Assembly (NCBI RefSeq): GCF_001677435.1
Contig: NZ_CP016268.1
Location: forward strand, 248,001 to 312,000
Direction of reading: 5' to 3'
Origin: Woeseia oceani
Lineage (GTDB): Bacteria; Pseudomonadota; Gammaproteobacteria; Steroidobacterales; Woeseiaceae
Length of the DNA stretch: 64,000 nucleotides
Shown: positions 1 through 64,000 of the stretch, piece by piece
How the letters are laid out: the number at the start of each line of letters is the position of its first letter
Position numbering within the stretch: position 1 is the first letter of the stretch
Made by a program: the position numbers and the translations under genes
Notes under the pieces: model-generated
Told to the model about the DNA's origin: nothing
Database searches by the model: none
The model's input: the letters and a program-made list of their open reading frames with translations, nothing else

Positions 1-105
1 TCGCGGTGCACTGGCCGAAACGTGCCTGACTGCCCGGTGATTGACGCACTGCTGGATCCGGACGACCAGCTTGAATTGCGCGACAACGATCGCGTCCGGG
101 ATTGA
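1..105 (+). CDS. MerR-family metal regulator, C-terminal end (partial)
   Basis: Frame 1 is open from the window edge to a TGA at 103-105 and reads CTGRNVPDCPVIDAL near its start. Two cysteines seven residues apart, followed by CPVIDAL, are typical of the metal-binding loop at the C-terminus of MerR-family regulators (CueR, PbrR and MerR types). Only about 34 residues are inside the window, so the DNA-binding half is not visible. It lies on the same strand and just upstream of merA and of a MerR-type promoter, so it is probably the mercury regulator of this block. In the best-known operons merR is divergent, whereas here it is co-directional. The exact metal is an inference from the neighbour. 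Confidence 0.65.
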   Translation, partial: SRCTGRNVPDCPVIDALLDPDDQLELRDNDRVRD

Positions 106-152
106 CGGCAACACCATAGGTACGCGTCTGCGTACCAATGTCCGAAACCCTG

Positions 153-1674
<1,522 letters not shown>

Positions 1675-1839
1675 CCGCCTGATAATTCAACCTTTTCCAA
1701 TTATTTCAGGAATATACAAGTTGGCATTCGTGAAATACTGTGACCCCTGCCACGGCACCCGTGCTTGTATTTGCGTTATCCTGAACCTATTGTGCCTGGT
1801 GTCGTCGAACGGTCGACACGTTCCTGAATGCTGGTCCGC

Positions 1840-2295
1840 ATGACTCTGTCAAAATCCTATACAGCTCGCTTGGTCGTCTTGGCACTGCTGCTCGCCTTCG
1901 GGCCGTTGCAGGCGACGGCGGCGTTTACCTGCGAGATGATGGAGACAGTTGTCCACGAGGTCTGCTGTTGCGACGAGGCGCCGGCCTCGCGCGCCAAGGG
2001 TGCCGCTGACGAGGATTGTGATGACGAACTGATCTCGGCTGCGCCGTGTTGTGAGCACTCAACGACGGTCGGGGTCAACGCAGACAGCCTGAAAGCCACC
2101 CCGGGTTCGAAATCCGGGAGCAAGGATTCGCCTTCGCCATTCGATGTCGATCCGCCCGATGCGGGCCTGGTCGACATGCTGGCAGGCCCGGGGCAGCTAT
2201 CCCCCCGTACTCCTGAAGTCCGGTCATTCATCGAGCCGGTTCACCCGGGCGATGGATCGACCCTATGGCTAACCACCCGCCGACTCCGCATCTGA
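1840..2295 (+). CDS. Cys-rich exported protein of unknown function
   Basis: About 151 aa. A Sec-type signal (positively charged start, then LVVLALLLAFGPLQATAA) is followed by a short mature chain with clustered cysteines (EVCCCDEA and later APCCEH) and a Ser/Pro/Asp-rich C-terminal half. Nothing else was recognised. It sits 92 bp ahead of the tolC-like gene of the RND efflux set and on the same strand, so periplasmic metal binding or sensing is a reasonable inference but is not shown. An alternative ATG lies at 1828; neither start has a strong ribosome binding site. A second, unrelated-looking Cys-rich exported protein occurs at 9448. Confidence 0.65.
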   Translation: MTLSKSYTARLVVLALLLAFGPLQATAAFTCEMMETVVHEVCCCDEAPASRAKGAADEDCDDELISAAPCCEHSTTVGVNADSLKATPGSKSGSKDSPSPFDVDPPDAGLVDMLAGPGQLSPRTPEVRSFIEPVHPGDGSTLWLTTRRLRI

Positions 2296-2387
2296 TTTCC
2301 ATTCCGCTTTGACCCGGAACCTGGCCCGTATGGCCGGGTGCTGTCGCGTCGCTATGGCGGCGCCATACCAAAGTAAGGAATGGTCCC

Positions 2388-3689
2388 TTGTCCGCAAGAA
2401 CACTCTACGTAGCGCTTGTTTGCGCTGCATTTGCCGTCGCCGCGCCGCCGCTCTTGGCCGGGACGCAATCTAACCCTGGCCCGCAAGAACGCGCTGCAAT
2501 CACGGCCGACGAGCTGGTGCGCCGCGTGCTCGACAACAACCCGGGGCTCGCTGCCGCGGGCGCCGCAGCCGAAGCGGCCTTTTACCGCGTGGAGCCTGCT
2601 GGCTCGCTGGATGACCCGATGCTGGGCTACGGCGTGGCGCCGCTGACAGCCAGCGCCGACCGAAGCCTCAACCAGCGCATCGAATTCAGCCAGCGCATTC
2701 CCTGGCCCGGCACCCTGGCCGCTCGCGAGGCCGAAGCACGGCACGACGCACGGGCGATGGATGCCGATCAGGATGCGCTTGTTCTCGACCTGGCCGCGAA
2801 CGCGCGCATGGCACACGCAGAGTGGCGTTACATCAACGAGGCGCTGCGCATCCATCACGAGACACGGGCGATTCTCGACGACCTCGTCGCGGTGGCTGAG
2901 TCCCGATACGCCGCGGGTCGCGCGACGAAACAGGACGTCATCCAGGCCGAGCTGGAGCGTGAGCGACTGAACCGGCACGAACTGCTGCTACGACGGGAGC
3001 AGACAACGATCCAAGCGCGGATCAATGCGTTGCTGAACCGGTCGCCGGCGGCGGCGTTGCCGGCGGCCGCGCCCATCGATGTGTCCGAAAAGTTTGCGCC
3101 TGTCGCCGAGCTCGAGGCGATGGCAATCGCCGCGCACCCCGAGCTGCGCCGCCTCGCCGCGACGGTGGATGCCCGCGAGAGCCGGGTCACGCTGGCAAAG
3201 AAGGCCTTCCTGCCCGACTTCCAGGTGGGGGTCGGCTACAACAGCCTCTGGGACCCGGTCGATAAACGTCCGATCATTGGCGTGTCGATCAACGTGCCGC
3301 TCTACCGCGGCAAACGGCAGGCCGAGCTGGATCGCGCACGGGCCGATGTTCGCCGCGCGTCGTTCGCGCTGGATGATCGACAGGCAGCGCTGCTGTCGGA
3401 ACTTGCTGCCGCGCGCTCACGTGTCGTCGAGGCCCGCGACGCCGTGGACCTGTACGAATCAAAGCTGTTGCCGCTCGCGGACGAGTTCCTGTCATCCGCC
3501 GTCGCGGATTACCGGAGCGGCGACGGCGCCTTTCTCAATGTCATTACCGCCGAGCAGCGCAAGCTCGATACCGAGCTTGCCTACGTCCGCGCGGTATCCG
3601 ATCACGCCCGCCACGTCGCCGAGTTGCGGCGCTGGTCCGGGGCCTCGATTGACCTGTCGCGGGAAAGCCCCGTGGGAGTATCCAAATGA
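2388..3689 (+). CDS. TolC-family outer membrane channel (CusC/CzcC-like)
   Basis: This 433-aa protein starts at a TTG preceded by AAGGAA seven bases upstream and carries a signal peptide (VALVCAAFAVAAPPLLA). The rest is two related alpha-helical halves rich in Ala, Arg and Glu, with the outer-membrane efflux protein pattern NPGLAAAGAAAEAA early and a repeat of the coiled-coil/barrel layout after residue 230 (AHPELRRLAATVDA). It forms the outer-membrane exit duct of the tripartite pump made with the next two genes. Its last four bases overlap the adaptor start (ATGA), which indicates one operon. Copper/silver specificity is inferred from the adaptor and the pump. Confidence 0.9.
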   Translation: MSARTLYVALVCAAFAVAAPPLLAGTQSNPGPQERAAITADELVRRVLDNNPGLAAAGAAAEAAFYRVEPAGSLDDPMLGYGVAPLTASADRSLNQRIEFSQRIPWPGTLAAREAEARHDARAMDADQDALVLDLAANARMAHAEWRYINEALRIHHETRAILDDLVAVAESRYAAGRATKQDVIQAELERERLNRHELLLRREQTTIQARINALLNRSPAAALPAAAPIDVSEKFAPVAELEAMAIAAHPELRRLAATVDARESRVTLAKKAFLPDFQVGVGYNSLWDPVDKRPIIGVSINVPLYRGKRQAELDRARADVRRASFALDDRQAALLSELAAARSRVVEARDAVDLYESKLLPLADEFLSSAVADYRSGDGAFLNVITAEQRKLDTELAYVRAVSDHARHVAELRRWSGASIDLSRESPVGVSK

Positions 3690-5548
3690 AAAATTCTAAA
3701 TACGTAATTGGCGCGGTGCTCATCGCGGCTGTGGCAGGTTTCTTCATCTGGTCACAAACCAGGGAGCAGGCGTCTGACAGTGGCGAAAGCCGCGCGATGA
3801 TGCCCACCTACCGGGCAGCGGGCGTGGAAGTCGGCATTGCCACCGACCCACAGGTGCCGAAAGTCGGCGAGAATCGACTCATCGTCGAGTTGCGCACGCC
3901 GGACGGCGAGCCGGTGACCCCTGGCGACATCGAAGCTTATGCGGAAATGCCGGCGATGGGTGCGATGCCCGCGATGCGTGCGCCGGCGGGTCTGGAACAA
4001 ACCGGTCCGGATCGTTTCGAGGGTACGCTCGACCTGTCCATGCGCGGCGAGTGGCCGTTGACGTTGACGTTTACCGGGAGCAGCGGACAGCCGGCCCGCC
4101 TGCAATTTGATCTCGCCACCGATCGTGGCGACATGCCGATTTCCTCGGGCGGCGAGGCAGTTGATGGCGGCAGCGACGCGGCGGCCGCCGCCGACGGCTT
4201 ACCGCGATACCGCGCCGGTAAGTACGAAATTGCGGTCGGCATCGAGCCTGAGACGGCGCGCGTCGGCGAGAATCGCCTGGTGCTCGAGGTGATGGATGCC
4301 GATGGCAATCCGGTCGATGACATGGACATCGATGCGTTTGCGCAAATGCCGGCGATGGGTGCGATGCCCGCCATGCGCGCGCCGGCCGGTCTCGAACGGA
4401 CGGGCCCGGGGCGCTACGAGGGCACGGTGGACCTGTCGATGCGCGGCGAGTGGCCCCTGACCATCCAGCTCGGCGACCGGCGCGTCCAGTTCGACCTCGC
4501 GACAGACCGGAAAGGCCTGACCGTGGCCACCGGTGCAACCCCGGTCGGTGCGGCCGCCGCGCCGGCGGCCGAAGGTCCCGTGGTCACGATCGACAACCGG
4601 CGCCGGCAGATGATCGGGGTCACGACCGGGCTCGCGACACACCGCGACCTCGTCAAGTCGATCCGCGCCGTGGGCGAGGTGACCGTCGACGAGACGCGCC
4701 TGTCCGAGGTGGCGTTGAAATACGATGGCTACATCGGCGACCTCAAAGCCGATTACGTCGGCATGCCGGTCGAACAGGGCCAGGTCCTGTTCACGGTGTA
4801 CAGCCCCGAACTGCTGGCGGCCCAGGACGAGTACCTCGAAGTTCGCCGGCGTCGCTCCGCCGCGACGGGCGGCGACAGCCTGCTGCGCGCTGCGCGCCAG
4901 CGACTCCGGTTGTGGGACATGAGCGAGGCGGAGATCGCGGCGCTGGAGCGCCGCGGCAGCCCGCTGGAGTACGTGCCCATCCATGCACCGCAAAGCGGCA
5001 CGCTGATCGAGCGGCACATCGCCGACGGCAGTGCGGCGAAAAAGTTGCAGCCCCTCTTGAGCATTGCCGACCTGTCCCGTGTCTGGGTGGAGGCGGAGGT
5101 CTTCGAGGGCGATCTCGAATTGCTGCAGGAGGGCATGCAGGCAGACGTCTTGCTGCCCAACCTGCCCGGCCGTCGCTATCCGGCACGTGTCGAGTATGTC
5201 TACCCGACGCTGGACGGGCGAACCCGCACCGGTCGGGTCCGGCTTTCTCTCGACAACAGCGGCGGCGAACTGAAACCCGCGATGTACGCCGAAGTTTCGT
5301 TGCAGGCGAATCTCGGGCACCGGCTCAGCGTACCCGAGGAGTCGATCATCTTCGCCGGCAAAAGCCGGGTCGTGTTCGTCGACCTGGGCGGCGGCCGCTT
5401 GCAGCCGCGCCGAATCCGGACGGGCCGCCAGGCCGGTGAGTTCGTGGAGGTGCTCGACGGCCTCGCGCTCAACGACACGGTCGTGACCTCGGGCAATTTC
5501 CTGATTGCCGCTGAGACGCGTCTGAAAGCGGGGATTGACCAATGGTAG
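3686..5548 (+). CDS. RND periplasmic adaptor, CusB-like, with duplicated Met-rich N-terminal domain
   Basis: This 620-aa membrane-fusion protein has an N-terminal anchor/signal (VIGAVLIAAVAGFFIW). It is longer than usual because a FixH/YtkA-like beta domain occurs twice before the adaptor core. Each copy carries MPAMGAMPAM (about residues 88-97 and 221-230) followed by a near-identical MRAPAGLE and LSMRGEWPLT tail. The CusB-type core begins near residue 300 (TIDNRRRQMIGVTTG) with the barrel-sandwich and beta-barrel segments (HAPQSGTLIERHIADGS, SRVWVEAEVFEGDLELL). The Met clusters are plausible Cu(I)/Ag(I) ligands. It links pump and outer-membrane channel in the periplasm. It overlaps both neighbouring genes. 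Confidence 0.9.
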   Translation: MKNSKYVIGAVLIAAVAGFFIWSQTREQASDSGESRAMMPTYRAAGVEVGIATDPQVPKVGENRLIVELRTPDGEPVTPGDIEAYAEMPAMGAMPAMRAPAGLEQTGPDRFEGTLDLSMRGEWPLTLTFTGSSGQPARLQFDLATDRGDMPISSGGEAVDGGSDAAAAADGLPRYRAGKYEIAVGIEPETARVGENRLVLEVMDADGNPVDDMDIDAFAQMPAMGAMPAMRAPAGLERTGPGRYEGTVDLSMRGEWPLTIQLGDRRVQFDLATDRKGLTVATGATPVGAAAAPAAEGPVVTIDNRRRQMIGVTTGLATHRDLVKSIRAVGEVTVDETRLSEVALKYDGYIGDLKADYVGMPVEQGQVLFTVYSPELLAAQDEYLEVRRRRSAATGGDSLLRAARQRLRLWDMSEAEIAALERRGSPLEYVPIHAPQSGTLIERHIADGSAAKKLQPLLSIADLSRVWVEAEVFEGDLELLQEGMQADVLLPNLPGRRYPARVEYVYPTLDGRTRTGRVRLSLDNSGGELKPAMYAEVSLQANLGHRLSVPEESIIFAGKSRVVFVDLGGGRLQPRRIRTGRQAGEFVEVLDGLALNDTVVTSGNFLIAAETRLKAGIDQW

Positions 5549-8500
5549 GCCAACAACAAGGCGATACTCCGAAAGGGCCGCTCGAGCGCCTGATCGGGTT
5601 CTCCGCCCGCAACTGGCTGCTGACCCTGATGCTGGTTGCCGTGGCCGCCGGCTGGGGCTGGCGTTCGCTCGCCGAAGCGCCGCTGGATGCGATTCCCGAC
5701 CTGTCGGACGTGCAGGTGATCGTGTTCACGAACTGGCCCGGCCGCAGTCCGGACCTGGTCGAGGACCAGATCACTTACCCGCTGACCACGACGCTGCTGG
5801 CCGCACCCAACGTGCGCTTCGTTCGCGGGCAGAGCTTCATGGGCCTGTCGTTCGTCTACGTCATCTTCGAGGACGGCACCGACATGTACTGGGCACGGTC
5901 GCGCGTGCTCGAGTACCTGAACTCGGCCGCACCGAAATTGCCGGACGATGTGCAGCCGACGCTGGGCCCGGACGCGACCGGCGTCGGCTGGGTCTACCAG
6001 TACGCGCTCGTGGACAAGAGTGGCAACCAGTCGCTCGCCGACCTGCGCAGCCTGCAGGACTTCAATATCCGCTACGCGCTGGAGTCGGTCTCGGGCGTTG
6101 CCGAAGTGGCCTCCGTTGGCGGCTTCGTCAAGGAGTACCAGGTCAACGTCGACCCGAACAAGCTCGCGTCCTATGGCATCTCGCTGGACAAGCTGGCCGG
6201 CGCGGTACGGGATTCGAACAAGGACGTTGGCGGCCGCGTGCTCGAGATCGCGGGCCACGAGCAATTCATTCGCGGGCGCGGCTACGTCAAGTCGGTTGCC
6301 GATATCGAGGAGGTGGTGATCGGCGTCGGCGAGGGCGGCGTGCCCGTGCGCGTCGCGGACGTGGCCGATGTGAGTCTCGGGCCGGCCATGCAGCGTGGCC
6401 AGGCGGATCTTGACGGCGAGGGCGTTACAGTGGGCGGCATCGTCGTGATGCGCTACGGCCAGAACGCGCTGGACGTGATTGACCGGGTGAAGGAACGGCT
6501 GGACGTCGTCCGGGAGAGTCTGCCCGACGGTGTCGAGATCGTGCCCGTGTACGATCGCGCGGGGCTGATCGAGCGTGCGATTGAAACGCTAAGGAATACG
6601 CTCGTCGAGGAAATGCTGATCGTCTCGCTGGTGATCGGCCTGTTCCTGCTGCACGCGCGCTCCGCGTTCGTTGCGATCATCACCCTGCCGATCGCGATCC
6701 TGCTGTCGTTCATCCCGATGTTCTACCAGGGACTCACTGCCAACATCATGTCATTGGGCGGCATCGCTGTTGCCATCGGGGCGATGGTCGATGCGGCGAT
6801 CGTGATCATCGACAATATCCACAAGCGATTACAAGGGGGCTTGCAGGAGGGCGAGTCGCGGATCGATGCGATCATCGAGGCCATGCAGGAAGTCGGGCCG
6901 AGCATCTTCTTTTCCTTGCTGATTATCACGGTCTCGTTCCTGCCCGTGTTCGCGCTGGAGGGTACCGAGGGCCGCCTGTTCAAGCCGCTCGCCTACACGA
7001 AGACCTACTCGATGTTCTTCGCGGCGCTGCTGTCTGTCACCTTGATCCCGGCGCTGGCAGTGTTGCTGATCAAGGGCCGCATCCGTGGCGACGACAGCCG
7101 GCTCAACCGGTTGTTGATGGCCGGTTATGCGCCGGCCGTGAAGTTCGCGGTGCGCTGGCGCTGGCCGGTGATCATCGTCGCCGTGCTGGCGCTGGTGGTG
7201 ACGGTGCCGGTTTACCGCAGTCTCGGCAACGAGTTCATGCCGCCGCTCAACGAAGGCAGCATCCTCTACATGCCGACCGCGTTGCCGGGCATGTCCATCG
7301 CGGAAGCGACGCGCGTCATGCAAACGATGGACCGCGAACTCAAGAAGTTCCCGGAGGTCGAGCGGGTCTTTGGCGAGGTCGGTCGCAGCACCAGCCCGAC
7401 CGACCCGGCACCGCTGTCGATGATCGAAACCAACATCATGCTGAAGGACAAGAGCGAATGGCGCGAGGGCATGACCTGGGACAAGCTGATCGGTGAGATG
7501 GACGCCGCGATGCGTTTCCCCGGCATGCCGAATATCTGGTGGATGCCCATCCAGACCCGCACCGAGATGCTGGCCACCGGCATCCGCTCCTCGCTCGGCA
7601 TCAAGGTATTTGGACCGGACCTGGGCGAGATCGAGGCCACCGCCGTCGACATCGAGCGCGCGTTGCTTGCAGACGAACGGACGGCGCCCTACACGCGCAG
7701 TGCCTTCGCGGAACGTGCCACCGGCGGCTACTTCCTGGACTTCGATATCGACCGCAAGGCGGCAGCGCGTTTCGGACTGAATGTGGATGACGTTCAGCGG
7801 GTCATCGAGGCCGCGATGGGCGGTATGAAAGTCAGCGAGACCGTCGAGGGCCGCGAGCGTTACGGTATCCTGGTGCGTTATGCGCGCGAGTACCGCGACA
7901 ACATCGAAGCGTTGGAACGCGTATTCGTGACAACCGCCAACGGTGCGCAGATCCCGATCACGCAGGTAGCGGATATCGAGTTCCGGACCGGTCCGCCCGC
8001 GCTCCGGAACGAGGACGGTCAACTCGTGAGCTTCGTGTTCGTTGACGTCGGCCAGGACATCGGCATCGCCGATTACGTCGAGCTGGCTCGCGAAGTGGTT
8101 GCGGAGAAGGTTGAGATAGCGCCGGGCTACCGGCTCGACTGGGCCGGGCAGTTCACTTATTTCGAGCGCGCGAAGGCACGGCTGCAGGTGCTGGTTCCGC
8201 TGACCGTGTTCCTAATCTTCTTCATGCTCTACATGCACCGCAAGTCGATGACGGAAACGCTGATTGTCATGACGGCATTGCCGTTCTCGCTGGTCGGTAG
8301 TATCTGGCTGCTGGCCGCGCTCGGTTACAATCTGAGCGTCGCGGTCGCGGTGGGCATGATCGCCGTGGCCGGGCTCGCCGTTGAGCTCGGGTTGCTGATG
8401 ATGCTTTACCTGGACCTGGCCTGGCGGCAATACCAGGAAGAAGGCCTGATTCACAGCCGCCTCGACCTGTCCGCGGCAATAACGGTCGGTGCCAGTCACC

Positions 8501-8748
8501 GCATTCGGCCCATGCTGATGACGGGGTTCGCCCTGTTCATGGGCTTGGTGCCGATCATGTACAGCAGTGGCAGCGGCGCGGATGTCATGAAGCGCATTGC
8601 CGCGCCGATGCTGGGCGGCGTCGGCACCGCCTTGCTGCTGGTGTTACTGGTATTCCCGGCCATTTTTTCGTTCTGGCGCGGTCGCGGGCTACCGAAACTG
8701 GTGCCTCTGCCCGCCGACCTGGAGCCTGATGGAGAAAGTCATGAATAA
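5542..8748 (+). CDS. Heavy-metal RND efflux pump, CusA/CzcA family
   Basis: This 1068-aa inner-membrane proton antiporter has the RND layout of 12 membrane segments and two large periplasmic loops. Recognisable marks are EAPLDAIPDLSDVQVIVFT after the first helix, WPGRSPDLVEDQITYPL, the TM4 stretch GGIAVAIGAMVDAAIVIIDN with its proton-relay aspartates, and the C-terminal GMIAVAGLAVELGLLMMLYLD. These are typical of the heavy-metal efflux (HME) subfamily that exports Cu(I)/Ag(I) or Zn/Co/Cd. The Met-rich adaptor and copper neighbours favour monovalent copper or silver. Start and stop overlap the adaptor (ATGGTAG) and the next gene (ATGAATAA). Confidence 0.95.
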   Translation: MVGQQQGDTPKGPLERLIGFSARNWLLTLMLVAVAAGWGWRSLAEAPLDAIPDLSDVQVIVFTNWPGRSPDLVEDQITYPLTTTLLAAPNVRFVRGQSFMGLSFVYVIFEDGTDMYWARSRVLEYLNSAAPKLPDDVQPTLGPDATGVGWVYQYALVDKSGNQSLADLRSLQDFNIRYALESVSGVAEVASVGGFVKEYQVNVDPNKLASYGISLDKLAGAVRDSNKDVGGRVLEIAGHEQFIRGRGYVKSVADIEEVVIGVGEGGVPVRVADVADVSLGPAMQRGQADLDGEGVTVGGIVVMRYGQNALDVIDRVKERLDVVRESLPDGVEIVPVYDRAGLIERAIETLRNTLVEEMLIVSLVIGLFLLHARSAFVAIITLPIAILLSFIPMFYQGLTANIMSLGGIAVAIGAMVDAAIVIIDNIHKRLQGGLQEGESRIDAIIEAMQEVGPSIFFSLLIITVSFLPVFALEGTEGRLFKPLAYTKTYSMFFAALLSVTLIPALAVLLIKGRIRGDDSRLNRLLMAGYAPAVKFAVRWRWPVIIVAVLALVVTVPVYRSLGNEFMPPLNEGSILYMPTALPGMSIAEATRVMQTMDRELKKFPEVERVFGEVGRSTSPTDPAPLSMIETNIMLKDKSEWREGMTWDKLIGEMDAAMRFPGMPNIWWMPIQTRTEMLATGIRSSLGIKVFGPDLGEIEATAVDIERALLADERTAPYTRSAFAERATGGYFLDFDIDRKAAARFGLNVDDVQRVIEAAMGGMKVSETVEGRERYGILVRYAREYRDNIEALERVFVTTANGAQIPITQVADIEFRTGPPALRNEDGQLVSFVFVDVGQDIGIADYVELAREVVAEKVEIAPGYRLDWAGQFTYFERAKARLQVLVPLTVFLIFFMLYMHRKSMTETLIVMTALPFSLVGSIWLLAALGYNLSVAVAVGMIAVAGLAVELGLLMMLYLDLAWRQYQEEGLIHSRLDLSAAITVGASHRIRPMLMTGFALFMGLVPIMYSSGSGADVMKRIAAPMLGGVGTALLLVLLVFPAIFSFWRGRGLPKLVPLPADLEPDGESHE

Positions 8749-9265
8749 CGTTGTAATCGCTCAAGGAGCGGCCAGGCGGACATGGGTCCTGCTGGCCAGC
8801 CTGTTGTTCGCGCCGGTAGTGTCTGCCTGCAGCGAACCCGGGCCGCAGTCGATGGCTGACACTGGCGCCGACGCCGAAATCGTCGTGTACAAGACGCCGT
8901 ACTGCGGTTGTTGCCACAAGTGGGTCGAGCAGCTTGAACGGGACGGGCTGGCGGTGGACGCGGTCAACGTGCAGAGCACTGCATCGATCCAGACCGAGCT
9001 TGGCGTGCCTACGTCGATGCGCTCCTGCCACACCGCGAAAGTCGGCGACTATTGGGTCGAGGGACATGTGCCGCCCGATCTCGTGGAGAAGTTGCTGGAG
9101 GACAAGCCGGAAGGCATCCGCGGCCTCGCCGTGCCCGGCATGCCGGTTGGTTCGCCCGGCATGGAGGGCCCCGGCGCGGAGCCCTACGATGTCATGCAGG
9201 TGCATGCCGATGGCAGCGCCAGCGTCTATGCGCGTCGCGAAGGCAGGGAATTTGCGCCGGAGTAA
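8741..9265 (+). CDS. DUF411 metal-binding lipoprotein
   Basis: This 174-aa protein has a lipoprotein signal (lipobox VVSAC) and a DUF411 domain: VYKTPYCGCCHKWVEQL near the start, then VPTSMRSCHTAKVGDYWVEGHVP and GLAVPGMPVGSPGME. DUF411 proteins are small periplasmic proteins repeatedly found with CusCBA pumps and are thought to carry copper on CxCC/Met ligands; the exact role is not established. The ATG at 8741 is chosen because GGAG lies six bases upstream and it overlaps the pump stop. This makes it the fourth gene of the efflux operon. Confidence 0.85.
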   Translation: MNNVVIAQGAARRTWVLLASLLFAPVVSACSEPGPQSMADTGADAEIVVYKTPYCGCCHKWVEQLERDGLAVDAVNVQSTASIQTELGVPTSMRSCHTAKVGDYWVEGHVPPDLVEKLLEDKPEGIRGLAVPGMPVGSPGMEGPGAEPYDVMQVHADGSASVYARREGREFAPE

Positions 9266-9411
9266 TCGTGTCTAATCAAAGCCCTTCGCCTCGTCCGCAG
9301 CTGGAACTAATCGGTCATCCCTTTGTTGCTGGGTGGACACAGTGGTGCCAGCTGACCGTTGGCAGCTGCGCTGGGCGGAACCGCGCGTTTCTTGGCGTGT
9401 TGGACGAAGCG

Positions 9412-9440
9412 TTGCGATTCGCCGCGATTCGGACTAGTCT
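9412..9440 (+). promoter_or_regulatory. Possible promoter for the Cys-rich/copper oxidase operon
   Basis: TTGCGA (9412-9417) and TAGTCT (9435-9440) are spaced 17 bp apart and end 7 bp before the GTG at 9448, so the transcript could be almost leaderless. There is no clear ribosome binding site in front of that GTG. This is a pattern match only. Confidence 0.3.
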
Positions 9441-9447
9441 CCAAACC

Positions 9448-9804
9448 GTGAAAAATCTACGCACAAGCCTGCTGTTGCTGACCTTGCTGGGCCTGCCGTT
9501 GAGCGGCATGGCCATGCTGGGCGCCGATTGCAGTGCGCTTGCGCTTTCGAGTAGCGCGGAAATGAGCGCTCATGCCGGCCATGCCGCGGAGAATGCTGAG
9601 AACGCCGATGCGAGCGACGGCGCTTGTCCGTGTTGCGGTGGCTGCGCCGCCGCCTGTGCGACCGGCTGCGGCAACGCCGTCTTCATGTCCGTGACTCGTG
9701 TTGCACACGACGCAGGCAACGCGTTTCGTGCCCCGGCGAGTACCCGCTACTCGCCCGACCCAGCGCCCCCCGTTCCCAAACGACCTCCCATCCTGCCCCG
9801 CTGA
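9448..9804 (+). CDS. Small Cys-rich exported protein
   Basis: About 118 aa starting at GTG, chosen because a clean Sec signal begins there (KNLRTSLLLLTLLGLPLSGMA). The mature part has a His/Ala stretch (SAHAGHAAENAENA) and a dense cysteine block, CPCCGGCAAACATGCG, then a Pro-rich tail. No family was recognised. It is the first gene of the run leading to cytochrome c, the multicopper oxidase CopA and CopB, so a periplasmic copper-binding role is inferred. The same frame is open further upstream to a GTG at 9269, but that extension has no signal-like features. Confidence 0.6.
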   Translation: MKNLRTSLLLLTLLGLPLSGMAMLGADCSALALSSSAEMSAHAGHAAENAENADASDGACPCCGGCAAACATGCGNAVFMSVTRVAHDAGNAFRAPASTRYSPDPAPPVPKRPPILPR

Positions 9805-9928
9805 ATCGGCGCCACCCGGCCGCCGAGACGTAGCGCTGCGCCCGCGACAGGGCGTCGCTGCATCCGAACAGGTTTTTATGCAGTCCGTCGCCCCGTGACT
9901 TCGGCGACACGCAGGAGAGGTTCCACCC

Positions 9929-10579
9929 ATGATCTATCTGAAAGCAGCCGTTGTCTGGCTGATTGTCGCCGTCGTCGCGGTGTTCGCAGTGTCGTCCAGC
10001 GGCATGATCGAAGTCGCCGCAAATCGAGAGCACAGCGGCCCCGTGGGCTGGATTCTCGAAACCGCCCGTGAAGCTTCGGTGGAGCGGCAGGCAGCGAGTA
10101 TCGACGTACCCGAGCTCGACAGCCCGGACATGCAGCTGGCCGGTATCAATGACTTCGACGCCATGTGTGTCGGCTGTCACGGTGGCCCGGGCAAGGAGCG
10201 TTCGTCCGCCGGGCGAGGCCTGAACCCGATTGCTCCCGACCTTGCAACGGTCGCCACCGAAAGGACGGCGGCGGAAATCTACTGGGCAACTCGAAACGGC
10301 ATTCGCATGACGGGTATGCCGGCCTGGAGTGCCAGTCACGACGACCAGTCTCTATGGCCGGTTGTTTCATTCATCAGCATGCGTTTGCCTGATCTCGATT
10401 CCGCCGGCTATGCGGCGATGCTTGAAGGAGCGACGGGCCACGGCCACCACAGCGGCGACAGTGGCGGCCACACCGAAGGCGACGGCGAGTCGCACGAGCA
10501 TGGCAACGGCGCCGACCAGGCAAACGACCCCGCCGTCCCGGCGACGGAAGAGCACGATCACAGTACACATGAGCATTGA
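9929..10579 (+). CDS. c-type cytochrome with His-rich C-terminal tail
   Basis: 216 aa. It has an N-terminal membrane anchor (AAVVWLIVAVVAVFAV), one haem-binding CVGCH at about residues 80-84 and a probable axial methionine in RMTGMPAW. After the compact cytochrome domain comes a low-complexity tail of about 50 residues rich in His, Gly and Asp/Glu (GHGHHSGDSGGH, EEHDHSTHEH), likely a metal-binding extension. It ends eight bases before or within the start of the multicopper oxidase, depending on which ATG is used. A role passing electrons from periplasmic Cu(I) oxidation is inferred from this position only. Confidence 0.85.
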   Translation: MIYLKAAVVWLIVAVVAVFAVSSSGMIEVAANREHSGPVGWILETAREASVERQAASIDVPELDSPDMQLAGINDFDAMCVGCHGGPGKERSSAGRGLNPIAPDLATVATERTAAEIYWATRNGIRMTGMPAWSASHDDQSLWPVVSFISMRLPDLDSAGYAAMLEGATGHGHHSGDSGGHTEGDGESHEHGNGADQANDPAVPATEEHDHSTHEH

Positions 10580-10583
10580 TCCA

Positions 10584-12479
10584 ATGAAAAAATCAAACAT
10601 ACAGCCTGTGCGTAGTCACGCTTCGGGATCACGACGACATTTTCTGCAGGCGGCGGCCGGCGCCGGCGCTATTTCGCTACTGGATGCCATCGTGCCGGTC
10701 TGGGCGCGTTCCATGAGCGTATTGCGTGAACAGTCGGGTCCTGGCGACGATCTGCTCGAATTCGACCTCGCCATCCGTGCGCACCGCATGGACATTGCGG
10801 GCGGGAAGGGCAACGTCATGTCGATCAACAACACGATACCCGGCCCGTTGCTTGAATGGTACGAAGGACAGGACGTTGTACTTAACGTACGCAACGAGAT
10901 GGATGTCGATACGTCGATCCACTGGCACGGCATCCTGTTGCCGTTTGAAATGGACGGCGTGCCCGGCGTTACTTTCCGTGGCATCAAGCCGGGCACCACG
11001 TTCCAGTATCGTTTTCCGCTCAAGCAAAGCGGGACCTACTGGTATCACAGCCACTCCCAGCTCCAGGAGCAGTCCGGAGTTTACGGGGCGCTCGTGGTGC
11101 ACCCGAAGGGCCCTGACCCGGTTGTCTACGATCGTGACTACGTCGTGATGCTGTCGGACTGGACGTTTGAAGATCCGCACGACGTGCTGGCCAAGCTCAA
11201 GAAGATGGGCGATTACTACAATTACCAGCAGGTTACTGTCGCCGATATCCTGGATGAACCAACCAGCGAAGCCCGGTCCAACGCGATTCGCACGAAGCTC
11301 GCGTGGGATCGCATGCGCATGATGCCGTCCGATATCGCGGACGTCGGTGGAACAACCTACAGCTACTTGATGAACGGACTGCATCCCGCCGGCAACTGGA
11401 CGGGACTGTTCAAGCCGGGCGAACGGGTGCGGTTGCGATTCATCAACGGTTCCGCGATGTCGTTTTTCAATGTGCGGATTCCGGGCCTTGAAATGCGGGT
11501 TGTCGCCACGGACGGACAGAATGTGCAGCCCGTGATGACGGACGAATTCCAGATTGGCACCGCGGAAACCTACGACGTAGTCGTCGAACCACGTGAAGAC
11601 AGGGCTTACACGGTGATGGCCGAATCGATCGATCGCAGCGGTTTCGCGGCTGGCACCTTGGCGCCGCGCGATGGAATGCGCGCGCCGATTCCGCCGCTAC
11701 GCAAGCCTCCCAAGCTGACGATGGTTGACATGGGAATGGACCATGGCGCCATGCAGGGAGGCGGCATGGATCACTCCGGCATGAACCATGGCGACATGGG
11801 TTCGGGCGGTATGGACCATTCAGGCATGGATCACTCCGGCATGAACCATGGCGACATGAGTTCCGATGGTATGGACCACTCCGGCATGAATCACGGAGAT
11901 ATGGGTTCCGGCGATATGGATCATGCGGGCCACGATATGGGCAACGCCGGACCGGTCGTCGCCCGGCACGGACCCGACCACCATGGTGCGGGGAATGCCG
12001 GCGTCGCCGACCTGCAACGTGATCGCCTTGGAGAACGCGGTACCGGCCTCGAAAATGTACCGCATCGCGTACTGGTATACCGCGATCTGAAGCGCCTGGA
12101 TGATGATTTCGATGATCGCCCGCCCGGCCGGGAGATTGAGCTGCACCTGACAGGGCACATGGAACGGTACATGTGGTCATTCGACGGTGAACAGTTTCAT
12201 GAGGTCGATGGACCGATTGAGTTCAATTACGGCGAGCGCCTGCGCCTGACCCTGGTGAATGACACGATGATGAACCACCCGATTCACCTGCACGGCATGT
12301 GGATGGAAATGGAAAACGGCCACGGCCGCGAGATCCCGCGTAAGCACACGATCAACGTCATGCCGGCAAGTCGTGTATCGGCGTTGATTACGGCCGATGC
12401 ACCGGGCCGCTGGGCATTCCATTGTCATCTCCTCTACCACATGGAGATGGGTATGTTTCGCGTCGTAAGGGTGAGTTGA
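10584..12479 (+). CDS. copA: Periplasmic multicopper oxidase CopA
   Basis: About 631 aa. The N-terminus carries a twin-arginine signal (SRRHFLQAAAGAGAISLL), so the protein is exported folded. All copper-ligand motifs are present: HWHG, WYHSHSQ, HPIHLHG and the C-terminal HCHLLYHMEMGM. Between them a Met/His-rich insert (about residues 383-454) repeats MDHSGMNHGDM-type units, the region known in CopA/PcoA to bind extra copper. The enzyme oxidises Cu(I) to less toxic Cu(II) in the periplasm. Starts at 10569 and 10584 are both possible and neither has a strong ribosome binding site. copB follows after a single base. Confidence 0.95.
   Translation: MKKSNIQPVRSHASGSRRHFLQAAAGAGAISLLDAIVPVWARSMSVLREQSGPGDDLLEFDLAIRAHRMDIAGGKGNVMSINNTIPGPLLEWYEGQDVVLNVRNEMDVDTSIHWHGILLPFEMDGVPGVTFRGIKPGTTFQYRFPLKQSGTYWYHSHSQLQEQSGVYGALVVHPKGPDPVVYDRDYVVMLSDWTFEDPHDVLAKLKKMGDYYNYQQVTVADILDEPTSEARSNAIRTKLAWDRMRMMPSDIADVGGTTYSYLMNGLHPAGNWTGLFKPGERVRLRFINGSAMSFFNVRIPGLEMRVVATDGQNVQPVMTDEFQIGTAETYDVVVEPREDRAYTVMAESIDRSGFAAGTLAPRDGMRAPIPPLRKPPKLTMVDMGMDHGAMQGGGMDHSGMNHGDMGSGGMDHSGMDHSGMNHGDMSSDGMDHSGMNHGDMGSGDMDHAGHDMGNAGPVVARHGPDHHGAGNAGVADLQRDRLGERGTGLENVPHRVLVYRDLKRLDDDFDDRPPGREIELHLTGHMERYMWSFDGEQFHEVDGPIEFNYGERLRLTLVNDTMMNHPIHLHGMWMEMENGHGREIPRKHTINVMPASRVSALITADAPGRWAFHCHLLYHMEMGMFRVVRVS
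11748..11945 (+). repeat. Internal coding repeat: Met/His-rich copper-binding units
   Basis: Within copA, a degenerate DNA repeat of roughly 30-60 bp encodes successive MDHSGMNHGDM/GSGG units, at least five in a row. The copies differ at synonymous positions. This points to older expansion kept for copper binding rather than a very recent slippage event. Confidence 0.75.
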
Positions 12480-12480
12480 G

Positions 12481-13230
12481 ATGAGAAGAATGAAGAGCAA
12501 GTGCATCTTACTGGCATTGAGCGTGCTGTATGCGACACCCGGATTCACGGCAAAGCAAGCAGGTACGCCGGACGACTGGGCTATTCCGATGCACAAGCCC
12601 GGCCCGTACTGGATGGTGCTGGGAGACCGGGCAGAAACCGGTTTTGCCGATGGGCATGACAGCTACACCTGGGACATTCAGGGGTGGTATGGCTACGACT
12701 GGAACCGGCTCCGCTGGAAAACGGAGGGCGAGGGTGTCCAGGGCGAGTCTCCGGAGGACGCGGAGCTGCAGCTGTTGTTCAGCCGTATGTTCGCGCCCTA
12801 CTGGGAGTGGCAGGTCGGTGTACGGCATGACTTCGAGCCCGGCCCGACTCGCAACCACTTCGTTACAGGTATCCAGGGCGATGCGCCCTATGAGTTTGAA
12901 ATTGATGCGGCCCTGTTCATCAGTGAAGACGGCGATGCGTCGGCCCGGCTCGAAGCAGAGTACGACCTGCTGTTGACACAACGCCTGATCCTGCAGCCAC
13001 GCCTTGAAATTAACGCCGCCTTCTCCGAAGTGCCGGCGTTCGGGATCGGTCGTGGCATCAATAACAGCGAGCTCGGATTGCGACTCCGCTACGAACTTCG
13101 TCGAGAGATCGCGCCGTACATCGGGGTGTCCTGGGAGCAGCAATACGGCGATACCGCCGATTTGTTGAAGCAGGAAGGCGAAGATACGTCAGAGACCTCG
13201 GTCGTTGTGGGTGTCAGGTTCTGGTTCTGA
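12481..13230 (+). CDS. copB: Copper resistance outer-membrane protein CopB
   Basis: 249 aa with a signal peptide (LLALSVLYATPGFTA). The CopB/PcoB family pattern is clear: WMVLGDRAETGF, WDIQGWYGYDWNRLRWKTEGE, LFSRMFAPYWEWQVGVRHDF and the C-terminal SWEQQYGDTADLL ending in VGVRFWF. The closing aromatic residue fits outer-membrane beta-barrel insertion. The Met-rich N-terminal tail seen in Pseudomonas CopB is missing. It begins one base after copA, so the two are translated from one message. The role is copper sequestration or passage at the outer membrane with CopA. Confidence 0.93.
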   Translation: MRRMKSKCILLALSVLYATPGFTAKQAGTPDDWAIPMHKPGPYWMVLGDRAETGFADGHDSYTWDIQGWYGYDWNRLRWKTEGEGVQGESPEDAELQLLFSRMFAPYWEWQVGVRHDFEPGPTRNHFVTGIQGDAPYEFEIDAALFISEDGDASARLEAEYDLLLTQRLILQPRLEINAAFSEVPAFGIGRGINNSELGLRLRYELRREIAPYIGVSWEQQYGDTADLLKQEGEDTSETSVVVGVRFWF

Positions 13231-13276
13231 CGGCTTTCTTGCGGCAGGCACCAAAAACGCGGGCGCCGGAAAAAGC

Positions 13277-13307
13277 TTGACCTTCCCATAATGGGAAGGT
13301 CTAGAGT
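13277..13307 (+). promoter_or_regulatory. CueR-type copper-responsive promoter
   Basis: TTGACC (13277-13282) and TAGAGT (13302-13307) are separated by exactly 19 bp. The spacer region holds a perfect 10-bp inverted repeat, GACCTTCCCA and TGGGAAGGTC, with a 3-nt centre. This matches the known CueR operator (ACCTTCC / GGAAGGT). It drives the regulator at 13353 and the ATPase, so the pair is autoregulated by Cu(I). Confidence 0.9.
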
Positions 13308-13352
13308 CGGGCCGTGAACGCCAATCAGTGGCGGCAAACGGAGGCTGGACCA

Positions 13353-13748
13353 ATGAACATCGGGCAAGCGGCGGAAACGACAGGCGTCTCCGCAAAACGC
13401 ATTCGGTACTACGAACAGATCGGGTTGCTTGGCAAGGCTAAACGCAGTGCCTCGGGTTACCGGGTGTTTGGCCGTGACGAACTGCACACATTGAGCTTCA
13501 TCAGGCGGGCTCGCCGGCTTGGTTTCTCCGTGCCGAAAATATCGGCGCTATTGGAGCTGTGGCAGGACCAGCGTCGCAGCAGTGCCGACGTTAAACGTCT
13601 TGTCGAGACTCACCTTGACGAGCTGCGGGAAAAGATCGGCGAACTTCAGTCGATGGTCGATACCTTGCAGCACCTGGCAGATCGCTGCGATGGCGACAAA
13701 CGCCCCGACTGCCCGATTCTTCATGACCTCGAAAGGAGTGAATCATGA
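13353..13748 (+). CDS. cueR: CueR-type copper-responsive MerR-family regulator
   Basis: 131 aa. The winged-helix DNA-binding start is [22 protein letters not shown], followed by SGYRVF and [12 protein letters not shown], then the long dimerisation helix ([20 protein letters not shown]) and the C-terminal metal loop CDGDKRPDC with CPIL after it. The C-x7-C spacing and the operator just upstream fit Cu(I)-sensing CueR. The ATG at 13353 is preceded by GGAG; an in-frame GTG at 13314 would sit at the expected transcription start and is less likely. Its stop overlaps the ATPase start (ATGA). Confidence 0.92.
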
Positions 13749-15967
13749 GCGCGGAATATACATGTCCCATGCATCCCGAAGTGCAGTCGAACGAGCCCGG
13801 CAGCTGCCCGAAATGCGGTATGGCACTGGAACGCAAGAACATTGCGGCAAAGCGAACGCAATACACCTGTCCGATGCACCCGGAAATCGTCCGCGACGAA
13901 CCTGGCAGTTGCCCCATCTGCGGCATGGGGCTCGAACCGGTCGTCGTGAGCGCGGAGGAGGATACGTCCGAACTCGACGACATGACGCGCCGGTTCTGGG
14001 TGAGCGTTGTGCTGACGCTTCCGTTGTTCGTGTACGCGATGGGCGAGATGATTCCCGGTCAGCCAATGGAGCAGCTGTTGCCGGTTGCCTGGCGCCAATG
14101 GCTGCAACTGGCACTGGCTACGCCGGTTGTGTTGTGGGGCGGCTGGCCGTTCTTCGTACGCGGCTGGAACTCGGTCCGGACTCTGAATCTCAACATGTTC
14201 ACGCTGATCGCGCTCGGCGTTGGCGTGGCGTTCGTCTATTCACTGGTCGCCACGGCGTTCCCCGAAATTTTCCCCGAGGCGTTCCGGAATCACGCTGGTG
14301 AAGTAGCGCTCTACTATGAAGCGGCTGCGGTAATTACAACACTTGTGCTGCTCGGCCAGGTGCTTGAGCTGAAAGCGCGAAGTCAAACGTCGGGAGCCAT
14401 TCGTGCGCTGCTGGAACTGGCGCCGCCAACAGCCCGGCGAATTTCCGACGACGGTAACGAGGAAGAAGTATCCCTGGATGACCTCGTCCCGGGCGATCGG
14501 CTGCGCGTAAAACCCGGTGAAAAGGTCCCGGTTGACGGCACAGTCGTGGAAGGGCACAGCTCGGTTGATGAATCGATGATCAGTGGCGAACCAGTACCGG
14601 TGGAAAAGCGTGCCGACGATGATGTGGTCGGCGGTACCGTTAACGGCACCGGCAGCCTGATCATTGAAGTGACTCAGGTCGGCGACGACACCTTGTTGTC
14701 GCAGATCGTCCGCATGGTCGCCGAAGCACAACGCAGTCGCGCCCCGATCCAGAAGCTCGTCGATCTCGTCGCCGCGTGGTTCGTACCCGCTGTTGTCGCA
14801 GTGGCTATCGTCACTTTTGTTGTCTGGTCAATTTGGGGGCCTGAACCCGCCATGGCCTACGCCATCGTCAACGCGGTTGCCGTTCTGATCATCGCTTGTC
14901 CCTGTGCACTCGGACTCGCAACGCCGATGTCAATCATGGTTGGTACCGGCAAAGGTGCTCAGCTTGGCATCCTGATCAAGAGTGCCGAAGCGCTCGAAAC
15001 CTTCGAGAAGGTCGATACCGTCGTGGTCGACAAGACCGGTACGCTGACTGAAGGCCGGCCCGAGCTGGTCATGATCGAGGCCGCTGGCGAGTTCGACGAC
15101 GAGTCGCTGCTGGCCCTGGTTGCGTCGGTAGAGAAAGCCAGCGAGCACCCGTTGGCCCAGGCCATTGTCACCGCTGCAGAGAAACGTTCGTTGAGCCTGA
15201 CGACCGCGACCGGATTCGAATCGGTTACCGGCGAAGGCGCGAGCGCCAGCGTCGGCGACCACAGCGTTGCGATTGGCAATAGCAAGCTCATGCGCCGCCT
15301 TAACGCCGAAGACAAGTCGTTGGCAGACGCCGCGGAAAAGTATCGTGCCGAAGGACAGACCGTCATGTTTGTCGCGGTAAACAGCAAACCTGCCGGCATT
15401 ATCGGTGTAGCCGATCCCATCAAGGAATCGACGCCGCGGGCCATCGAGATGCTGCATGACGCCGGCCTCAGGGTCGTGATGCTGACTGGCGACAGCCTGG
15501 GCACGGCGAACGCGGTTGCTGGAAAAATCGGCATCGACGACGTGCACGCTGATGTGTCTCCGGAAGACAAGAACCGTGTGGTCCGGGAGCTTCAGGCGAA
15601 AGGCGCAATCGTGGCAATGGCCGGTGACGGCATCAACGATGCGCCGGCGCTGGCACAGGCCGACGTCGGCATCGCAATGGGCACAGGTACTGACGTGGCA
15701 ATGGAAAGCGCCGGCGTAACGCTGGTTCGTGGTGATCTGCTGGGTGTGGCGAAGGCGCGCGAGCTGAGTCAGCAGACCATGCGCAACATCCGCCAGAACC
15801 TGTTCTTCGCGTTCGCTTACAACACGGCCGGAGTTCCCATTGCGGCCGGCGTGCTCTACCCCGTTTTCGGGTTGTTGTTGAGTCCGATGATCGCGGCTGC
15901 CGCGATGAGCCTGAGTTCGGTTTCGGTAATCGGCAATGCACTGCGGCTGCGCCGCCTGAAGCTCTGA
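13745..15967 (+). CDS. Cu(I)-exporting P1B-type ATPase with two YTCPMHPE domains
   Basis: This 740-aa inner-membrane pump expels cytoplasmic Cu(I) using ATP. Instead of CxxC-type heavy-metal-associated domains, the N-terminus has two copies of a small Cys/His domain (YTCPMHPEV...[10 protein letters not shown] and YTCPMHPEI...[10 protein letters not shown], about residues 5-33 and 38-66). The core has the transmembrane metal site CPC (near residue 385, [13 protein letters not shown]), phosphorylation site DKTGTLTEG (about 428), the HP dipeptide SEHPLAQAI and hinge [14 protein letters not shown]. It is translationally coupled to cueR. It is named by family only, because copA is already used here for the oxidase. 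Confidence 0.95.
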
Positions 15968-15995
15968 AAAACGTAACTGACACAAGGTCTTTATC

Positions 15996-17294
15996 ATGAG
16001 CGATAACTACAAGTCGGGCAGCCTGTCACTGACGGCGACAGTTGCGATGGGTACCGGCGTCATGATTGGCGCCGGTATCTTTGCACTGACCGGCCAGGTC
16101 GCGGAATACGCCGGTCCACTGTTTCCGGCAGCCTTCCTGCTCGCGGCCATCATCAGCGGATTCAGCGCGTACACCTATATAAAGGTAACCAGCAAGTACC
16201 CGTCCGCTGGCGGTATCGCGATGATTCTGCAGAAGGCCTACGGCAAGACCATGATGACCGGCGCCAGCGCGCTGCTGATGGCAATTTCGATGATCATCAA
16301 CGAAAGCCTGGTCGCCCGAACCTTCGGTACCTACACGCTGCAATTATTCGACGCAGAAAACCTCGACTGGCTGGTCCCGGTGCTTGCGGTCGGGCTGATC
16401 GTCGTCGCGTTCCTCATTAACATCGCCGGCAATCGGCTGATCGGTGCCGTTTCCAAGGTCACCGCCGTCGTCAAAATCCTGGGAATACTTGGCTTCGCGA
16501 CAGCAGCCCTGTGGGCCGCTGGCTGGTCCTTCGAACCAGCAACCGGTGGCGTGATTGACGATACGTCGGCGACCGGGTTTCTCGCCGGCGTCGCGTTGGC
16601 GATTCTCGCTTACAAGGGATTTACGACCATAACGAACAGCGGCGGCGAAGTTGTCGACCCGCACAAGAACGTCGGTCGGGCGATCATGATCTCGCTCGGA
16701 ATTTGCGTCGTTGTATACATGCTGGTCGCCTTCGGCGTCGGATCGACCTTGACCGTCGAAGAGATTGTCCGGGCCAAAGACTATTCATTGGCAGAAGCGG
16801 CACGACCGGCGATGGGCGACTATGGTGTGTGGTTCACGGTCGGGATAGCGATCGTTGCCACCAGCTCAGGTTTGTTGGCAAGCGTATTCGCTGTATCGCG
16901 CATGCTTGCGATGCTGACCGATATGAACATCATCCCCCATCGCCACTTCGGAATGCAGGGCGGCATCCAGAAGCACACGCTGGTGTATACGGTCGTGCTG
17001 GCTGCTTCTCTTGCGGCATTCTTCGACCTGAGCCGCATCGCGTCGCTTGGCGCGATCTATTATCTCGTCATGGATATCGCCATACACTGGGGTGTATGGC
17101 GGCACCTCAAAGCTGACGTCGACGCGCAGGCGTGGGTCTTGGCGACGGCAATCGTGCTCGACGCACTGGCGCTGGTCGCATTCATTGTCATCAAGGGCGG
17201 CGCGGATCCATTGATCGTAATAATCGCTGTTTCGTCGATCGTCGCGATTTTTGGCTTCGAGCGTTACTACCTGGCTCAGAAGCGCGGCGACTGA
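15996..17294 (+). CDS. APC-family permease
   Basis: 432 aa with about 12 predicted membrane helices. The first helix carries the APC superfamily signature GTGVMIGAGIFALTGQVAEYAGP, and AYKGFTTITNSGGEVVDPHKNVGRAIMISL is the usual motif after TM6. Substrate specificity cannot be read from sequence; amino acids or related amines are typical. It begins 28 bp after the copper ATPase on the same strand and so is likely co-transcribed. Why a permease accompanies the copper genes is unclear; supply of a copper-chelating amino acid would be a guess. Confidence 0.85.
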   Translation: MSDNYKSGSLSLTATVAMGTGVMIGAGIFALTGQVAEYAGPLFPAAFLLAAIISGFSAYTYIKVTSKYPSAGGIAMILQKAYGKTMMTGASALLMAISMIINESLVARTFGTYTLQLFDAENLDWLVPVLAVGLIVVAFLINIAGNRLIGAVSKVTAVVKILGILGFATAALWAAGWSFEPATGGVIDDTSATGFLAGVALAILAYKGFTTITNSGGEVVDPHKNVGRAIMISLGICVVVYMLVAFGVGSTLTVEEIVRAKDYSLAEAARPAMGDYGVWFTVGIAIVATSSGLLASVFAVSRMLAMLTDMNIIPHRHFGMQGGIQKHTLVYTVVLAASLAAFFDLSRIASLGAIYYLVMDIAIHWGVWRHLKADVDAQAWVLATAIVLDALALVAFIVIKGGADPLIVIIAVSSIVAIFGFERYYLAQKRGD

Positions 17295-17306
17295 TAGTGC
17301 AATCCG

Positions 17307-17939
17307 ATGTCTGACAAGGGCTACTGGGAACGACACGCGCGCAACTACGATGCCTCGCTGCGTTGGGTGCTGGGTCGGCCGTTGCCGCGGATGTTGCACT
17401 TGGCCAGTGAGGCCGTTCGCGGCAGAGAAAAAATGCTGGAAGTCGCGGCAGGCACAGGCATTGTTACCGCGGCCATAGCCCGGACCAGCCGCTCGATAAT
17501 CGCCACAGATTATGCAGCGGCCATGGTGGAGTCGCTTAAGCGGCGAATTCAGGAGGCCGAGCTCGAGAACGTGACGTGCGAGCAGGCTGATATCTATGCA
17601 CTTCCCTATCCAGAAGGCGAGTTTGACGCTGTCGTCGCGGCCAACGTGTTACATCTGGTCCCGAATCTCGCTGAGGCATTTCATGCAATTCGAAAGGTGG
17701 CGGCACCTGGCGCTATCCTGGTCGCCCCGACGTTCTGTCACGATCAGACCAAGTCTTCCTGGCTGGTTTCCCGGCTTCTCGCCCTAACAGGTTTCCCCGG
17801 ACATCGTCGATTCACTGCACAGTCGCTCCGCGATGCTTTCGAGCAGGCTGGTGTGCGGATAACACAGTTCGAATTATTGCCGGGCCTCATTCCTGTCGCC
17901 TTTGTTGTCGGCAATTTCATGTCGCCGCCACAGACGTAA
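17307..17939 (+). CDS. Class I SAM-dependent methyltransferase
   Basis: 210 aa. The Rossmann-fold SAM motif LEVAAGTGIVTAAIA is at about residues 43-57, with the acidic post-strand-2 residue in ATDYAAAM, motif II EFDAVVAANVLHLV and the C-terminal strand pair. The opening KGYWERHARNYDASLR resembles UbiE/phospholipid-type methyltransferases, but the substrate is not identifiable. The start is 12 bp after the permease stop, so it closes the copper operon. A thiol or metalloid methylation role would fit the neighbourhood but is unsupported. Confidence 0.8.
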   Translation: MSDKGYWERHARNYDASLRWVLGRPLPRMLHLASEAVRGREKMLEVAAGTGIVTAAIARTSRSIIATDYAAAMVESLKRRIQEAELENVTCEQADIYALPYPEGEFDAVVAANVLHLVPNLAEAFHAIRKVAAPGAILVAPTFCHDQTKSSWLVSRLLALTGFPGHRRFTAQSLRDAFEQAGVRITQFELLPGLIPVAFVVGNFMSPPQT

Positions 17940-18654
17940 CCGCAGGGATCAGACGGGTACGACATCCGGTCAGAGTCTGTAAACAGTTTCGACGGTGACT
18001 CGGCATGCTGTTGCTGCGAGGCCTGAATCGGCTTGATCGCGGAACAGAGGCTGTCGTACAAAAAACGAAGTCTTACGACGACACCCCGCCTGAGCCCTAC
18101 TAAGCTCCTAACACAGGCATACACTTCGACAGCAGAAGTCACGGGCTACTGCTGTGGGCAAGGCGGATCGACCAGGACATCTTGGAAACACTGTCATGAA
18201 GATGTCCCGACAGTTGTCCTCTATCGCAGTGAGTCACAGTCTTTGCGGCAATGGAAAGTCCTAACCCACTCTAGCCAATTACTCTGGACGCACGCTCGTC
18301 CCGCTGCTGGTCAGGCGTGCGGACGCCCGCCACGTAAACCGCTGGCAGTACAGCTTTCGTGATCGCACGAAGAGAAGGAGCCCTGAAAACATCGGGGCTG
18401 CATATATTTGAACGCCTCCTCCATCGGAGAGGCCAATCTTTCTACACCTTGGATTGTTTTCAACAATCGCAGTGCGCCACCGTTCAAACGGCGGCATGAA
18501 GGGTGTGCGGCCGTAGCTGCTGCTCCGCTCTGACCCGCAGAGTAAGCCTTCGAAAGTGGGGCGTAGAGAATGCCCCCATTTTTCGTAGCAAAGACATTGG
18601 TATTGCCGGATGGTTGTCAGACCCGGAGGTCACTGGCAATTACTGGAGTGCTCA
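17940..18654. other. Intergenic region between metal cargo and transfer operon
   Basis: About 715 bp without a convincing gene; the short open frames lack family features and codon structure. It holds a 7-bp hairpin (GATTGTT / AACAATC, 18452-18468), a short GC inverted repeat near 18310 and the terminator-like hairpin at 18557-18583. A junction between cargo and conjugation backbone, an origin of transfer or regulatory DNA are all possible; none is demonstrated. Confidence 0.5.
18557..18583 (+). promoter_or_regulatory. GC hairpin with T-tract ahead of the first transfer operon
   Basis: TGGGG (18557-18561) pairs with CCCCA further on, with a loop of about a dozen bases and then TTTTT. It could be an intrinsic terminator or attenuator. 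A very similar element precedes the relaxase operon at 40055-40080 (AAGCGGGGCG... CCCCGTTTTCG), which argues for a shared function at the two transfer operons. Confidence 0.5.
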
Positions 18655-19095
18655 ATGTTGGTTGCGCGGTTTGTTGTCTCCCTTGGAATGGTGTTACTTG
18701 CCGAGTCGCTGTACGCGGACTGTTTTGATGCGGCGGCGGAGCGTCATCGCGTGCCAGCCAATCTACTGCGGGCCATCGCCTGTGTCGAAAGCAATTTTGA
18801 GTCCCACGCGGTTAACCACAATAGCAATGGCAGCACCGACTACGGCGTCATGCAGATCAATTCTCTTTGGTTGGCAGAGCTGAGACCCTTCGGTATCGAG
18901 CGCGATCACTTATGGGATTGGTGCGCGAACATACACGTCGGTGCGTGGGTGCTGGCACAGAAAATAGAAACCGCTGGTTACACCTGGCGCGCGATCGGTG
19001 CCTACAACGCCGGCTTGAAAAACACACCTTTGAGGGAGCGACTTCGCTATGAGTACGCCGAAAAAGTCTACCGTGTTGTTGAGCGTGGCTGCTAG
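18655..19095 (+). CDS. Lytic transglycosylase of the conjugation system
   Basis: About 146 aa. A signal peptide ([21 protein letters not shown]) is followed by an SLT/lysozyme-like domain. It has the catalytic glutamate in [12 protein letters not shown], the substrate-binding segment [14 protein letters not shown], and [10 protein letters not shown]. It opens the peptidoglycan for the mating channel (VirB1-type role). The ATG at 18655 is chosen because GGAG lies upstream and the signal peptide starts there; the longer frame from 18610 has no such features. It is the first gene of the long transfer operon and overlaps the next by 47 bp. Confidence 0.88.
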
Positions 19096-19435
19096 CGGTC
19101 TACTGCTGGCCGCTTGCGCACCGCATCAGCCGGCACCAGATGCTGCGGAGCATCCGCCCATGGTGATCGCTGAGGTCAATCCACCGTCGGCGGCCGATCT
19201 GTATGCGCAGCGCTATTCGTCATCATTTGTACAAGTGACCACGGGCGGCAAGCACCGCTTCGTGAGCTGCGATCCATCGTGTCCCGGTGCGACACCGAAG
19301 ACAACGCTGTCGAACCTGAACGCCGCGGTGGCCAAGCGCGCACAGCAAAACGTGCTGGCCAAACGGGCGCGAGCGAGCACAACGACGAGTAACGACGGTG
19401 ACGGCAACAACCCCAACGACCCCGGCGAACGCTGA
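19049..19435 (+). CDS. Conjugation-associated lipoprotein, unknown
   Basis: 128 aa with a lipoprotein signal ([16 protein letters not shown], lipobox LAAC). The mature chain has [17 protein letters not shown], a Cys/Pro motif reminiscent of the CPxPTPKT signature in OmpA-like and some conjugation lipoproteins, and a low-complexity Ser/Thr/Asn/Asp tail. The start at 19049 has GGAG upstream and overlaps the transglycosylase gene. Probably an outer-membrane component of the mating apparatus, though no named family was recognised. Confidence 0.65.
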
Positions 19436-19540
19436 TGAAAGATCGACTGGGCAACGCAACACCGTATCGAGCGCGACACACGATCGCGTGATTACAAACG
19501 TCCTTTAATCGGGACCCTCTGCACCATAGGAGAGCAACCC

Positions 19541-19924
19541 ATGAAACACGATCTTCGCGATCTGATTCTCTCGCCACAGGATGCCGCTCGTCTTCATGAC
19601 GGGTTCCTGTCCTTTTTCAGCAGCCTGGCACGCATCGGGCCGGTGATGGCCATTGGCATTGTTATCGCAATGTTCCAGGAACAGGCTTTGGCCGGTACCA
19701 GCGCCGTGTTCGACGATCTCGCCACGGAGACCGAAGGCGCCGTGTTTGGTCCGCTGGGCCAGGCGGTCGTATTCATCGGCGCCCTGGCCGGCGGCATTAT
19801 CGCGCTCTTGAAAGGCGCATGGCTGTTTGCGGCCATGGGCATCGCCATCGCGGGTCTGATGTACGGCTCGCAGATCGTGGCCGGCGCCTCGACGTTCAGC
19901 GCACTGCTGCCGGTCGTCAGCTGA
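19541..19924 (+). CDS. traA: Probable conjugative pilin TraA
   Basis: 127 aa with the layout of an F-type propilin: a long leader (about 40 residues) and two hydrophobic segments, RIGPVMAIGIVIAMF and GQAVVFIGALAGGIIALLKGAWLFAAMG, separated by a short polar stretch after QEQALAG that may be the processing site. It stands immediately before traL, as in F and SXT systems, and has a good Shine-Dalgarno (AGGAGAG). The pilin call rests on size, hydrophobic pattern and position, because pilins are poorly conserved. Confidence 0.7.
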   Translation: MKHDLRDLILSPQDAARLHDGFLSFFSSLARIGPVMAIGIVIAMFQEQALAGTSAVFDDLATETEGAVFGPLGQAVVFIGALAGGIIALLKGAWLFAAMGIAIAGLMYGSQIVAGASTFSALLPVVS

Positions 19925-19985
19925 TCGCCCTGGAGCCGGGCCCGCCTGTTCGCGGTCCGGCTCCACGTCCTCGAGGGCCAATACC

Positions 19986-20273
19986 ATGGACCAGCGCGAG
20001 TTCCTGATTCCCCGCTACCTCGATGCACCGCCGATGGCGCTGTTCATCGAGGCGGACACGGCAGCCGTTGCCTTTGGCTTCGTATTCATCGGCTTCTTCT
20101 TCAAACAACTCCTCATCTGCACCGTCGCCGGCATCGTACTCGCGCGATTGTACGCGCGCTCGAAAGCCGATGGCGGGCGCGGCACGATTATGCGATTTCT
20201 CTACTGGTACACGCCCTCGCGCCTGTTTGTGAAATCGCGTGTTGCAAGTTTTGAGCGCTACTTTCTGGGCTGA
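19986..20273 (+). CDS. traL: Type IV conjugative transfer protein TraL
   Basis: 95 aa. The F-type TraL pattern is visible: IPRYLDAPPMALFIEADTAA at the start, one or two membrane segments (FGFVFIGFFFKQLLICTVAG) and RFLYWYTPSRLFVKSRVASFERYFLG at the end. TraL is an inner-membrane component of the mating channel, equivalent to VirB3. traE follows after three bases. Confidence 0.9.
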   Translation: MDQREFLIPRYLDAPPMALFIEADTAAVAFGFVFIGFFFKQLLICTVAGIVLARLYARSKADGGRGTIMRFLYWYTPSRLFVKSRVASFERYFLG

Positions 20274-20276
20274 ACC

Positions 20277-20870
20277 ATGAACAAGAACGTGTACGACTCC
20301 CGGCTGCAGAATGCCAACCGAATCGTTCGGACGGCGATGCTCGTGTGTGGATTTCTGGCAATAGGCAACGTGGTGTTGTGCGGGGTGGTGTGGAAAACAC
20401 TGGGTACGCAGCGCGAAGTGCTGTTAATACCCGATATCAAGGGCCCCATCAGTTTCGACGGCGGCGGTCGCTACAACGAAGAGTATTTGAGTCAGATGGC
20501 GACATGGTTTGCGCAACTGACACTCACTTATCACCCGTCGAGCTACGACTACCAGGTCAACGAGCTCCTGAAATATGCCGATCCGTCGGTTTACGGGTCT
20601 CTCAAGGCGCAACTCCTGGCCGACAAGGAGACCCTGGATCGGCGGAAATACAGTTCGGTGTTCTACCCCGACGGCGTCGAGGTGCAAAACGGTGTCGTCG
20701 GCATCCGCGGTCGATTGCAGACCTTTGTTGGCTCCAAGCAGATTGATGATCGACCGGCTGCCTGGCGGGTGCGTTTTACTCGGCTGTCAACCGGGCGCAT
20801 TGCCGTTCGCGAACTCAAGGAGACGGACTATGACAATCCGCTGGGTATTGTTGCTGCTGCTTCCCGTTAG
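20277..20870 (+). CDS. traE: Type IV conjugative transfer protein TraE
   Basis: 197 aa. There is one N-terminal membrane helix (AMLVCGFLAIGNVVLCGVVW), then a periplasmic domain with [37 protein letters not shown], and YSSVFYPDGVEVQNG, all typical of TraE of F-type systems. It is the VirB8-like inner-membrane scaffold of the channel. The C-terminus overlaps traK by 41 bp. Confidence 0.9.
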   Translation: MNKNVYDSRLQNANRIVRTAMLVCGFLAIGNVVLCGVVWKTLGTQREVLLIPDIKGPISFDGGGRYNEEYLSQMATWFAQLTLTYHPSSYDYQVNELLKYADPSVYGSLKAQLLADKETLDRRKYSSVFYPDGVEVQNGVVGIRGRLQTFVGSKQIDDRPAAWRVRFTRLSTGRIAVRELKETDYDNPLGIVAAASR

Positions 20871-21564
20871 TACCGCGTTCGCCGGCCAGACGCTCGAGGT
20901 GGAACCGGGCGGCACCTATCAGGTGCGCGCGGCGGCCAATGACCTGACCTCGATCGGCATGGCCGACAACCTGCGATTGCAGGCGGTCTTTGGCATGGAG
21001 AGCCTGGTCACGATTTCCAAGGACGAGGCCTTTGGCCGCGTGATCATCAAGCCCGTCAGCGGGCAGGCGTTCACGTTGATCGTCACCGACGAGAACGGCG
21101 ATTCGTATTCGCTCGAAGTGACCCCCGTCGCCGGTCCCGGCGAAGTGATCACGCTCAAACGCAAAAGTCACCGCATGAACGAAGCGCTCCTGAAGGCCGA
21201 GCGCGACTTGCCGTTTACCCGCCGATTGAAGCGCACGCTCAAACAAGTGGCCCAGGGCCAGGTGCCCGCCGGCTACGAGTTGAAGCGCCGCGACGTCACG
21301 GTGCCACTGTGGGTGGAAGCCGACATTCGGTTGGTGGCCGTGTACAGGGGTGCCATGACGATCGAGCACTACGTGCTCCAGAACGTCAGCGGCTCGGACA
21401 TGCGCTTGGACGAGCGAGAATTCCGCACTCTCGGCAGCGTGCGCTCGGTGGCGATACGCCGTCACCATTTGCCGCCCGAAGCCGACACGGACGTCTACAT
21501 CGTCCGCGACGCCGGTGTCGGCGATGCCGGTAGCTTGCGTGGGGAATCTCGTGAGCGCACCTGA
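20830..21564 (+). CDS. traK: Type-F conjugative transfer protein TraK
   Basis: 244 aa with a signal peptide (WVLLLLLPVSTAFAGQ). TraK is the periplasmic secretin-like partner (VirB9 equivalent) that forms the outer ring of the core complex with TraB and TraV. Family marks are LQAVFGMESLVTISKDEAFGRVIIKP, the long linker of charged residues, and the C-terminal YVLQNVSGSDMRLDEREF. The ATG at 20830 follows GGAG and starts the signal peptide; the longer open frame upstream overlaps traE out of phase. Confidence 0.88.
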   Translation: MTIRWVLLLLLPVSTAFAGQTLEVEPGGTYQVRAAANDLTSIGMADNLRLQAVFGMESLVTISKDEAFGRVIIKPVSGQAFTLIVTDENGDSYSLEVTPVAGPGEVITLKRKSHRMNEALLKAERDLPFTRRLKRTLKQVAQGQVPAGYELKRRDVTVPLWVEADIRLVAVYRGAMTIEHYVLQNVSGSDMRLDEREFRTLGSVRSVAIRRHHLPPEADTDVYIVRDAGVGDAGSLRGESRERT

Positions 21565-22753
21565 ATTCACCACCAGTGAGGCGCTCAAGAAGCGCCAGCT
21601 GGTTATCTTCATTGGTGTCGCCGTAATCGTTTGCGGCGCGCTGTTGCTGTTTCTCTATAACAACGCCAAGCGCCAGGCGATACCGCCGCACCAGGCCAAC
21701 GATCGTATCGTGAGCCAGGATTTCAGCACGCCGCGCAGGGTGGTCGACCCGGAAGACGCGTGGATCACCAGCAGTGAAGTGGATCTTGGCGAAATGGCCG
21801 ATCGCCTCAAGGCCTTCGAGCGGGAGAACGAGTTGCTGCGGAACCGCCTCGATCGCCTGGAAACATCCGGGACTCGGGCCTCAACGGCCGTCCAGACTAC
21901 CAACCCCAACCAGCGCAGCGCGAGCGGCTTGTTACCGCCGCTCGGCAAACCGCCACCACCGGTTAAGAGCATCCCGAAGCCCACCGCGGCGGTGCCACCA
22001 TCGGGCGGTGGTACCGGTGTGGCGAGCCTGCAGCCGCCGCAGCCGAAGATTACGCGCGTGGCGTTCGCGAAGGTCAATGACCGCCAGGATGCGCTGGTGC
22101 ATCCGCACATCAATGAAACCCTGCCTGCCGGCACCTTTGTTAACGCGGTGATGCTCAATGGCCTCGCGGCGCCGACCGGCAACCTTGGTCAGCGCAATCC
22201 GCACCCGATCCTGCTGGAACTCGTGGACGCCGGCAATCTGCCGAATCGCTTTTCGCACCGCGTGCGCTCCTGCCGCATCATCGCCGCCGGCCACGGCGAA
22301 CTTTCAGACGAACGGGCCTACATCCGCCTCGAGCGGCTGACCTGCGTGCTGCGCACCGGCGAGGTCATCAGCAAGCAAGCGAAGGGCTACGTCACCGGCG
22401 AGGACGGCAAGAACGGACTCGCGGGACTCCTGGTGACCAAGCAAGGGGCATTTGTGGCCCGCTCGATGCTGGCGGGCGTCTTTTCCGGACTCGGTCGGGC
22501 GATTGGCCAGTCGTACTCGAACGTCTCCACCTCCGCACTGGGGACCGTGGAATCCATCGACCCCGACGATATCGGCAAGGCCGGCGTGGCCGAGGGCGTG
22601 GCCACGGCGACGGAAAAAGTGGCCGACTGGTATCTGGAGCGGGCCGACGAAGTGTTTCCGTTTGTCGAGATCGAGGCGGGCCGCATCGTCACCGTGACCT
22701 TCACCGAAGACATTGCCCTTGAAGCCAACCTTATCGAGAAGTACGTCGAATGA
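21551..22753 (+). CDS. traB: Type IV conjugative transfer protein TraB
   Basis: About 400 aa, VirB10 family. It starts at GTG 21551 (SAPEFTTSEALKKRQ) inside the end of traK. There is one inner-membrane helix (LVIFIGVAVIVCGALLLFLY), a coiled coil (DLGEMADRLKAFERENELLRNRLDRLE), a Pro-rich linker (GKPPPPVKSIPKP), and the beta-barrel domain with TFVNAVMLNGLAAPTG and LVTKQGAFVARSMLAG. TraB spans the cell envelope and links the inner-membrane ATPases to the outer-membrane pore. Confidence 0.92.
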   Translation: MSAPEFTTSEALKKRQLVIFIGVAVIVCGALLLFLYNNAKRQAIPPHQANDRIVSQDFSTPRRVVDPEDAWITSSEVDLGEMADRLKAFERENELLRNRLDRLETSGTRASTAVQTTNPNQRSASGLLPPLGKPPPPVKSIPKPTAAVPPSGGGTGVASLQPPQPKITRVAFAKVNDRQDALVHPHINETLPAGTFVNAVMLNGLAAPTGNLGQRNPHPILLELVDAGNLPNRFSHRVRSCRIIAAGHGELSDERAYIRLERLTCVLRTGEVISKQAKGYVTGEDGKNGLAGLLVTKQGAFVARSMLAGVFSGLGRAIGQSYSNVSTSALGTVESIDPDDIGKAGVAEGVATATEKVADWYLERADEVFPFVEIEAGRIVTVTFTEDIALEANLIEKYVE

Positions 22754-23511
22754 ACACACACAGCCGCGCCGCCCTTCTTTCCTTGCAAGCTCTCCTGCTC
22801 ATCAGTCCGCAGGGGGCCCTGCGCGCAGACGACGCGGCGCAGACCATCGCCAGCGCGATGCCCGGCACCCCGATCAAGAGCACTCTGCCCACGGTCATCG
22901 ACGGGCTCTATGAAGTCGTCGCCGGTGACAATGTCTTGTATGTCGATTCCACCGGGCGCTATCTGGTGATCGGCAGCATCTACGATCTGAAGGAAGACAA
23001 AGACTTGTCCGCTGCCCGGCGCGCACAAGTGAGCCAGACTGGTGAAACCTCGGGCGCGCCACGGCCGAGCTCCGTGATTGACGCCGTGCCGCTGGAGGCG
23101 GCGATCACCGTCGGCACCGGCGATCGCTCGCTCACCGTGATCACGGATCCTGGTTGTGCGTGGTGCCGACGGCTGTGGCTTGAGTCCTTGAATAGTTTGA
23201 GCGGTGTGCGTGTCCATCACCTGCTGCTGAGTCGCACGCCGGAGTCGCTCGGAATCTTGTGCGCCAAGGACCCGGGGGCGGCGCTCGGCCGCGCCTTCGA
23301 GGTATCGGCGACGACCGCAAAAACACCGGTGCCGAGTGCACGGTGCCGTAGCGATGCAGAAGAGAAGATCGCGCGCGTGGCGCGCTTTGCCGAACGCATT
23401 GGCGCCGTCGGCACGCCCGTCCTCATTCGTGATGATGGGGTGATTCACGCAGGCTTTCTGGGTCGCGATGCGCTCATGGACTGGTTGGGAGGCGACACCG
23501 ATGCTTCCTAA
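22750..23511 (+). CDS. DsbC-like periplasmic disulfide isomerase of the transfer operon
   Basis: 253 aa with a signal peptide (LLSLQALLLISPQGALRA). The DsbC N-terminal domain is visible (VIDGLYEVVAGDNVLYVDSTGRYLVIGSIYDLKED), followed by a thioredoxin fold with the active site TDPGCAWCRRLW and the cis-proline region GTPVLIRDDG. In F-like and SXT-like elements such isomerases fold the Cys-rich TraU, TraN and TraH proteins, all of which are present here. It overlaps traB by 4 bp and the next small gene by 11 bp. Confidence 0.88.
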   Translation: MNTHSRAALLSLQALLLISPQGALRADDAAQTIASAMPGTPIKSTLPTVIDGLYEVVAGDNVLYVDSTGRYLVIGSIYDLKEDKDLSAARRAQVSQTGETSGAPRPSSVIDAVPLEAAITVGTGDRSLTVITDPGCAWCRRLWLESLNSLSGVRVHHLLLSRTPESLGILCAKDPGAALGRAFEVSATTAKTPVPSARCRSDAEEKIARVARFAERIGAVGTPVLIRDDGVIHAGFLGRDALMDWLGGDTDAS

Positions 23512-23785
23512 AGCGTGGATCGTCTTGGTCGTCAGCTTGCTGCCAACGCTTGGCGTTGTCAGCAGCGCAGCCGAGGGTGGTGAGGTGCTGCCCATGCGCA
23601 CGAAGGCGCCGCTGGTGTACGAGACGCCGCTCAAAAACGCGGTGATTCTGGAATTTCAGCTGTACGACAACGAGACCTGGTGCTGGCTGTACCTGCGCAA
23701 AGATGCGTGGGATGCGATCCGCGCCAACGGCGGCGAGGTGCCGGCCAATCTCGATATCGGCCGGCTGCAGTGTGAACGACGCTAG
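23501..23785 (+). CDS. Small exported protein in the transfer operon
   Basis: 94 aa with a signal peptide (AWIVLVVSLLPTLGVVSSAA). The mature part contains PLKNAVILEFQLYDNETWCWLYLRKDAW and ends in LQCERR, with two cysteines that could pair. No family was recognised. It lies between the dsbC-like gene and traV, overlapping the former by 11 bp, and GGGAGG precedes the ATG at 23501. Probably an accessory periplasmic protein of the mating apparatus. Confidence 0.7.
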   Translation: MLPKAWIVLVVSLLPTLGVVSSAAEGGEVLPMRTKAPLVYETPLKNAVILEFQLYDNETWCWLYLRKDAWDAIRANGGEVPANLDIGRLQCERR

Positions 23786-23794
23786 GAGAACCCG

Positions 23795-24184
23795 ATGCAA
23801 CGACTGAAAACGACCGGTGCGGCCTGGCTGATGGCGGCGCTCTTGTCTGGCTGCGGCACGCTGCCGGACACCACGCTAGGGCACAAGTGCGGCATTCCCG
23901 ACGGTGTCGGCTGCCTGAGTACCCAGGAAGTTTACAACCGAACGGTGGCCGGCGATCTGCCCGGACTGCAGACGATCGAGGGTGCACCCACACGCGGACG
24001 CGATACCGAACTGCCGATTGCCACGGACGATGCGCCAACGGTGATTCGCACCCGTGCGATGTACGCGCCGCCCGAGGAGCTGCGCATCTGGGTGAATCAG
24101 TGGCGCGATGTCGACGGCGATCTGCACGACGATGCCTTCATCTACGTGGTGGTCGGCGAAGGCCAGTGGCTGGTGAGGGATTGA
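23795..24184 (+). CDS. traV: Conjugation lipoprotein TraV
   Basis: 129 aa with lipobox LLSGC and a second Cys pair (HKCGIPDGVGCLSTQEVY), followed by YAPPEELRIWVNQWRDVDGDLHDDAFIYVVV. These are standard for TraV, the VirB7-like lipoprotein that anchors the TraK/TraB ring in the outer membrane. It is placed directly before traC as in other MPF-F systems. Confidence 0.88.
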   Translation: MQRLKTTGAAWLMAALLSGCGTLPDTTLGHKCGIPDGVGCLSTQEVYNRTVAGDLPGLQTIEGAPTRGRDTELPIATDDAPTVIRTRAMYAPPEELRIWVNQWRDVDGDLHDDAFIYVVVGEGQWLVRD

Positions 24185-24187
24185 GGT

Positions 24188-26812
24188 ATGCCTGCAGCGC
24201 TGTCAGAGCCGTTCGGCAAGTTCAAAGAGTTTCTGTCGCAGCACATCTTTGACAACGAACCCGCGGCCAAACGCGAGCATGGCGCGGAGCCGCCGACGCG
24301 CGCCGCATGGCAGGCGTTACTGGCCTCGACGCGGTTCTCGACCACGCTGCCGTACGAGTATTTCGATGAGGTACAGGACTTTTTTTACAACGACGATGCA
24401 TTTGGCTTCATGCTCGAAGTGACACCGGCCACCAGCTTAAGCGAAGAAAACATCCGCGTATTCGCCGGCATCCTCGGTAACAATGTCGCGCCGGAGACCA
24501 ACCTGCAGTTTTTGCTGTATGCCTCCCCTGACGTGTATCCGGGCCTCAACCGCTGGTACAAGCAGCGCGCGTCCATCGCCGCCCGCGCGCGTCGCGAGCA
24601 AGGCGAAGGCGCCGATCAACACGGCATCTACGAAGAATTGGCACGGCGCCGGGTGGAGTACCTCGCCGGCGGCGTGTGGCAATCGTTTTTCAGTGACGAA
24701 TCCATGGTCGTGCGCGACTACCGCGTGTTTGTTTGCGCACAACGGCCGTTGCCGGAAAGTGGCCGACCGCGCGAGTCGGATATCGAGCAGCTTGATCGGC
24801 TTCGCAGCGGACTTACGGGCACCTATCAATCCCTCGGTCTGCAGACCCAACGCGTGAGGCCTGAGGCTTTCATCAATCTGCTCGATACGATCTTGAATCC
24901 GAGGAAGCTCCGTACCGAGCGACTGCGCTGGCAGGAGGATCTGGAACTTCGGGAACAGGTGTTGGATGCCGATACGTCCGTGTTCGTCGGTGCCAAGGGT
25001 CTGTTGTTCGAGAACGGCGATGAGGCGCGCGACGTGCGCTGCTTTACGGTGCGCGAGTACCCGCAAGCCTGGGCCGGCTGGCTGGCCGCCGATTTGATCG
25101 GCGATTTCATGAACAACAACCGCCGCATCAGTTGTCCGTTCCTGACCACGGTCACGGTGCATTTCCCCGATCAGGTGCAGGCCTCGGCAACGGCGAAAAC
25201 CAAATCGATGCGCGCAACGCAAATGGCGGACAGTGATGCCGGCAAACACGTGCCGAGCTGGGCCGACAAAAAGCGCGAGTGGCAATTCGTGGCGCAAAAG
25301 CTCGAGCAAGGTCACACGCTCGCCCGAGTCAACTATCAGACTATTCTGTTTGCGCCGAAGGGTCGCGGCAACGAGTGCGAACAGGAACTGCTGGGCGTCT
25401 ACAGCAACGCCGGCTGGCACTTAAGCAAAGAAACCAACATCTCGATGCCGGCATTCATGTCGGCGCTGCCACTGGCGGCCGGCCCCCGCCTGGTCAAAGA
25501 GGCCGAGACGCTGATTCGCTGGCGTTCTCTGCTGACCTGGACGGCGGCCAATATCGCGCCAATGCTCGCCGAGTGGAAGGGCGACGGCTCGCCGCTGTTG
25601 CAGTTGATCGGCCGGCGCGGCCAGCTGATTGCCGTGGACCCGTGGCAGAACAAAGCCGGCAATTACAACATTGCCGTGAGCGCCGCTTCGGGCGCTGGCA
25701 AGAGCGTGTTTACCGAAGAGCTGATCACCAGTGTGCTCGGCGTGGGCGGTCGGGCGTGGGTGTTCGATCGCGGGCGTTCCTACGAGCATCTCTGCCACCT
25801 GCTCGACGGCCAGTTCATCGAATTCAGTCCCAAGAGCGATATCTGTCTCAACCCGTTTACCAACATCAAGAACTGGTCCGGCATCCCGGATGCTGAGTTG
25901 CCGTTAAGTGATGACGAGCAACGCGCTCGCGATCGCGCTGGCGCCGAAGGCGTGATGCTGAAGTACGTCGTCGCCCAGATGGTGAATCCCGATGCGAGCC
26001 CGGATCAGATGACCATGGGCTGGATCGAACGCGCCTTGAACACGGTGTGGCACGAACGCGGCACCGACGGCGACGTGACCGCGGTGCGTGATGTGCTGGC
26101 CGCCTCCAGCGATCAACGTCAGCGAGACCTGGCCGACTCCCTGTATCCCTACACCAAAGACGGCTTCTTCGGGCGCTATTTCAACGGCCCGGCGAACCTC
26201 GATCTCAACCGGGATTTCGTGGTGCTCGAGACCCAGGAACTCGATTCGCGTCCCGAGTTGCAGTCCGTCGTCGTCTTGTTGCTGATGTTGAAGATCACGC
26301 AATCGATGTATCTGGGAGAACGTGCGCGCCGCAAGCTGTGCGTGATTGACGAGGCCTGGAAGCTGATGGGCCGGGGCAATGCCGGGCAGTTCATCGAGGA
26401 AGGCTATCGCACCGCGCGCAAGTTCGAAGGCGCGTTCATGACCGTGACGCAACGGGTCAATGACTACTACAAGTCGGGTACCGCGCAAGCCGCACTCGAT
26501 AACGCCGACTATTTGTATTTGTTGCGCCAGAAGAAAGAATCGATCAGGCAGCTGATCGAATCCAAGCGCCTGCCCACGGGTGAGGAAAGCGAGGCCCTGC
26601 TGGCCTCCATCAGCACGCGCCAGGGCTTGTACTCGGAGGTGGCGGTGGTTGGCCCGGAGGGTGTCGGGGTCGGCCGACTGGTGCTGGATCCGTTCACCGA
26701 AAAGCTCTACTCGTCCAAGGGCGTCGAGTACGAGGCGATTCAGCGGGCGCTACGCAGCGGGCAATCGCTCACCGAGGCGGTCAGCGACCTCGCGGCGGGT
26801 GCGAGGCGATGA
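24188..26812 (+). CDS. traC: Conjugation ATPase TraC (VirB4 family)
   Basis: 874 aa. The N-terminal TraC/F-IV domain has PYEYFDEVQDFFYNDDAFGFMLEV. The C-terminal P-loop ATPase carries the Walker A SAASGAGKSVFTEEL (about residue 500), GGRAWVFDRGRSYEHLCHLL, the Walker B LCVIDEAWKLMGRG (about 716), and YRTARKFEGAFMTVTQ. This cytoplasmic, membrane-associated ATPase powers pilus assembly and transfer. It follows traV closely and overlaps trbI by 4 bp. The length is normal for the family. Confidence 0.95.
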   Translation: MPAALSEPFGKFKEFLSQHIFDNEPAAKREHGAEPPTRAAWQALLASTRFSTTLPYEYFDEVQDFFYNDDAFGFMLEVTPATSLSEENIRVFAGILGNNVAPETNLQFLLYASPDVYPGLNRWYKQRASIAARARREQGEGADQHGIYEELARRRVEYLAGGVWQSFFSDESMVVRDYRVFVCAQRPLPESGRPRESDIEQLDRLRSGLTGTYQSLGLQTQRVRPEAFINLLDTILNPRKLRTERLRWQEDLELREQVLDADTSVFVGAKGLLFENGDEARDVRCFTVREYPQAWAGWLAADLIGDFMNNNRRISCPFLTTVTVHFPDQVQASATAKTKSMRATQMADSDAGKHVPSWADKKREWQFVAQKLEQGHTLARVNYQTILFAPKGRGNECEQELLGVYSNAGWHLSKETNISMPAFMSALPLAAGPRLVKEAETLIRWRSLLTWTAANIAPMLAEWKGDGSPLLQLIGRRGQLIAVDPWQNKAGNYNIAVSAASGAGKSVFTEELITSVLGVGGRAWVFDRGRSYEHLCHLLDGQFIEFSPKSDICLNPFTNIKNWSGIPDAELPLSDDEQRARDRAGAEGVMLKYVVAQMVNPDASPDQMTMGWIERALNTVWHERGTDGDVTAVRDVLAASSDQRQRDLADSLYPYTKDGFFGRYFNGPANLDLNRDFVVLETQELDSRPELQSVVVLLLMLKITQSMYLGERARRKLCVIDEAWKLMGRGNAGQFIEEGYRTARKFEGAFMTVTQRVNDYYKSGTAQAALDNADYLYLLRQKKESIRQLIESKRLPTGEESEALLASISTRQGLYSEVAVVGPEGVGVGRLVLDPFTEKLYSSKGVEYEAIQRALRSGQSLTEAVSDLAAGARR

Positions 26813-27198
26813 CGCACGAGTCAGAAAAACGGGCAGCGCATGCCCGATCCGGATTCCGAAGCCATTGTCTGGTCGGCATTGTGAGCGGCGCCGTCGCGGC
26901 GCTCGCGGTCCTGGCCGGGCAGTCGCTCTTGGCACCGCCACCGCTGCGGGTGGCCACCGTCGACATCAATTCCCTGGTGCTCGGCGAAATCGAGCGCCTG
27001 CAGCAACGCGGCATGGACCCGGCCCGGGCCGAGGCCTACGCGCAGCTCTGGGGTCCGCTGCTCGATAAATCGGTGCGGGGAATCGCCGATGACTACGGCG
27101 TGGTGCTGCTGGCGAGCCCGGCGGTCGCGGCCGGCGCACCGGATCTGACCAACGTCCTGAAGGAGCGACTCGATCGTGATCTCGATGCCTTTCCCTAA
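26809..27198 (+). CDS. trbI: F-type conjugation protein TrbI
   Basis: 129 aa with one membrane helix (CLVGIVSGAVAALAVLAG) and a C-terminal domain whose SPAVAAGAPDLTN closely recalls the SPAVVQGAPDIS stretch of F-plasmid TrbI. TrbI influences pilus length and retraction. It overlaps traC (ATGA) and the next gene by 23 bp. Confidence 0.8.
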   Translation: MTHESEKRAAHARSGFRSHCLVGIVSGAVAALAVLAGQSLLAPPPLRVATVDINSLVLGEIERLQQRGMDPARAEAYAQLWGPLLDKSVRGIADDYGVVLLASPAVAAGAPDLTNVLKERLDRDLDAFP

Positions 27199-27691
27199 AT
27201 CTCACACTGCATTCCGGCTCACCGCGGTGTTGCTGCTGCCAATGCTGGTGTTGCTAATCGCCGATCGACTCATCGCGCCGCATTATCGACTGGCGGTGAA
27301 TGAAAGCGACAGCCTGCCCGGTACCGTGTTCTTGGTGAAGACCGGCGTCTTGCCGCGTTGCGGCCCAGTGATGGGCGAGCACGTGCAGATTCAGATGCGG
27401 CGTGATGCCCGCTGGTATTCGGGGATGCGTCTGCTCAAAGTCGCGAAAGGCTGCCCGGGCGACCGGATCCGACTTGAGGGCCGCAAGGTGTACGTCAATG
27501 ACTGGTTCGCAGGCGAGGCGTTGCCAATGCTCGAAGACGGTACGCCCATGGCCATGGTGTCGGCCGGCGTCATCCCCGAGGGCCGCTACTATTTGTGGGC
27601 CTCGCACCCGTCGAGCTTTGACTCCCGCTACGCCGAGTTCAGCCTGATTGCCGATCAGCAGATCATCGGTACGGCAACGCGGATCTTCTGA
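27176..27691 (+). CDS. S26-family conjugation signal peptidase (TraF/TrhF-like)
   Basis: 171 aa starting at GTG. There is one N-terminal helix (LTAVLLLPMLVLLIADRLIA). The catalytic serine is probably the one in NESDSLPGTVF and the general-base lysine the one in LLKVAKGCPGDRI, the S26 serine/lysine dyad. It ends with GRYYLWASHPSSFDSRY. Such peptidases process the pilin in RP4- and SXT-like systems, which fits the traA product at 19541. It shares one base with traW. Confidence 0.88.
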   Translation: MISMPFPKSHTAFRLTAVLLLPMLVLLIADRLIAPHYRLAVNESDSLPGTVFLVKTGVLPRCGPVMGEHVQIQMRRDARWYSGMRLLKVAKGCPGDRIRLEGRKVYVNDWFAGEALPMLEDGTPMAMVSAGVIPEGRYYLWASHPSSFDSRYAEFSLIADQQIIGTATRIF

Positions 27692-28323
27692 TGAAACGGG
27701 TCCTCACACTGTCGTTGGTACTGGGCATGCTCAGCTTAAGCCTTGCAGCTGCCGAGGATCTCGGCACGGTGGGCAAGACCTATGAGATCGCGGAAACCGA
27801 TCTCATCGCGCACATTCACTCGGAACTGGCCGCCATGCGCGACGACGGCCGCCTGGCCGAACAGCAACAGCAGATGAAAAAGCGCGCGCAAGCAACTGTT
27901 GCGCGGCCGCCCGGTCGTCACTTGCCGCGCGCGACGGAACCGCGCGTCTATCACTACGATCCCAGCGTGACGACGGACTATGACGTCATCGATCACCTCG
28001 GCAACGTCATCTATCGTGCCGGCACGACGGTCAATCCGCTCGAGTACACCACACTCGCAACGCCCATCGTGTTTTTCGACGGCGACGATGCCGTGCAAGC
28101 CCGCTGGGTGCGCGAAACTTTAGGCGACGCGCCGGATCGCTACGTGCCACTGATGACCAACGGCCCGGTGGTTGAACTCATGCAGCAATGGAACGTGCGC
28201 TTGTACTTCGATCAGCACGGCCGTTACGCCGAACAGCTCGGCGTGACAGCGCTACCCGCGGTGGTTCGGCAAGAGGGTTTGTTGCTGCGCATTGATGAGA
28301 TCGCCCTGGAGACGAGCGGATGA
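27691..28323 (+). CDS. traW: Type-F conjugative transfer protein TraW
   Basis: 210 aa with a signal peptide (LSLVLGMLSLSLAAAEDLG) and the TraW opening GTVGKTYEIAETDLIAHI, then NPLEYTTLATPIVFFDGDD and the C-terminal LYFDQHGRYAEQLGVTALPAVVRQEG. Periplasmic factor for pilus assembly, acting with TraU and TrbC. It overlaps the small downstream gene by 4 bp. Confidence 0.92.
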   Translation: MKRVLTLSLVLGMLSLSLAAAEDLGTVGKTYEIAETDLIAHIHSELAAMRDDGRLAEQQQQMKKRAQATVARPPGRHLPRATEPRVYHYDPSVTTDYDVIDHLGNVIYRAGTTVNPLEYTTLATPIVFFDGDDAVQARWVRETLGDAPDRYVPLMTNGPVVELMQQWNVRLYFDQHGRYAEQLGVTALPAVVRQEGLLLRIDEIALETSG

Positions 28324-28496
28324 CGTTGCCAACGACGCAACAGGTCTGGCACGCGATTCGGCAATTGACGCTGGCGTCCGCGGCGCTCTCAGTCGTCGCC
28401 GCGGCGTATTGGTTTCCCGAGGCGCGGCTGCCGGTCGTGGTTTGGCTCTTGACCGTCGCCGTGGTGTGGCGGCGGTCGCCAGGGGAAAACGGATGA
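28320..28496 (+). CDS. Small membrane protein between traW and traU
   Basis: 58 aa, starting at ATG overlapping the traW stop and ending 4 bp into traU. The sequence is almost one hydrophobic block in two helices (LTLASAALSVVAAAYWF and LPVVVWLLTVAVVWRR) with a short charged tail. The tight overlaps with both neighbours support real translation. No family was recognised, and F itself has nothing at this place. Confidence 0.6.
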   Translation: MTLPTTQQVWHAIRQLTLASAALSVVAAAYWFPEARLPVVVWLLTVAVVWRRSPGENG

Positions 28497-29494
28497 TGCA
28501 AGTGAGGCGAGGGCGTTGGCTGCTGCTGGCCGTGGTGCTTTGGTCCGGTAGTGCCAGTGCGGCGCGCTGTGACGGTCGCTTTCCGAACCCGATTACGGAT
28601 GTGTGTTGGCAGTGCATCTTTCCGCTCAAGCTCGGCAGCATTTCGTTGGCGAGCTTAGGCATGGAAGACGGCAGCAACGATGAGGCGCCGCTGATCTGTG
28701 CCTGCCCGGCACCGCCGCCGATCTTCTACCGAATTGGGCTGGGATTAAGCTTCTGGGAGCCCGCACGCGTGGCCGAAGCAGTGCAAACGCCATTTTGTGC
28801 ACCGACCCTCGGCGGTGAGCAGTTGGTCGAGCCGAGTCCCCTGATGCGTCAGGGCGATGACTTTCGGGTAAACGGCGATGAGGAGAAGGCGTTTTATCAC
28901 GTGCACTGGTACCACTTCCCGCTGTTTACCTGGCTGACCTTCCTCACCAACACCGCCTGCGACTACAGCGAATCCTTCGACCTGATCATGCTGTCGGAGT
29001 TTGAGCCGACCTGGAATCGCGACGATCTGGCCATGATCTTCAGCCCCGAGGCGGTGTTGTTCGCCAACCCGTTGGCGCAGGCCGCCTGCAGCGCCGATTG
29101 CGTCGCCGCCTCGAGCGCCACCGGACCGCTGGACCCGCTGATCTGGTGTGCCGGTTGCCAGAACAGTGTCTATCCCATGACCGGCAATGTCGCCGGTCAC
29201 GAGTCTGCATTGCAATCCTCGCTCCTCACCGTACAGCGCATGCACACGAAAATGCACCGCTCGGCCATCTCACTGGATACGGCCACGCGCGGTGCGATGT
29301 GCAGCCCGCGAGTGCGACCGATCATGAAGAAGAACGCCTACAAAACGCAGATGCTATTGCCTCGCGCCTATACCTCGAACGCCCAATTCTATGGGGAAAC
29401 GACCGCCCTCTGGGGTGCGGGCCGGCAATACCCGGTGAAGGGCGAGGACTTCAGTTATCTCATTTTCAGGCGACGGACATGCTGCGCCTTCTGA
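28493..29494 (+). CDS. traU: Conjugal transfer pilus assembly protein TraU
   Basis: About 333 aa with a signal peptide (WLLLAVVLWSGSASAA) and the conserved, Cys-rich TraU pattern: RFPNPITDVCWQCIFPLKLGS, CACPAPPPIFYRIGLGLSFWEP, HVHWYHFPLFTWL, and DPLIWCAGCQNSVYPMTGN. It is a periplasmic protein needed for DNA transfer and folded by DsbC. The ATG at 28493 was chosen because it begins the signal peptide; the open frame extends 200 bp upstream but is out of phase with traW. Confidence 0.93.
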   Translation: MMQVRRGRWLLLAVVLWSGSASAARCDGRFPNPITDVCWQCIFPLKLGSISLASLGMEDGSNDEAPLICACPAPPPIFYRIGLGLSFWEPARVAEAVQTPFCAPTLGGEQLVEPSPLMRQGDDFRVNGDEEKAFYHVHWYHFPLFTWLTFLTNTACDYSESFDLIMLSEFEPTWNRDDLAMIFSPEAVLFANPLAQAACSADCVAASSATGPLDPLIWCAGCQNSVYPMTGNVAGHESALQSSLLTVQRMHTKMHRSAISLDTATRGAMCSPRVRPIMKKNAYKTQMLLPRAYTSNAQFYGETTALWGAGRQYPVKGEDFSYLIFRRRTCCAF

Positions 29495-30231
29495 TCGTGA
29501 GCGTGCTGACGATGGCGACGGCCAAGGCCGTTGCCGATGAGAAGGACTTTGCGGCTGCCGATTCGCGCATCATTGAGGTGCAGCGCGACACCGCCTCGGC
29601 AATGGAGGAAGTCGATGGCGTTGATGTCAGCAAAACGCTGCCGAGTTTTGAAGAGGCCAATCAACGATCCGAGTCGTTATCGCAAGTTCGGTTCCCACAG
29701 CTCGATGCCGAGCTGACCGATCCAAACACGCTTTCGAGCATCGCCGATCTGATGGACGATGCCCAAGCGCTCGCGGCGAAGCTGGGTGTGCCGCACGCGT
29801 CCGACCAGCGTGTATCGGTCTACGTGTTTGCCTCGTTCTCGATGCCGGACGCTTCACTCAGATCGCTGATGCGCCAGGGCGAGTTGACCGGTGTACCGAT
29901 CGTGTTGCGAGGCCTGGTAAACAACTCCATCGAAGCCACGATGCGCGCGGTGCACTCATTGTTTAAAGAGGGTGAAAACCCCGAGTACGGCGCGCTCATC
30001 GATCCGACCCTGTTTCAGCGATTTGCCATCGACCAGGTGCCCACGGTGGTCGTTGCGGAAGCGGCGGCCGGTACCTGCACGCCGACGGACTGCCCTACGC
30101 CTGAACACGTCAAGATCGCCGGCGACGTGCCGCTTCGCTACGCCCTGGACCGGATTGCGCTCGCAAAGCCTCAGTATCGGCATGAACTGCGCGCGCTGAT
30201 GCGAAAACTCGAACCGGAGCGACAGTGGTGA
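29479..30231 (+). CDS. trbC: Pilus assembly protein TrbC
   Basis: 250 aa with a signal peptide (LLIVSVLTMATAKAVA). The TrbC_Ftype domain covers the second half: RVSVYVFASFSMPDASLRSLM, GVPIVLRGLVNNSIEATM, IDPTLFQRFAIDQVPTVVV. It is a periplasmic protein, thioredoxin-like in fold, working with TraW and TraU in pilus assembly. It overlaps traU by 16 bp. Confidence 0.88.
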   Translation: MLRLLIVSVLTMATAKAVADEKDFAAADSRIIEVQRDTASAMEEVDGVDVSKTLPSFEEANQRSESLSQVRFPQLDAELTDPNTLSSIADLMDDAQALAAKLGVPHASDQRVSVYVFASFSMPDASLRSLMRQGELTGVPIVLRGLVNNSIEATMRAVHSLFKEGENPEYGALIDPTLFQRFAIDQVPTVVVAEAAAGTCTPTDCPTPEHVKIAGDVPLRYALDRIALAKPQYRHELRALMRKLEPERQW

Positions 30232-32159
30232 TGCGATTGTCGATGCTTAGACGGGTAGACCGTGTCTGCATGTTGCCGGCGTCGCTGACGCCGGTGACGG
30301 TGGCAATGATGGTGCTGGCCGGAACGGCGGCAGCGCAATCGCAGCAGGAGAGTGCCGACGATGCCATCACCTGGGGCAATGCGAACACGGCGCAGGTAGC
30401 TGATGCGGCCGAGTCTGCGGACGCCGGTGCCATCGTGCCGGGCTACGGCGGCGCCGACATGCCGCTGGGTGATTACTACGAGAATCAAGCGACCGGCGAT
30501 CTGGAATCGGACGCCATCGACGCGGTGATACTGGCGCCCGACCCGACCGCCGAGTACGCCTGGCAGCAGTCGAACACGCCCATCCTCGAGTTCAGCGAAG
30601 ACGATCCCTTGTTGGTGAATGCCTGGGCGATTCAGGACGACACCGCCGTGGTCGAGGGAGAACTGGTCATGATCGGCACGAACTGTGCCGAGGGCACGGT
30701 AGACACCCCCGAGACCACACTGGAAACCTGCTCGGCCTGGACCCTGCCGGAAGAGGCCTTTTGCGACAACGCCTTGGACGTGGCTGTTGACGTGAGTCCC
30801 ATGACCTACACGGCCGTCGTGTACGCGGAGAACGACGCTGGCCGGCCGGCTGGAACCACGACACTTGGCGGGTTCATACCGCTGAACGACGCCGGATTGA
30901 TCGTCGACTACGGCATGGGTACCAATGGGGAATACATCGGGTTCATTCGGGTGGAGAACGGCATGGATGTGCCGGCGGATTTCGATTGCGCGTCTGTGAC
31001 GGACGTGTCTGTCGACATAGCAGGCAACTTCATGATCGTCGATCCGCCGACCTGCTCCGCAGGGCGGTGGTTCGCCGAAATCTGGTACCGCTCAGGTCCG
31101 CGCGGGGGCGGGCGCATTACGTATACGGCTGAGGCGCAGGCCGCACCGGTGTACATCGATACCTGGAGCGACGGCTGTCCGGTTCTGGCGAACGAGTGCG
31201 AGGTGCAAGGACCGCCGGTGTGCATCGAGGGCCCGGAGGAACGCCTGATCACGGGGTCCGATGGCCTGCAGTACCCGGTGTTGCGGGATTGCTGGCGCCA
31301 GCGAACGCCGCTTCTGTGCGCAGGCACCGTCACCACCGATGAGGGCTATTGCGGCGAACTCGTCGCGCGCGGCTGCAGCCCGGTCGACAGTGTTTGTGAC
31401 GGTGATGGTACCTGCGAGCACAGCTACGAGTGCCCCCTGGACGGCTGGTCCGAGCCGGTGGACGACTGCGCGGCGAGGACCTTTGGTGTCTCGGACATCG
31501 TGTTCGATACCAGCGTTGAACCCAATACCCACTTTGGCGTGGCGGCAGCCAATCTGCAGGCGATGGAACAGGCCGCGCTCGACATGGACTCAAGCGGTGT
31601 CACCTGCACCGAAAACCCCGCGGGGTCCGGCAACTACGATTGCCTTGGCGCCTTGAGCATCTTCAACGGCGTGGACAGGCGCTGCAAGAAGAAAGTCTTA
31701 GGCTTTTCGAACTGCTGCAGTCGAAGCGGTTGGGGCCTGGGCTGGGCGGACGAGTGCAGTACCGAGGAAGAACAGCTGCGCGCTCAGCGCGAGCAGGGTC
31801 AATGCGCGTACGTCGGTCGCTACTGCAGTGAGGACTCGATCTTTGGCTGTCTGGCGAAGACCAGCACCTTTTGCTGTTTTCGCTCCAAGCTCGGCCGAAT
31901 CATTCACGAACAGGGGCGGCCGCAACTGGGCATCGACTGGGGTAGCGCGCGCGAGCCGGCATGCGAGGGCTTCTCGGCCGAGCAGCTGGCGGCGATCGAC
32001 TTCAGTACGATCGATTTCAGCGAGTACTTTGCCGACGCCTTTGCCAACGTGACCGGCACGCCGGACAACGCGACGCTCGAAAGCATCGTTGATGCCTACA
32101 TCGCAACGCTGTCCGGCGCGAGCTGCAGCCAGTTCGATCCCGGCTACCCGAACTGTTAG
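30231..32159 (+). CDS. traN: Conjugation mating-pair stabilisation protein TraN
   Basis: About 642 aa and very Cys-rich. It has a signal region (VTVAMMVLAGTAAA), then C-terminal TraN features: NYDCLGALSIFNGVDRRCKKKVLGFSNCC, CAYVGRYCSEDSIFGCLAKTSTFCCFRS, LGRIIHEQGRPQLGIDWGS. TraN is an outer-membrane adhesin that stabilises donor-recipient contact. Start codons GTG 30225, GTG 30228 and ATG 30231 are all in frame after a GGAG; ATG is listed. The many cysteines explain the disulfide isomerase in the operon. Confidence 0.92.
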   Translation: MRLSMLRRVDRVCMLPASLTPVTVAMMVLAGTAAAQSQQESADDAITWGNANTAQVADAAESADAGAIVPGYGGADMPLGDYYENQATGDLESDAIDAVILAPDPTAEYAWQQSNTPILEFSEDDPLLVNAWAIQDDTAVVEGELVMIGTNCAEGTVDTPETTLETCSAWTLPEEAFCDNALDVAVDVSPMTYTAVVYAENDAGRPAGTTTLGGFIPLNDAGLIVDYGMGTNGEYIGFIRVENGMDVPADFDCASVTDVSVDIAGNFMIVDPPTCSAGRWFAEIWYRSGPRGGGRITYTAEAQAAPVYIDTWSDGCPVLANECEVQGPPVCIEGPEERLITGSDGLQYPVLRDCWRQRTPLLCAGTVTTDEGYCGELVARGCSPVDSVCDGDGTCEHSYECPLDGWSEPVDDCAARTFGVSDIVFDTSVEPNTHFGVAAANLQAMEQAALDMDSSGVTCTENPAGSGNYDCLGALSIFNGVDRRCKKKVLGFSNCCSRSGWGLGWADECSTEEEQLRAQREQGQCAYVGRYCSEDSIFGCLAKTSTFCCFRSKLGRIIHEQGRPQLGIDWGSAREPACEGFSAEQLAAIDFSTIDFSEYFADAFANVTGTPDNATLESIVDAYIATLSGASCSQFDPGYPNC

Positions 32160-32163
32160 TGGC

Positions 32164-33045
32164 ATGACCGTCAAACGCTTACATTGTTTCCTGGCTATCG
32201 GACTTGCGAGTGCACTGAGCGCCACCGCGTCCGCACAAAACGCGGTGGGTTCAGGCATAACACCGCCAGCAGATCAGAGCACACCGCAAGCCGCCAACGG
32301 CCGATGGTTTGGCGACGCTGAGCGCGGCTGGTTCTGGTACGAGGATCCGGCGGATGCCGCGGAGGACCCTGACCCGGTTGCGGTGATGCCGGCGGTTGGC
32401 GTGTTACCGGCGGATCCGATCGCCGAACTCGAGGCCTTGCAAGCACACGTCGAACGCGCCAAAGCGTTGGCCGTCTTGCATCCAACCGAAGCCCACATTC
32501 GCCAATGGATGGAACTCAATGCCGCGGTGCAGCGGCGCGCGACCTTGTTTGCGGACATGACCCAGCGCGTCGTGTGGTCAACCCCGTCGCTCGATCAGAG
32601 CCTGGTGCGCCCGCATTCGCCGGAAGGATTGAAGGCCTGGACGGCCGCGCGGACGGAATCGCGCACCGCAGCGCTTCGCGACATTGCACAAACGTACGGC
32701 TTGTTTTTTGTGTTTTCGAGCGATTGTCCCTACTGCATTCAGATCGCACCGTTCCTTAAGCGCTTTGCGCGCACCTACGATTTCAAACTGATCCCGATCA
32801 GTATCGACGGCGGCACCCTGCCTGAGTTTCCCGACGCACGTTACGAGCCTAGCATCAAGGCGCGCCTGGGCGTAGACGTGACGCCGGCGATTTTCCTGGT
32901 CGATCCGGGTGCCGGTCACATTCAGCCGATCGCCTACGGCGTGATCAGCTTGAGTGAGCTCGAGAGCCGCATCGTGCGTCTTTTCAAAATGACGCCGGGA
33001 CAGATGACCTACAGCGTGTATGACACAGGAGCCCGCACACCATGA
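32164..33045 (+). CDS. traF: Type-F conjugation protein TraF (thioredoxin-like)
   Basis: 293 aa with a signal peptide (FLAIGLASALSATASAQ). After NGRWFGDAERGWFWYEDP comes the helical linker and the thioredoxin-like domain YGLFFVFSSDCPYCIQIAPFLKRF, where the CPYC pair is kept; many TraF proteins have lost it. It acts in the periplasm in pilus assembly with TraH. It overlaps traH by 4 bp. Confidence 0.9.
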   Translation: MTVKRLHCFLAIGLASALSATASAQNAVGSGITPPADQSTPQAANGRWFGDAERGWFWYEDPADAAEDPDPVAVMPAVGVLPADPIAELEALQAHVERAKALAVLHPTEAHIRQWMELNAAVQRRATLFADMTQRVVWSTPSLDQSLVRPHSPEGLKAWTAARTESRTAALRDIAQTYGLFFVFSSDCPYCIQIAPFLKRFARTYDFKLIPISIDGGTLPEFPDARYEPSIKARLGVDVTPAIFLVDPGAGHIQPIAYGVISLSELESRIVRLFKMTPGQMTYSVYDTGARTP

Positions 33046-34478
33046 TAGGGCAGAGACTTCCCATCCCGATACTCGGTGCCACGCTGCTGTTGAGTGCGAT
33101 GACGGCGCGCGCAGACCTTGAAAGCGATCTCAACCGGTTCGTCGACGAGCTGGGCGGATCGGCGAGTCTCACCAGTCCGACCGCGTTTGAGGGACAGGGG
33201 TATCGCTATTTGAACGGCGGTCAGGTGTTCGTTCGCGTTCCGAACAACCAGGTGAATCTTTACAGCTACCGTGCGCCCAACTACAACGCCGGCTGCGGCG
33301 GTATCGACATGTTCGGCGGCGGCTTCGCCTTCCTGGACGCCGATGAACTGGTGCAGGTCTTGAAGGATGTCGGATCGAATGCTGTTTCGTACGCGTTCAT
33401 GCTGGCACTGCGCACCATCTCCAGCCAGATCAGCAATACCCTGGGCGAGAATTTCGATTGGCTCTTGAAGAACCAGGGCATGAGTTTCAATACCTGCGAG
33501 CGCGCTCAGTGGGCCGCCAACTCGATGCTCGCCGGCGAAGTGCTGGGCAATCAAACCAGTGTTTGCATCAGTCAGCGGACCAGCAGCCTCGGCGAATCCT
33601 ACACCGAGGCGCGCCGGGCGTGCACCGTCGCAGGCGGCGCACAGGAAGCCTCGATTAACAACGATGAGGCGCGCGATGCGGCCTTCATTGAGGGCAACCT
33701 GGTGTGGATGTTCATGGCGAAAAGTGAGCTTTTTGCCGGCGACACCGAGATGCGCGAGCTGGTGATGTCGGTCACCGGTACCGTGGTCAAATCCAAGCGC
33801 AACGGCGCTGGGGCGCTGGCACCGGACGACGAGGCCGCGCGCGCCGATGTGAAGTGGTACCCGAGCCTGTTGTCGTCCACCGATGATTTGCTGGACGGCA
33901 TATTGCGCGGCTCGACGTCGATGGCGGTGTACGAGTGTGACACCGACGCTGGCACCTACGCCTGTCAGGATGTCCGGGAGGTGATTGCAACACTGCCGGC
34001 GGACGCCTCGCTGATCGCCCTCGTCGGTGAGCGAATGGGCGGTCTTTTCGATGCGATCCAGACCAAGGCCGAGCCGAGCGTCGAACAAATCGAGTTGGTG
34101 CAGAAAACCAGTCTGCCGGTGCACCGCATTCTCGCGGTTGCTGCCGGGCTGCGTGGCGACTCCGGGCTCGATTTGGTGGGCAAGTACATCGAGGCGGTTG
34201 CCGTGGACGTGCTGTTTACCTACATCGAGCGCATTAGCTTCAACATCCAGAATCAGGCCCGCGATCCGCAGTGGGGCGAGCACGGCGAGCGCCTGGCCAA
34301 TGCGCAGCAGGGCATCCTCCAGGCCTTGCGAGATCGGCGTGCGAGAATTCATCGCGACATCGATTCGTCGCTGCGCATTGCCGAGGAACTGCAGTACTAC
34401 GAGCGACTGATCATCAGCGGTATGCCGAAGGGTCTGGTGGCGACGCACCGCTGGACGCCGGGGGCCGGCTCCACCTGA
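33042..34478 (+). CDS. traH: Conjugal transfer protein TraH
   Basis: 478 aa with a signal peptide (LPIPILGATLLLSAMTARA). TraH family marks are DLESDLNRFVDELGGSASLTSP, YRAPNYNAGCGGIDMFGGGFAFLDADEL, SMNAYETAF-type helices and a long C-terminal helical region. It is a periplasmic/outer-membrane pilus assembly factor. Its stop shares one base with the traG start. Confidence 0.92.
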   Translation: MIGQRLPIPILGATLLLSAMTARADLESDLNRFVDELGGSASLTSPTAFEGQGYRYLNGGQVFVRVPNNQVNLYSYRAPNYNAGCGGIDMFGGGFAFLDADELVQVLKDVGSNAVSYAFMLALRTISSQISNTLGENFDWLLKNQGMSFNTCERAQWAANSMLAGEVLGNQTSVCISQRTSSLGESYTEARRACTVAGGAQEASINNDEARDAAFIEGNLVWMFMAKSELFAGDTEMRELVMSVTGTVVKSKRNGAGALAPDDEAARADVKWYPSLLSSTDDLLDGILRGSTSMAVYECDTDAGTYACQDVREVIATLPADASLIALVGERMGGLFDAIQTKAEPSVEQIELVQKTSLPVHRILAVAAGLRGDSGLDLVGKYIEAVAVDVLFTYIERISFNIQNQARDPQWGEHGERLANAQQGILQALRDRRARIHRDIDSSLRIAEELQYYERLIISGMPKGLVATHRWTPGAGST

Positions 34479-37255
34479 TGGACGTCATCACCTACGGCGG
34501 TGGTCTGCAGCTGAACGCCCTCTTTACGGCGTTGGCCGCTTTCACCGGCACAGGTGACTTCATCGGTGCGGTTCGCTTGATGCTATTGATCGCGATCTTC
34601 GTGATCTCGGTAGAAATCGCGTTTACCGGCTCATTGAAGCCGGCGCCGCGCCTGTTGATCGCAATCTTTGTGATCTACGCGGCGCTGTTCTCACGGGCGA
34701 ATGTTGACATCATCGATCGCGTGGAGCCGGCCAACTCGACGAGCGTGGACGATGTGCCCGCAGGTGTTGCCGTGGTCGCGCATTTGGCGAGCGTCACCAG
34801 CGATTGGTTTACCGAGGCCTTCGAGACGTCCTTCAGTTTGCCGGACGACATTCGCTATCGGGACAACGGCCTGTTGTTTGCCAATCGCCTGGTGGAAGCC
34901 AGTACCGAAATGGAATTCGGCGATCAGCTGTACGCGCGGAACATGAGTGAGTTCATGCGCAGTTGCGTTTACTACGGTGCCAACGCCGGATGGTTCTCGT
35001 GGGACGATTTGATGCGGGCGCCGGACGTATGGGGCTACATTTCGAGCCAGGGGGTTGGCGGTGCGATCTTCACCTCCTACGACGATGGTACCGGCCCGGC
35101 GCTGCTGCCGTGCACGACCGCGATGACGGAGCTCGACAACGGCTGGGCCGCCGCGATCGATGCCACGGTCGATGTATTCGGCATGCGCATCTTCCGAGAG
35201 CCGGATGTGGTGGCGGCCAACGCGCGACTTTTATCGACCTTGCCGCTCGCCTACGACTACCTGGGCACGATCTCGGCGACCGGCGCGGAAATTGTGGGGC
35301 AGAACGTCATGATCAATGCGATGCGGCGTTCGTTCACGTCAATGGCGGCGGATGCCGATGCGACGGCTGCGATTCAGGATTTCGCGATCGGTCAGGCACA
35401 GGCGCAGCAACGCACCACCTATGCAACCCTCGGCGCATTGGCAGCGCGCACCCTGCCGTTGATCAAGAATATTCTGGAAATGCTGGTCTACGGCTTGTTC
35501 CCGATCATTCTGTTGTTCACGATCGTGACGATGTACCCGGGAAAGCTCGCAATCTTCTATGGCAAAACACTGGTTTGGCTGCACCTCTGGCCGCCCTTGT
35601 ATGCCATTCTGCATTTCGTGATGTCCGTCTACTCGGCCGATGCCGTGACCGCCAGCGCGACCATTCCGGCGAGTGTTGGTGGCGCCGGTGCGGGGCTCGC
35701 CGTCGTAACGCAAGGGGGTATTCAGGCTGTGAATGCGGACATGGCGATGATGGCAGGCTACCTCGCCTGGATGATTCCGCTGTTGTCCTGGGGCATCATG
35801 AGTGCCGGCGGCTTTGCTATTTCACAGCTGGCGGCCGGCATCGGCTCGATCGCACAGTCGGCCGGATCCACCGCGGCAGGTAGCGCCTCTACTGGCCAGA
35901 TCAATCTGGGCAACACGCGGCTGTTGAACTCGACGTTCTTTGCGGCCAACCAGGCACCGCAGCAGAACACGGCGGTGGGTCATCTCACCGATTCCGCGTC
36001 GGGCTCCGTCACCACGCACACCCAAGGCGGCCATGCGTTTTTGAGTACGGCCAAGCACAACGTCGGTCTATCGGCCAATCTGTCCAAGGGCATTCAGTCT
36101 TCCGTGTCGGAGCGGGCAACCGCGTCGCTGTCGGCCGCAAACCAGGACATGAAGCAGTTTGCCGAAACGTCGGCATCGAGCTTTGATAATGCGATGAGCT
36201 TCCGCCAAGACACAAGTTCGTCCTTGTCGAGCAGCCAGGGAACGTCGTGGCAGTTCAATGCGAGCGTGAACGAGAAAGCCGATGCGATTCACAGCGGTCT
36301 GCAGCAGCTATCCGAGACCCACGGCATTAGTGTGGAGGACGGGTTGCGGGCCGCCCTAGTAGTCTCCGCGGGCGCCAAAATTCCCCTTACGGAAATCGGA
36401 ATAAAGGGCGAGGCGGCACGACTCGGAAGCGCGAAGAATACGGCGCTAATGAATGACTTGAGTCAGTTTGCTGAACAAACGAATCTCGGTGAATCCTGGG
36501 GCCAAGTATTGCAGTCGAGCGAAAGTATGGCATTAAGTCGTGCGGGAAGTGTTGGCGATTCCGACAGCAAAAGCGTGTCAGCGTCTTTGCGTAGTGCCGT
36601 CGAAGCAAGAGACTCGGCAAGCGCCTCGCTGTCTGAGGCGCGTGCCTGGGAAACTGCAGCGTCCAGTCTCGAGTCAAACGGTTTTGCCGCAAGCTTCGAT
36701 GCGGTCGCCGCTTTGAAGTCGAACATGGTGGGACAAGAAAAAGGCTTTGCGACTCCGGGCAACAATAGTCCAACGTGGACCGGCGGCGAAGTGAATCGAC
36801 TGTTCGAGGCAGCCGATCGTGGCGATACGCAGGCCATCGGCATCCTTCTGAACGAGGCGCAGCGGTTTGGGGCAGCAGAGGGTTTGCAGCTGGCCGGTGT
36901 GTCAAGTGGCGTCGGTGGCTCGGCAGCGGTAAATACGTTTTACAAGGACGCAGGTGAGGCTCTCGATGGTGGTGGTGCGGTGCGGGCAGATTATGGGGGG
37001 AATGCGGAGAGCGTTCTTTACAACGAAGCGCGGTCTAGGTCAGACCTTCCGGGGCAGCAGTGGGCATTGAAGAGTGACGAGATCAATGCTCGAAACGCTG
37101 ATCAGAATATAAAAGACGCGACGGATGCTCGGCTCCAGAAAGTTCGTGGCGATATCGATGAGGACGCAAACTCAGCGAGAGAGCGTAACGACGACTGGAG
37201 GAACGCCAATATTCCCGGTGCGGCAGACGACTGGATACCTGGTCTAGGCAATTGA
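34478..37255 (+). CDS. traG: Conjugation protein TraG (mating-pair stabilisation, entry exclusion contact)
   Basis: About 925 aa. The N-terminal third has several membrane helices (LMLLIAIFVISVEIAF, RLLIAIFVIYAALFSRANVDIID, TLPLIKNILEMLVYGLFPIILLF) and the TraG motif GKTLVWLHLWPPLYAILHFV. The C-terminal half is periplasmic and rich in Ser, Ala, Gln and Asn. It closes the long transfer operon. From about 36,350 onward the codons look less GC-biased than the first half, so the C-terminal domain may have been exchanged, as expected for the part that contacts exclusion proteins. Confidence 0.92.
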   Translation: MDVITYGGGLQLNALFTALAAFTGTGDFIGAVRLMLLIAIFVISVEIAFTGSLKPAPRLLIAIFVIYAALFSRANVDIIDRVEPANSTSVDDVPAGVAVVAHLASVTSDWFTEAFETSFSLPDDIRYRDNGLLFANRLVEASTEMEFGDQLYARNMSEFMRSCVYYGANAGWFSWDDLMRAPDVWGYISSQGVGGAIFTSYDDGTGPALLPCTTAMTELDNGWAAAIDATVDVFGMRIFREPDVVAANARLLSTLPLAYDYLGTISATGAEIVGQNVMINAMRRSFTSMAADADATAAIQDFAIGQAQAQQRTTYATLGALAARTLPLIKNILEMLVYGLFPIILLFTIVTMYPGKLAIFYGKTLVWLHLWPPLYAILHFVMSVYSADAVTASATIPASVGGAGAGLAVVTQGGIQAVNADMAMMAGYLAWMIPLLSWGIMSAGGFAISQLAAGIGSIAQSAGSTAAGSASTGQINLGNTRLLNSTFFAANQAPQQNTAVGHLTDSASGSVTTHTQGGHAFLSTAKHNVGLSANLSKGIQSSVSERATASLSAANQDMKQFAETSASSFDNAMSFRQDTSSSLSSSQGTSWQFNASVNEKADAIHSGLQQLSETHGISVEDGLRAALVVSAGAKIPLTEIGIKGEAARLGSAKNTALMNDLSQFAEQTNLGESWGQVLQSSESMALSRAGSVGDSDSKSVSASLRSAVEARDSASASLSEARAWETAASSLESNGFAASFDAVAALKSNMVGQEKGFATPGNNSPTWTGGEVNRLFEAADRGDTQAIGILLNEAQRFGAAEGLQLAGVSSGVGGSAAVNTFYKDAGEALDGGGAVRADYGGNAESVLYNEARSRSDLPGQQWALKSDEINARNADQNIKDATDARLQKVRGDIDEDANSARERNDDWRNANIPGAADDWIPGLGN

Positions 37256-37262
37256 CGCGAAG

Positions 37263-37754
37263 TCAGTCGTTCCACCCTTCATCTTTGTGGATAGAGAAAC
37301 TCGTGTCGAAATATGTGTCTGGTGCGGATGTAGGTTTGTCTTCATCTTTGCTTGTGGCCTTGAGCAGCGTATGCGGCGCCAAGACACCGAGCGCTGTGAT
37401 CGCGGCGACGATGAAGACCGCCAAAAGCGCTGACTTGCTGTCCGGAGCAAGCCAGACCGTTACACCATAGGCCAAGCCGCCAGCGAGGGCGGACAGGACA
37501 ATCGCCGTCAGAAGGCGCACTATTGTCGGGTGTGCGTTCACCACTTCAATATACCGTCTAAGGGTTGCGCCGACAATAAAGTTGGTTGCTTCGTCGATGG
37601 CAACGGTTGACGCGACTAGCCTTTGGCATTGATATCGAGTTATTGATCTAATCTGCGAGTTTCGCTCATGGCTACCAGCATACGGCTGGCGTAACTTATG
37701 GGCATGGTTAGCATGGAAATCTCGATAATCTCTCTGGTTCAGCGTCACGAACAC
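37263..37754 (-). CDS. Hypothetical small membrane protein, convergent to traG
   Basis: Up to 163 aa. Two hydrophobic helices are clear (LLTAIVLSALAGGLAYGVTVWL and ALLAVFIVAAITALGVLAP), followed by a short polar C-terminus. The only ATG (37754) gives a 45-residue polar leader without known features. It stands tail-to-tail with traG, eight bases apart. In SXT-type elements this slot holds the entry-exclusion gene eex, which is a small membrane protein, but usually on the same strand as traG; no sequence match can be claimed. Confidence 0.45.
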   Translation of the reverse strand: MFVTLNQRDYRDFHANHAHKLRQPYAGSHERNSQIRSITRYQCQRLVASTVAIDEATNFIVGATLRRYIEVVNAHPTIVRLLTAIVLSALAGGLAYGVTVWLAPDSKSALLAVFIVAAITALGVLAPHTLLKATSKDEDKPTSAPDTYFDTSFSIHKDEGWND

Positions 37755-37889
37755 GTTACTGCATGGGCCAACGCTCTGGCCTCTGACGCCAGAACCCAGA
37801 TCTGGATCAAGGTGGAATTCGAGCGGAGTGACCGTGAACCGTGGACAGAGGCTCGTGACAGGGTACTGGCGGTACTGGATGTAGCCTAG
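37698..37889 (+). CDS. Short open frame of uncertain status
   Basis: 63 codons ending in EPWTEARDRVLAVLDVA, with an amphipathic composition that looks protein-like but overlaps the start of the minus-strand frame. No family was recognised. It may be a real small gene or the remnant of a longer one. Confidence 0.25.
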   Translation: MGMVSMEISIISLVQRHEHVTAWANALASDARTQIWIKVEFERSDREPWTEARDRVLAVLDVA

Positions 37890-37955
37890 GCGCTCTCAGG
37901 ACCTGCATCAATGCGGACACGGGTTTTAGTTACGCCGTATGTGTACGGCGTAGTT

Positions 37956-38960
37956 CTATCGAATGCGGAGCTGATTGTGTGCGTGAAATTCATCCATTGC
38001 CGTCGTGGCCGCGTACTTCATAATGCGCTCCAAAAAGGCAGGCTTTATTGTGTAGTCTCTGGCGTGCTCAACGCCGAACTCCTGGTCGAGAACGCTGGTC
38101 AAATCGCCTAAGGCATCGACCAGGCCCATCTCAAGCGCCTGATTGCCGGTCCAGACGTCACCCTCGAATAGTCCCGCTGCTTCAAACGATAGACGATCGC
38201 CGCGACCGGTTTTGACCGCGTCGATAAAGTGCGCATGAATCTCCGCCAAAACATCGGCAATCTTCGCCTTATCGGCGTTCGTCAGAGGGATGAAAGGGTC
38301 CAGGCGGGCTTTGTTCTCGCCCGCCGTGAACACCCGCCGTTCGACACCAAGACGCTTGAGCGCGTCGGTAAATCCAAAGCTATCGCTCACGACACCGATC
38401 GAACCGGCGATCGTTGATCGATTCACGTAGATCTTGTCGGTGGCCGAGGCAACGAAATACGCGCCGCTGGCGAGCGTGTCGGTGGCAACGGTCACGATGC
38501 GCTTTTCCGGATGCTCGGCCTTTAACGCCAGGATTCGGTCGAAGATGATGGACGACTGCACCGGCGAGCCACCGGGACTGTTCACATACAGCACGACACC
38601 GGCAGCGCGTGGGTCTTTGAACGCTCGGGTCAGCGCACGGCTCACCGATACCGCATTGGCCGAGGACCCATCGGCAATTGGTCCTTTGAGTTGCACGATA
38701 GCGGCGTATGGGCCCGCAGGGGCAGCACCGCTGACGCCGCCGTTCAAGACGACAAAGACATACAGGTAGGACAGCATCATCAACGCGATTCCGCCAAAGA
38801 GAAGCGCAAAGCGCACGTTCTTGTGGCGGCGGTCCCGCCGGCGCTCAAGCAGTACATTGTCCATGAGCTCTTTTCGTTGCTGCATCATATCGTCGACGAG
38901 CTGACGCAATAGTGTCGTCTCGGTTAATGCCGCTTCCGGGCTCAGGCTTGTACCGGTCAT
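37956..38960 (-). CDS. S49-family membrane peptidase (SppA/SohB-like)
   Basis: 334 aa. One membrane helix (FALLFGGIALMMLSYLYVFVVL) follows an 60-residue cytoplasmic coiled region, then the protease domain with GVVLYVNSPGGSPVQSS, TLASGAYFVASATDKIYV (the serine in ASGAYF is the probable nucleophile), and STIAGSIGVVSDSF. The downstream lysine expected in SppA-type dyads is plausible but was not assigned. AGGAG lies seven bases before the ATG at 38960. It forms a minus-strand pair with the PH-domain gene, inside the conjugation region. Quality control of transfer membrane proteins is a guess. Confidence 0.88.
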   Translation of the reverse strand: MTGTSLSPEAALTETTLLRQLVDDMMQQRKELMDNVLLERRRDRRHKNVRFALLFGGIALMMLSYLYVFVVLNGGVSGAAPAGPYAAIVQLKGPIADGSSANAVSVSRALTRAFKDPRAAGVVLYVNSPGGSPVQSSIIFDRILALKAEHPEKRIVTVATDTLASGAYFVASATDKIYVNRSTIAGSIGVVSDSFGFTDALKRLGVERRVFTAGENKARLDPFIPLTNADKAKIADVLAEIHAHFIDAVKTGRGDRLSFEAAGLFEGDVWTGNQALEMGLVDALGDLTSVLDQEFGVEHARDYTIKPAFLERIMKYAATTAMDEFHAHNQLRIR

Positions 38961-38973
38961 ACGGTATCTCCTA

Positions 38974-39756
38974 TCAGAAATCGGCGGACTGGCGCCGGGA
39001 TTGAGCGAGCGCGACGCGTTCACGAATGAAGGCGGCCAGTTTTTTCGGTGCCACCACATCAACAATGGCGACATCAGCGCCGGCGCTGCCGGGGGTCGAC
39101 AGTTCAACGGTGCCCAGGTTGAGGAGGATATGGAGAAGATTCGGCCTTCGGACATCCACGACGTGCACGTTCGCCATGTCGATGTGGCTAACGTGACTGA
39201 AGATGAGAACGCCAACGGACTGCATCACGCCGTCGTTGCTGATCACCGATTTTCGCCAGTAGCGCCGCAGCAGCACCACAAAGATCCCGATGAGGCACAG
39301 GGCAAGACCACCGAGCGCGACGTCGTCCCATATGCCTGGGAAGCGATGGTTGAGAGCGATCACGGCGTCCGCGGAAAAAAGGGCAACCGGCCAAGTCGGT
39401 GCGATCACCAGGACACCGCCGAGAAATATCAGGAAAAAGCCGACGAGTTGCGCGCGCCAGGCCGGTCGCAAGGTAACGAAAAACGGCCGTTCCGCCCGCG
39501 CCGTCGGGCCGGGAGTGGCTTCCTTAACGGTGTCGTGAGGCAAGGCCTCGATGTCGTCTCGAGCAGCCACTTGCGCCGGATCATCACGATTACCAAGCAC
39601 GGTGCTTGCGGGGTGTCCCGGTTCCACGGCATAGCCACCCTCGAATGACACCACGTGGAATCGACCGCCGGATTCTTCGCTCATGCGGTCCGCCTTGAAG
39701 GCAGCGGCATCGGGATCGGTAAACGGCTGGCCGTTAGCCGCAAGATAGAGCGTCAT
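38974..39756 (-). CDS. PH-domain-containing membrane protein
   Basis: 260 aa. It has an N-terminal soluble part (RMSEESGGRFHVVSFEGGYAVEPGHP), two hydrophobic helices (LVGFFLIFLGGVLVIAPTWPVALF and DVALGGLALCLIGIFVVLLRRYW), and a bacterial PH-like domain (GVMQSVGVLIFSHVSHIDMANVHVVDVRRPNLLHILLNLG-type strands). It lies 13 bp upstream of the S49 peptidase gene and is probably co-transcribed with it. Its function is not established. Confidence 0.75.
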   Translation of the reverse strand: MTLYLAANGQPFTDPDAAAFKADRMSEESGGRFHVVSFEGGYAVEPGHPASTVLGNRDDPAQVAARDDIEALPHDTVKEATPGPTARAERPFFVTLRPAWRAQLVGFFLIFLGGVLVIAPTWPVALFSADAVIALNHRFPGIWDDVALGGLALCLIGIFVVLLRRYWRKSVISNDGVMQSVGVLIFSHVSHIDMANVHVVDVRRPNLLHILLNLGTVELSTPGSAGADVAIVDVVAPKKLAAFIRERVALAQSRRQSADF

Positions 39757-40117
39757 GGGCCATCTCCGCGTTCAGAAAGGCTCTATCCCACAGCGGCAGA
39801 CATCTCATAGGAACCAATCGCAAAGTACAGCATCGGCGAATGGGCCCGGCCGCGTCCGGCACCCCAACCGACGAGTCGAGGGCGGCGAACCGGTCATTCA
39901 AGCAGCGCGTTGAGACCCATCGCGAAGATCGATGTGCAGGCATAGAACTCGTAACTCCTTGGGCGAGTTAACTTTGGCAGCGCCGCGAGGAGGCAACCTC
40001 CCGCGCCGTACCCGCTGCTTATACCGCTTGCTAGAACCCCAGACCAGCGGAAAGCGGGGCGCAAATTAGGTCCCCGTTTTCGCTGTGCGGGAGCCATCTC
40101 GGCGGGTACGGTAAGAC
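39757..40117. promoter_or_regulatory. Divergent intergenic region with hairpin before the relaxase operon
   Basis: About 360 bp between the minus-strand PH-domain gene and the plus-strand operon leading to traI. It must hold promoters for both directions. The visible element is a hairpin CGGGG / CCCCG followed by TTTT at 40055-40080, similar in sequence and placement to that at 18557-18583. Nothing else was identified. Confidence 0.5.
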
Positions 40118-40564
40118 ATGACAGCTGTCAACGAAGAGCGCCAAATCGAGCTCAACACCGTGCTGCAATTGTTGCTAGAACGCCCCGGACTGGAATCATG
40201 GGCGCGGGTTTGCATGAGTCTGTTGGCCCTTACCGAGGGTATCGAGCGATTCATGGACCATGAAGACGAGTTCCCACATCGAGAGCTTCGGGAAACCGTC
40301 GAACTCGCCCTGGCATCGAACGACCCGAACGCGAAGCTGCTCGAGATAGCGTCCTTGCAAGTATTTGAGTATCGCGTCATGAGTGAGGACGATCGAACCT
40401 TGTGGCATCCGCTGGAAGAGAGTTTTCAGCACTTTGCCGAACGCCATGCCGAGAAAATCCGTGTCTGGCGGGCATTCAGCGCGTACCCGAATCGCGAGGT
40501 CATTGAATCCTGGTTGATTGCGCGCGTGTCCGATACGGGCGTATCAGAGATGAGTGAATGCTAG
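40118..40564 (+). CDS. Hypothetical protein preceding the relaxase
   Basis: 148 aa, mostly helical and charged, with no signal or membrane segment. Segments such as WARVCMSLLALTEGIERFMDHEDEF and WHPLEESFQHFAERHAEKIRVWRAF can be seen, but no family was recognised. It overlaps traI by 7 bp, so it is likely translated with the relaxase and could be an accessory DNA-processing protein. Confidence 0.7.
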   Translation: MTAVNEERQIELNTVLQLLLERPGLESWARVCMSLLALTEGIERFMDHEDEFPHRELRETVELALASNDPNAKLLEIASLQVFEYRVMSEDDRTLWHPLEESFQHFAERHAEKIRVWRAFSAYPNREVIESWLIARVSDTGVSEMSEC

Positions 40565-42129
40565 GGCTGGCGAACAAGTCGCGGCGGTCGGCCGATGAAT
40601 CGGGCGAGCAGCCCATCCTGACGGGTAAAGCGCTGCTCGTGGAACACGCCGCGAGACTCAGGAGTATCCGTGCCATCGTCGGTGTGCCCGACGCGCACTG
40701 GCGCTGGTTGTACCAAACCGCGTTCACGAAATTCGCCGAGATGGTGCAGCGCCTGCCAGCCTCCGAGGCGCACCATCACTGCGAGTTGGGCGGCCTGCTG
40801 CGGCATGCGCTGGAGGTGGTGGAGCTCGCGCTCAGGATTCGGCGCGGCTACGTGCTGCCGCCCGACAAAGAACCCGAAATCGTCATCGCGGAACAGGACG
40901 CATGGACTTACGCCGTTGCCACCGCGTCTTTGCTGCACGACGTCGGTAAAGCGATGGTGGATCAGCGTATTGTTCTGCACGGGCGCGATGGGCTGCCGAT
41001 CGGACTCTGGAGTCCGTGGGTCGGCCCGATGACCAAGGTGGCTAGCACGCACTACCGCATCGAGTTTCGGCGCGGACAAGCGCATCGATTGCACGAGGCT
41101 GTGTCGCCGCTGCTGGTGACTCACATCGTGCCCGCAGACGGCCTGCGCTGGTTGGGCGATCATCACGATGCGCTGGCTGCTTGGCTCGGCGCCATCGGCG
41201 GTCACGCGCTGGGTTGCACGGTAATCGCCGATATCGTGAAAGAGGCCGATCAAGGCTCGGTGGCTCTAGATCTCAGCGGCGAACGACGCCAGCTGCAAAG
41301 TGCCGGCGCAAATCCTCTGGCCGAGCGCTTGTTTGTGGCACTGCGCCAGTTGATCGACAGCGGCGCATTGCCCGTCAATCAGCAGGGCGCGGGCGCTTTC
41401 CTGGATGACACGAGCTTGTGGCTGGTGTGTGAGCGCGGTCTGGACGCGATTCGTGACGCTCTGCAAGGCCAGGCGGGTGTGCCGGCTCGCAACGATCGTC
41501 TCATCGATGAACTGCAACAGCGTGGCTTCGCCGTGTCAACCACGGAACAACGTGCCGTGTGGCACTGCGAAGTGCGGGTTGGCGACGGTGATGACAGTTG
41601 GTGCCAAACGCTGAGCCTACTTCGCATTCCCTTGGCTTGTCTGTGGCCAGATCCGGCGGCGAGATCGCCCTGCGCCGCGGTGTGGATTCGCGAAGTTGAG
41701 GCAGTATCAGAAAGGTCTGCCGATGCGGATCCGGCGGTTGTTGATGCGAGCGAATCAGCTTCGGCGAATGCGACCGACCCAGGCGAGCCGTTTCTGCCGT
41801 GGTTGATCGACGGGATTGAAAACGGCGCGCTGGCGATCAATACCGCAAAGGCACAAGTACACGTGGTGGACGAAGGTTTGTTGCTGGTCAGTCCCGCGAT
41901 TTTTCGCCTGTTTGCCGACGAGGAATGGCGGGAGGCGCAGAAGCGATTTCTGAAACGCAAACTGAGTGCCAAAACCGCACGCGGTGAAAATATCTTTCAC
42001 TACGCCGTCGACGGCGACGCCGGCACCAAAACCATCAAGGGTCTGCTGATCCGCAATCCGGGAGCGAAGCTCGGGCTCGAATTACCGAGCGCCAATGGTC
42101 TTCTTTCGCCCAAGTCGGACACGGAGTAG
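40558..42129 (+). CDS. traI: MOBH-family relaxase TraI
   Basis: 523 aa. The N-terminal TraI_2 domain has the MOBH histidine cluster SEAHHHCELGGLLRHALEVV and an HD-type motif in ASLLHDVGKAMVD. The C-terminal TraI_2_C domain is seen in EAQKRFLKRKLSAKTARGENIFHYAV. MOBH relaxases nick at oriT and pilot the strand in SXT/R391, IncA/C and R27-type elements. The length is shorter than SXT TraI (about 700 aa), though both ends of the family are present. traD follows after six bases. Confidence 0.92.
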   Translation: MLGLANKSRRSADESGEQPILTGKALLVEHAARLRSIRAIVGVPDAHWRWLYQTAFTKFAEMVQRLPASEAHHHCELGGLLRHALEVVELALRIRRGYVLPPDKEPEIVIAEQDAWTYAVATASLLHDVGKAMVDQRIVLHGRDGLPIGLWSPWVGPMTKVASTHYRIEFRRGQAHRLHEAVSPLLVTHIVPADGLRWLGDHHDALAAWLGAIGGHALGCTVIADIVKEADQGSVALDLSGERRQLQSAGANPLAERLFVALRQLIDSGALPVNQQGAGAFLDDTSLWLVCERGLDAIRDALQGQAGVPARNDRLIDELQQRGFAVSTTEQRAVWHCEVRVGDGDDSWCQTLSLLRIPLACLWPDPAARSPCAAVWIREVEAVSERSADADPAVVDASESASANATDPGEPFLPWLIDGIENGALAINTAKAQVHVVDEGLLLVSPAIFRLFADEEWREAQKRFLKRKLSAKTARGENIFHYAVDGDAGTKTIKGLLIRNPGAKLGLELPSANGLLSPKSDTE

Positions 42130-42135
42130 CAGACG

Positions 42136-44160
42136 GTGTTCGACAATCGATTGCGTCCCGTGTTCGAGTTTCTGCCGGCGTCGGTGGCGATGCTGTCGGC
42201 GCTCGCACTGCTGGTGTTTCCGCAGGATCTCTTTCCGATCATGCCGTTGTTGGCGTGGATCGTCGCGGCGCTGCTGGGCGCCTGGGGTTTGTGTCGATTT
42301 CTTCAGGGTGCCGCCGTGATCCGGTACCAGACGCAATTGCGTCAATTGCCACGCTATCGACTGGCGCCGCGACAGATTCCAACTTCTAACAGTCAGTTGT
42401 TCTTAGGTCTGGGCTTTCGCTGGTCGCAGCGCCACACCCAACGACTGGTCGAGGCACGCCACCCGGATGCGAGACGGTACCTGCAGCACGGCTTGTTGTT
42501 CCGAGGCGTACGCCGCCTTGAGCAAATCCTCGATGGCGCGGCCGGTCTTCGGTGGCTGGCGCGCATGCTGCGCGCTGATGCCTGGTGGAATCCTTTCCGC
42601 CCCTCGCCGGCGGTGGGTGGCGATCCCTTGTTGCACGGCGTCGGTGCGGCCGAAGAAGCGCCAGTCAGCATGAACCTCGATGAGCGCAACGGACACACCT
42701 TGGTGGTGGGCACGACCCGAGTGGGCAAGACCCGTGAGGCCGAGATACTGGTGACGCAAGACATCCGCCGTGGGGAGACCGTCGTGGTGATCGACCCAAA
42801 GGGAGATCTGGACTTGTTGATGCGCTGCTACGCGGAAGCCAAACGGGCCGGCCGCCTGGATACATTTCAAATCATTCACCTCGGCTTTCCGGAATGGTCG
42901 GCCCGCTACAATCCGGTCGGCGACTTCGGCCGCATCACCGAAGTCGCATCCCGCACGGCAACGCAACTGCCGTCGGCCGGTAACTCCGCCGCCTTTCGCG
43001 AATTCGCGTGGCGTTTCACCAATGTCGTCGCACGTGCCTTGGTGGGTCTGGGTCGACGGCCCGACTATCGGGCCATTGCGCGCCACGTGACCAACATCGA
43101 ACCCTTGTTGATCGACTACTACGAATGGTGGCTAGATAAAATCATGCTTGGCGATTGGCGAGAGGCGGTGCAGACAATAGAGAGCAACATCGAGCCCAAG
43201 AACCTGACGCTGTCACATCGCGGTCGCGACCACTACGCGCTGGCGCTGATTCGCTTCGCTAATGAGCGCGGGCTCTACGACCCGGTGGCCGACGGCCTCC
43301 GCAGCGCGTTCGACTACGACAAGACCTATTTCGATAAGCTCACGGCGTCCTTATTGCCGTTGTTGGAAAAGCTTACTTCGGGTCCCGTAGGCGAACTGCT
43401 CGCACCGCGCTACGCAGATCTCAATGACGACCGACCGATACTGGACTGGATGCGGGTGATTCGCGAAAACGGCATCGTCTATGTTGGCCTTGATGCGCTC
43501 AGTGATCCGGACGTGGCGAGCGCCGTCGGCAACTCGATGTTCGCTGACTTGACCTCGGTCGCCGGTCGGCTCTACAAGCACGGCGACACGCAAGGCTTGC
43601 CGCAGGCACGCAGTCATCGGCGTGCGCCCTGCGTCGTGCACGCCGATGAGTTTGCCGAACTGGTGGGTCAGGAGTTCATTCCGCTGCTCAATAAAGCCGG
43701 TGGCGCCGGAATTCAGGTAACCGCCTACACGCAGACAACGGCAGACATCGAAGCGGGCATCGGTGATCGCGCCAAGGCGGGACAAATTCTCGGCAACTTC
43801 AACACACTGCTGATGCTCCGCGTCCGGAATGAACACACCGCAAGAGTGCTCACTGAGCATCTGCCGCGGGTGCGGGTATTCACCAAAACCGCGGAGTCAC
43901 GCGTCACCGACAACAACGAACCCGACACGCCGGTTGACTTCATCTCGCAAAACGCCGATCGCTTGATGGAAACCGATACTGAAATGCTGATGCCGGCGGA
44001 TGTGATGGCATTGCCGAAAGGCCAGTGTTTTGCGCTGTTGCATGGCGGGCATCTGTACAAACTGCGCATGCCGCTGCCCGGCAAGGACCGCTGCATGCCC
44101 TCGGGGCTCGATGAAATTCGTACCGAATGTCTGGTGCGTTACGCGGGTTGTCAACAGTAA
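42136..44160 (+). CDS. traD: Conjugation coupling protein TraD (VirD4-like)
   Basis: 674 aa starting at GTG. Two N-terminal membrane helices (VAMLSALALLVFPQDLF, LLAWIVAALLGAWGLCRFL) precede the ATPase domain with Walker A LVVGTTRVGKTREAEILV and VVVIDPKGDLDLLMRCYAEA, and Walker B VVHADEFAELVGQ with GIQVTAYTQTTADIEAG. It recognises the relaxosome and pumps DNA into the mating channel. Gene order traI-traD-membrane protein is as in SXT-like elements. Confidence 0.93.
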   Translation: MFDNRLRPVFEFLPASVAMLSALALLVFPQDLFPIMPLLAWIVAALLGAWGLCRFLQGAAVIRYQTQLRQLPRYRLAPRQIPTSNSQLFLGLGFRWSQRHTQRLVEARHPDARRYLQHGLLFRGVRRLEQILDGAAGLRWLARMLRADAWWNPFRPSPAVGGDPLLHGVGAAEEAPVSMNLDERNGHTLVVGTTRVGKTREAEILVTQDIRRGETVVVIDPKGDLDLLMRCYAEAKRAGRLDTFQIIHLGFPEWSARYNPVGDFGRITEVASRTATQLPSAGNSAAFREFAWRFTNVVARALVGLGRRPDYRAIARHVTNIEPLLIDYYEWWLDKIMLGDWREAVQTIESNIEPKNLTLSHRGRDHYALALIRFANERGLYDPVADGLRSAFDYDKTYFDKLTASLLPLLEKLTSGPVGELLAPRYADLNDDRPILDWMRVIRENGIVYVGLDALSDPDVASAVGNSMFADLTSVAGRLYKHGDTQGLPQARSHRRAPCVVHADEFAELVGQEFIPLLNKAGGAGIQVTAYTQTTADIEAGIGDRAKAGQILGNFNTLLMLRVRNEHTARVLTEHLPRVRVFTKTAESRVTDNNEPDTPVDFISQNADRLMETDTEMLMPADVMALPKGQCFALLHGGHLYKLRMPLPGKDRCMPSGLDEIRTECLVRYAGCQQ

Positions 44161-44858
44161 TGACCAGATCCCACGACAGTGCGTACGCGATCTATCCTCG
44201 GCCAGCAGGTCCGCTAATTCCGGAACACAGCGTGCTAGGCGGGCTGTGGCGCTGGGTGCGGTGGGTCGCAGCGCTGTGCGTCCTGGTGCTGCTCATCGAT
44301 CTATTTTTCGTCATCGTCATCTGGGTCGACGGCACCCAAGCGCTGGGCCGGTTGATCGCGACAGAACGACAGATTCTCGGGCTGGATTCGAGTACTGACG
44401 CCGGCCGTTTCGTGGATGCGACCGTCACCGCGGCACACGACTGGGTGTTGGTGAAAACCGGCCTTGGCACCTGGCTGACGACACAACGCAGTGGGCTGTT
44501 GGCGGCTCTTATCGATGGACTGTGGGTCCTCGTCGAAACGGCGCTACTGGGCTTGCAGCTCTTTGCGATGCGCCTCGCGGTGCTGATCCTGAGCCTGCCG
44601 CTGTTTGTTTTAGTCGGTACGACTGCGGTGGCGGACGGTCTGTACGGTTGGTTGATGCGTCGAACCGGTGGGGGACGAGAATCGGGCTTCATCTACCACC
44701 GCGCGAAACGGGCTGTGCCAGTATTCCTGCTGCTGGTGTGGGCGGTGTACCTGGTGCCGCCTGTACCGATGAATCCGCGTTGGGTTATACCGCCGTTTGT
44801 TGTTTTGTTCGCGATCGCGCTTCGTCTACGCGTGTCCTATTTCAAGAAGTACATCTGA
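44160..44858 (+). CDS. Integrating-element membrane protein (DUF4400/TIGR03747-like)
   Basis: 232 aa with four membrane helices (WVAALCVLVLLIDLFFVIVIW, LLAALIDGLWVLVETALLGLQLF, AVLILSLPLFVLVGTTAVADGLYGWL, FVVLFAIALRLRVSYF). ESGFIYHRAKR and WVIPPFVV are the kind of signatures seen in the DUF4400 proteins that follow traD in integrating conjugative elements. The start overlaps the traD stop. Precise function unknown. Confidence 0.85.
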   Translation: MTRSHDSAYAIYPRPAGPLIPEHSVLGGLWRWVRWVAALCVLVLLIDLFFVIVIWVDGTQALGRLIATERQILGLDSSTDAGRFVDATVTAAHDWVLVKTGLGTWLTTQRSGLLAALIDGLWVLVETALLGLQLFAMRLAVLILSLPLFVLVGTTAVADGLYGWLMRRTGGGRESGFIYHRAKRAVPVFLLLVWAVYLVPPVPMNPRWVIPPFVVLFAIALRLRVSYFKKYI

Positions 44859-44941
44859 GATGCAGGTGATCACGGGGATGCTTCTGAAGATGACGCCGTC
44901 CTCCTCGAAATAGTCGATCAGTATCCCGGAGCGAAACTGGG

Positions 44942-44992
44942 GCTGGCCTGTCACGCCGGAGGTCGCGGGTTCAAGTCGCGTCTCTACAGCCA
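44942..44992 (+). other. tRNA-Asp(GTC) 3' fragment, probable attachment-site scar
   Basis: The 3' half of a tRNA is visible: anticodon arm CTGGC-CTGTCAC-GCCGG, variable loop, T-arm GCGGG-TTCAAGT-CGCGT and acceptor end with CCA. Anticodon GTC and the stretch GTCGCGGGTTCAAGTC match tRNA-Asp. There is no matching 5' half (no D-arm or complementary acceptor strand), and the T-stem has one mismatch. Such 3' ends are the usual integration sites of conjugative elements, so this is probably the right-hand att site of the element to its left. Confidence 0.7.
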
Positions 44993-45033
44993 TAATAAAA
45001 ACAATCACTTAGCAGCATAATACGGAAAGTAAT

Positions 45034-45053
45034 GGCCCTTCAGGGCCGTTTTT
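45034..45053 (+). terminator. Intrinsic terminator after the tRNA fragment
   Basis: GGCCCT (45034-45039) and AGGGCC form a 6-bp hairpin with a two-base loop, followed by GTTTTT. This is the form usual behind tRNA genes and supports the reading of 44942-44992 as the end of a tRNA locus. Confidence 0.8.
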
Positions 45054-45245
45054 GCCACAAGAATCGGGCCTGCTGTAATCCGCAGAATTCCGCCATTCTC
45101 CGAATCGGTCTTTGTGGCGTTGTGGCAAATTTGTGGAAAATGCCCAAGAATCCCGTCCTGCAATTTCTTCCTTCTATTGAAGCCGATCTGTTGCTAGTTT
45201 GGAGCCTTGCGGACGGCTGTTGCCTCCCGGGAGTATCGAAAACAG

Positions 45246-46973
45246 ATGGACCAGCTTAAGCAGCAACACCGAACGCAGGCATCATTGCCGGGCATGTGCC
45301 CGGTCGAATCCGCTTTGGAGGAGCTTCGCAGCGCCGGAGCCGAGCAGCGCGGCGCCATCTTCACCCGCGCCGAGGTCGTTGAGTTTATTCTCGACCTCGC
45401 AGGTTATACCCCGGACAAACCACTCCACCGCCTTTCGCTCCTGGAGCCGTCATTCGGTGAAGGCGACTTTCTGCTGGTGGCTATCGAGCGTTTGCTTCAA
45501 TCATGGAGAAAGCACGCAGATAAAGATGCTGATCCAGAGGATTTGAGCAATGCAATAACAGCCGTTGAACTTCATGAAGACACCTACGCAGCAACGCGCA
45601 CCAGAGTCATAGCGTTACTGCAAGAAGCTCATATCGAGCAGCAGATGGCAGAGGATCTCGCCGACAACTGGCTTATCAAAGGAGACTTCCTGCTTACGTC
45701 AATGAGCGGATCGTTCGATCTTGTCGTCGGCAATCCGCCCTATGTCCGCCAGGAACTGATTCCGGATGCGCTGATCGCAGAGTACCGCGGCAGGTACAAG
45801 ACCGTATTTGATCGTGCCGACATCTATATTCCCTTCATCGAGCGTTCACTGGATCTTCTCCGTAAAGGCGGCGTTCTCGCATTTATCTGCGCAGATCGCT
45901 GGATGAAGAACCGCTACGGTGGCCCGCTTCGGGAAATGGTCGCCAATGACTATCACCTCAGAGTTTATATCGACATGGTCGATACGCCGGCATTCCACAG
46001 TGAAGTGATTGCCTATCCGGCAATCACCGTTATTGCGAAAGAAAAGGGAACCAGGACGCGCATCGTGCGCCGGCCAGCGATTGATCGGGACGAGCTCAGA
46101 GTCCTGTCGCATTCACTTGTCGCCAGGAAATTGCCTGCAGCAGGCAGCCCGATAAAGGAACTGACAGGCGTCGCGGCCGGCCGCGAGCCCTGGATACTGG
46201 AATCGTTTGACCAGCTTGCCGTCGTCCGGCGTCTGGAGCAGGATTTCCCCGCTATTCAGGATGCCGGCTGCAAAGTCGGAATCGGAGTCGCAACCGGTGC
46301 GGACAAAGCTTTCATCGGGCCTTTTGAAGAGCTCGATGTAGAGCCGGATCGGAAGCTCCCGCTGGTCATGACGCGCGACATCAAGTCAGGACATGTTCAG
46401 TGGCGCGGCTTCGGCATCGTCAATCCTTTTGCAGACGAGGGCGGGCTGGTCCCGCTCGACAGATTTCCGAAGCTCAAGGCCTATCTCGAAGAGCGAAAGG
46501 ACCAGATCGACAAACGCCATGTGGCGCAGAAAGCGCCTGCCAACTGGTACCGGACGATCGACCGCATCTATCCGGCGCTTGCAAAGCGGCCCAAGCTCTT
46601 AATTCCGGATATTAAGGGCGAAGCGCAGATCGTTTATGAAGACGGAAATCTCTATCCGCATCATAATCTCTATTACATCGTCAGTGACGAATGGGACCTT
46701 CGGGCCCTGCAGGCGGTCTTGCTCTCCGGGATCGCACGGCTTTTTGTTGCGACATACTCAACGCGGATGCGCGGCGGTTATCTTCGCTTTCAGGCACAAT
46801 ACCTACGACGAATTCGCTTGCCCCGATGGGGCGATGTGGATAAACACCTAAGAAAATCCTTGATTGATGCGGCGAGAACCGGCGATGCTGAGACCTGCAA
46901 TGAGGCAGCCTTCCGGCTTTATGGCCTGGGCAAGGAGGAACGCGCGGCGCTTGGCGGCAACGGTGAAGGATAG
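45246..46973 (+). CDS. Type II DNA adenine methyltransferase (PaeR7I/XhoI-like)
   Basis: About 575 aa. An N6-adenine methylase fold is clear: SAM motif [14 protein letters not shown], catalytic NPPY in [15 protein letters not shown], then [26 protein letters not shown]. The C-terminal half carries the target-recognition domain typical of single-chain gamma/Eco57I-like methylases. Together with the next gene it forms a type II system; the nuclease similarity suggests CTCGAG as target. The ATG at 45246 is preferred; a TTG at 45207 extends it by 13 residues. Codon use is less GC-rich than the transfer genes, consistent with separate acquisition. Confidence 0.88.
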
Positions 46974-46975
46974 CA

Positions 46976-47716
46976 ATGGCGATTGATCTGGCAGACTACG
47001 AAAATAAAACGCGCGAAGCTGTTCAGGCTTTCTGGGGAAATCGGGAAAAAGCCCGGCAGAAGCAGATTGAGGCCGGGAAAGCAGATCAGGGTGAGCGTGC
47101 CGGTGTTACAGCCGGCAAGAACATGGACGGCTTTCTCGCTCTCGTCGCCGATATTGTCAGGGCAAACGGGCTGAGGAACGCCAGCATTCATCTGAAGCGC
47201 CGCGTTCTGACACTGCCCGGATATTTTCGCCCGACAAAGTTATGGGACATGCTCGTGATGCACGAGGGCCGGCTCATCGCCGCGCTGGAGTTCAAGAGCC
47301 AGGTCGGCCCTTCATTTGGCAACAATGCCAACAATCGCGCGGAAGAGGCGATTGGAACTGCGCACGATTTCTGGGTTGCATACAGGGAAGGGGCTTTTGG
47401 CGATCAGACCCGGCCTTTCGCCGGTTGGCTCATGTTGCTGGAGGATGCTCCGAAGTCCCGCGAGCCGGTACGCGATTCCTCGCCGCACTTTCCGGTCTTC
47501 CAAGAATTCAAGGGCGCATCATATGCGGACCGCTATGACATTCTTTGCCGCAAGCTTGTGCAGGAAAGTTTGTATAGCGCAGCGTCTCTTGTTCTCTCGC
47601 CACGCGAGGCTGCCAGCACGGGAGAATATTCCGGATTGAGCGAATTGACCGGCATCAAGACCTTTGTAACCGAATTTGCCGGTCACATTGCTACCGAAGC
47701 TGCACGCGCCGGATAG
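46976..47716 (+). CDS. Type II restriction endonuclease, PaeR7I/XhoI family
   Basis: 246 aa, the usual length for this family. It opens [23 protein letters not shown] and continues [24 protein letters not shown], as in PaeR7I and XhoI, which cut C^TCGAG. A PD-(D/E)XK-like core is seen in [23 protein letters not shown], with E and K in ALEFKSQ as likely metal and catalytic residues. It lies 2 bp after the methyltransferase in the same direction. Specificity is inferred from family likeness only. Confidence 0.88.
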
Positions 47717-47758
47717 TCAATCTCGGATTACTGGCGGCCAACGGAATCAAGATATCCG

Positions 47759-48886
47759 ATGATCGAATTCACGCCAGACAGGCTCGAAATCAGGGACTTT
47801 CGAGGACTTCCGTCAATCGATCTCGACATTCATTCCGGCACGCCCGCCTTTCTCATCGGGCCGAATAATTCCGGAAAATCCACAGTATTGAGCGCCATGG
47901 CCTTTGCGCTCAAAGGCGGCGGCTTTCACAAATTCACCCCGCAGCCTTACGACTTCCTCCACCATGCAGATGGCTCGCACGAGGACCGCTTTTCGATCCG
48001 GCTTTACTTTCGGTCGTCCGATCAATTGCCGTCCGTCCACACGGTCGGAGCAGTAACGGAAGTTCACGCTCTGGAAGTCGAAGGAAGATACTACAAGACA
48101 TCCGGCCGATTGGAGCATACGCACAGGCTACTTGATAATGAAGGCAAGTCGATCACGCTTGTAACTGAAACACCGGTAAAGAAAGAAGATGCTGGCGCTT
48201 ATGCCGATGCCGGGCACGGATACAAGCTTCGAAATGCTCACTATGGCGACATCCGTGAATTCCTCCCAGAGGTCTGGTTATTAAGTGCTAAAAAACTTCA
48301 GCCGTCTCACTACGCGTGGAAAACGGGCCCCTTAAGTAAGCTGGCGTCGCTTCTTTCCGGAAAGTTCTTTCAGGAGAAATGGGAGTTCGAGCACAAGGGA
48401 AAAAAGAGAAAGATGCCGACAGGCATTGAACAGGCGCATAAGTTTTTCTCCTCTGCCGTCAAAGAGTTTCCTTTCTGGAAGGAGACTCTTAAGCCTGCGA
48501 TGGAAGCTGCGCTGTCCTCCTATCTTGGTAGCCAGACAAGTGTCCAGCTTAGTCCGCTGATTCAGTCCGTCGAGGACTGGCTTAGACAGCAGTTACTCTT
48601 GTCGGGAGCTTGGCGCGGCATTCCTTTGCGCCGACCTGGGGCTAAAGCTCGAAGATCGCAGCGATCACGCCGCCTATATCGGCTCGTGGCTAAAGGTTCT
48701 GAAGAACGACAACAAGGCGATCTTCGCCGCCGCGGCGCACGCCCAGCGGGCTGTCGATTACCTGCACGGTTTGCAGGCAACCTCCGCCGGGGAGAGCGCC
48801 GCCTAGGCGCTCTTAATCGTCCGCGCGAGTCGCTGTTGCGCTTCAAGAACACGCGGAACTGCGTGTTATTCTATGGTCCCGACTAA
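47759..48886 (+). CDS. AAA-family ATPase, C-terminally truncated and fused out of frame
   Basis: The open frame is 375 codons, but only about the first 280 are authentic. These show an SMC/OLD-type ATPase: LEIRDFRGLPSIDLDIHSG, Walker A FLIGPNNSGKSTVLSAMAFAL, then a helical region (FFSSAVKEFPFWKETLKPAM). At about 48,600 the frame runs into the ardC remnant read in the wrong phase (GAKARRSQRSRRLYRL), so the Walker B/D-loop part and any nuclease domain are missing. It follows the restriction gene by 42 bp. Probably a disabled defence or repair gene. Confidence 0.7.
   Translation: MIEFTPDRLEIRDFRGLPSIDLDIHSGTPAFLIGPNNSGKSTVLSAMAFALKGGGFHKFTPQPYDFLHHADGSHEDRFSIRLYFRSSDQLPSVHTVGAVTEVHALEVEGRYYKTSGRLEHTHRLLDNEGKSITLVTETPVKKEDAGAYADAGHGYKLRNAHYGDIREFLPEVWLLSAKKLQPSHYAWKTGPLSKLASLLSGKFFQEKWEFEHKGKKRKMPTGIEQAHKFFSSAVKEFPFWKETLKPAMEAALSSYLGSQTSVQLSPLIQSVEDWLRQQLLLSGAWRGIPLRRPGAKARRSQRSRRLYRLVAKGSEERQQGDLRRRGARPAGCRLPARFAGNLRRGERRLGALNRPRESLLRFKNTRNCVLFYGPD
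48606..48806 (+). pseudogene. ardC antirestriction gene, 3' remnant copy 1
   Basis: Read in the phase ending at TAG 48804-48806, the DNA gives ELGAAFLCADLGL, DHAAYIGSWLKVLKND and AHAQRAVDYLHGLQ, the C-terminal end of ArdC-type antirestriction proteins (ssDNA-binding plus zincin-like domain). About 66 residues remain; the rest is absent and the truncated ATPase abuts it. A second copy lies at 50435-50605, about 90 percent identical by eye over 150 nt. Confidence 0.8.
48848..48867. terminator. Hairpin downstream of ardC remnant 1
   Basis: AACACGC and GCGTGTT pair perfectly across a 6-nt loop, followed by ATTCT. It may be a weak terminator of the original ardC or part of the leader of the gene starting at 48873. 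Confidence 0.4.
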
Positions 48887-50453
48887 CAGGCGATCTAGTA
48901 TCCGGACTGGCCGCATGCGTTCTGATTTGTTGACAGCTTCACATTACAGGCTTCACAGGGCTGCGCATCGCCGGTTTCCCCGAATCATTTCAAATCCCGA
49001 TTATCAGCACCTTGAAATTCACAGGTCACACGATGCGGAGGAAAACGCCCGGTCGCAGCCACATCAAGACGAGTCAATACGCTTGCGCAGTCTCTGGGCT
49101 ATCGAATACTACTTTCCTTCACACGATGACGGACTCTTTGCCGGCTTCGCCAGGCTCGGCTGGGACAAGGAAGAAACCGGCGCGCTCGGGCGCAATCCAG
49201 CAGATTGGCTGCGAAAACGAAAGGAAACCATTTCAGGCGGCGGCTGGTCTAATCTCGGCTATATAGCGCGCCCCGGCCCGAAACGGTTTGTTGGACCGCA
49301 CCGTACAGCAGCACTCCCGGATGACGTCGATTACGCTGAGTGCAGAATATACGCTCTTACAAGCGCCGTTTCCTGCATCGTCATGATGTTTGTCGTGAAG
49401 GAAGAAGTAGGCGGCCGGTATGAACACATACTTAGACAAACATATCAGACTGAGATCCGGCCCCGGGGACGCGGCTATGAAATTATCGGTCCTGAGCTCC
49501 AGAAGGAGAGGGCGATAAGCAACGCGCGTAGTGCGCTGCGTAGTGAGCTTCGCAACTGGTTCCAAAGGAATCTGCCAGGGTACTTTTCGTCTGAGGAGTC
49601 AGGTACGGAAATGCCCGTATGCGAATTCCTTACTCTAATGAAGGCACAACCTTTTTCTCCACGCGATGACGATATGGCGCAAAGCGAGCCTGCACTTCAC
49701 GTCCTTGGTATTGACCATGACTTTGATGCGTGGGCCTATGGCGAGGTTCCGGGTCTCAGATTTTCGTGGCCTATTCGGCCAGCCGGACCAAAGGGGTTAT
49801 ATGCTGTCATAGCCGCACGGCGCGATAATTTTCCGGAGGATAAGCTTGAAATGTACGGAGGTCGTGATTCAGCCTTGCCGGTATTTCTTGATCATCGCAT
49901 TAACGGCTTGCTCAGCCGCTGGTCTTTATTGGGAGTCCTTGCCGGTCTTGAACGGAAGTTTGCGCTCCGCCACATTACTTCGGAGCTCAAAGCCTCGCTA
50001 CCACGAAACGCGCTCAAGAGACTAAATCGGCTAGGTGATCTGTTCTCCACTGCCACGGAGACCGGCCTTCTCGCCGCCGAAATCGAACGATTCTCGGACC
50101 AAAAAATCAGCTTTTCGCACGGGGTCGCGGCATTTTCTCCATGCCGTCCCGAATACTATCGAACAGAAAATCCGTCCTTGGCAGGCATTTTTCGGGAGAA
50201 CATTAACCGGCGGTCTAAGACACTTGTACAGCGTGCATCCTCGAGCCAGGAGCTAATGATGCAACAGACTACGGCGGTCGGGACGCGCGAAAATGTTCGT
50301 CTACAGCGCAGGATAATGCTGCTTACATGGATTATTGTCGTGCTGACCGGCCTATTGGCGTGGAATGTGTTCAGGGATCTTTCGTCATCACAGGCAAAAG
50401 ATGAACGCCAGGTCACAGAGCAAGCTGAATTCGCTGCGCCGATCTGGGGCTAA
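48873..50453 (+). CDS. Unrecognised protein with C-terminal membrane anchor, between two ardC remnants
   Basis: 526 aa from ATG 48873, or 512 from ATG 48915. The bulk is soluble, with no motif recognised; visible blocks are IRLRSLWAIEYYFPSHDDGLF, TSAVSCIVMMFVVKEE (hydrophobic patch), HVLGIDHDFDAWAYGEVPG and SFSHGVAAFSPCRPEYYR. Near the end a polar helix (ENVRLQRR) leads into one membrane span (IMLLTWIIVVLTGLLAWNVF) and a short tail. The last few residues are read out of ardC sequence, so the native C-terminus may be altered. Codon use resembles the restriction genes. Its place between two ardC ends in a defence-gene block makes an anti-phage role plausible but unproven. Confidence 0.7.
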   Translation: MVPTNRRSSIRTGRMRSDLLTASHYRLHRAAHRRFPRIISNPDYQHLEIHRSHDAEENARSQPHQDESIRLRSLWAIEYYFPSHDDGLFAGFARLGWDKEETGALGRNPADWLRKRKETISGGGWSNLGYIARPGPKRFVGPHRTAALPDDVDYAECRIYALTSAVSCIVMMFVVKEEVGGRYEHILRQTYQTEIRPRGRGYEIIGPELQKERAISNARSALRSELRNWFQRNLPGYFSSEESGTEMPVCEFLTLMKAQPFSPRDDDMAQSEPALHVLGIDHDFDAWAYGEVPGLRFSWPIRPAGPKGLYAVIAARRDNFPEDKLEMYGGRDSALPVFLDHRINGLLSRWSLLGVLAGLERKFALRHITSELKASLPRNALKRLNRLGDLFSTATETGLLAAEIERFSDQKISFSHGVAAFSPCRPEYYRTENPSLAGIFRENINRRSKTLVQRASSSQELMMQQTTAVGTRENVRLQRRIMLLTWIIVVLTGLLAWNVFRDLSSSQAKDERQVTEQAEFAAPIWG

Positions 50454-50605
50454 AGCTCGAAGATCTCAGCGATCACGCCGCCTATATCGGCTCATGGCTG
50501 AAAGTTCTGAAGAACGACAACAAAGCGATCTTCGCTGCCACAGCGCACGTGCAGCGGGCTGTCGATTACCTGTACGGCCGGCAGAAAGGCGGAGGCTCAC
50601 CATGA
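50435..50605 (+). pseudogene. ardC antirestriction gene, 3' remnant copy 2
   Basis: The frame ending at TGA 50603-50605 reads CADLGLKLED, DHAAYIGSWLKVLKND, AHVQRAVDYLYGRQ and GGGSP. It is the same C-terminal portion as copy 1 and begins within about ten codons of the same place in the gene. The differences are mostly third-position, so the two copies are diverged alleles rather than a fresh duplication. Confidence 0.8.
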
Positions 50606-50611
50606 GCCTCC
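50591..50611. terminator. Bidirectional hairpin at the ardC stop codon
   Basis: GGAGGCTCA and TGAGCCTCC are perfect 9-bp arms around a 3-nt loop; the ardC stop TGA is inside the right arm. It separates the plus-strand ardC remnant from the convergent minus-strand gene ending at 50617 and could terminate both. Confidence 0.6.
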
Positions 50612-50616
50612 GTTCA

Positions 50617-51426
50617 TTACAGCCTGCGTCTTCTGCGAAGCCGTCCCGGCTTCCTTCGGCTGTATTTCATTGCCAACCATTCTTTTTCTCTATTGATAGC
50701 ACGCTGCGTTATCAGCTGATTATGACTTTGCCCGTAACGGTAGACCTCGCCAATGAAATCCATCAGGTCGCCGGCTTTCACTCTTTCTACAAAATCGCTT
50801 TGCTTGATAGAAAGAACGATAGACCCTCTGCTGACGGCGCCGGGTAAAAGGCACCAAAGCAACTTTCCTTTGCCTTCTGGTATGTTTTCGCTAAGGCCGG
50901 CAAAGTCAAAAAATACCGGCTTGGACCTTCCCACCCAGTTCTTGTTAAAAGTCTCTTCCGGGAACTGAGTCAGGAATATAAGGCCTCGCCAGATATCGTT
51001 GAGATGACGGCCATTCTTAAGAAACCGGGCCTTGTCTGTCTTTAGCCTTGTCCCGTCAACCACCCAGACCATGTTTTTGTAAAACGCTTCGCGGGCAACC
51101 ATCTCCTCTCGTCTCATAAAGGAGTGCTGGAACTCGACGACTATGCCGTTTTCGGCGCGTACGTCGGCAATATGCCTCTCACCCGTATCTGCATCGTTTA
51201 GGCAAATCTCCTGCCATTCAGCCGGAAAGTGACCTTTCCACTCTCTATGCCATAGCGTTTCGTTTTCCCACCATGGATCGCAGTGTCGCCGTCCTTTATG
51301 TGCCCAGTGATTCATCCTAACCGGGCCGCATTTTGGAACTAATGCAGCCCCGCAGGCCGGGCAATCACCCTTGGCCCCGGGAACGGCTTCTACTTTATCG
51401 TTGTTGTCACCTACTGCGTACTTCAT
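50617..51426 (-). CDS. CoiA-like competence/nuclease-domain protein
   Basis: 269 aa. An N-terminal zinc-ribbon-like part has CPACGAALVPKCG and NHWAHKGRRHCDPWW. The CoiA-type nuclease domain follows: WHREWKGHFP, GERHIADVRAENGIVVEFQHS and AFYKNMVWVVDGTRL, with the D..E-x-Q-H residues as probable active site of a PD-(D/E)XK-like fold. A basic tail (SRRKPGRLRRRRRL) ends it. CoiA-domain proteins occur in competence loci and, on mobile elements, near defence genes; its substrate is unknown. Read toward the ardC hairpin. Confidence 0.8.
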   Translation of the reverse strand: MKYAVGDNNDKVEAVPGAKGDCPACGAALVPKCGPVRMNHWAHKGRRHCDPWWENETLWHREWKGHFPAEWQEICLNDADTGERHIADVRAENGIVVEFQHSFMRREEMVAREAFYKNMVWVVDGTRLKTDKARFLKNGRHLNDIWRGLIFLTQFPEETFNKNWVGRSKPVFFDFAGLSENIPEGKGKLLWCLLPGAVSRGSIVLSIKQSDFVERVKAGDLMDFIGEVYRYGQSHNQLITQRAINREKEWLAMKYSRRKPGRLRRRRRL

Positions 51427-51436
51427 TATCTGCCGG

Positions 51437-52060
51437 CTAATTCAGTCTTTCTAAAACTCCACCATCACTCAGGTAGTAAAACGTAAAAGACGTCAAATCG
51501 CCGTGCCTGTCAAGCCACCACTCCGGCACACGCCGGTCATTGCCGAAGATGAGGAATCTTTCCCTGGCCTTGGTTTTTTCCAGCAGCCAGAGATATTCAG
51601 CAATCGTCGCGAACTTCGCCGGCGGGAGACTTGTTCCGTTTACGGCCGTGTAGTACTTCGCATCACCGGCGATGCGCCCGTCCCCCGAGACCAGATCAAA
51701 TTGCTTGGGCACGCCGTCCACCCTTCCTGGCAATAGTTGAGTACCAAATTCTCGAACCATTGCCTGTGTCGCCAGTACTTCGAATTCCGAGGAGGACAGG
51801 CGCGCTCCGGTATTCGCCGGCTGTGCTGCGCTCTTTGCCTGTGTCTTCGCCGGCGCCGCCTAATGATCCGCCCCGGCAGTGAATAGCCACTCTTTGCCAA
51901 CGCGCCGGCCTTTGATCAGGCCCTCATCCATAAGGCGCTTCGTGATCTGGAAGACCTGTTGATGCGGTCTGATATGCGTGTGCGAAACAATGTCCGCGTT
52001 GCTCGCTGCCCGCGGGGCGACCTTGCTTAGATAACCTAGTACCTGTTCCCGATGTCCCAT
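51437..52060 (-). pseudogene. Winged-helix/nuclease-like protein interrupted by an in-frame TAG
   Basis: One frame runs from ATG 52060 to the stop at 51437-51439 and would give about 207 aa, but a TAG at 51860-51862 stops it at codon 67. Before it is a winged-helix-like domain (MGHREQVLGYLSKVAPRAASNADIV, LMDEGLIKGRRVGKEWLF). After it, still in frame, come AAPAKTQAKSAAQP, SSSEFEVLATQAMVREFGTQ and a probable PD-(D/E)XK core (FDLVSGDGRIAGDAKYY). Because phase is kept on both sides, a single nonsense change is the simplest reading. Separate translation of the second half from ATG 51760 is possible. Confidence 0.65.
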
Positions 52061-52925
52061 TTTCTTCAGTCCTATTCGCTCAGATTTCAGTCTGGTTTAG
52101 CACGAGTTTTCTGTTCATTACTAGTTCACCCCTGCAAAAATGAGTATTCAGGTTGCAGATGAATATTCACCAAATATCTGCCGGTAAATATTCGTATGTC
52201 GGCATCTAACTTTCTGAATTCTAGAAAAATGCTGGCGGCGAAATCGGCCACGGCACGTACGACACCCGGCAGAAGATGAGCCTGAAGAGATTTCCGCCTT
52301 CCCGTTGGTTTAAGAAAGTTTTGCGCGAATTTGCACAGATTTTTATCTCGCCCGACGTGGGACCGATTGGTCAATTTCGGCTGTAGCCAACAGGCAAAGC
52401 GGCAGCTCGAAATTCCTCGGTCGCTTTGTCGAACGCGCCAATGACCAAGTCACTAATCACGTCAAACAAATAGCGAGCGCGCCTTTGAGACGAGATGCTG
52501 TGTTCGCAGATCAGCATACAGCGTACGCTCCAGGAATCGCCGTGCCATCGGCTCCGGGGCGTAGCGCTTCCGGGCAATGCAGTTCACGCGGGTTTTCGAA
52601 GTATGGTTCGACCAATTCGATCTGGTTGAGAAGTGAGAAACGTTCGACATGGCGCATCACTTTACTCACAATCACGAAGAATAGACTCGCCGCTTGTGCG
52701 GCCGGGTGGGGATGACCGAAGAATGTGACTTTATTGGTCGAACTTCAGCCTGGTCGGCACAGGCGGCAGGCGTCAAGGTGGAAAGCAGCGCAAGGCCCTA
52801 ACGAACGCATTGCTGCGTGAGATTTGCGTGATTTAGTCATGCATCTATGTGCACAATGCTGCAACTGCAACGGGCGTCCTGCCACATAATGGTAAACAAA
52901 ACAATTACTTACTGTTGCTCTGGTG
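52061..52925. other. Stretch with degenerate coding traces, no intact gene
   Basis: About 865 bp. On the minus strand, fragments in different frames look protein-like (for example LLNQIELVEPYFENPREL between 52,560 and 52,640, and ARYLFDVISDLVIGAFDKATEEF near 52,400-52,490), as if one or two genes have decayed through frameshifts. No family could be assigned, and no promoter, RNA gene or clean repeat was seen. Base composition is lower in GC near 52,080-52,350. Confidence 0.4.
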
Positions 52926-52972
52926 GACTCCGAAGGCAGGGGTCGCAAGTTCGAATCTTGCCGGGCGCGCCA
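52926..52972 (+). other. tRNA-Arg(CCG) 3' fragment, probable attachment-site scar
   Basis: Anticodon loop CTCCGAA with 3' stem GGCAG, T-arm GCAAG-TTCGAAT-CTTGC, acceptor strand CGGGCGC, discriminator G and CCA are all present. The 5' half is missing: the bases before the loop do not pair with GGCAG. Integrases commonly recombine at this place in tRNA-Arg genes. The fragment points the same way as the tRNA-Asp fragment 8 kb to the left and ends the defence block. Confidence 0.75.
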
Positions 52973-52984
52973 TTTTCCCCCGGG

Positions 52985-53226
52985 TGTTAACCGGTCACAT
53001 GGTTTACACCTTGTTCCGGACACATAGTTAACACTTTGTCCGGCATGAACGGATTGGGGCCGGGTTCCACCCGGCCCCTTTCATTATCGAAGTATCCCAG
53101 ATCGTAGTCGAGAAAGGTCACCAGCCAGATCTGGTCGTCGACCTCTCTGACGCCCAGGTACTTGCCCGCTTCCACGCAGTGTTGAGGATGCCTTTCGGAG
53201 CATTGCATCAAGTGCAAAATGAGCCG
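52985..53226 (-). mobile_element. IS481-like transposase, C-terminal remnant with element end
   Basis: The minus strand reads KYLGVREVDDQIWLVTFLDY, DLGYFDNERGRVEPGPNPF and KVLTMCPEQGVNHVTG before the stop, the tail of a transposase of the DDE integrase-core type (IS481-like). Only about 75 residues remain. Beyond the stop, repeated GTTAAC/GTTTAC motifs near 52,990-53,030 look like the end of the element. The right side is cut off by the IS3 remnant at 53217. Confidence 0.6.
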
Positions 53227-53375
53227 CACCGACGAGTGCCACGACAATGCTGTTATGGAGAGTTTATTCTCCCGAAAGAAAGATGAGCGGGTGAGCCGCC
53301 GTCGTTGCCGTTGTTGGGATGAAGCGCGGGCTGATATCTTCGGTTACATGGGGCGGTTCTATAATCCGCGTCGCT
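53217..53375 (+). mobile_element. IS3-family transposase (OrfB), C-terminal remnant
   Basis: The plus strand reads MSRTDECHDNAVMESLFSRK, KDERVSRRRCR, WDEARADIFGYMGRFYNPRR, the conserved C-terminal part of IS3-family OrfB including the DDE glutamate (NAVMES). The rest of the transposase is missing, and the usual ending after FYNPRRRHS is lost. It touches the IS481-like remnant on its left, and the next gene may use DNA inside it as promoter (TATAAT at 53360-53365). Confidence 0.7.
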
Positions 53376-53387
53376 GTGGAAAAACGC

Positions 53388-53921
53388 ATGCTCCAACTAC
53401 GCGCGTCCGATCTCGGCGGACTCCAGGAGGCATTGGACGAAATAGACTTGCAGCCCCAGTCGGAATGTACGCACCGATCCATCGCCGCGGAGACGCGCGT
53501 ATCAGTGTCGGAGGTCAACGCAGCCATTCGACGCGCTAGCCGTTGTGGCTTGGTTCGCAAGAGTGGCCGCACCGGGCGGCCGGAAGCGGACAATGCTGGG
53601 CTGCTCGAATTCATTGTGCACGGCGTTAAGTACGTGTATCCGGCGGAGCGGGGCGAGCCAGCCCGCGGCATTCCTACGGCATTCGCGGCGCCCTTGTTGG
53701 CCGAGGAGCTCGCCATGGATGATGATCTGTTGCCCGTGTGGCCGTACGCCTCCGGCTCAGTCATGGGGTATTCGCTGTCGCCGTTATACAAATCCGCGGC
53801 GTATGCAGCTGCGCGCGATCCAATTCTCTACGAGCTATTGGCGCTTCTGGACGTATTCCGCATTGGGAGGCAGCGCGAGAAAGCGATTGCCCATCGATTA
53901 CTCAAAGAACGCTTGCCATGA
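53388..53921 (+). CDS. Helix-turn-helix protein paired with AbiEii-like gene
   Basis: About 177 aa. An N-terminal winged-helix region is suggested by CTHRSIAAETRVSVSEVNAAIRRASRCGLVRKSGRTGRP; the remainder (VKYVYPAERGEPARGIPTAFAAPLL, LLALLDVFRIGRQREKAIAHRLL) resembles hypothetical regulators encoded next to nucleotidyltransferases. GTG at 53376 is an alternative start. It overlaps the broken AbiEii-like gene by 4 bp (ATGA), the layout of an antitoxin-toxin pair. The pairing is inferred from order. Confidence 0.65.
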   Translation: MLQLRASDLGGLQEALDEIDLQPQSECTHRSIAAETRVSVSEVNAAIRRASRCGLVRKSGRTGRPEADNAGLLEFIVHGVKYVYPAERGEPARGIPTAFAAPLLAEELAMDDDLLPVWPYASGSVMGYSLSPLYKSAAYAAARDPILYELLALLDVFRIGRQREKAIAHRLLKERLP

Positions 53922-54630
53922 GTCGAGTCAGCAAGGCAAAAAGCATCGATGTCGTTGCCAGCGTTGCGCAGCATCTTGAGGACCTCTTGGATGAGGTGGT
54001 TTTCGTCGGCGGCAGCACAGCCGCGTTTTTGATCACCGATAAATCCGTGGTTGGCGTTCGTCCCACGCTCGACGTCGATCTGATCGTCGAGGTTATGAAT
54101 CTGCCGGCGTTCTTTCAATTTGAGAAGCGGCTTTTGAAACTGGGGTTTGCACCGGACAAAGACGGACCACGCTGTCGCTACACGGTTGACGGCATCACCG
54201 TAGATGAGATGCCGGACGAGGCGTCGATCCTGGGATTCACTAATCAATGGTACCAAGCGGCTATCGACACGGCCGAAACCCACACCGTCCATGACCTGCA
54301 ATTGCGGGTGGTGTCGGCGCCGCTGTTCCTGGCCACGAAACTCGAGGCGCATTAAGGCCGCAGCGCCGGCGATAATCTTGGCAGCCACGATCTTGAGGAC
54401 GTGTTGGCCGCGTCATCGATGGTCGGCCGAGTATCGTCGCCGATTGCTTTGACGCACCCTCTGCCGTGAACCAGTACTTGCACGATAAGTTCGCAGAACT
54501 GCTTGCCGATGACGAATTCATCAACGTTGTGCCGGGGTTTGTGGAGCAAGCGCAGGCGGAGGAGCGGGCCGCGGTGCTGCTGGCACGCATTGGCGACCTG
54601 ATCACGACACTCGGCAACAAATCCACATGA
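53918..54630 (+). pseudogene. AbiEii-like nucleotidyltransferase, broken
   Basis: The first 145 codons are intact and show the nucleotidyltransferase motif FVGGSTAAFLITD followed by RPTLDVDLIVEV (the GGS and DxD pattern of AbiEii/DUF1814 proteins). Then KLEAH is followed by TAA at 54353-54355. The same frame continues GRSAGDNLGSHDLEDVLA, and after a further shift of two bases near 54,407 another frame gives VIDGRPSIVADCFDAPSAVN to NKST with TGA at 54628-54630. Two lesions therefore disable an otherwise full-length gene of about 235 codons. Confidence 0.7.
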
Positions 54631-55086
54631 GCGCCGTGGATCAAACCGTTGCTATTGTCGACGAGGTGATCGAGGCCGCCGGACGCAGAGAGTGTGAGTA
54701 CTACGACGGCAAACGCCATGAGGAATCGCGAGACGAAACGATCCCGCTTGAGGTGCAACAGCTTCTCAATGTCATCGCGCAAGTCGCGATGTATCACTTC
54801 CGGGAAGAGAACACGCATGAGCCGTTTGCACCAATGGTACAAACGAGTGAAGGACGCTCGCCGATTCCGGCCGATTCCGGCCGATTTGGACGAGGAAGAC
54901 TTGGCCCGATTGCGAGCGCTTGCCGATCGGGTCAGCGCACCGGAACTGAAAGCGCGTTGCTACGACGTACTGTGGTTGCGAAAACGAGAGTATGCCCTCG
55001 CCGAACGGGCGCTGCGATTGGCAAGCCTTTTCCGACGTAAGGAGTCGGCGCTCTTCGGTCATGCGGCCAGCTTGCTGCAAACCTAG
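54627..55086 (+). pseudogene. Hypothetical gene split by a frameshift
   Basis: A frame from ATG 54627 (MSAVDQTVAIVDEVIEAAGR to MYHFREENTHE) gives way near 54,815 to another frame (MSRLHQWYKRVKDARRF, LARLRALADRVSAPELKARCYDVLWLRK) ending at TAG 55084-55086. Together they would make a protein of about 150 aa resembling the N-terminal part of DUF7380/DUF4209-type proteins; that link is tentative. Each half is also an open frame of its own (137 and 89 codons). It overlaps the broken AbiEii gene end by 4 bp. Confidence 0.45.
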
Positions 55087-55331
55087 GTCAATTAATAAAA
55101 GGAACTAACGGATTCGAATCGGTTTTAGTTTGGTGACAGGTATATCGCCGCGCGGTCCGCAGGCCGGTTCGGGAGCAGTTACCGGCGAGGCAGTGTAAGA
55201 CCGTTACGGTTTGTAGCGTTATCGGCGCAGATAACACAATCACGGGAAAAGAATCGTGGTTGGACATGTGCCTCTACACCAGCAAATAGCAGCAAGGCCG
55301 GTGCAGATTAAACTAAATAGGTTCGACCCCT

Positions 55332-55562
55332 TTACAGTTGCGCTTCGGTTTCCTGAACCAGTAGCCAGGCCGGGCAGTTCAGGGCCGCGGCGAGCTTGAG
55401 TATCGTGTCCAGACTGGGGTTACGCAGGCCGCGTTCGACCAGGCTGATGTAGGTTGGGTGGCACATTGCTTCCGCTGCAAGCGTCTCCTGCGACATGCTC
55501 GCTTTGAGACGCCGTTGACGGACGATAAGTCCGAATTGTTTGGCTGCGATGCGCGGGTTCAC
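55332..55562 (-). CDS. Small XRE-family regulator, copy 1
   Basis: 76 aa starting at GTG 55562 (NPRIAAKQFGLIVRQRRLKA). It is essentially one helix-turn-helix domain: SMSQETLAAEAMCHPTYISLVERGLRNPSLDTILKLAAAL, the shape of controller (C) proteins of restriction systems. The alternative TTG at 55604 would put the start inside the palindrome at 55584-55609, so the shorter form is preferred. The gene is divergent from the sigma-like gene at 55868. Autorepression through the palindrome is likely. Confidence 0.75.
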   Translation of the reverse strand: MNPRIAAKQFGLIVRQRRLKASMSQETLAAEAMCHPTYISLVERGLRNPSLDTILKLAAALNCPAWLLVQETEAQL

Positions 55563-55583
55563 TGCGCAACCGTAGGTGAAGGC

Positions 55584-55609
55584 GACTATTGTCTGAACAG
55601 ACAATAGTC
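55584..55609. promoter_or_regulatory. Perfect palindromic operator, C-box-like
   Basis: GACTATTGTCTG and CAGACAATAGTC are 12-bp arms around AA. Each half contains a GAC-N4-GTC unit, as in the tandem C-boxes of controller proteins. It lies 22 bp upstream of the GTG of XRE copy 1, over its expected promoter. Confidence 0.7.
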
Positions 55610-55618
55610 ATGGCCTAA

Positions 55619-55842
55619 AAGCCCGTAACCCGCCCGCCACACGGACTGTCGGAGCGCCGGCAAAGGCATGCCGCCGGGCTCTGCCGCCATGATGGCACTG
55701 CGCCTGTAATTTGCGTGGCACGTCGCTTGTCGCGCGGCCTCGAATGGGACGCCGCCGGGCCCTGCCGCCGTGACGGCATTGCGCCTGTATACTGCGTAGC
55801 ACACCGCTTGCCGGACGGCCCCGAATGGCGCGTTGCCGGGGG
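55619..55842. repeat. 81-bp tandem repeat, about 2.6 copies
   Basis: Two adjacent units start at 55671 and 55752 with CCGCCGGGCYCTGCCGCC and share GCGCCTGTA..., GGCAC/AGCAC..., CGCTTG and GAATGG stretches; a more degenerate third, partial unit lies before them (55619-55670). The second unit contains TATACT near 55789, a possible -10. The repeat fills the leader between XRE copy 1 and the sigma-like gene and does not continue the coding frame convincingly. Confidence 0.7.
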
Positions 55843-55867
55843 ACGCTGTTTCGGCCTCGAGAGCCGC

Positions 55868-56227
55868 ATGATGGAGAGCGACACCGTCGTGGTTGAAGAG
55901 ACGCCTGCAGAAGCGGCGGAGTCGATTGCGACCGCGCTGGAGTTTCTGCGCCGTGAGGCCGACTCGGCAGGCCTTGGCGATGTCGGCGACTTGATTCAAC
56001 AGGCATCGGCCAAGGCCAGAGATCACGGCGCGTCGCAGTCCGCGGCCGAACTCGAAATCGTCTGCCGGGCGCTCGCACGGCTGCCAGCCGACTGCCGCCG
56101 GGCGCTCGTTTTCAAAAAGGTTTACCGGCGTTCCTGCGGGCAAATTGCACGTGACTGCAACGTGTCGGAAGCAACCGCCAAAACCCGGCTCATCGACGGC
56201 TTTCGTGCATTGCGCGCGACGCTTTAA
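55868..56227 (+). CDS. Sigma-70 region 4-like protein (lacks region 2)
   Basis: 119 aa. The second half is a sigma region 4: LEIVCRALARLPADCRRALVFKKVY, SCGQIARDCNVSEATAKTRLIDGFRAL. The first half (ESDTVVVEETPAEAAESIATALEFLRREAD) is acidic and shows no region 2 core-binding helix. It closely parallels the C-terminal part of the FecI-like sigma at 56562, so it looks like a shortened relative. Start codons at 55868 and 55871 are adjacent. It is tail-to-tail with XRE copy 2, with no gap. Confidence 0.7.
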   Translation: MMESDTVVVEETPAEAAESIATALEFLRREADSAGLGDVGDLIQQASAKARDHGASQSAAELEIVCRALARLPADCRRALVFKKVYRRSCGQIARDCNVSEATAKTRLIDGFRALRATL

Positions 56228-56479
56228 TTACCTCGAGCGTCGTGGCTTCACGCGAAACGGCAACAGGCCATCGAAGTTCTCGTCGAGCGCCACGGCGATC
56301 CTGTTGATGTTCAGCAGACTGAGGTTTCGCTCGCCGCGTTCAATGCCGCCGATGTAGGTCCGGTCGACGCCCACCTCGCTGGCAAGATCCTCCTGTGTCC
56401 AGCCCTGGGCCTTGCGCGCCGCGCGCACGCGCCTGCCGAATTCGCCCAGTATTATTTGTTCGTCGCGGGAATATGCCAT
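56228..56479 (-). CDS. Controller-protein-like XRE regulator, copy 2
   Basis: 83 aa. The helix-turn-helix [33 protein letters not shown] is strikingly like C proteins of type II restriction systems (TQEDLA, DRTYI-GIERG, RN-S). It ends in a basic tail. No restriction gene lies beside it. A C-box-like operator stands directly upstream, between it and the divergent sigma factor gene, so it probably controls both itself and fecI-like transcription. Confidence 0.82.
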
Positions 56480-56502
56480 CCCCGCAAATAATCCGCTTTG
56501 AT

Positions 56503-56527
56503 GACTATAGGTCCACAGACTATAAGT
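56503..56527. promoter_or_regulatory. C-box-like double operator between XRE copy 2 and fecI-like gene
   Basis: GACTATAG (56503-56510) and GACTATAAGT (56518-56527) form two half-related boxes 15 bp apart. On the other strand the order ACTTATAGTC, TGTGGAC, CTATAGTC resembles the tandem operator known for the controller protein C.Esp1396I. It lies 24 bp from the XRE start and 35 bp from the sigma factor ATG. Confidence 0.7.
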
Positions 56528-56561
56528 AGCATTCTGTCAATTGCCCTGATACCTTTTTGTG

Positions 56562-57173
56562 ATGTCTGCCGTCCCGGACCAGTCGGAAGCGTTGTTTCGT
56601 GAATACCGCGAGCGTCTGACGCGCTTTGCCATTCACCTGGTCGGCCGCGGCGCCGATGCCGACGATCTGGTTCAGGAAACCTTTCTGAAAGCGCATCATC
56701 ACTTGTGTGCCGGCAAGACGATCCAAACGCCGCTGAGTTTCCTGATCGTCACCATGCGCAATCTCGTCAACGACGGGCATCGCCGAAGCCGGCCCGTGGA
56801 CCTGCGTGCGCCACCCGACATGGACGAGATCGTAACGACCGACGAGGCGCCGTCCGTGGAACGGCAGGTCATGTCGGAGCGCGAGTTCGAAAGCCTGTGC
56901 GTTGCCATCGCGCAATTGCCGGAACGAATGCGTCATGCATTCGTCTTACGGAGGGTATACGGTTACAGCTGCAGCGAGATTGCGGCACAGCTCGGCCGGT
57001 CGACCAACACGGTCCGTGAGCAGGTCGCGCAAAGTTTCAAAAAGTTGCAGGCGTTGCAAAACGAGCAGCGCGAAGCCCGCCCGGACGGGCCGCGTCGCTG
57101 CCCGGACCGGCAAGAGACGGACGGCATGCGACCGATAGACATCACATCACTTCGAAGTAGTGAGTCGTCGTGA
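56562..57173 (+). CDS. FecI-like ECF sigma factor
   Basis: 203 aa. Region 2 is seen in ALFREYRERLTRFAIHLVGRGADADDLVQETFLKAH and region 4 in LPERMRHAFVLRRVYGYSCSEIAAQLGRSTNTVREQV. A polar extension (NEQREARPDGPRRCPDRQETD) follows. FecI-type sigma factors direct RNA polymerase to genes for TonB-dependent uptake when signalled through FecR. fecR overlaps the end. The receptor gene is 4.4 kb downstream, after the hip region. Confidence 0.92.
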   Translation: MSAVPDQSEALFREYRERLTRFAIHLVGRGADADDLVQETFLKAHHHLCAGKTIQTPLSFLIVTMRNLVNDGHRRSRPVDLRAPPDMDEIVTTDEAPSVERQVMSEREFESLCVAIAQLPERMRHAFVLRRVYGYSCSEIAAQLGRSTNTVREQVAQSFKKLQALQNEQREARPDGPRRCPDRQETDGMRPIDITSLRSSESS

Positions 57174-58192
57174 ACCAACGCGACGATGTGCAGGCCAGCT
57201 GCGCCGAAGACGAGGCGCTCAACTGGCTGGTCGACTTCGAAAACCTCACGCCGGACGAGCGCGAGCAATTTAATGCCTGGCTGGACGCACGGCCGGAGAA
57301 CCGACCGGCCTTTGCCAAGCTGCAGCAGGAGTGGGGCCAGCTCGATGTCCTGCGTCAGCTCGAGACTGATACGCCGGACCCCGAAGTGGTCAACAAGTGG
57401 CTGCAGCGCCGTCGCTGGCGCCGTCGCACACTGCCACTCGCGGCCGCTGCCGGACTGGCGGCCATCGCCGTGCTCGCGATGTTGCTGTTGCAGCCCCCGT
57501 CCGGGCACTACGAGGCGACCTTCCAGACCGCGCTCGGCGAATACCAGCAGCACCGCCTGCCGGACAATTCGGTCGTCACGTTAAACACCGACTCGCAAGC
57601 GAGGATTGTTTACAGCGACGACGCGCGTCGCGTGTACCTGTTACAGGGTGAAGCCCATTTCGACATCGCACCGCAGTCCGCGCGGCCATTCAGCGTCATT
57701 GCCGGTAGCGGCACCGTGCGGGCAGTCGGCACCGCGTTCAATGTCTACCTCCGTGGCGAAGTAGTCGAAGTCACCGTTACCGAGGGCGTGGTCGAGGTGT
57801 TGCCCGCCACCGTCAAAGAAGAGCAGGCGCAGGACGCCAGGCCCGCGAAGCTCGCGCCGCAAACGCTCGCGCAGGGCGACAAGTTAGCCTACGGGGAAAC
57901 GCAGGCCGCCGTCTCGCGGGTCGAACCGCGGGAACTGGCCCGGCAGCGCGCCTGGCAGGGAGGCATGCTGGATTTCCAGGGCGAGACCTTGGCCGAGGTC
58001 ATCGCCGAAGCGGGCCGCTACACGCCGACGCGCATTACCATCGACGATCCCGAGCTCGGGAACCTGCACGTGACCGGCTATTTCCGCGCCGGCGATGTCG
58101 AGACCTTGTTACGACTGATCGAATCCAACGAACGGGTAACGATTCTCCGCGAGGCAGCGGATCACGTGCGTATCGCGGCCAGGGCCGATTGA
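57170..58192 (+). CDS. FecR-family anti-sigma/signal transducer
   Basis: 340 aa starting at GTG that overlaps the sigma stop. The N-terminal DUF4880 part (EALNWLVDFENLTPDEREQFNAWLDARPENRPAFA) binds the sigma factor, and one membrane helix follows (LPLAAAAGLAAIAVLAMLLL). The periplasmic FecR domain has TALGEYQQHRLPDNSVVTLNTDS, VYLLQGEAHFDIAPQSARPF, VRAVGTAFNVYL. A C-terminal STN-like segment (YFRAGDVETLLRLIESNE) can contact the receptor plug. It relays substrate binding by the outer-membrane receptor to the sigma factor. Confidence 0.92.
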   Translation: MNQRDDVQASCAEDEALNWLVDFENLTPDEREQFNAWLDARPENRPAFAKLQQEWGQLDVLRQLETDTPDPEVVNKWLQRRRWRRRTLPLAAAAGLAAIAVLAMLLLQPPSGHYEATFQTALGEYQQHRLPDNSVVTLNTDSQARIVYSDDARRVYLLQGEAHFDIAPQSARPFSVIAGSGTVRAVGTAFNVYLRGEVVEVTVTEGVVEVLPATVKEEQAQDARPAKLAPQTLAQGDKLAYGETQAAVSRVEPRELARQRAWQGGMLDFQGETLAEVIAEAGRYTPTRITIDDPELGNLHVTGYFRAGDVETLLRLIESNERVTILREAADHVRIAARAD

Positions 58193-58208
58193 CGAACGCT
58201 GTTCGTCA
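58190..58208 (+). terminator. Hairpin at the fecR stop codon
   Basis: TGACGAAC and GTTCGTCA are perfect 8-bp arms around GCT; the fecR TGA forms the first bases. There is no clear T-tract. It may end the sigma-fecR message before the convergent hip genes. Confidence 0.45.
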
Positions 58209-58354
58209 CGTTCCCGATCGAGCCATTCTCCGAAATCTGTTTGTCTTTGGAAGGTCTCGCCAATCGTTCCGGCTTATCACCCTGTACGATTTTCAGTACA
58301 TGAGTGTGCCGAAAAGCCGGACCCGACGTTGCGGCTGTTGGTCGGCAATCAGGG

Positions 58355-59689
58355 TTAACCCGCGATATGAGCCAGCTTCTTCGCTGATCGCAAGAGCCCA
58401 TCAAAAATTGGTTCAGAAACCGCTTTAGGAAAATCACCGGGCAGCATCGCGGAGACTTCTTCAACTACCCTTGGCGCATGATCGCCAAGGTGCAGCATGT
58501 CTTCTTCCGCCGTGACTTTCAGGCCGATTTCCCGGGCAGTTGATAGCCAGTGCCGAGGCTGAATCTCTGCCCACCGGTAGTGCCTGTTCTTGCCGAGTAC
58601 GGCCATCGCCAGTTTCGCTTTCTGCGGCGCGAGCTGGTTCCTGCCGCTGCCGAGGATCGGGTATGCCGAAATCACATCGTAGCTCGGGGTCAGCGAGAAA
58701 CGGCCACGTGGCCCGATGAAGACGCTGAAATTCTTCGCGTGCCCGTCCGTGGCGCACAGCATCCAGAACAGAACCTGCGTCTGGAAAAAGACCCGCCGCT
58801 CAGTAATCGCGTCCTGCGAGCCCATTAACAGCGAGGATATAGCGGCGATACCCGGCCCACCATCGGCTTCGTATCGAGCAGCGGCCGGGCTGCCTGTTGC
58901 CTGGCACATGTCTTCCTGTGGCAAGCGGATCCACCACGTCTTGTCCCTGGCCAATCGGCGGTCAAAACGCTCGACAATCAATACATGCTGATCTGCAAAA
59001 TCGGCTATCTGGCAGTTGGCGGCGGGAATCCCGAATGCGTGGACAATCTGCCGGCAGAGCCACTCGTTTTCCACCGAGGTCGACAGGTCGGCCTGCATGT
59101 TGCCGACGCGGCCAAGTGGCAGTTTGAAGATGTGCGTGGTTGGGGTAGCCCCGGTTGGGCGGTGCCATTGGCCCTGATGCAAAAGCAGCGCCGATTTCTC
59201 CTGAGCGCCAGCAAGTGAAATGCGAAACGGATCATGATCGCGCTGACCGAGCGGTGCCGCAGATATTGCGGCTCGCAACTCGCCAGCGACGCCTTCCTCG
59301 TCGAGCGGTTCGGCATCAATTTGCCGGATGCTTTCCGGTTGGTTATCCGGTGGCAGCAATTGCACGGCGCCGACACATTCCCGACCTACCTCAAACAGCA
59401 GGTCGAATGCAGAGACAGAAGCGGCGCCAAACCGTGCCTGAACGCGGCGACGGATGTCGATGCTATCGGGCAACAGATTGTCGAAAAAGGATTCGACGAG
59501 ATCACCGCGATAGGGTGTATCGGCGGGTTGCAATGGCATGGACAGTGATAGCGGGCGGGTTTCGTCGGCCGCAATCCATGTCTCAGCATAACGAAACTCA
59601 TGCTGCCCGGTAGCGTCGATGGTCCAGTGGCCCACCAGCTCGCCGTTCATCCATACGCCCAGGCGTCGACTTTTGGATTGACGCGCCAC
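58355..59689 (-). CDS. hipA: HipA-family kinase toxin, module 1
   Basis: 444 aa starting at GTG. HipA N-terminal couple (GVWMNGELVGHWTI, PLSLSMPLQPADTPYRGDLVESFFDNLLPD) is followed by the kinase part: FRISLAGAQEKSALLL, THIFKLPLG (ATP lysine region), VENEWLCRQIVHAFGIP, VERFDRR, and the catalytic ATDGHAKNFSVFIGP and LTPSYDVISAYP. The serine in the activation loop is not obvious. HipA toxins phosphorylate glutamyl-tRNA synthetase and cause growth arrest. hipB lies 3 bp upstream. Confidence 0.93.
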   Translation of the reverse strand: MARQSKSRRLGVWMNGELVGHWTIDATGQHEFRYAETWIAADETRPLSLSMPLQPADTPYRGDLVESFFDNLLPDSIDIRRRVQARFGAASVSAFDLLFEVGRECVGAVQLLPPDNQPESIRQIDAEPLDEEGVAGELRAAISAAPLGQRDHDPFRISLAGAQEKSALLLHQGQWHRPTGATPTTHIFKLPLGRVGNMQADLSTSVENEWLCRQIVHAFGIPAANCQIADFADQHVLIVERFDRRLARDKTWWIRLPQEDMCQATGSPAAARYEADGGPGIAAISSLLMGSQDAITERRVFFQTQVLFWMLCATDGHAKNFSVFIGPRGRFSLTPSYDVISAYPILGSGRNQLAPQKAKLAMAVLGKNRHYRWAEIQPRHWLSTAREIGLKVTAEEDMLHLGDHAPRVVEEVSAMLPGDFPKAVSEPIFDGLLRSAKKLAHIAG

Positions 59690-59692
59690 GAG

Positions 59693-59935
59693 CTACCACT
59701 CCTTGTCCCGGACTTCGGGTGACCGGGACCGCACGACGAGCTCCAGTTGCAATGCCGACAGCAATTTAAAAAGGCTTTCGACCGTCGCGGTGTCAGCTGC
59801 GAGTTCCAGTTTCGAAACCGTCTTGGGCAAGAGGCCGACCACTTTTGCCGCGTCCTTCTGAGTGAGCTTCTGCGACTTGCGCTGCCCGCGAAGGGTTTGG
59901 CCAAGCTGCCTTGGCGTGTGTATTGTGTAGTCCAC
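59693..59935 (-). CDS. hipB: HipB-family antitoxin, module 1
   Basis: 80 aa from GTG 59935 (DYTIHTPRQLGQTLRGQRKSQ). An XRE domain covers LTQKDAAKVVGLLPKTVSKLELAADTATVESLFKLLSALQLELVV. The longer frame to 59992 would run through the operator repeats, so the GTG is preferred. It represses its own promoter and neutralises HipA. Confidence 0.88.
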   Translation of the reverse strand: MDYTIHTPRQLGQTLRGQRKSQKLTQKDAAKVVGLLPKTVSKLELAADTATVESLFKLLSALQLELVVRSRSPEVRDKEW

Positions 59936-59937
59936 GG

Positions 59938-60010
59938 GTATCCCCCACAGGGTGTATTCTCGAAATATACCCCTCGGGGTATAGAAAATCAATATACCCT
60001 GTAGGGGCTT
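59938..60010. promoter_or_regulatory. Three operator repeats upstream of hipBA module 1
   Basis: The central site TATACCCC-TC-GGGGTATA (59966-59983) is a perfect palindrome. Flanking, weaker versions are GTATCCCCC...GGGTGTAT (59938-59957) and TATACCCTGTAGGGG (from 59993). The spacing is about 28 bp, near two and a half helical turns. The form TATAC-CC...GG-GTATA is comparable to HipB boxes (TATCC-N8-GGATA). Confidence 0.8.
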
Positions 60011-60012
60011 TT

Positions 60013-60633
60013 CTGGACAACGGGTCGAACCGATTTTGCGCAGGAAAACCGGCGTTGCAGCCGGGCCTTCAGATAGCTGGCCCGTCGGCGATCAAGACCG
60101 CAGAAAATCGGTTCGACCTCTTCATCGACTCCGCCCAAACCGAGCTTTTGGATATGGATGGCCTCAGGTGTCTGATTGTTGCTCGATTTGATCGGGTTGG
60201 CGAAACAGGACGCCGGCAAGTCATGACTTTAGCGGCGGCATCGGCGAATACAGACGGTAGCTGGACAGGCTCCGCGGCGGACATGTACAGAAGTAGTGAG
60301 CTGAGCGCAGACGGTTTGCATCAGATCACACTATTGGATGCGTTCGCGGCACTGATCGCTAACACCGATCGCCACCAATACAACGTGTCGTTGTTCCCTG
60401 AAGATAACGGCTACCGCGTCGCACCTGCGTACGACCAGCTGCCGATGGCGTACGCGCCCCCTGCAAGCGGCAACCTCAGAAACAGCGCTATCCACCAGCC
60501 GCATGCGTCAGTGAACACGCTGGAAGTGTGGGGCGAAGCTTACTCACTTGCCCGCAGGTTCTGGCGCCGCGCCGCCGAGCAACGGCTTTCGGATTCCATG
60601 GCGGCAATCGTTCGCGAGCACGCCAGCCGATAG
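60013..60633 (+). pseudogene. YjjJ/HipA-like kinase, C-terminal fragment
   Basis: About 200 codons ending at TAG 60631-60633. AENRFDLFIDSAQTELLDMDGLRCLIVARFDRVG, LLDAFAALIANTDRHQYNVSLFPED and VAPAYDQLPMAYAP show the C-terminal kinase half of a HipA protein of the YjjJ type, with the catalytic D in NTDRH and the metal-binding D in AYDQLP. The N-terminal half and glycine-rich loop are missing; the hip operators lie where it should be. The frame is open up to 59911, but that leader is not homologous. Confidence 0.65.
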
Positions 60634-60701
60634 TCGGGTTCTACACAAGAGATCCTGTTCTCACCCGCTACCCCATCAGGCCCCGCGGACCCATTTGGAA
60701 G

Positions 60702-62024
60702 CTACAGCAGGCTGGCGTCGACCTTTTGCATCGGTGCTGCATGATCGACCAGTTGCCGCGCCTGGTCGTGAACGAAGGCCGAAATCCGTTCGACGAAAGC
60801 CCGCTCATCATCGATGTAATCTTCCGCACAAGCTTGCGCCGGGGCCGCTTCCAGTGCGGCCTTGCCCATGCGGGTCATCTCGCGCGCCAGCAATGGCCGC
60901 GGCGTGCCGGTTCGCCGGGCGAAGTCAGCCCAGGCAAACGGGCTCAACTCTTGCAGCCGAAACTCGTCGCCATAAGCCATTGCTGTGTCGTGGTCGAGAC
61001 TGTCGTACTGCACTACACTCACAAGATCGTAGAAGGGTGCGAGTGCCAGCCCTTCCGGGCGGCAATAGAACGATACGTTCTTGCCGTGTGCATCGGAATT
61101 GCCGATCAGGTACTGGTACAAGGCCCAGCGCAGCAATGACAGCCGGGTGACCGCCTTGTGCACTGTATATTCGCTGATGGAAAACAGCCGTTCGAAGCTA
61201 ACTCCGTCGCGGATATGGCTTACGTCGCGGCCAGCACCGAAATTTCGCTCGTACTTGTAAGCTACGGGAAAGTTCAGCGCCTGGCAGGCGTCGACGATGT
61301 GCAGCCGGCGGACGTGATCGGCATTGCGCAAGCGATCAAAGCGTTCGATCGACAACACCGGGTCTGGCAGCCTCAGAATGGATACAGACGGCACCGCGAG
61401 CCCCAGTCGTGCGGCGAGACTCATGGCAAAGTGTTCATTGGCAACCAGCATTGGCAGCCGGCCGTCCAGGGGTTCGGGCTTCAGTATGTGTGTGGAAGCA
61501 AGCTGGCCTTCGACGAGGTACATGCGGTCCTTATCCGCATCGAGGTAGACGGCCAGCTTGTCCTGATGACCCGCGATGGAAAGGCGTACCCGCCCGTCCC
61601 AGGCCGCGAACGGAATCTGCGATCGCTGCCCGATTCGTTGCCTAAGCTCCTCCCGCTTTATCTCACGTCGCGTGTCGGCTTGGTCTTGAGGCGCTTGATC
61701 GTCGGGCAGGAAGGCGAGAGCGCCCGAAGTCTCTCGTCCCAGCTCACGGATCAGGCCGTAAATGTTGTTCTTCGCAACCTGGTGCGTCGTCGACACTATG
61801 TCCAGCGCGCGCCCTTCCGGCAGCAGGTTCTCCACGAAGCGTCGCACCGTACCCGTTTCGGCCGGTTTACCAAACCTCAGGATATGCGGTGAGATCGAGT
61901 AACTCGTTTCGGTTGCCAGCCATCCCGGGTCGTAATCGAAACCGAATCGTTCTTCGAGCGACTCATATTCCAGGGTGCCGACCCGTGAATCGCCGTCGAA
62001 CACCGCGAGCCTGTGCAAGCTCAT
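60702..62024 (-). CDS. hipA: HipA-family kinase toxin, module 2
   Basis: 440 aa. The N-terminal domain has LAVFDGDSRVGTLEYESLEERFGFDYDPGWL, FVENLLPEGRALD; the kinase part has RLSIAGHQDKLAVYLD, STHILKPEP, ANEHFAMSLAARLGLAVP, LSIERFDR, the catalytic GNSDAHGKNVSFYCRP and APFYDLVSVV. All main HipA residues are present. It differs strongly from module 1, so it is not a recent duplicate. The start overlaps the hipB stop (ATGA). Confidence 0.92.
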   Translation of the reverse strand: MSLHRLAVFDGDSRVGTLEYESLEERFGFDYDPGWLATETSYSISPHILRFGKPAETGTVRRFVENLLPEGRALDIVSTTHQVAKNNIYGLIRELGRETSGALAFLPDDQAPQDQADTRREIKREELRQRIGQRSQIPFAAWDGRVRLSIAGHQDKLAVYLDADKDRMYLVEGQLASTHILKPEPLDGRLPMLVANEHFAMSLAARLGLAVPSVSILRLPDPVLSIERFDRLRNADHVRRLHIVDACQALNFPVAYKYERNFGAGRDVSHIRDGVSFERLFSISEYTVHKAVTRLSLLRWALYQYLIGNSDAHGKNVSFYCRPEGLALAPFYDLVSVVQYDSLDHDTAMAYGDEFRLQELSPFAWADFARRTGTPRPLLAREMTRMGKAALEAAPAQACAEDYIDDERAFVERISAFVHDQARQLVDHAAPMQKVDASLL

Positions 62025-62299
62025 CGATCCGTCGTTGCCGCCGCGGGAATGTTGGCCAGCCTGGATTTATCGGCGACCATCATTGCGAGACCCAGCCCAT
62101 CGAGGACCTTGAGCAGACGAGCGGAACCTACGCCCGAGTGGCCGTTTTCAAGTCTCGAGAGCAGATCGACCGAGACTCCGCAGAGGGCGGCAGCATCGTC
62201 AATGCGCAGTCCGCTGGCGTGACGTTGCTGCCGAACGATTCGGCCGAGGTCTGACAGGGAAGTGACCTCAATTTCGGAATACCGGAAATTATTTTCCAA
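62021..62299 (-). CDS. hipB: HipB-family antitoxin, module 2
   Basis: About 92 aa from TTG 62299 (ENNFRYSEIEVTSLSDLG), which has AAAGGTG a few bases upstream; an ATG at 62365 would add 22 residues but run through a second operator-like repeat. The XRE domain is LGRIVRQQRHASGLRIDDAAALCGVSVDLLSRLENGHSGVGSARLLKVLDGLGLAMMV. Coupled to hipA module 2. Confidence 0.82.
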   Translation of the reverse strand: MENNFRYSEIEVTSLSDLGRIVRQQRHASGLRIDDAAALCGVSVDLLSRLENGHSGVGSARLLKVLDGLGLAMMVADKSRLANIPAAATTDR

Positions 62300-62387
62300 T
62301 GGATCACCTTTCGAGCCGGATTTCGGAATAATGGAAATACTGCCGGAACTGAGCCTCGCCGTCAATCGAGTTTCTGATATTCCGAAA
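62271..62387. promoter_or_regulatory. Three operator-like repeats around the hipBA module 2 promoter
   Basis: ATTTCGGAATACCGGAAAT (62271-62289), ATTTCGGAATAATGGAAAT (62320-62338) and TTTCTGATATTCCGAAA (62371-62387) recur about 50 bp apart. The first falls within the proposed 5' coding end of hipB. They are probably HipB operators, different in sequence from those of module 1. Confidence 0.65.
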
Positions 62388-62617
62388 GACTGGCGACGCC
62401 TGGCGGCCGAGCGCCTGTTTCATGACTCCATACGTACTGGCATACCGGTTCGCACGCGGTTGTTCCTCCGACTAGTCATATACTGAAGCTGTTGCGTCTT
62501 CCCCGATAAGGAAGCCCGAACATGGCGTTTCCACGCGCAGTCTATCTGCACAAAACGGCAAGTTTTGACGCTTGCGCCGACAACCCGAACCCGGGTTGTC
62601 TATCGGGGGAGAAATTA

Positions 62618-64000
62618 ATGAACACTCTGCACCGGGCCCTGTGCCCGTCACCTTTCGCACGGCCACTCTCACGACTATTGTCTGTGATGCTGCTGTTCAC
62701 CCTGGCAGCGGCCCTCGCCGACGATGCCGCGCTGGACACGAGCACCGTCCGGTTCAACATCCCGGCCCAGACCGTGCCCGCCGCCCTCGGCGAGTTTGCC
62801 CGCCAGGCGAAAGTGCAGCTGTTCTTCATCTCCGACGGTTTCGAGAACGTGCGGGCGAATGCGGTGTTCGGCACGTATACCCGTCAGCAGGCGTTGAACC
62901 TGTTGCTCGAAGGTACGGGCTTGCGGGCCAGTCTGACGCCGGACTCGGACGTAGAAGTCCGGCCTGTGACCTCGTCCATGAATTCGACGACAGGCGAGGG
63001 GACTTTACTGGTGGCCGCAAACTTGCCCGCGGAGGACGAGCCAGTGCAACCGCAGCGTGTGGGTGGTCACGGCGATAAAGCGAGTGGTGCTGATGCCGGG
63101 AGGGGTAAGCACGGACGTAAGTTGGAAGAGATAGTTGTCACGGGCACGCACATACGGGGCGTGGATAACGTAGGTGCGTCGTCTATAACGTTTAGCCGGG
63201 AGGAGTTGGACGCGACCGGCTATACGACGGTCGGCGAGGTGTTCGAAAGCCTGCCGCAGAATCTGGATGAGATAAATCTAGATGGCGCATTCGCGGATGG
63301 GGCATCCGCTGTTGCCAGTGCCAACAGCCAGCTCGCTTCCGGCATCAGCCTTCGCGGCCTTGGTCCTGGATCGACGCTGGTGCTTCTAAACGGAAAACGC
63401 CGTCCAGGCAGTGTTCGTGGACGCGCAGTCGACGTGGCGTCAATTCCATTCTCAATGGTCGAGCGCATCGAAATCGTGACCGGCGGCCGCTCGGCCATCT
63501 ACGGCTCCGATGCCGTGGCGGGTGTTGCCAATATCATCACGCGTACAAGCTTCGATAGTGCCGAGACTCAGGTTTCGTATGGCGCCGCATCAGAGGGCGC
63601 GGAGCAGTTCAATTTCAGCCAGACTTTTGGTCGCAACTTCAGCAAAGGCGGTTTCGTGCTTGGCTACGATTACCGCGACTCAGGAGCACTCGATGCAACC
63701 GATGCCGGCCTGGTGCACGCTCCGTCGCCACTGGGTATCACGCCGCTTCCCGGATTGTTCCGCATTCGTGTGCCGTCGGAACAACACGTTGGCCTGTTCT
63801 CCGGACACTACAAACTAAGCGACAAGACCGAGTTATACACCGACGCTCATTATTCGGCTGATCAGAATAAAGGTGGAATCCTCTACGACTTTGTCGGTTT
63901 GTTCGATAGCGGTGGAACCTTTGCAACGGACTCAAAACAATACAGCGCAGTGACTGGTGTGCGATCTGACATTGGCAGGAACTGGCAAATCGATGTGTCC
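62618..64000 (+). CDS. TonB-dependent receptor with N-terminal STN domain (runs off the window)
   Basis: At least 461 codons, open at the window end. A signal peptide (LSVMLLFTLAAALA) is followed by an STN signalling domain (VRFNIPAQTVPAALGEFARQAKVQLFFISDGF, NLLLEGTGLRASL), a basic linker (GRGKHGRK), the TonB box region LEEIVVTGTHIRG, and the plug domain (TVGEVFESLPQNLDEI, LRGLGPGSTLVLLNGKRRPG, VERIEIVTGGRSAIYGSDAVAGVANIITR). The beta-barrel begins near 63,560. GGGGGAG precedes the ATG. The STN domain is what a FecR protein senses, linking it to 56562-58192. Confidence 0.93.
   Translation, partial: MNTLHRALCPSPFARPLSRLLSVMLLFTLAAALADDAALDTSTVRFNIPAQTVPAALGEFARQAKVQLFFISDGFENVRANAVFGTYTRQQALNLLLEGTGLRASLTPDSDVEVRPVTSSMNSTTGEGTLLVAANLPAEDEPVQPQRVGGHGDKASGADAGRGKHGRKLEEIVVTGTHIRGVDNVGASSITFSREELDATGYTTVGEVFESLPQNLDEINLDGAFADGASAVASANSQLASGISLRGLGPGSTLVLLNGKRRPGSVRGRAVDVASIPFSMVERIEIVTGGRSAIYGSDAVAGVANIITRTSFDSAETQVSYGAASEGAEQFNFSQTFGRNFSKGGFVLGYDYRDSGALDATDAGLVHAPSPLGITPLPGLFRIRVPSEQHVGLFSGHYKLSDKTELYTDAHYSADQNKGGILYDFVGLFDSGGTFATDSKQYSAVTGVRSDIGRNWQIDVS

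Follow-up and report, generated by a model that had tools for sequence, protein, structure and literature searches.

The window, that is the whole stretch of 64,000 nucleotides analyzed here, corresponds to bases 248001-312000 of the single 4.06-Mb contig of Woeseia oceani. It carries the transfer region of an integrative and conjugative element (ICE), and the features of the locus are collected in Table 1. TraC, TraU, the MobH relaxase and TraD were matched above the curated cut-offs, TraN and TraG below theirs, and on these six proteins the element was classed as an ICE with an F-type T4SS and a MobH relaxase. SXT/R391 ICEs integrate at prfC, a target that defines the family. The Woeseia ICE is like them in its MobH relaxase, SXT/TOL-type TraD and F-type transfer proteins, judging from NCBIfam matches and what is generally known of that family; however, its integrase and repeat are located at tRNA-Arg(CCG) and not at prfC, which places it outside the SXT/R391 group. 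The sequence after the DUF4400 gene varied among the related loci compared. Further genes of the ICE, at window positions 268-17294, encode a Pyr_redox oxidoreductase, a CusB/HlyD-type adaptor, an AcrB-family pump, a multicopper oxidase and a heavy-metal-binding E1-E2 ATPase, a cargo that looks like heavy-metal resistance. A 526-aa protein (48873-50453) had no Pfam, NCBIfam or PADLOC match; it is encoded beside an ATPase with weak AriA/GajA/OLD matches and is possibly an uncharacterized defence partner.

Table 1. Features of the Woeseia oceani locus and of the int B loci compared with it (window numbering unless marked as genome; G numbers are our genome handles)
Locus	Feature	Position	Strand	Remark
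Genome	Intact tRNA-Arg(CCG)	genome 216313-216389
Genome	Integrase A (int A), 371-aa tyrosine recombinase	genome 216429-217544	-	Adjoins tRNA-Arg(CCG), 3' end of the gene facing the tRNA
Window	MobH/TraI-type relaxase of the ICE	40558-42129	+
Window	Coupling protein TraD	42136-44160	+	conj_TOL_TraD / SXT_TraD
Window	DUF4400 / TIGR03747-like ICE membrane protein	44127-44858	+	Last transfer gene; TIGR03747 below cut-off
Window	Left flank of core	44862-44942		No match to the 3' end of int B or to the left arm present there in other members
Window	tRNA-Asp-like 3' half, anticodon arm to CCA	44943-44992	+	Core (O) of the probable vestigial int B-family attachment site
Window	Right arm (P') of the int B attachment site	44994-45147	+	GCCACA/TGTGGC arm-type repeats; profile matches
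Window	Eco57I-type type II DNA methyltransferase	45207-46973	+	Restriction-modification (R-M) cargo adjoining P'
Window	XhoI-family type II restriction enzyme	46976-47716	+
Window	Proposed right border attR, tRNA-Arg(CCG) 3' half to CCA	52928-52972	+	Repeat of the 3' half of the intact tRNA
G317, G641a, G339	Left recombinase, tyrosine type			Beside tRNA-Arg(CCG)
G313	Left recombinase, tyrosine type			Beside tRNA-Phe
G315	Left recombinase, tyrosine type			About 11 kb away
G522	Left recombinase, serine type			Beside tRNA-Met
S. meliloti	Left recombinase, serine type			Beside tRNA-Arg(CCG)
G801	Left recombinase, serine type			Tyrosine one further left
G314b	Left recombinase, serine type			Fragment at contig edge
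G314a	42-residue serine-recombinase match			At contig edge; tblastn alone
G316	Serine recombinase on the right
G317	Cargo right of P'			HEPN-DUF499
G641a	Cargo right of P'			HsdM
G339	Cargo right of P'			BrxC
G314a	Cargo right of P'			HerA, SIR2, Eco57I methyltransferase
G316	Cargo right of P'			TIR
Window	Cargo right of P'			Methyltransferase and XhoI
G313	Cargo right of P'			SMEK domain, less clear
G522, G801	Cargo right of P'			ArdC anti-restriction
S. meliloti	Cargo right of P'			'Zincin-like metallopeptidase' as annotated

Directly after the last transfer gene lies a tRNA-Asp-like 3' half that ends in CCA and has no 5' half, an observation of the preliminary description that held in both respects. 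By eye, the anticodon stem pairs 44943-44947 with 44955-44959 around the loop CTGTCAC (44948-44954; anticodon GTC), and the T loop TTCAAGT, the acceptor 3' strand and CCA (44990-44992) follow; the D arm and the 5' acceptor strand are absent. One pair of the T stem is mismatched. ARAGORN called no tRNA over the window and the Rfam tRNA model scored the half at 14.8 bits (below the gathering score of 29; E 4.5 over this part of the sequence), a score compatible with half a tRNA; an ordinary complete tRNA gene at this position was thereby ruled out. Chance likeness to a tRNA was ruled out by the match to the genome's own tRNA-Asp (92% over 38 bases, E 1.6e-8). To judge from the comparison of the two sequences, the half is nevertheless not a copy of the host gene, with 41 of 51 bases identical over 44942-44992 and the eight bases preceding CCA reading CTCTACAG in the half versus CCACTCCG in the host (3/8 agree). 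Cores nearer to the half than the host tRNA-Asp were found in tRNA-Asp-type loci of int B, a tyrosine-integrase family distinct from int A and described below; these loci belong to the genome of an uncultured member of the Rhodobacteraceae and to a Woeseiaceae MAG. The exact 37-base core gave no match in genome_contigs, a set that possibly does not hold the window's own genome. In a phage collection 54 records were hit; the 20 matches listed cover the tRNA part of the query alone, and several of these 20 fall under features annotated as tRNA-Asp.

The half had initially been taken as the right-hand att site of the ICE, with an intact tRNA-Asp gene carrying the identical 40-50 bp and followed by an integrase predicted to the left of the window. 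When the whole genome was searched for a 31-base pattern taken from the half, allowing up to three mismatches, the single match was the half's own site. Within genome positions 208001-330000, the best other ungapped match of the 51-base half was 29/51 (30 shuffled queries reached at most 30), and no 12-mer of window positions 44901-45100 recurred on either strand. The tRNA model reported 42 places genome-wide, and ARAGORN on the best 30 of the 42 yielded one tRNA-Asp gene, at 1481857, which is 1.19 Mb from the half. The matching direct repeat upstream, whose absence the preliminary description itself had named as speaking against a border, was looked for and not found.

An intact tRNA with an integrase (int A) beside it does exist 31.6 kb left of the window, although it is tRNA-Arg(CCG) and not tRNA-Asp. 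The 14-mers of its 3' half were found at one other place within genome positions 208001-330000, namely 300928-300976. The two halves are identical at 42 of 48 bases, versus at most 30 for 30 shuffled queries, and their six differences are paired changes in the T stem (GCAAG/CTTGC versus AGAGG/CCTCT), so that both halves could work in a tRNA; with six differences in 48 bases, the right half could also derive from a separate insertion into this tRNA gene. The right-hand version is present without mismatch in two other genomes (G068 and G072). An intact tRNA with an adjacent integrase at one end and a repeat of the 3' half at the other is the arrangement expected of integration into a tRNA gene, and tRNA-Arg(CCG) most likely borders the ICE, the proposed element measuring about 84.6 kb from CCA to CCA. 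The tRNA-Asp half is of att type, as had been recognized, but most likely lies inside the element, 8 kb short of the proposed right border.

Relatives of int A (E 1e-40) were present in 32 of 107 family genomes. We examined 10 int A loci, comprising the window's own and the best of each of nine other genomes (at least 66% identity over the match): in the flanks retrieved, seven, the own locus included, showed a complete tRNA-Arg(CCG) and one a tRNA-Pro(CGG), and in two no tRNA was found. In G068 (contig C7, positions 199302, 209934 and 232878), three identical tRNA-Arg(CCG) 3' halves, the first within an intact gene, lie within 33.6 kb and probably represent a tandem island array. Two HipA-family genes on the minus strand of the window (58355-59689 and 60702-62024) lie 5-9 kb past the tRNA-Arg 3' half.

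The tRNA-Asp half is followed by a conserved arm. A P' profile built from 12 int B loci, with the window excluded, matched the window (E 1.2e-35), the Woeseiaceae MAG G051 (E 4.5e-29) and a Shinella plasmid (E 5.6e-27), and the reversed control was empty. Since five of these 12 loci had been chosen through an arm motif, the profile was redone with the seven loci found by protein; the respective values were 1.5e-32, 4.8e-27 and 2.2e-23 with an empty reversed control, and the other five int B loci were matched at E 2.9e-36 to 1.6e-14. The window therefore displays what marks an int B site, a tRNA 3' half and then the conserved P' arm. The 25-base arm motif was derived from three right arms, namely those of the window, of G051 and of the Shinella plasmid; as the window sequence thus contributed to it, its match at 45081-45105 is by construction. 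Viral contigs contained no P' motif. In the Shinella oryzae plasmid pZ25 (L065, 6001-6152) the P' arm has no tRNA core directly before it, and no int B was seen in the 12 kb fetched. The terminator GGCCCTTCAGGGCC that had been assigned to the half (45034-45047) sits within the conserved right arm; a simple scan listed it on the minus strand alone, although GTTTTT can be seen by eye behind it on the plus strand too. To the left of the core the situation differs: no int B remnant was detected in the window at E 1e-10, no TGTGGC/GCCACA repeats lie within 155 bases, and a search with the left flank itself returned no informative match. We call the site vestigial because neither the 3' end of int B nor a left arm precedes the core.

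BLAST with positions 44860-45200 gave matches in 77 of the 107 family genomes. Besides the own locus, only G051 matched the core plus about 150 bases rightward (74%, E 9e-27); the remaining matches were shorter, and ARAGORN found an intact tRNA-Asp at all 10 of the shorter-match loci on which it was run. The G051 stretch (contig C12) is the same as in JAJFKS010000020.1. Behind its DUF4400 transfer gene come the last ~66 codons of int B, then the core with the right arm seen in the window, and finally, by eye, R-M genes; this order looks like an intermediate stage of int B loss. In genome_contigs the 25-base motif identified six loci, one on the G051 contig and five from Alphaproteobacteria; in all five, a tRNA 3' half and the right arm accompany a full-length integrase. 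Protein searches with int B added seven loci: a second copy in G314, four loci in three further genomes among 390 genomes of one order, one further genome among 385 of its class (a search in which G317 was found again) and one locus on pSymB of S. meliloti. The set hence comprises 12 full-length loci in 10 genomes or replicons; CP140959, a near-identical second record, and four distant 28% matches in Pseudochrobactrum were left uncounted. A sample of 369 genomes of the window's class gave no full-length int B at E 1e-60, a result that lacked a known positive and carries no weight as absence. Eight peptide-pattern stretches in viral contigs were considered, none of which was confirmed as an int B relative.

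The layout int B - arm - tRNA 3' half - arm was observed in all 12 full-length loci, including the seven found by protein and not by the arm motif. The tRNA half, with its start as set by us, begins 23-34 bases after the end of the int B protein match in 11 loci and 165 bases after it in G313. TGTGGC/GCCACA repeats numbered 2-3 in the 155 bases on the left and 3-4 in the 250 bases on the right in these loci, compared with 1 and 2 in G051 and 0 and 3 in the window. Cores beginning at the anticodon arm and flanked on both sides by arm repeats fit a tyrosine-recombinase attP. By our own reading of the anticodon loops the cores are of Lys (three), Trp (two), Asp (one, plus G051 and the window), Phe (one) and Gly (one) type, and the other four share one type of no assigned amino acid. 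As the right arm stays constant behind differing tRNA cores, it belongs to the element, and all 12 loci are accordingly in the attP state; neither an attR with foreign flank nor an int B-integrated copy was seen among them.

To the left of int B, a second recombinase was recognized by Pfam in nine of the 12 loci, or in 10 when the tblastn match in G314a is counted; none was seen in G316 or in G641b, the latter with too little sequence. Six loci adjoin an intact tRNA-Arg, tRNA-Met or tRNA-Phe. The association of int B with a second recombinase is a putative one, as recombinases are common in islands anyway. Comparison of S. meliloti ml21 with ml59 delimited the outer element as pSymB 413831-452367, with an 18-base repeat (2 differences) at tRNA-Arg(CCG) and the int B site untouched ~4.7 kb inside. 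For G313 and G317 the 37-40 kb retrieved contained no repeat of the intact tRNA nearby, so that the outer borders there are putative. Ten int B loci extend far enough beyond P' on the right (G314b and G641b being too short), and 5 of these carry cargo of R-M or defence type there, with no defence-type gene seen by eye in G315; at 5 of 10, and with defence genes common in islands, this is a tendency and not a rule.

We infer that the tRNA-Asp-like half and the arm at 44994-45147 are most likely the relic (O and P') of a second, unused int B attachment site inside the 84.6-kb tRNA-Arg(CCG) ICE. Four points, each established by sequence comparison, underlie this reading: the repeated tRNA-Arg half, the homologous right arm, the layout without recombination in the int B loci and the end of the S. 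meliloti element at tRNA-Arg(CCG). Complete members in other bacteria have the order int B - P - tRNA 3' half - P', unrecombined and usually with another recombinase leftward (a tyrosine integrase or a large serine recombinase). By its predicted activity int B would recombine these sites, other recombinases would have done the integrating, and the int B site may once have offered the element a second possible tRNA target. The Woeseia ICE would then have lost int B and the left arm, the former presumably by deletion. As no int B fragment is left in the window, the case for this loss is drawn from the relatives, of which the G051 MAG shares the transfer gene, an int B remnant, the core and P'.

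Three other histories were weighed against an unused int B site. The half could instead be an attL-type junction, left when a small int B-family R-M element used its core to integrate at a non-tRNA site following the DUF4400 gene; its int B end and attR would have been lost later. The homology to the MAG does begin at window position 44944, a few bases from the left edge of the core where the Int crossover is expected, and the left flank is a different sequence with an open minus-strand frame; but a second copy of the core is absent from genome positions 208001-330000, and the MAG retains, at the same ICE position, an unrecombined site in which the remnant of int B is followed by the core between its left and right arms, which makes such a junction unlikely. 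Tandem accretion, by which two int B-family islands once lay head to tail and left P-O-P' between them, draws some support from the repeated tRNA-Arg(CCG) 3' halves, of which the three identical copies in G068, one in an intact gene, suggest tandem islands, and from G314 and G641, 2 of the 10 genomes or replicons with int B, each of which holds two copies. Around the sites of G313, G315 and G317, however, neither a second core nor an intact cognate tRNA was found in 37-40 kb, and seven of the 10 (G313, G315, G316, G317, G339, G522 and G801) hold a single int B at E 1e-60 or better, the S. meliloti copy search having covered the plasmid record alone; we regard accretion as very improbable.

An ICE integrated at tRNA-Asp, with the half as its right att site, is the least credible of the three. 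The location of a tRNA 3' half immediately behind the last transfer gene is what such an element would leave, yet the partner repeat is absent, the core differs from the host tRNA-Asp and the borders are placed at tRNA-Arg(CCG); tRNA-Asp was rejected as the element border on these grounds. The original observation hence stands while the border claim does not.

Returning to the unused int B site, one may speculate, with more doubt than confidence, that int B and its attP form a stand-by integration module, kept free for a different tRNA than that of the first recombinase. The core would be swapped between lineages, defence and anti-restriction genes would gather behind it, and the Woeseia ICE would have lost the stand-by integrase and kept the docking site. 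That int B retains its own unrecombined attP in 12 of 12 loci, mostly beside another recombinase, suggests mobile elements with two alternative targets. There is a practical side as well: tRNA 3' halves serve to call island borders, and here the tRNA-Asp half is a decoy which would cut the ICE 8 kb short and name the wrong tRNA.

A literature search for elements with an unused second integrase-attP pair recognized none, which is not proof of absence, but related arrangements have been described. CGI48 of Shewanella putrefaciens is a composite genomic island whose GI21 is bounded by attL and attR (9-bp sites) and can excise (PMC8978831). As far as that account of the island goes, the Woeseia ICE is similar in being a tRNA-integrated island that contains R-M genes and a second integrase module; unlike GI21, the inner int B site has not integrated and has the form of an attP, which in complete members possesses both arms (PMC8978831). 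The tripartite ICE3 of Mesorhizobium, as outlined in PMC5882170, likewise has several integrases in one mobile element, each with its own att site; there, three sites recombined with chromosomal targets and split the element in three, whereas the second site of the int B elements remains unrecombined (PMC5882170). The outer ICE resembles the tDNA islands of the Islander database, in the form outlined for them, with a restored tRNA-Arg at one end and, at the opposite end, a 3' fragment that has been displaced (PMC4383910); the tRNA-Asp fragment has the same appearance, yet marks no end.

Two further integrases related to int A were noted. Near position 35000 of the G051 contig C12 (L198), an integrase with 54% identity to int A faces what by eye is the 3' half of a tRNA-Phe-like gene lacking its 5' half; that contig may carry a second att site which is unrecombined or orphaned. 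The genome of W. oceani itself encodes a second int A relative (53%) at 3083414-3084442, beside tRNA-Arg(ACG).
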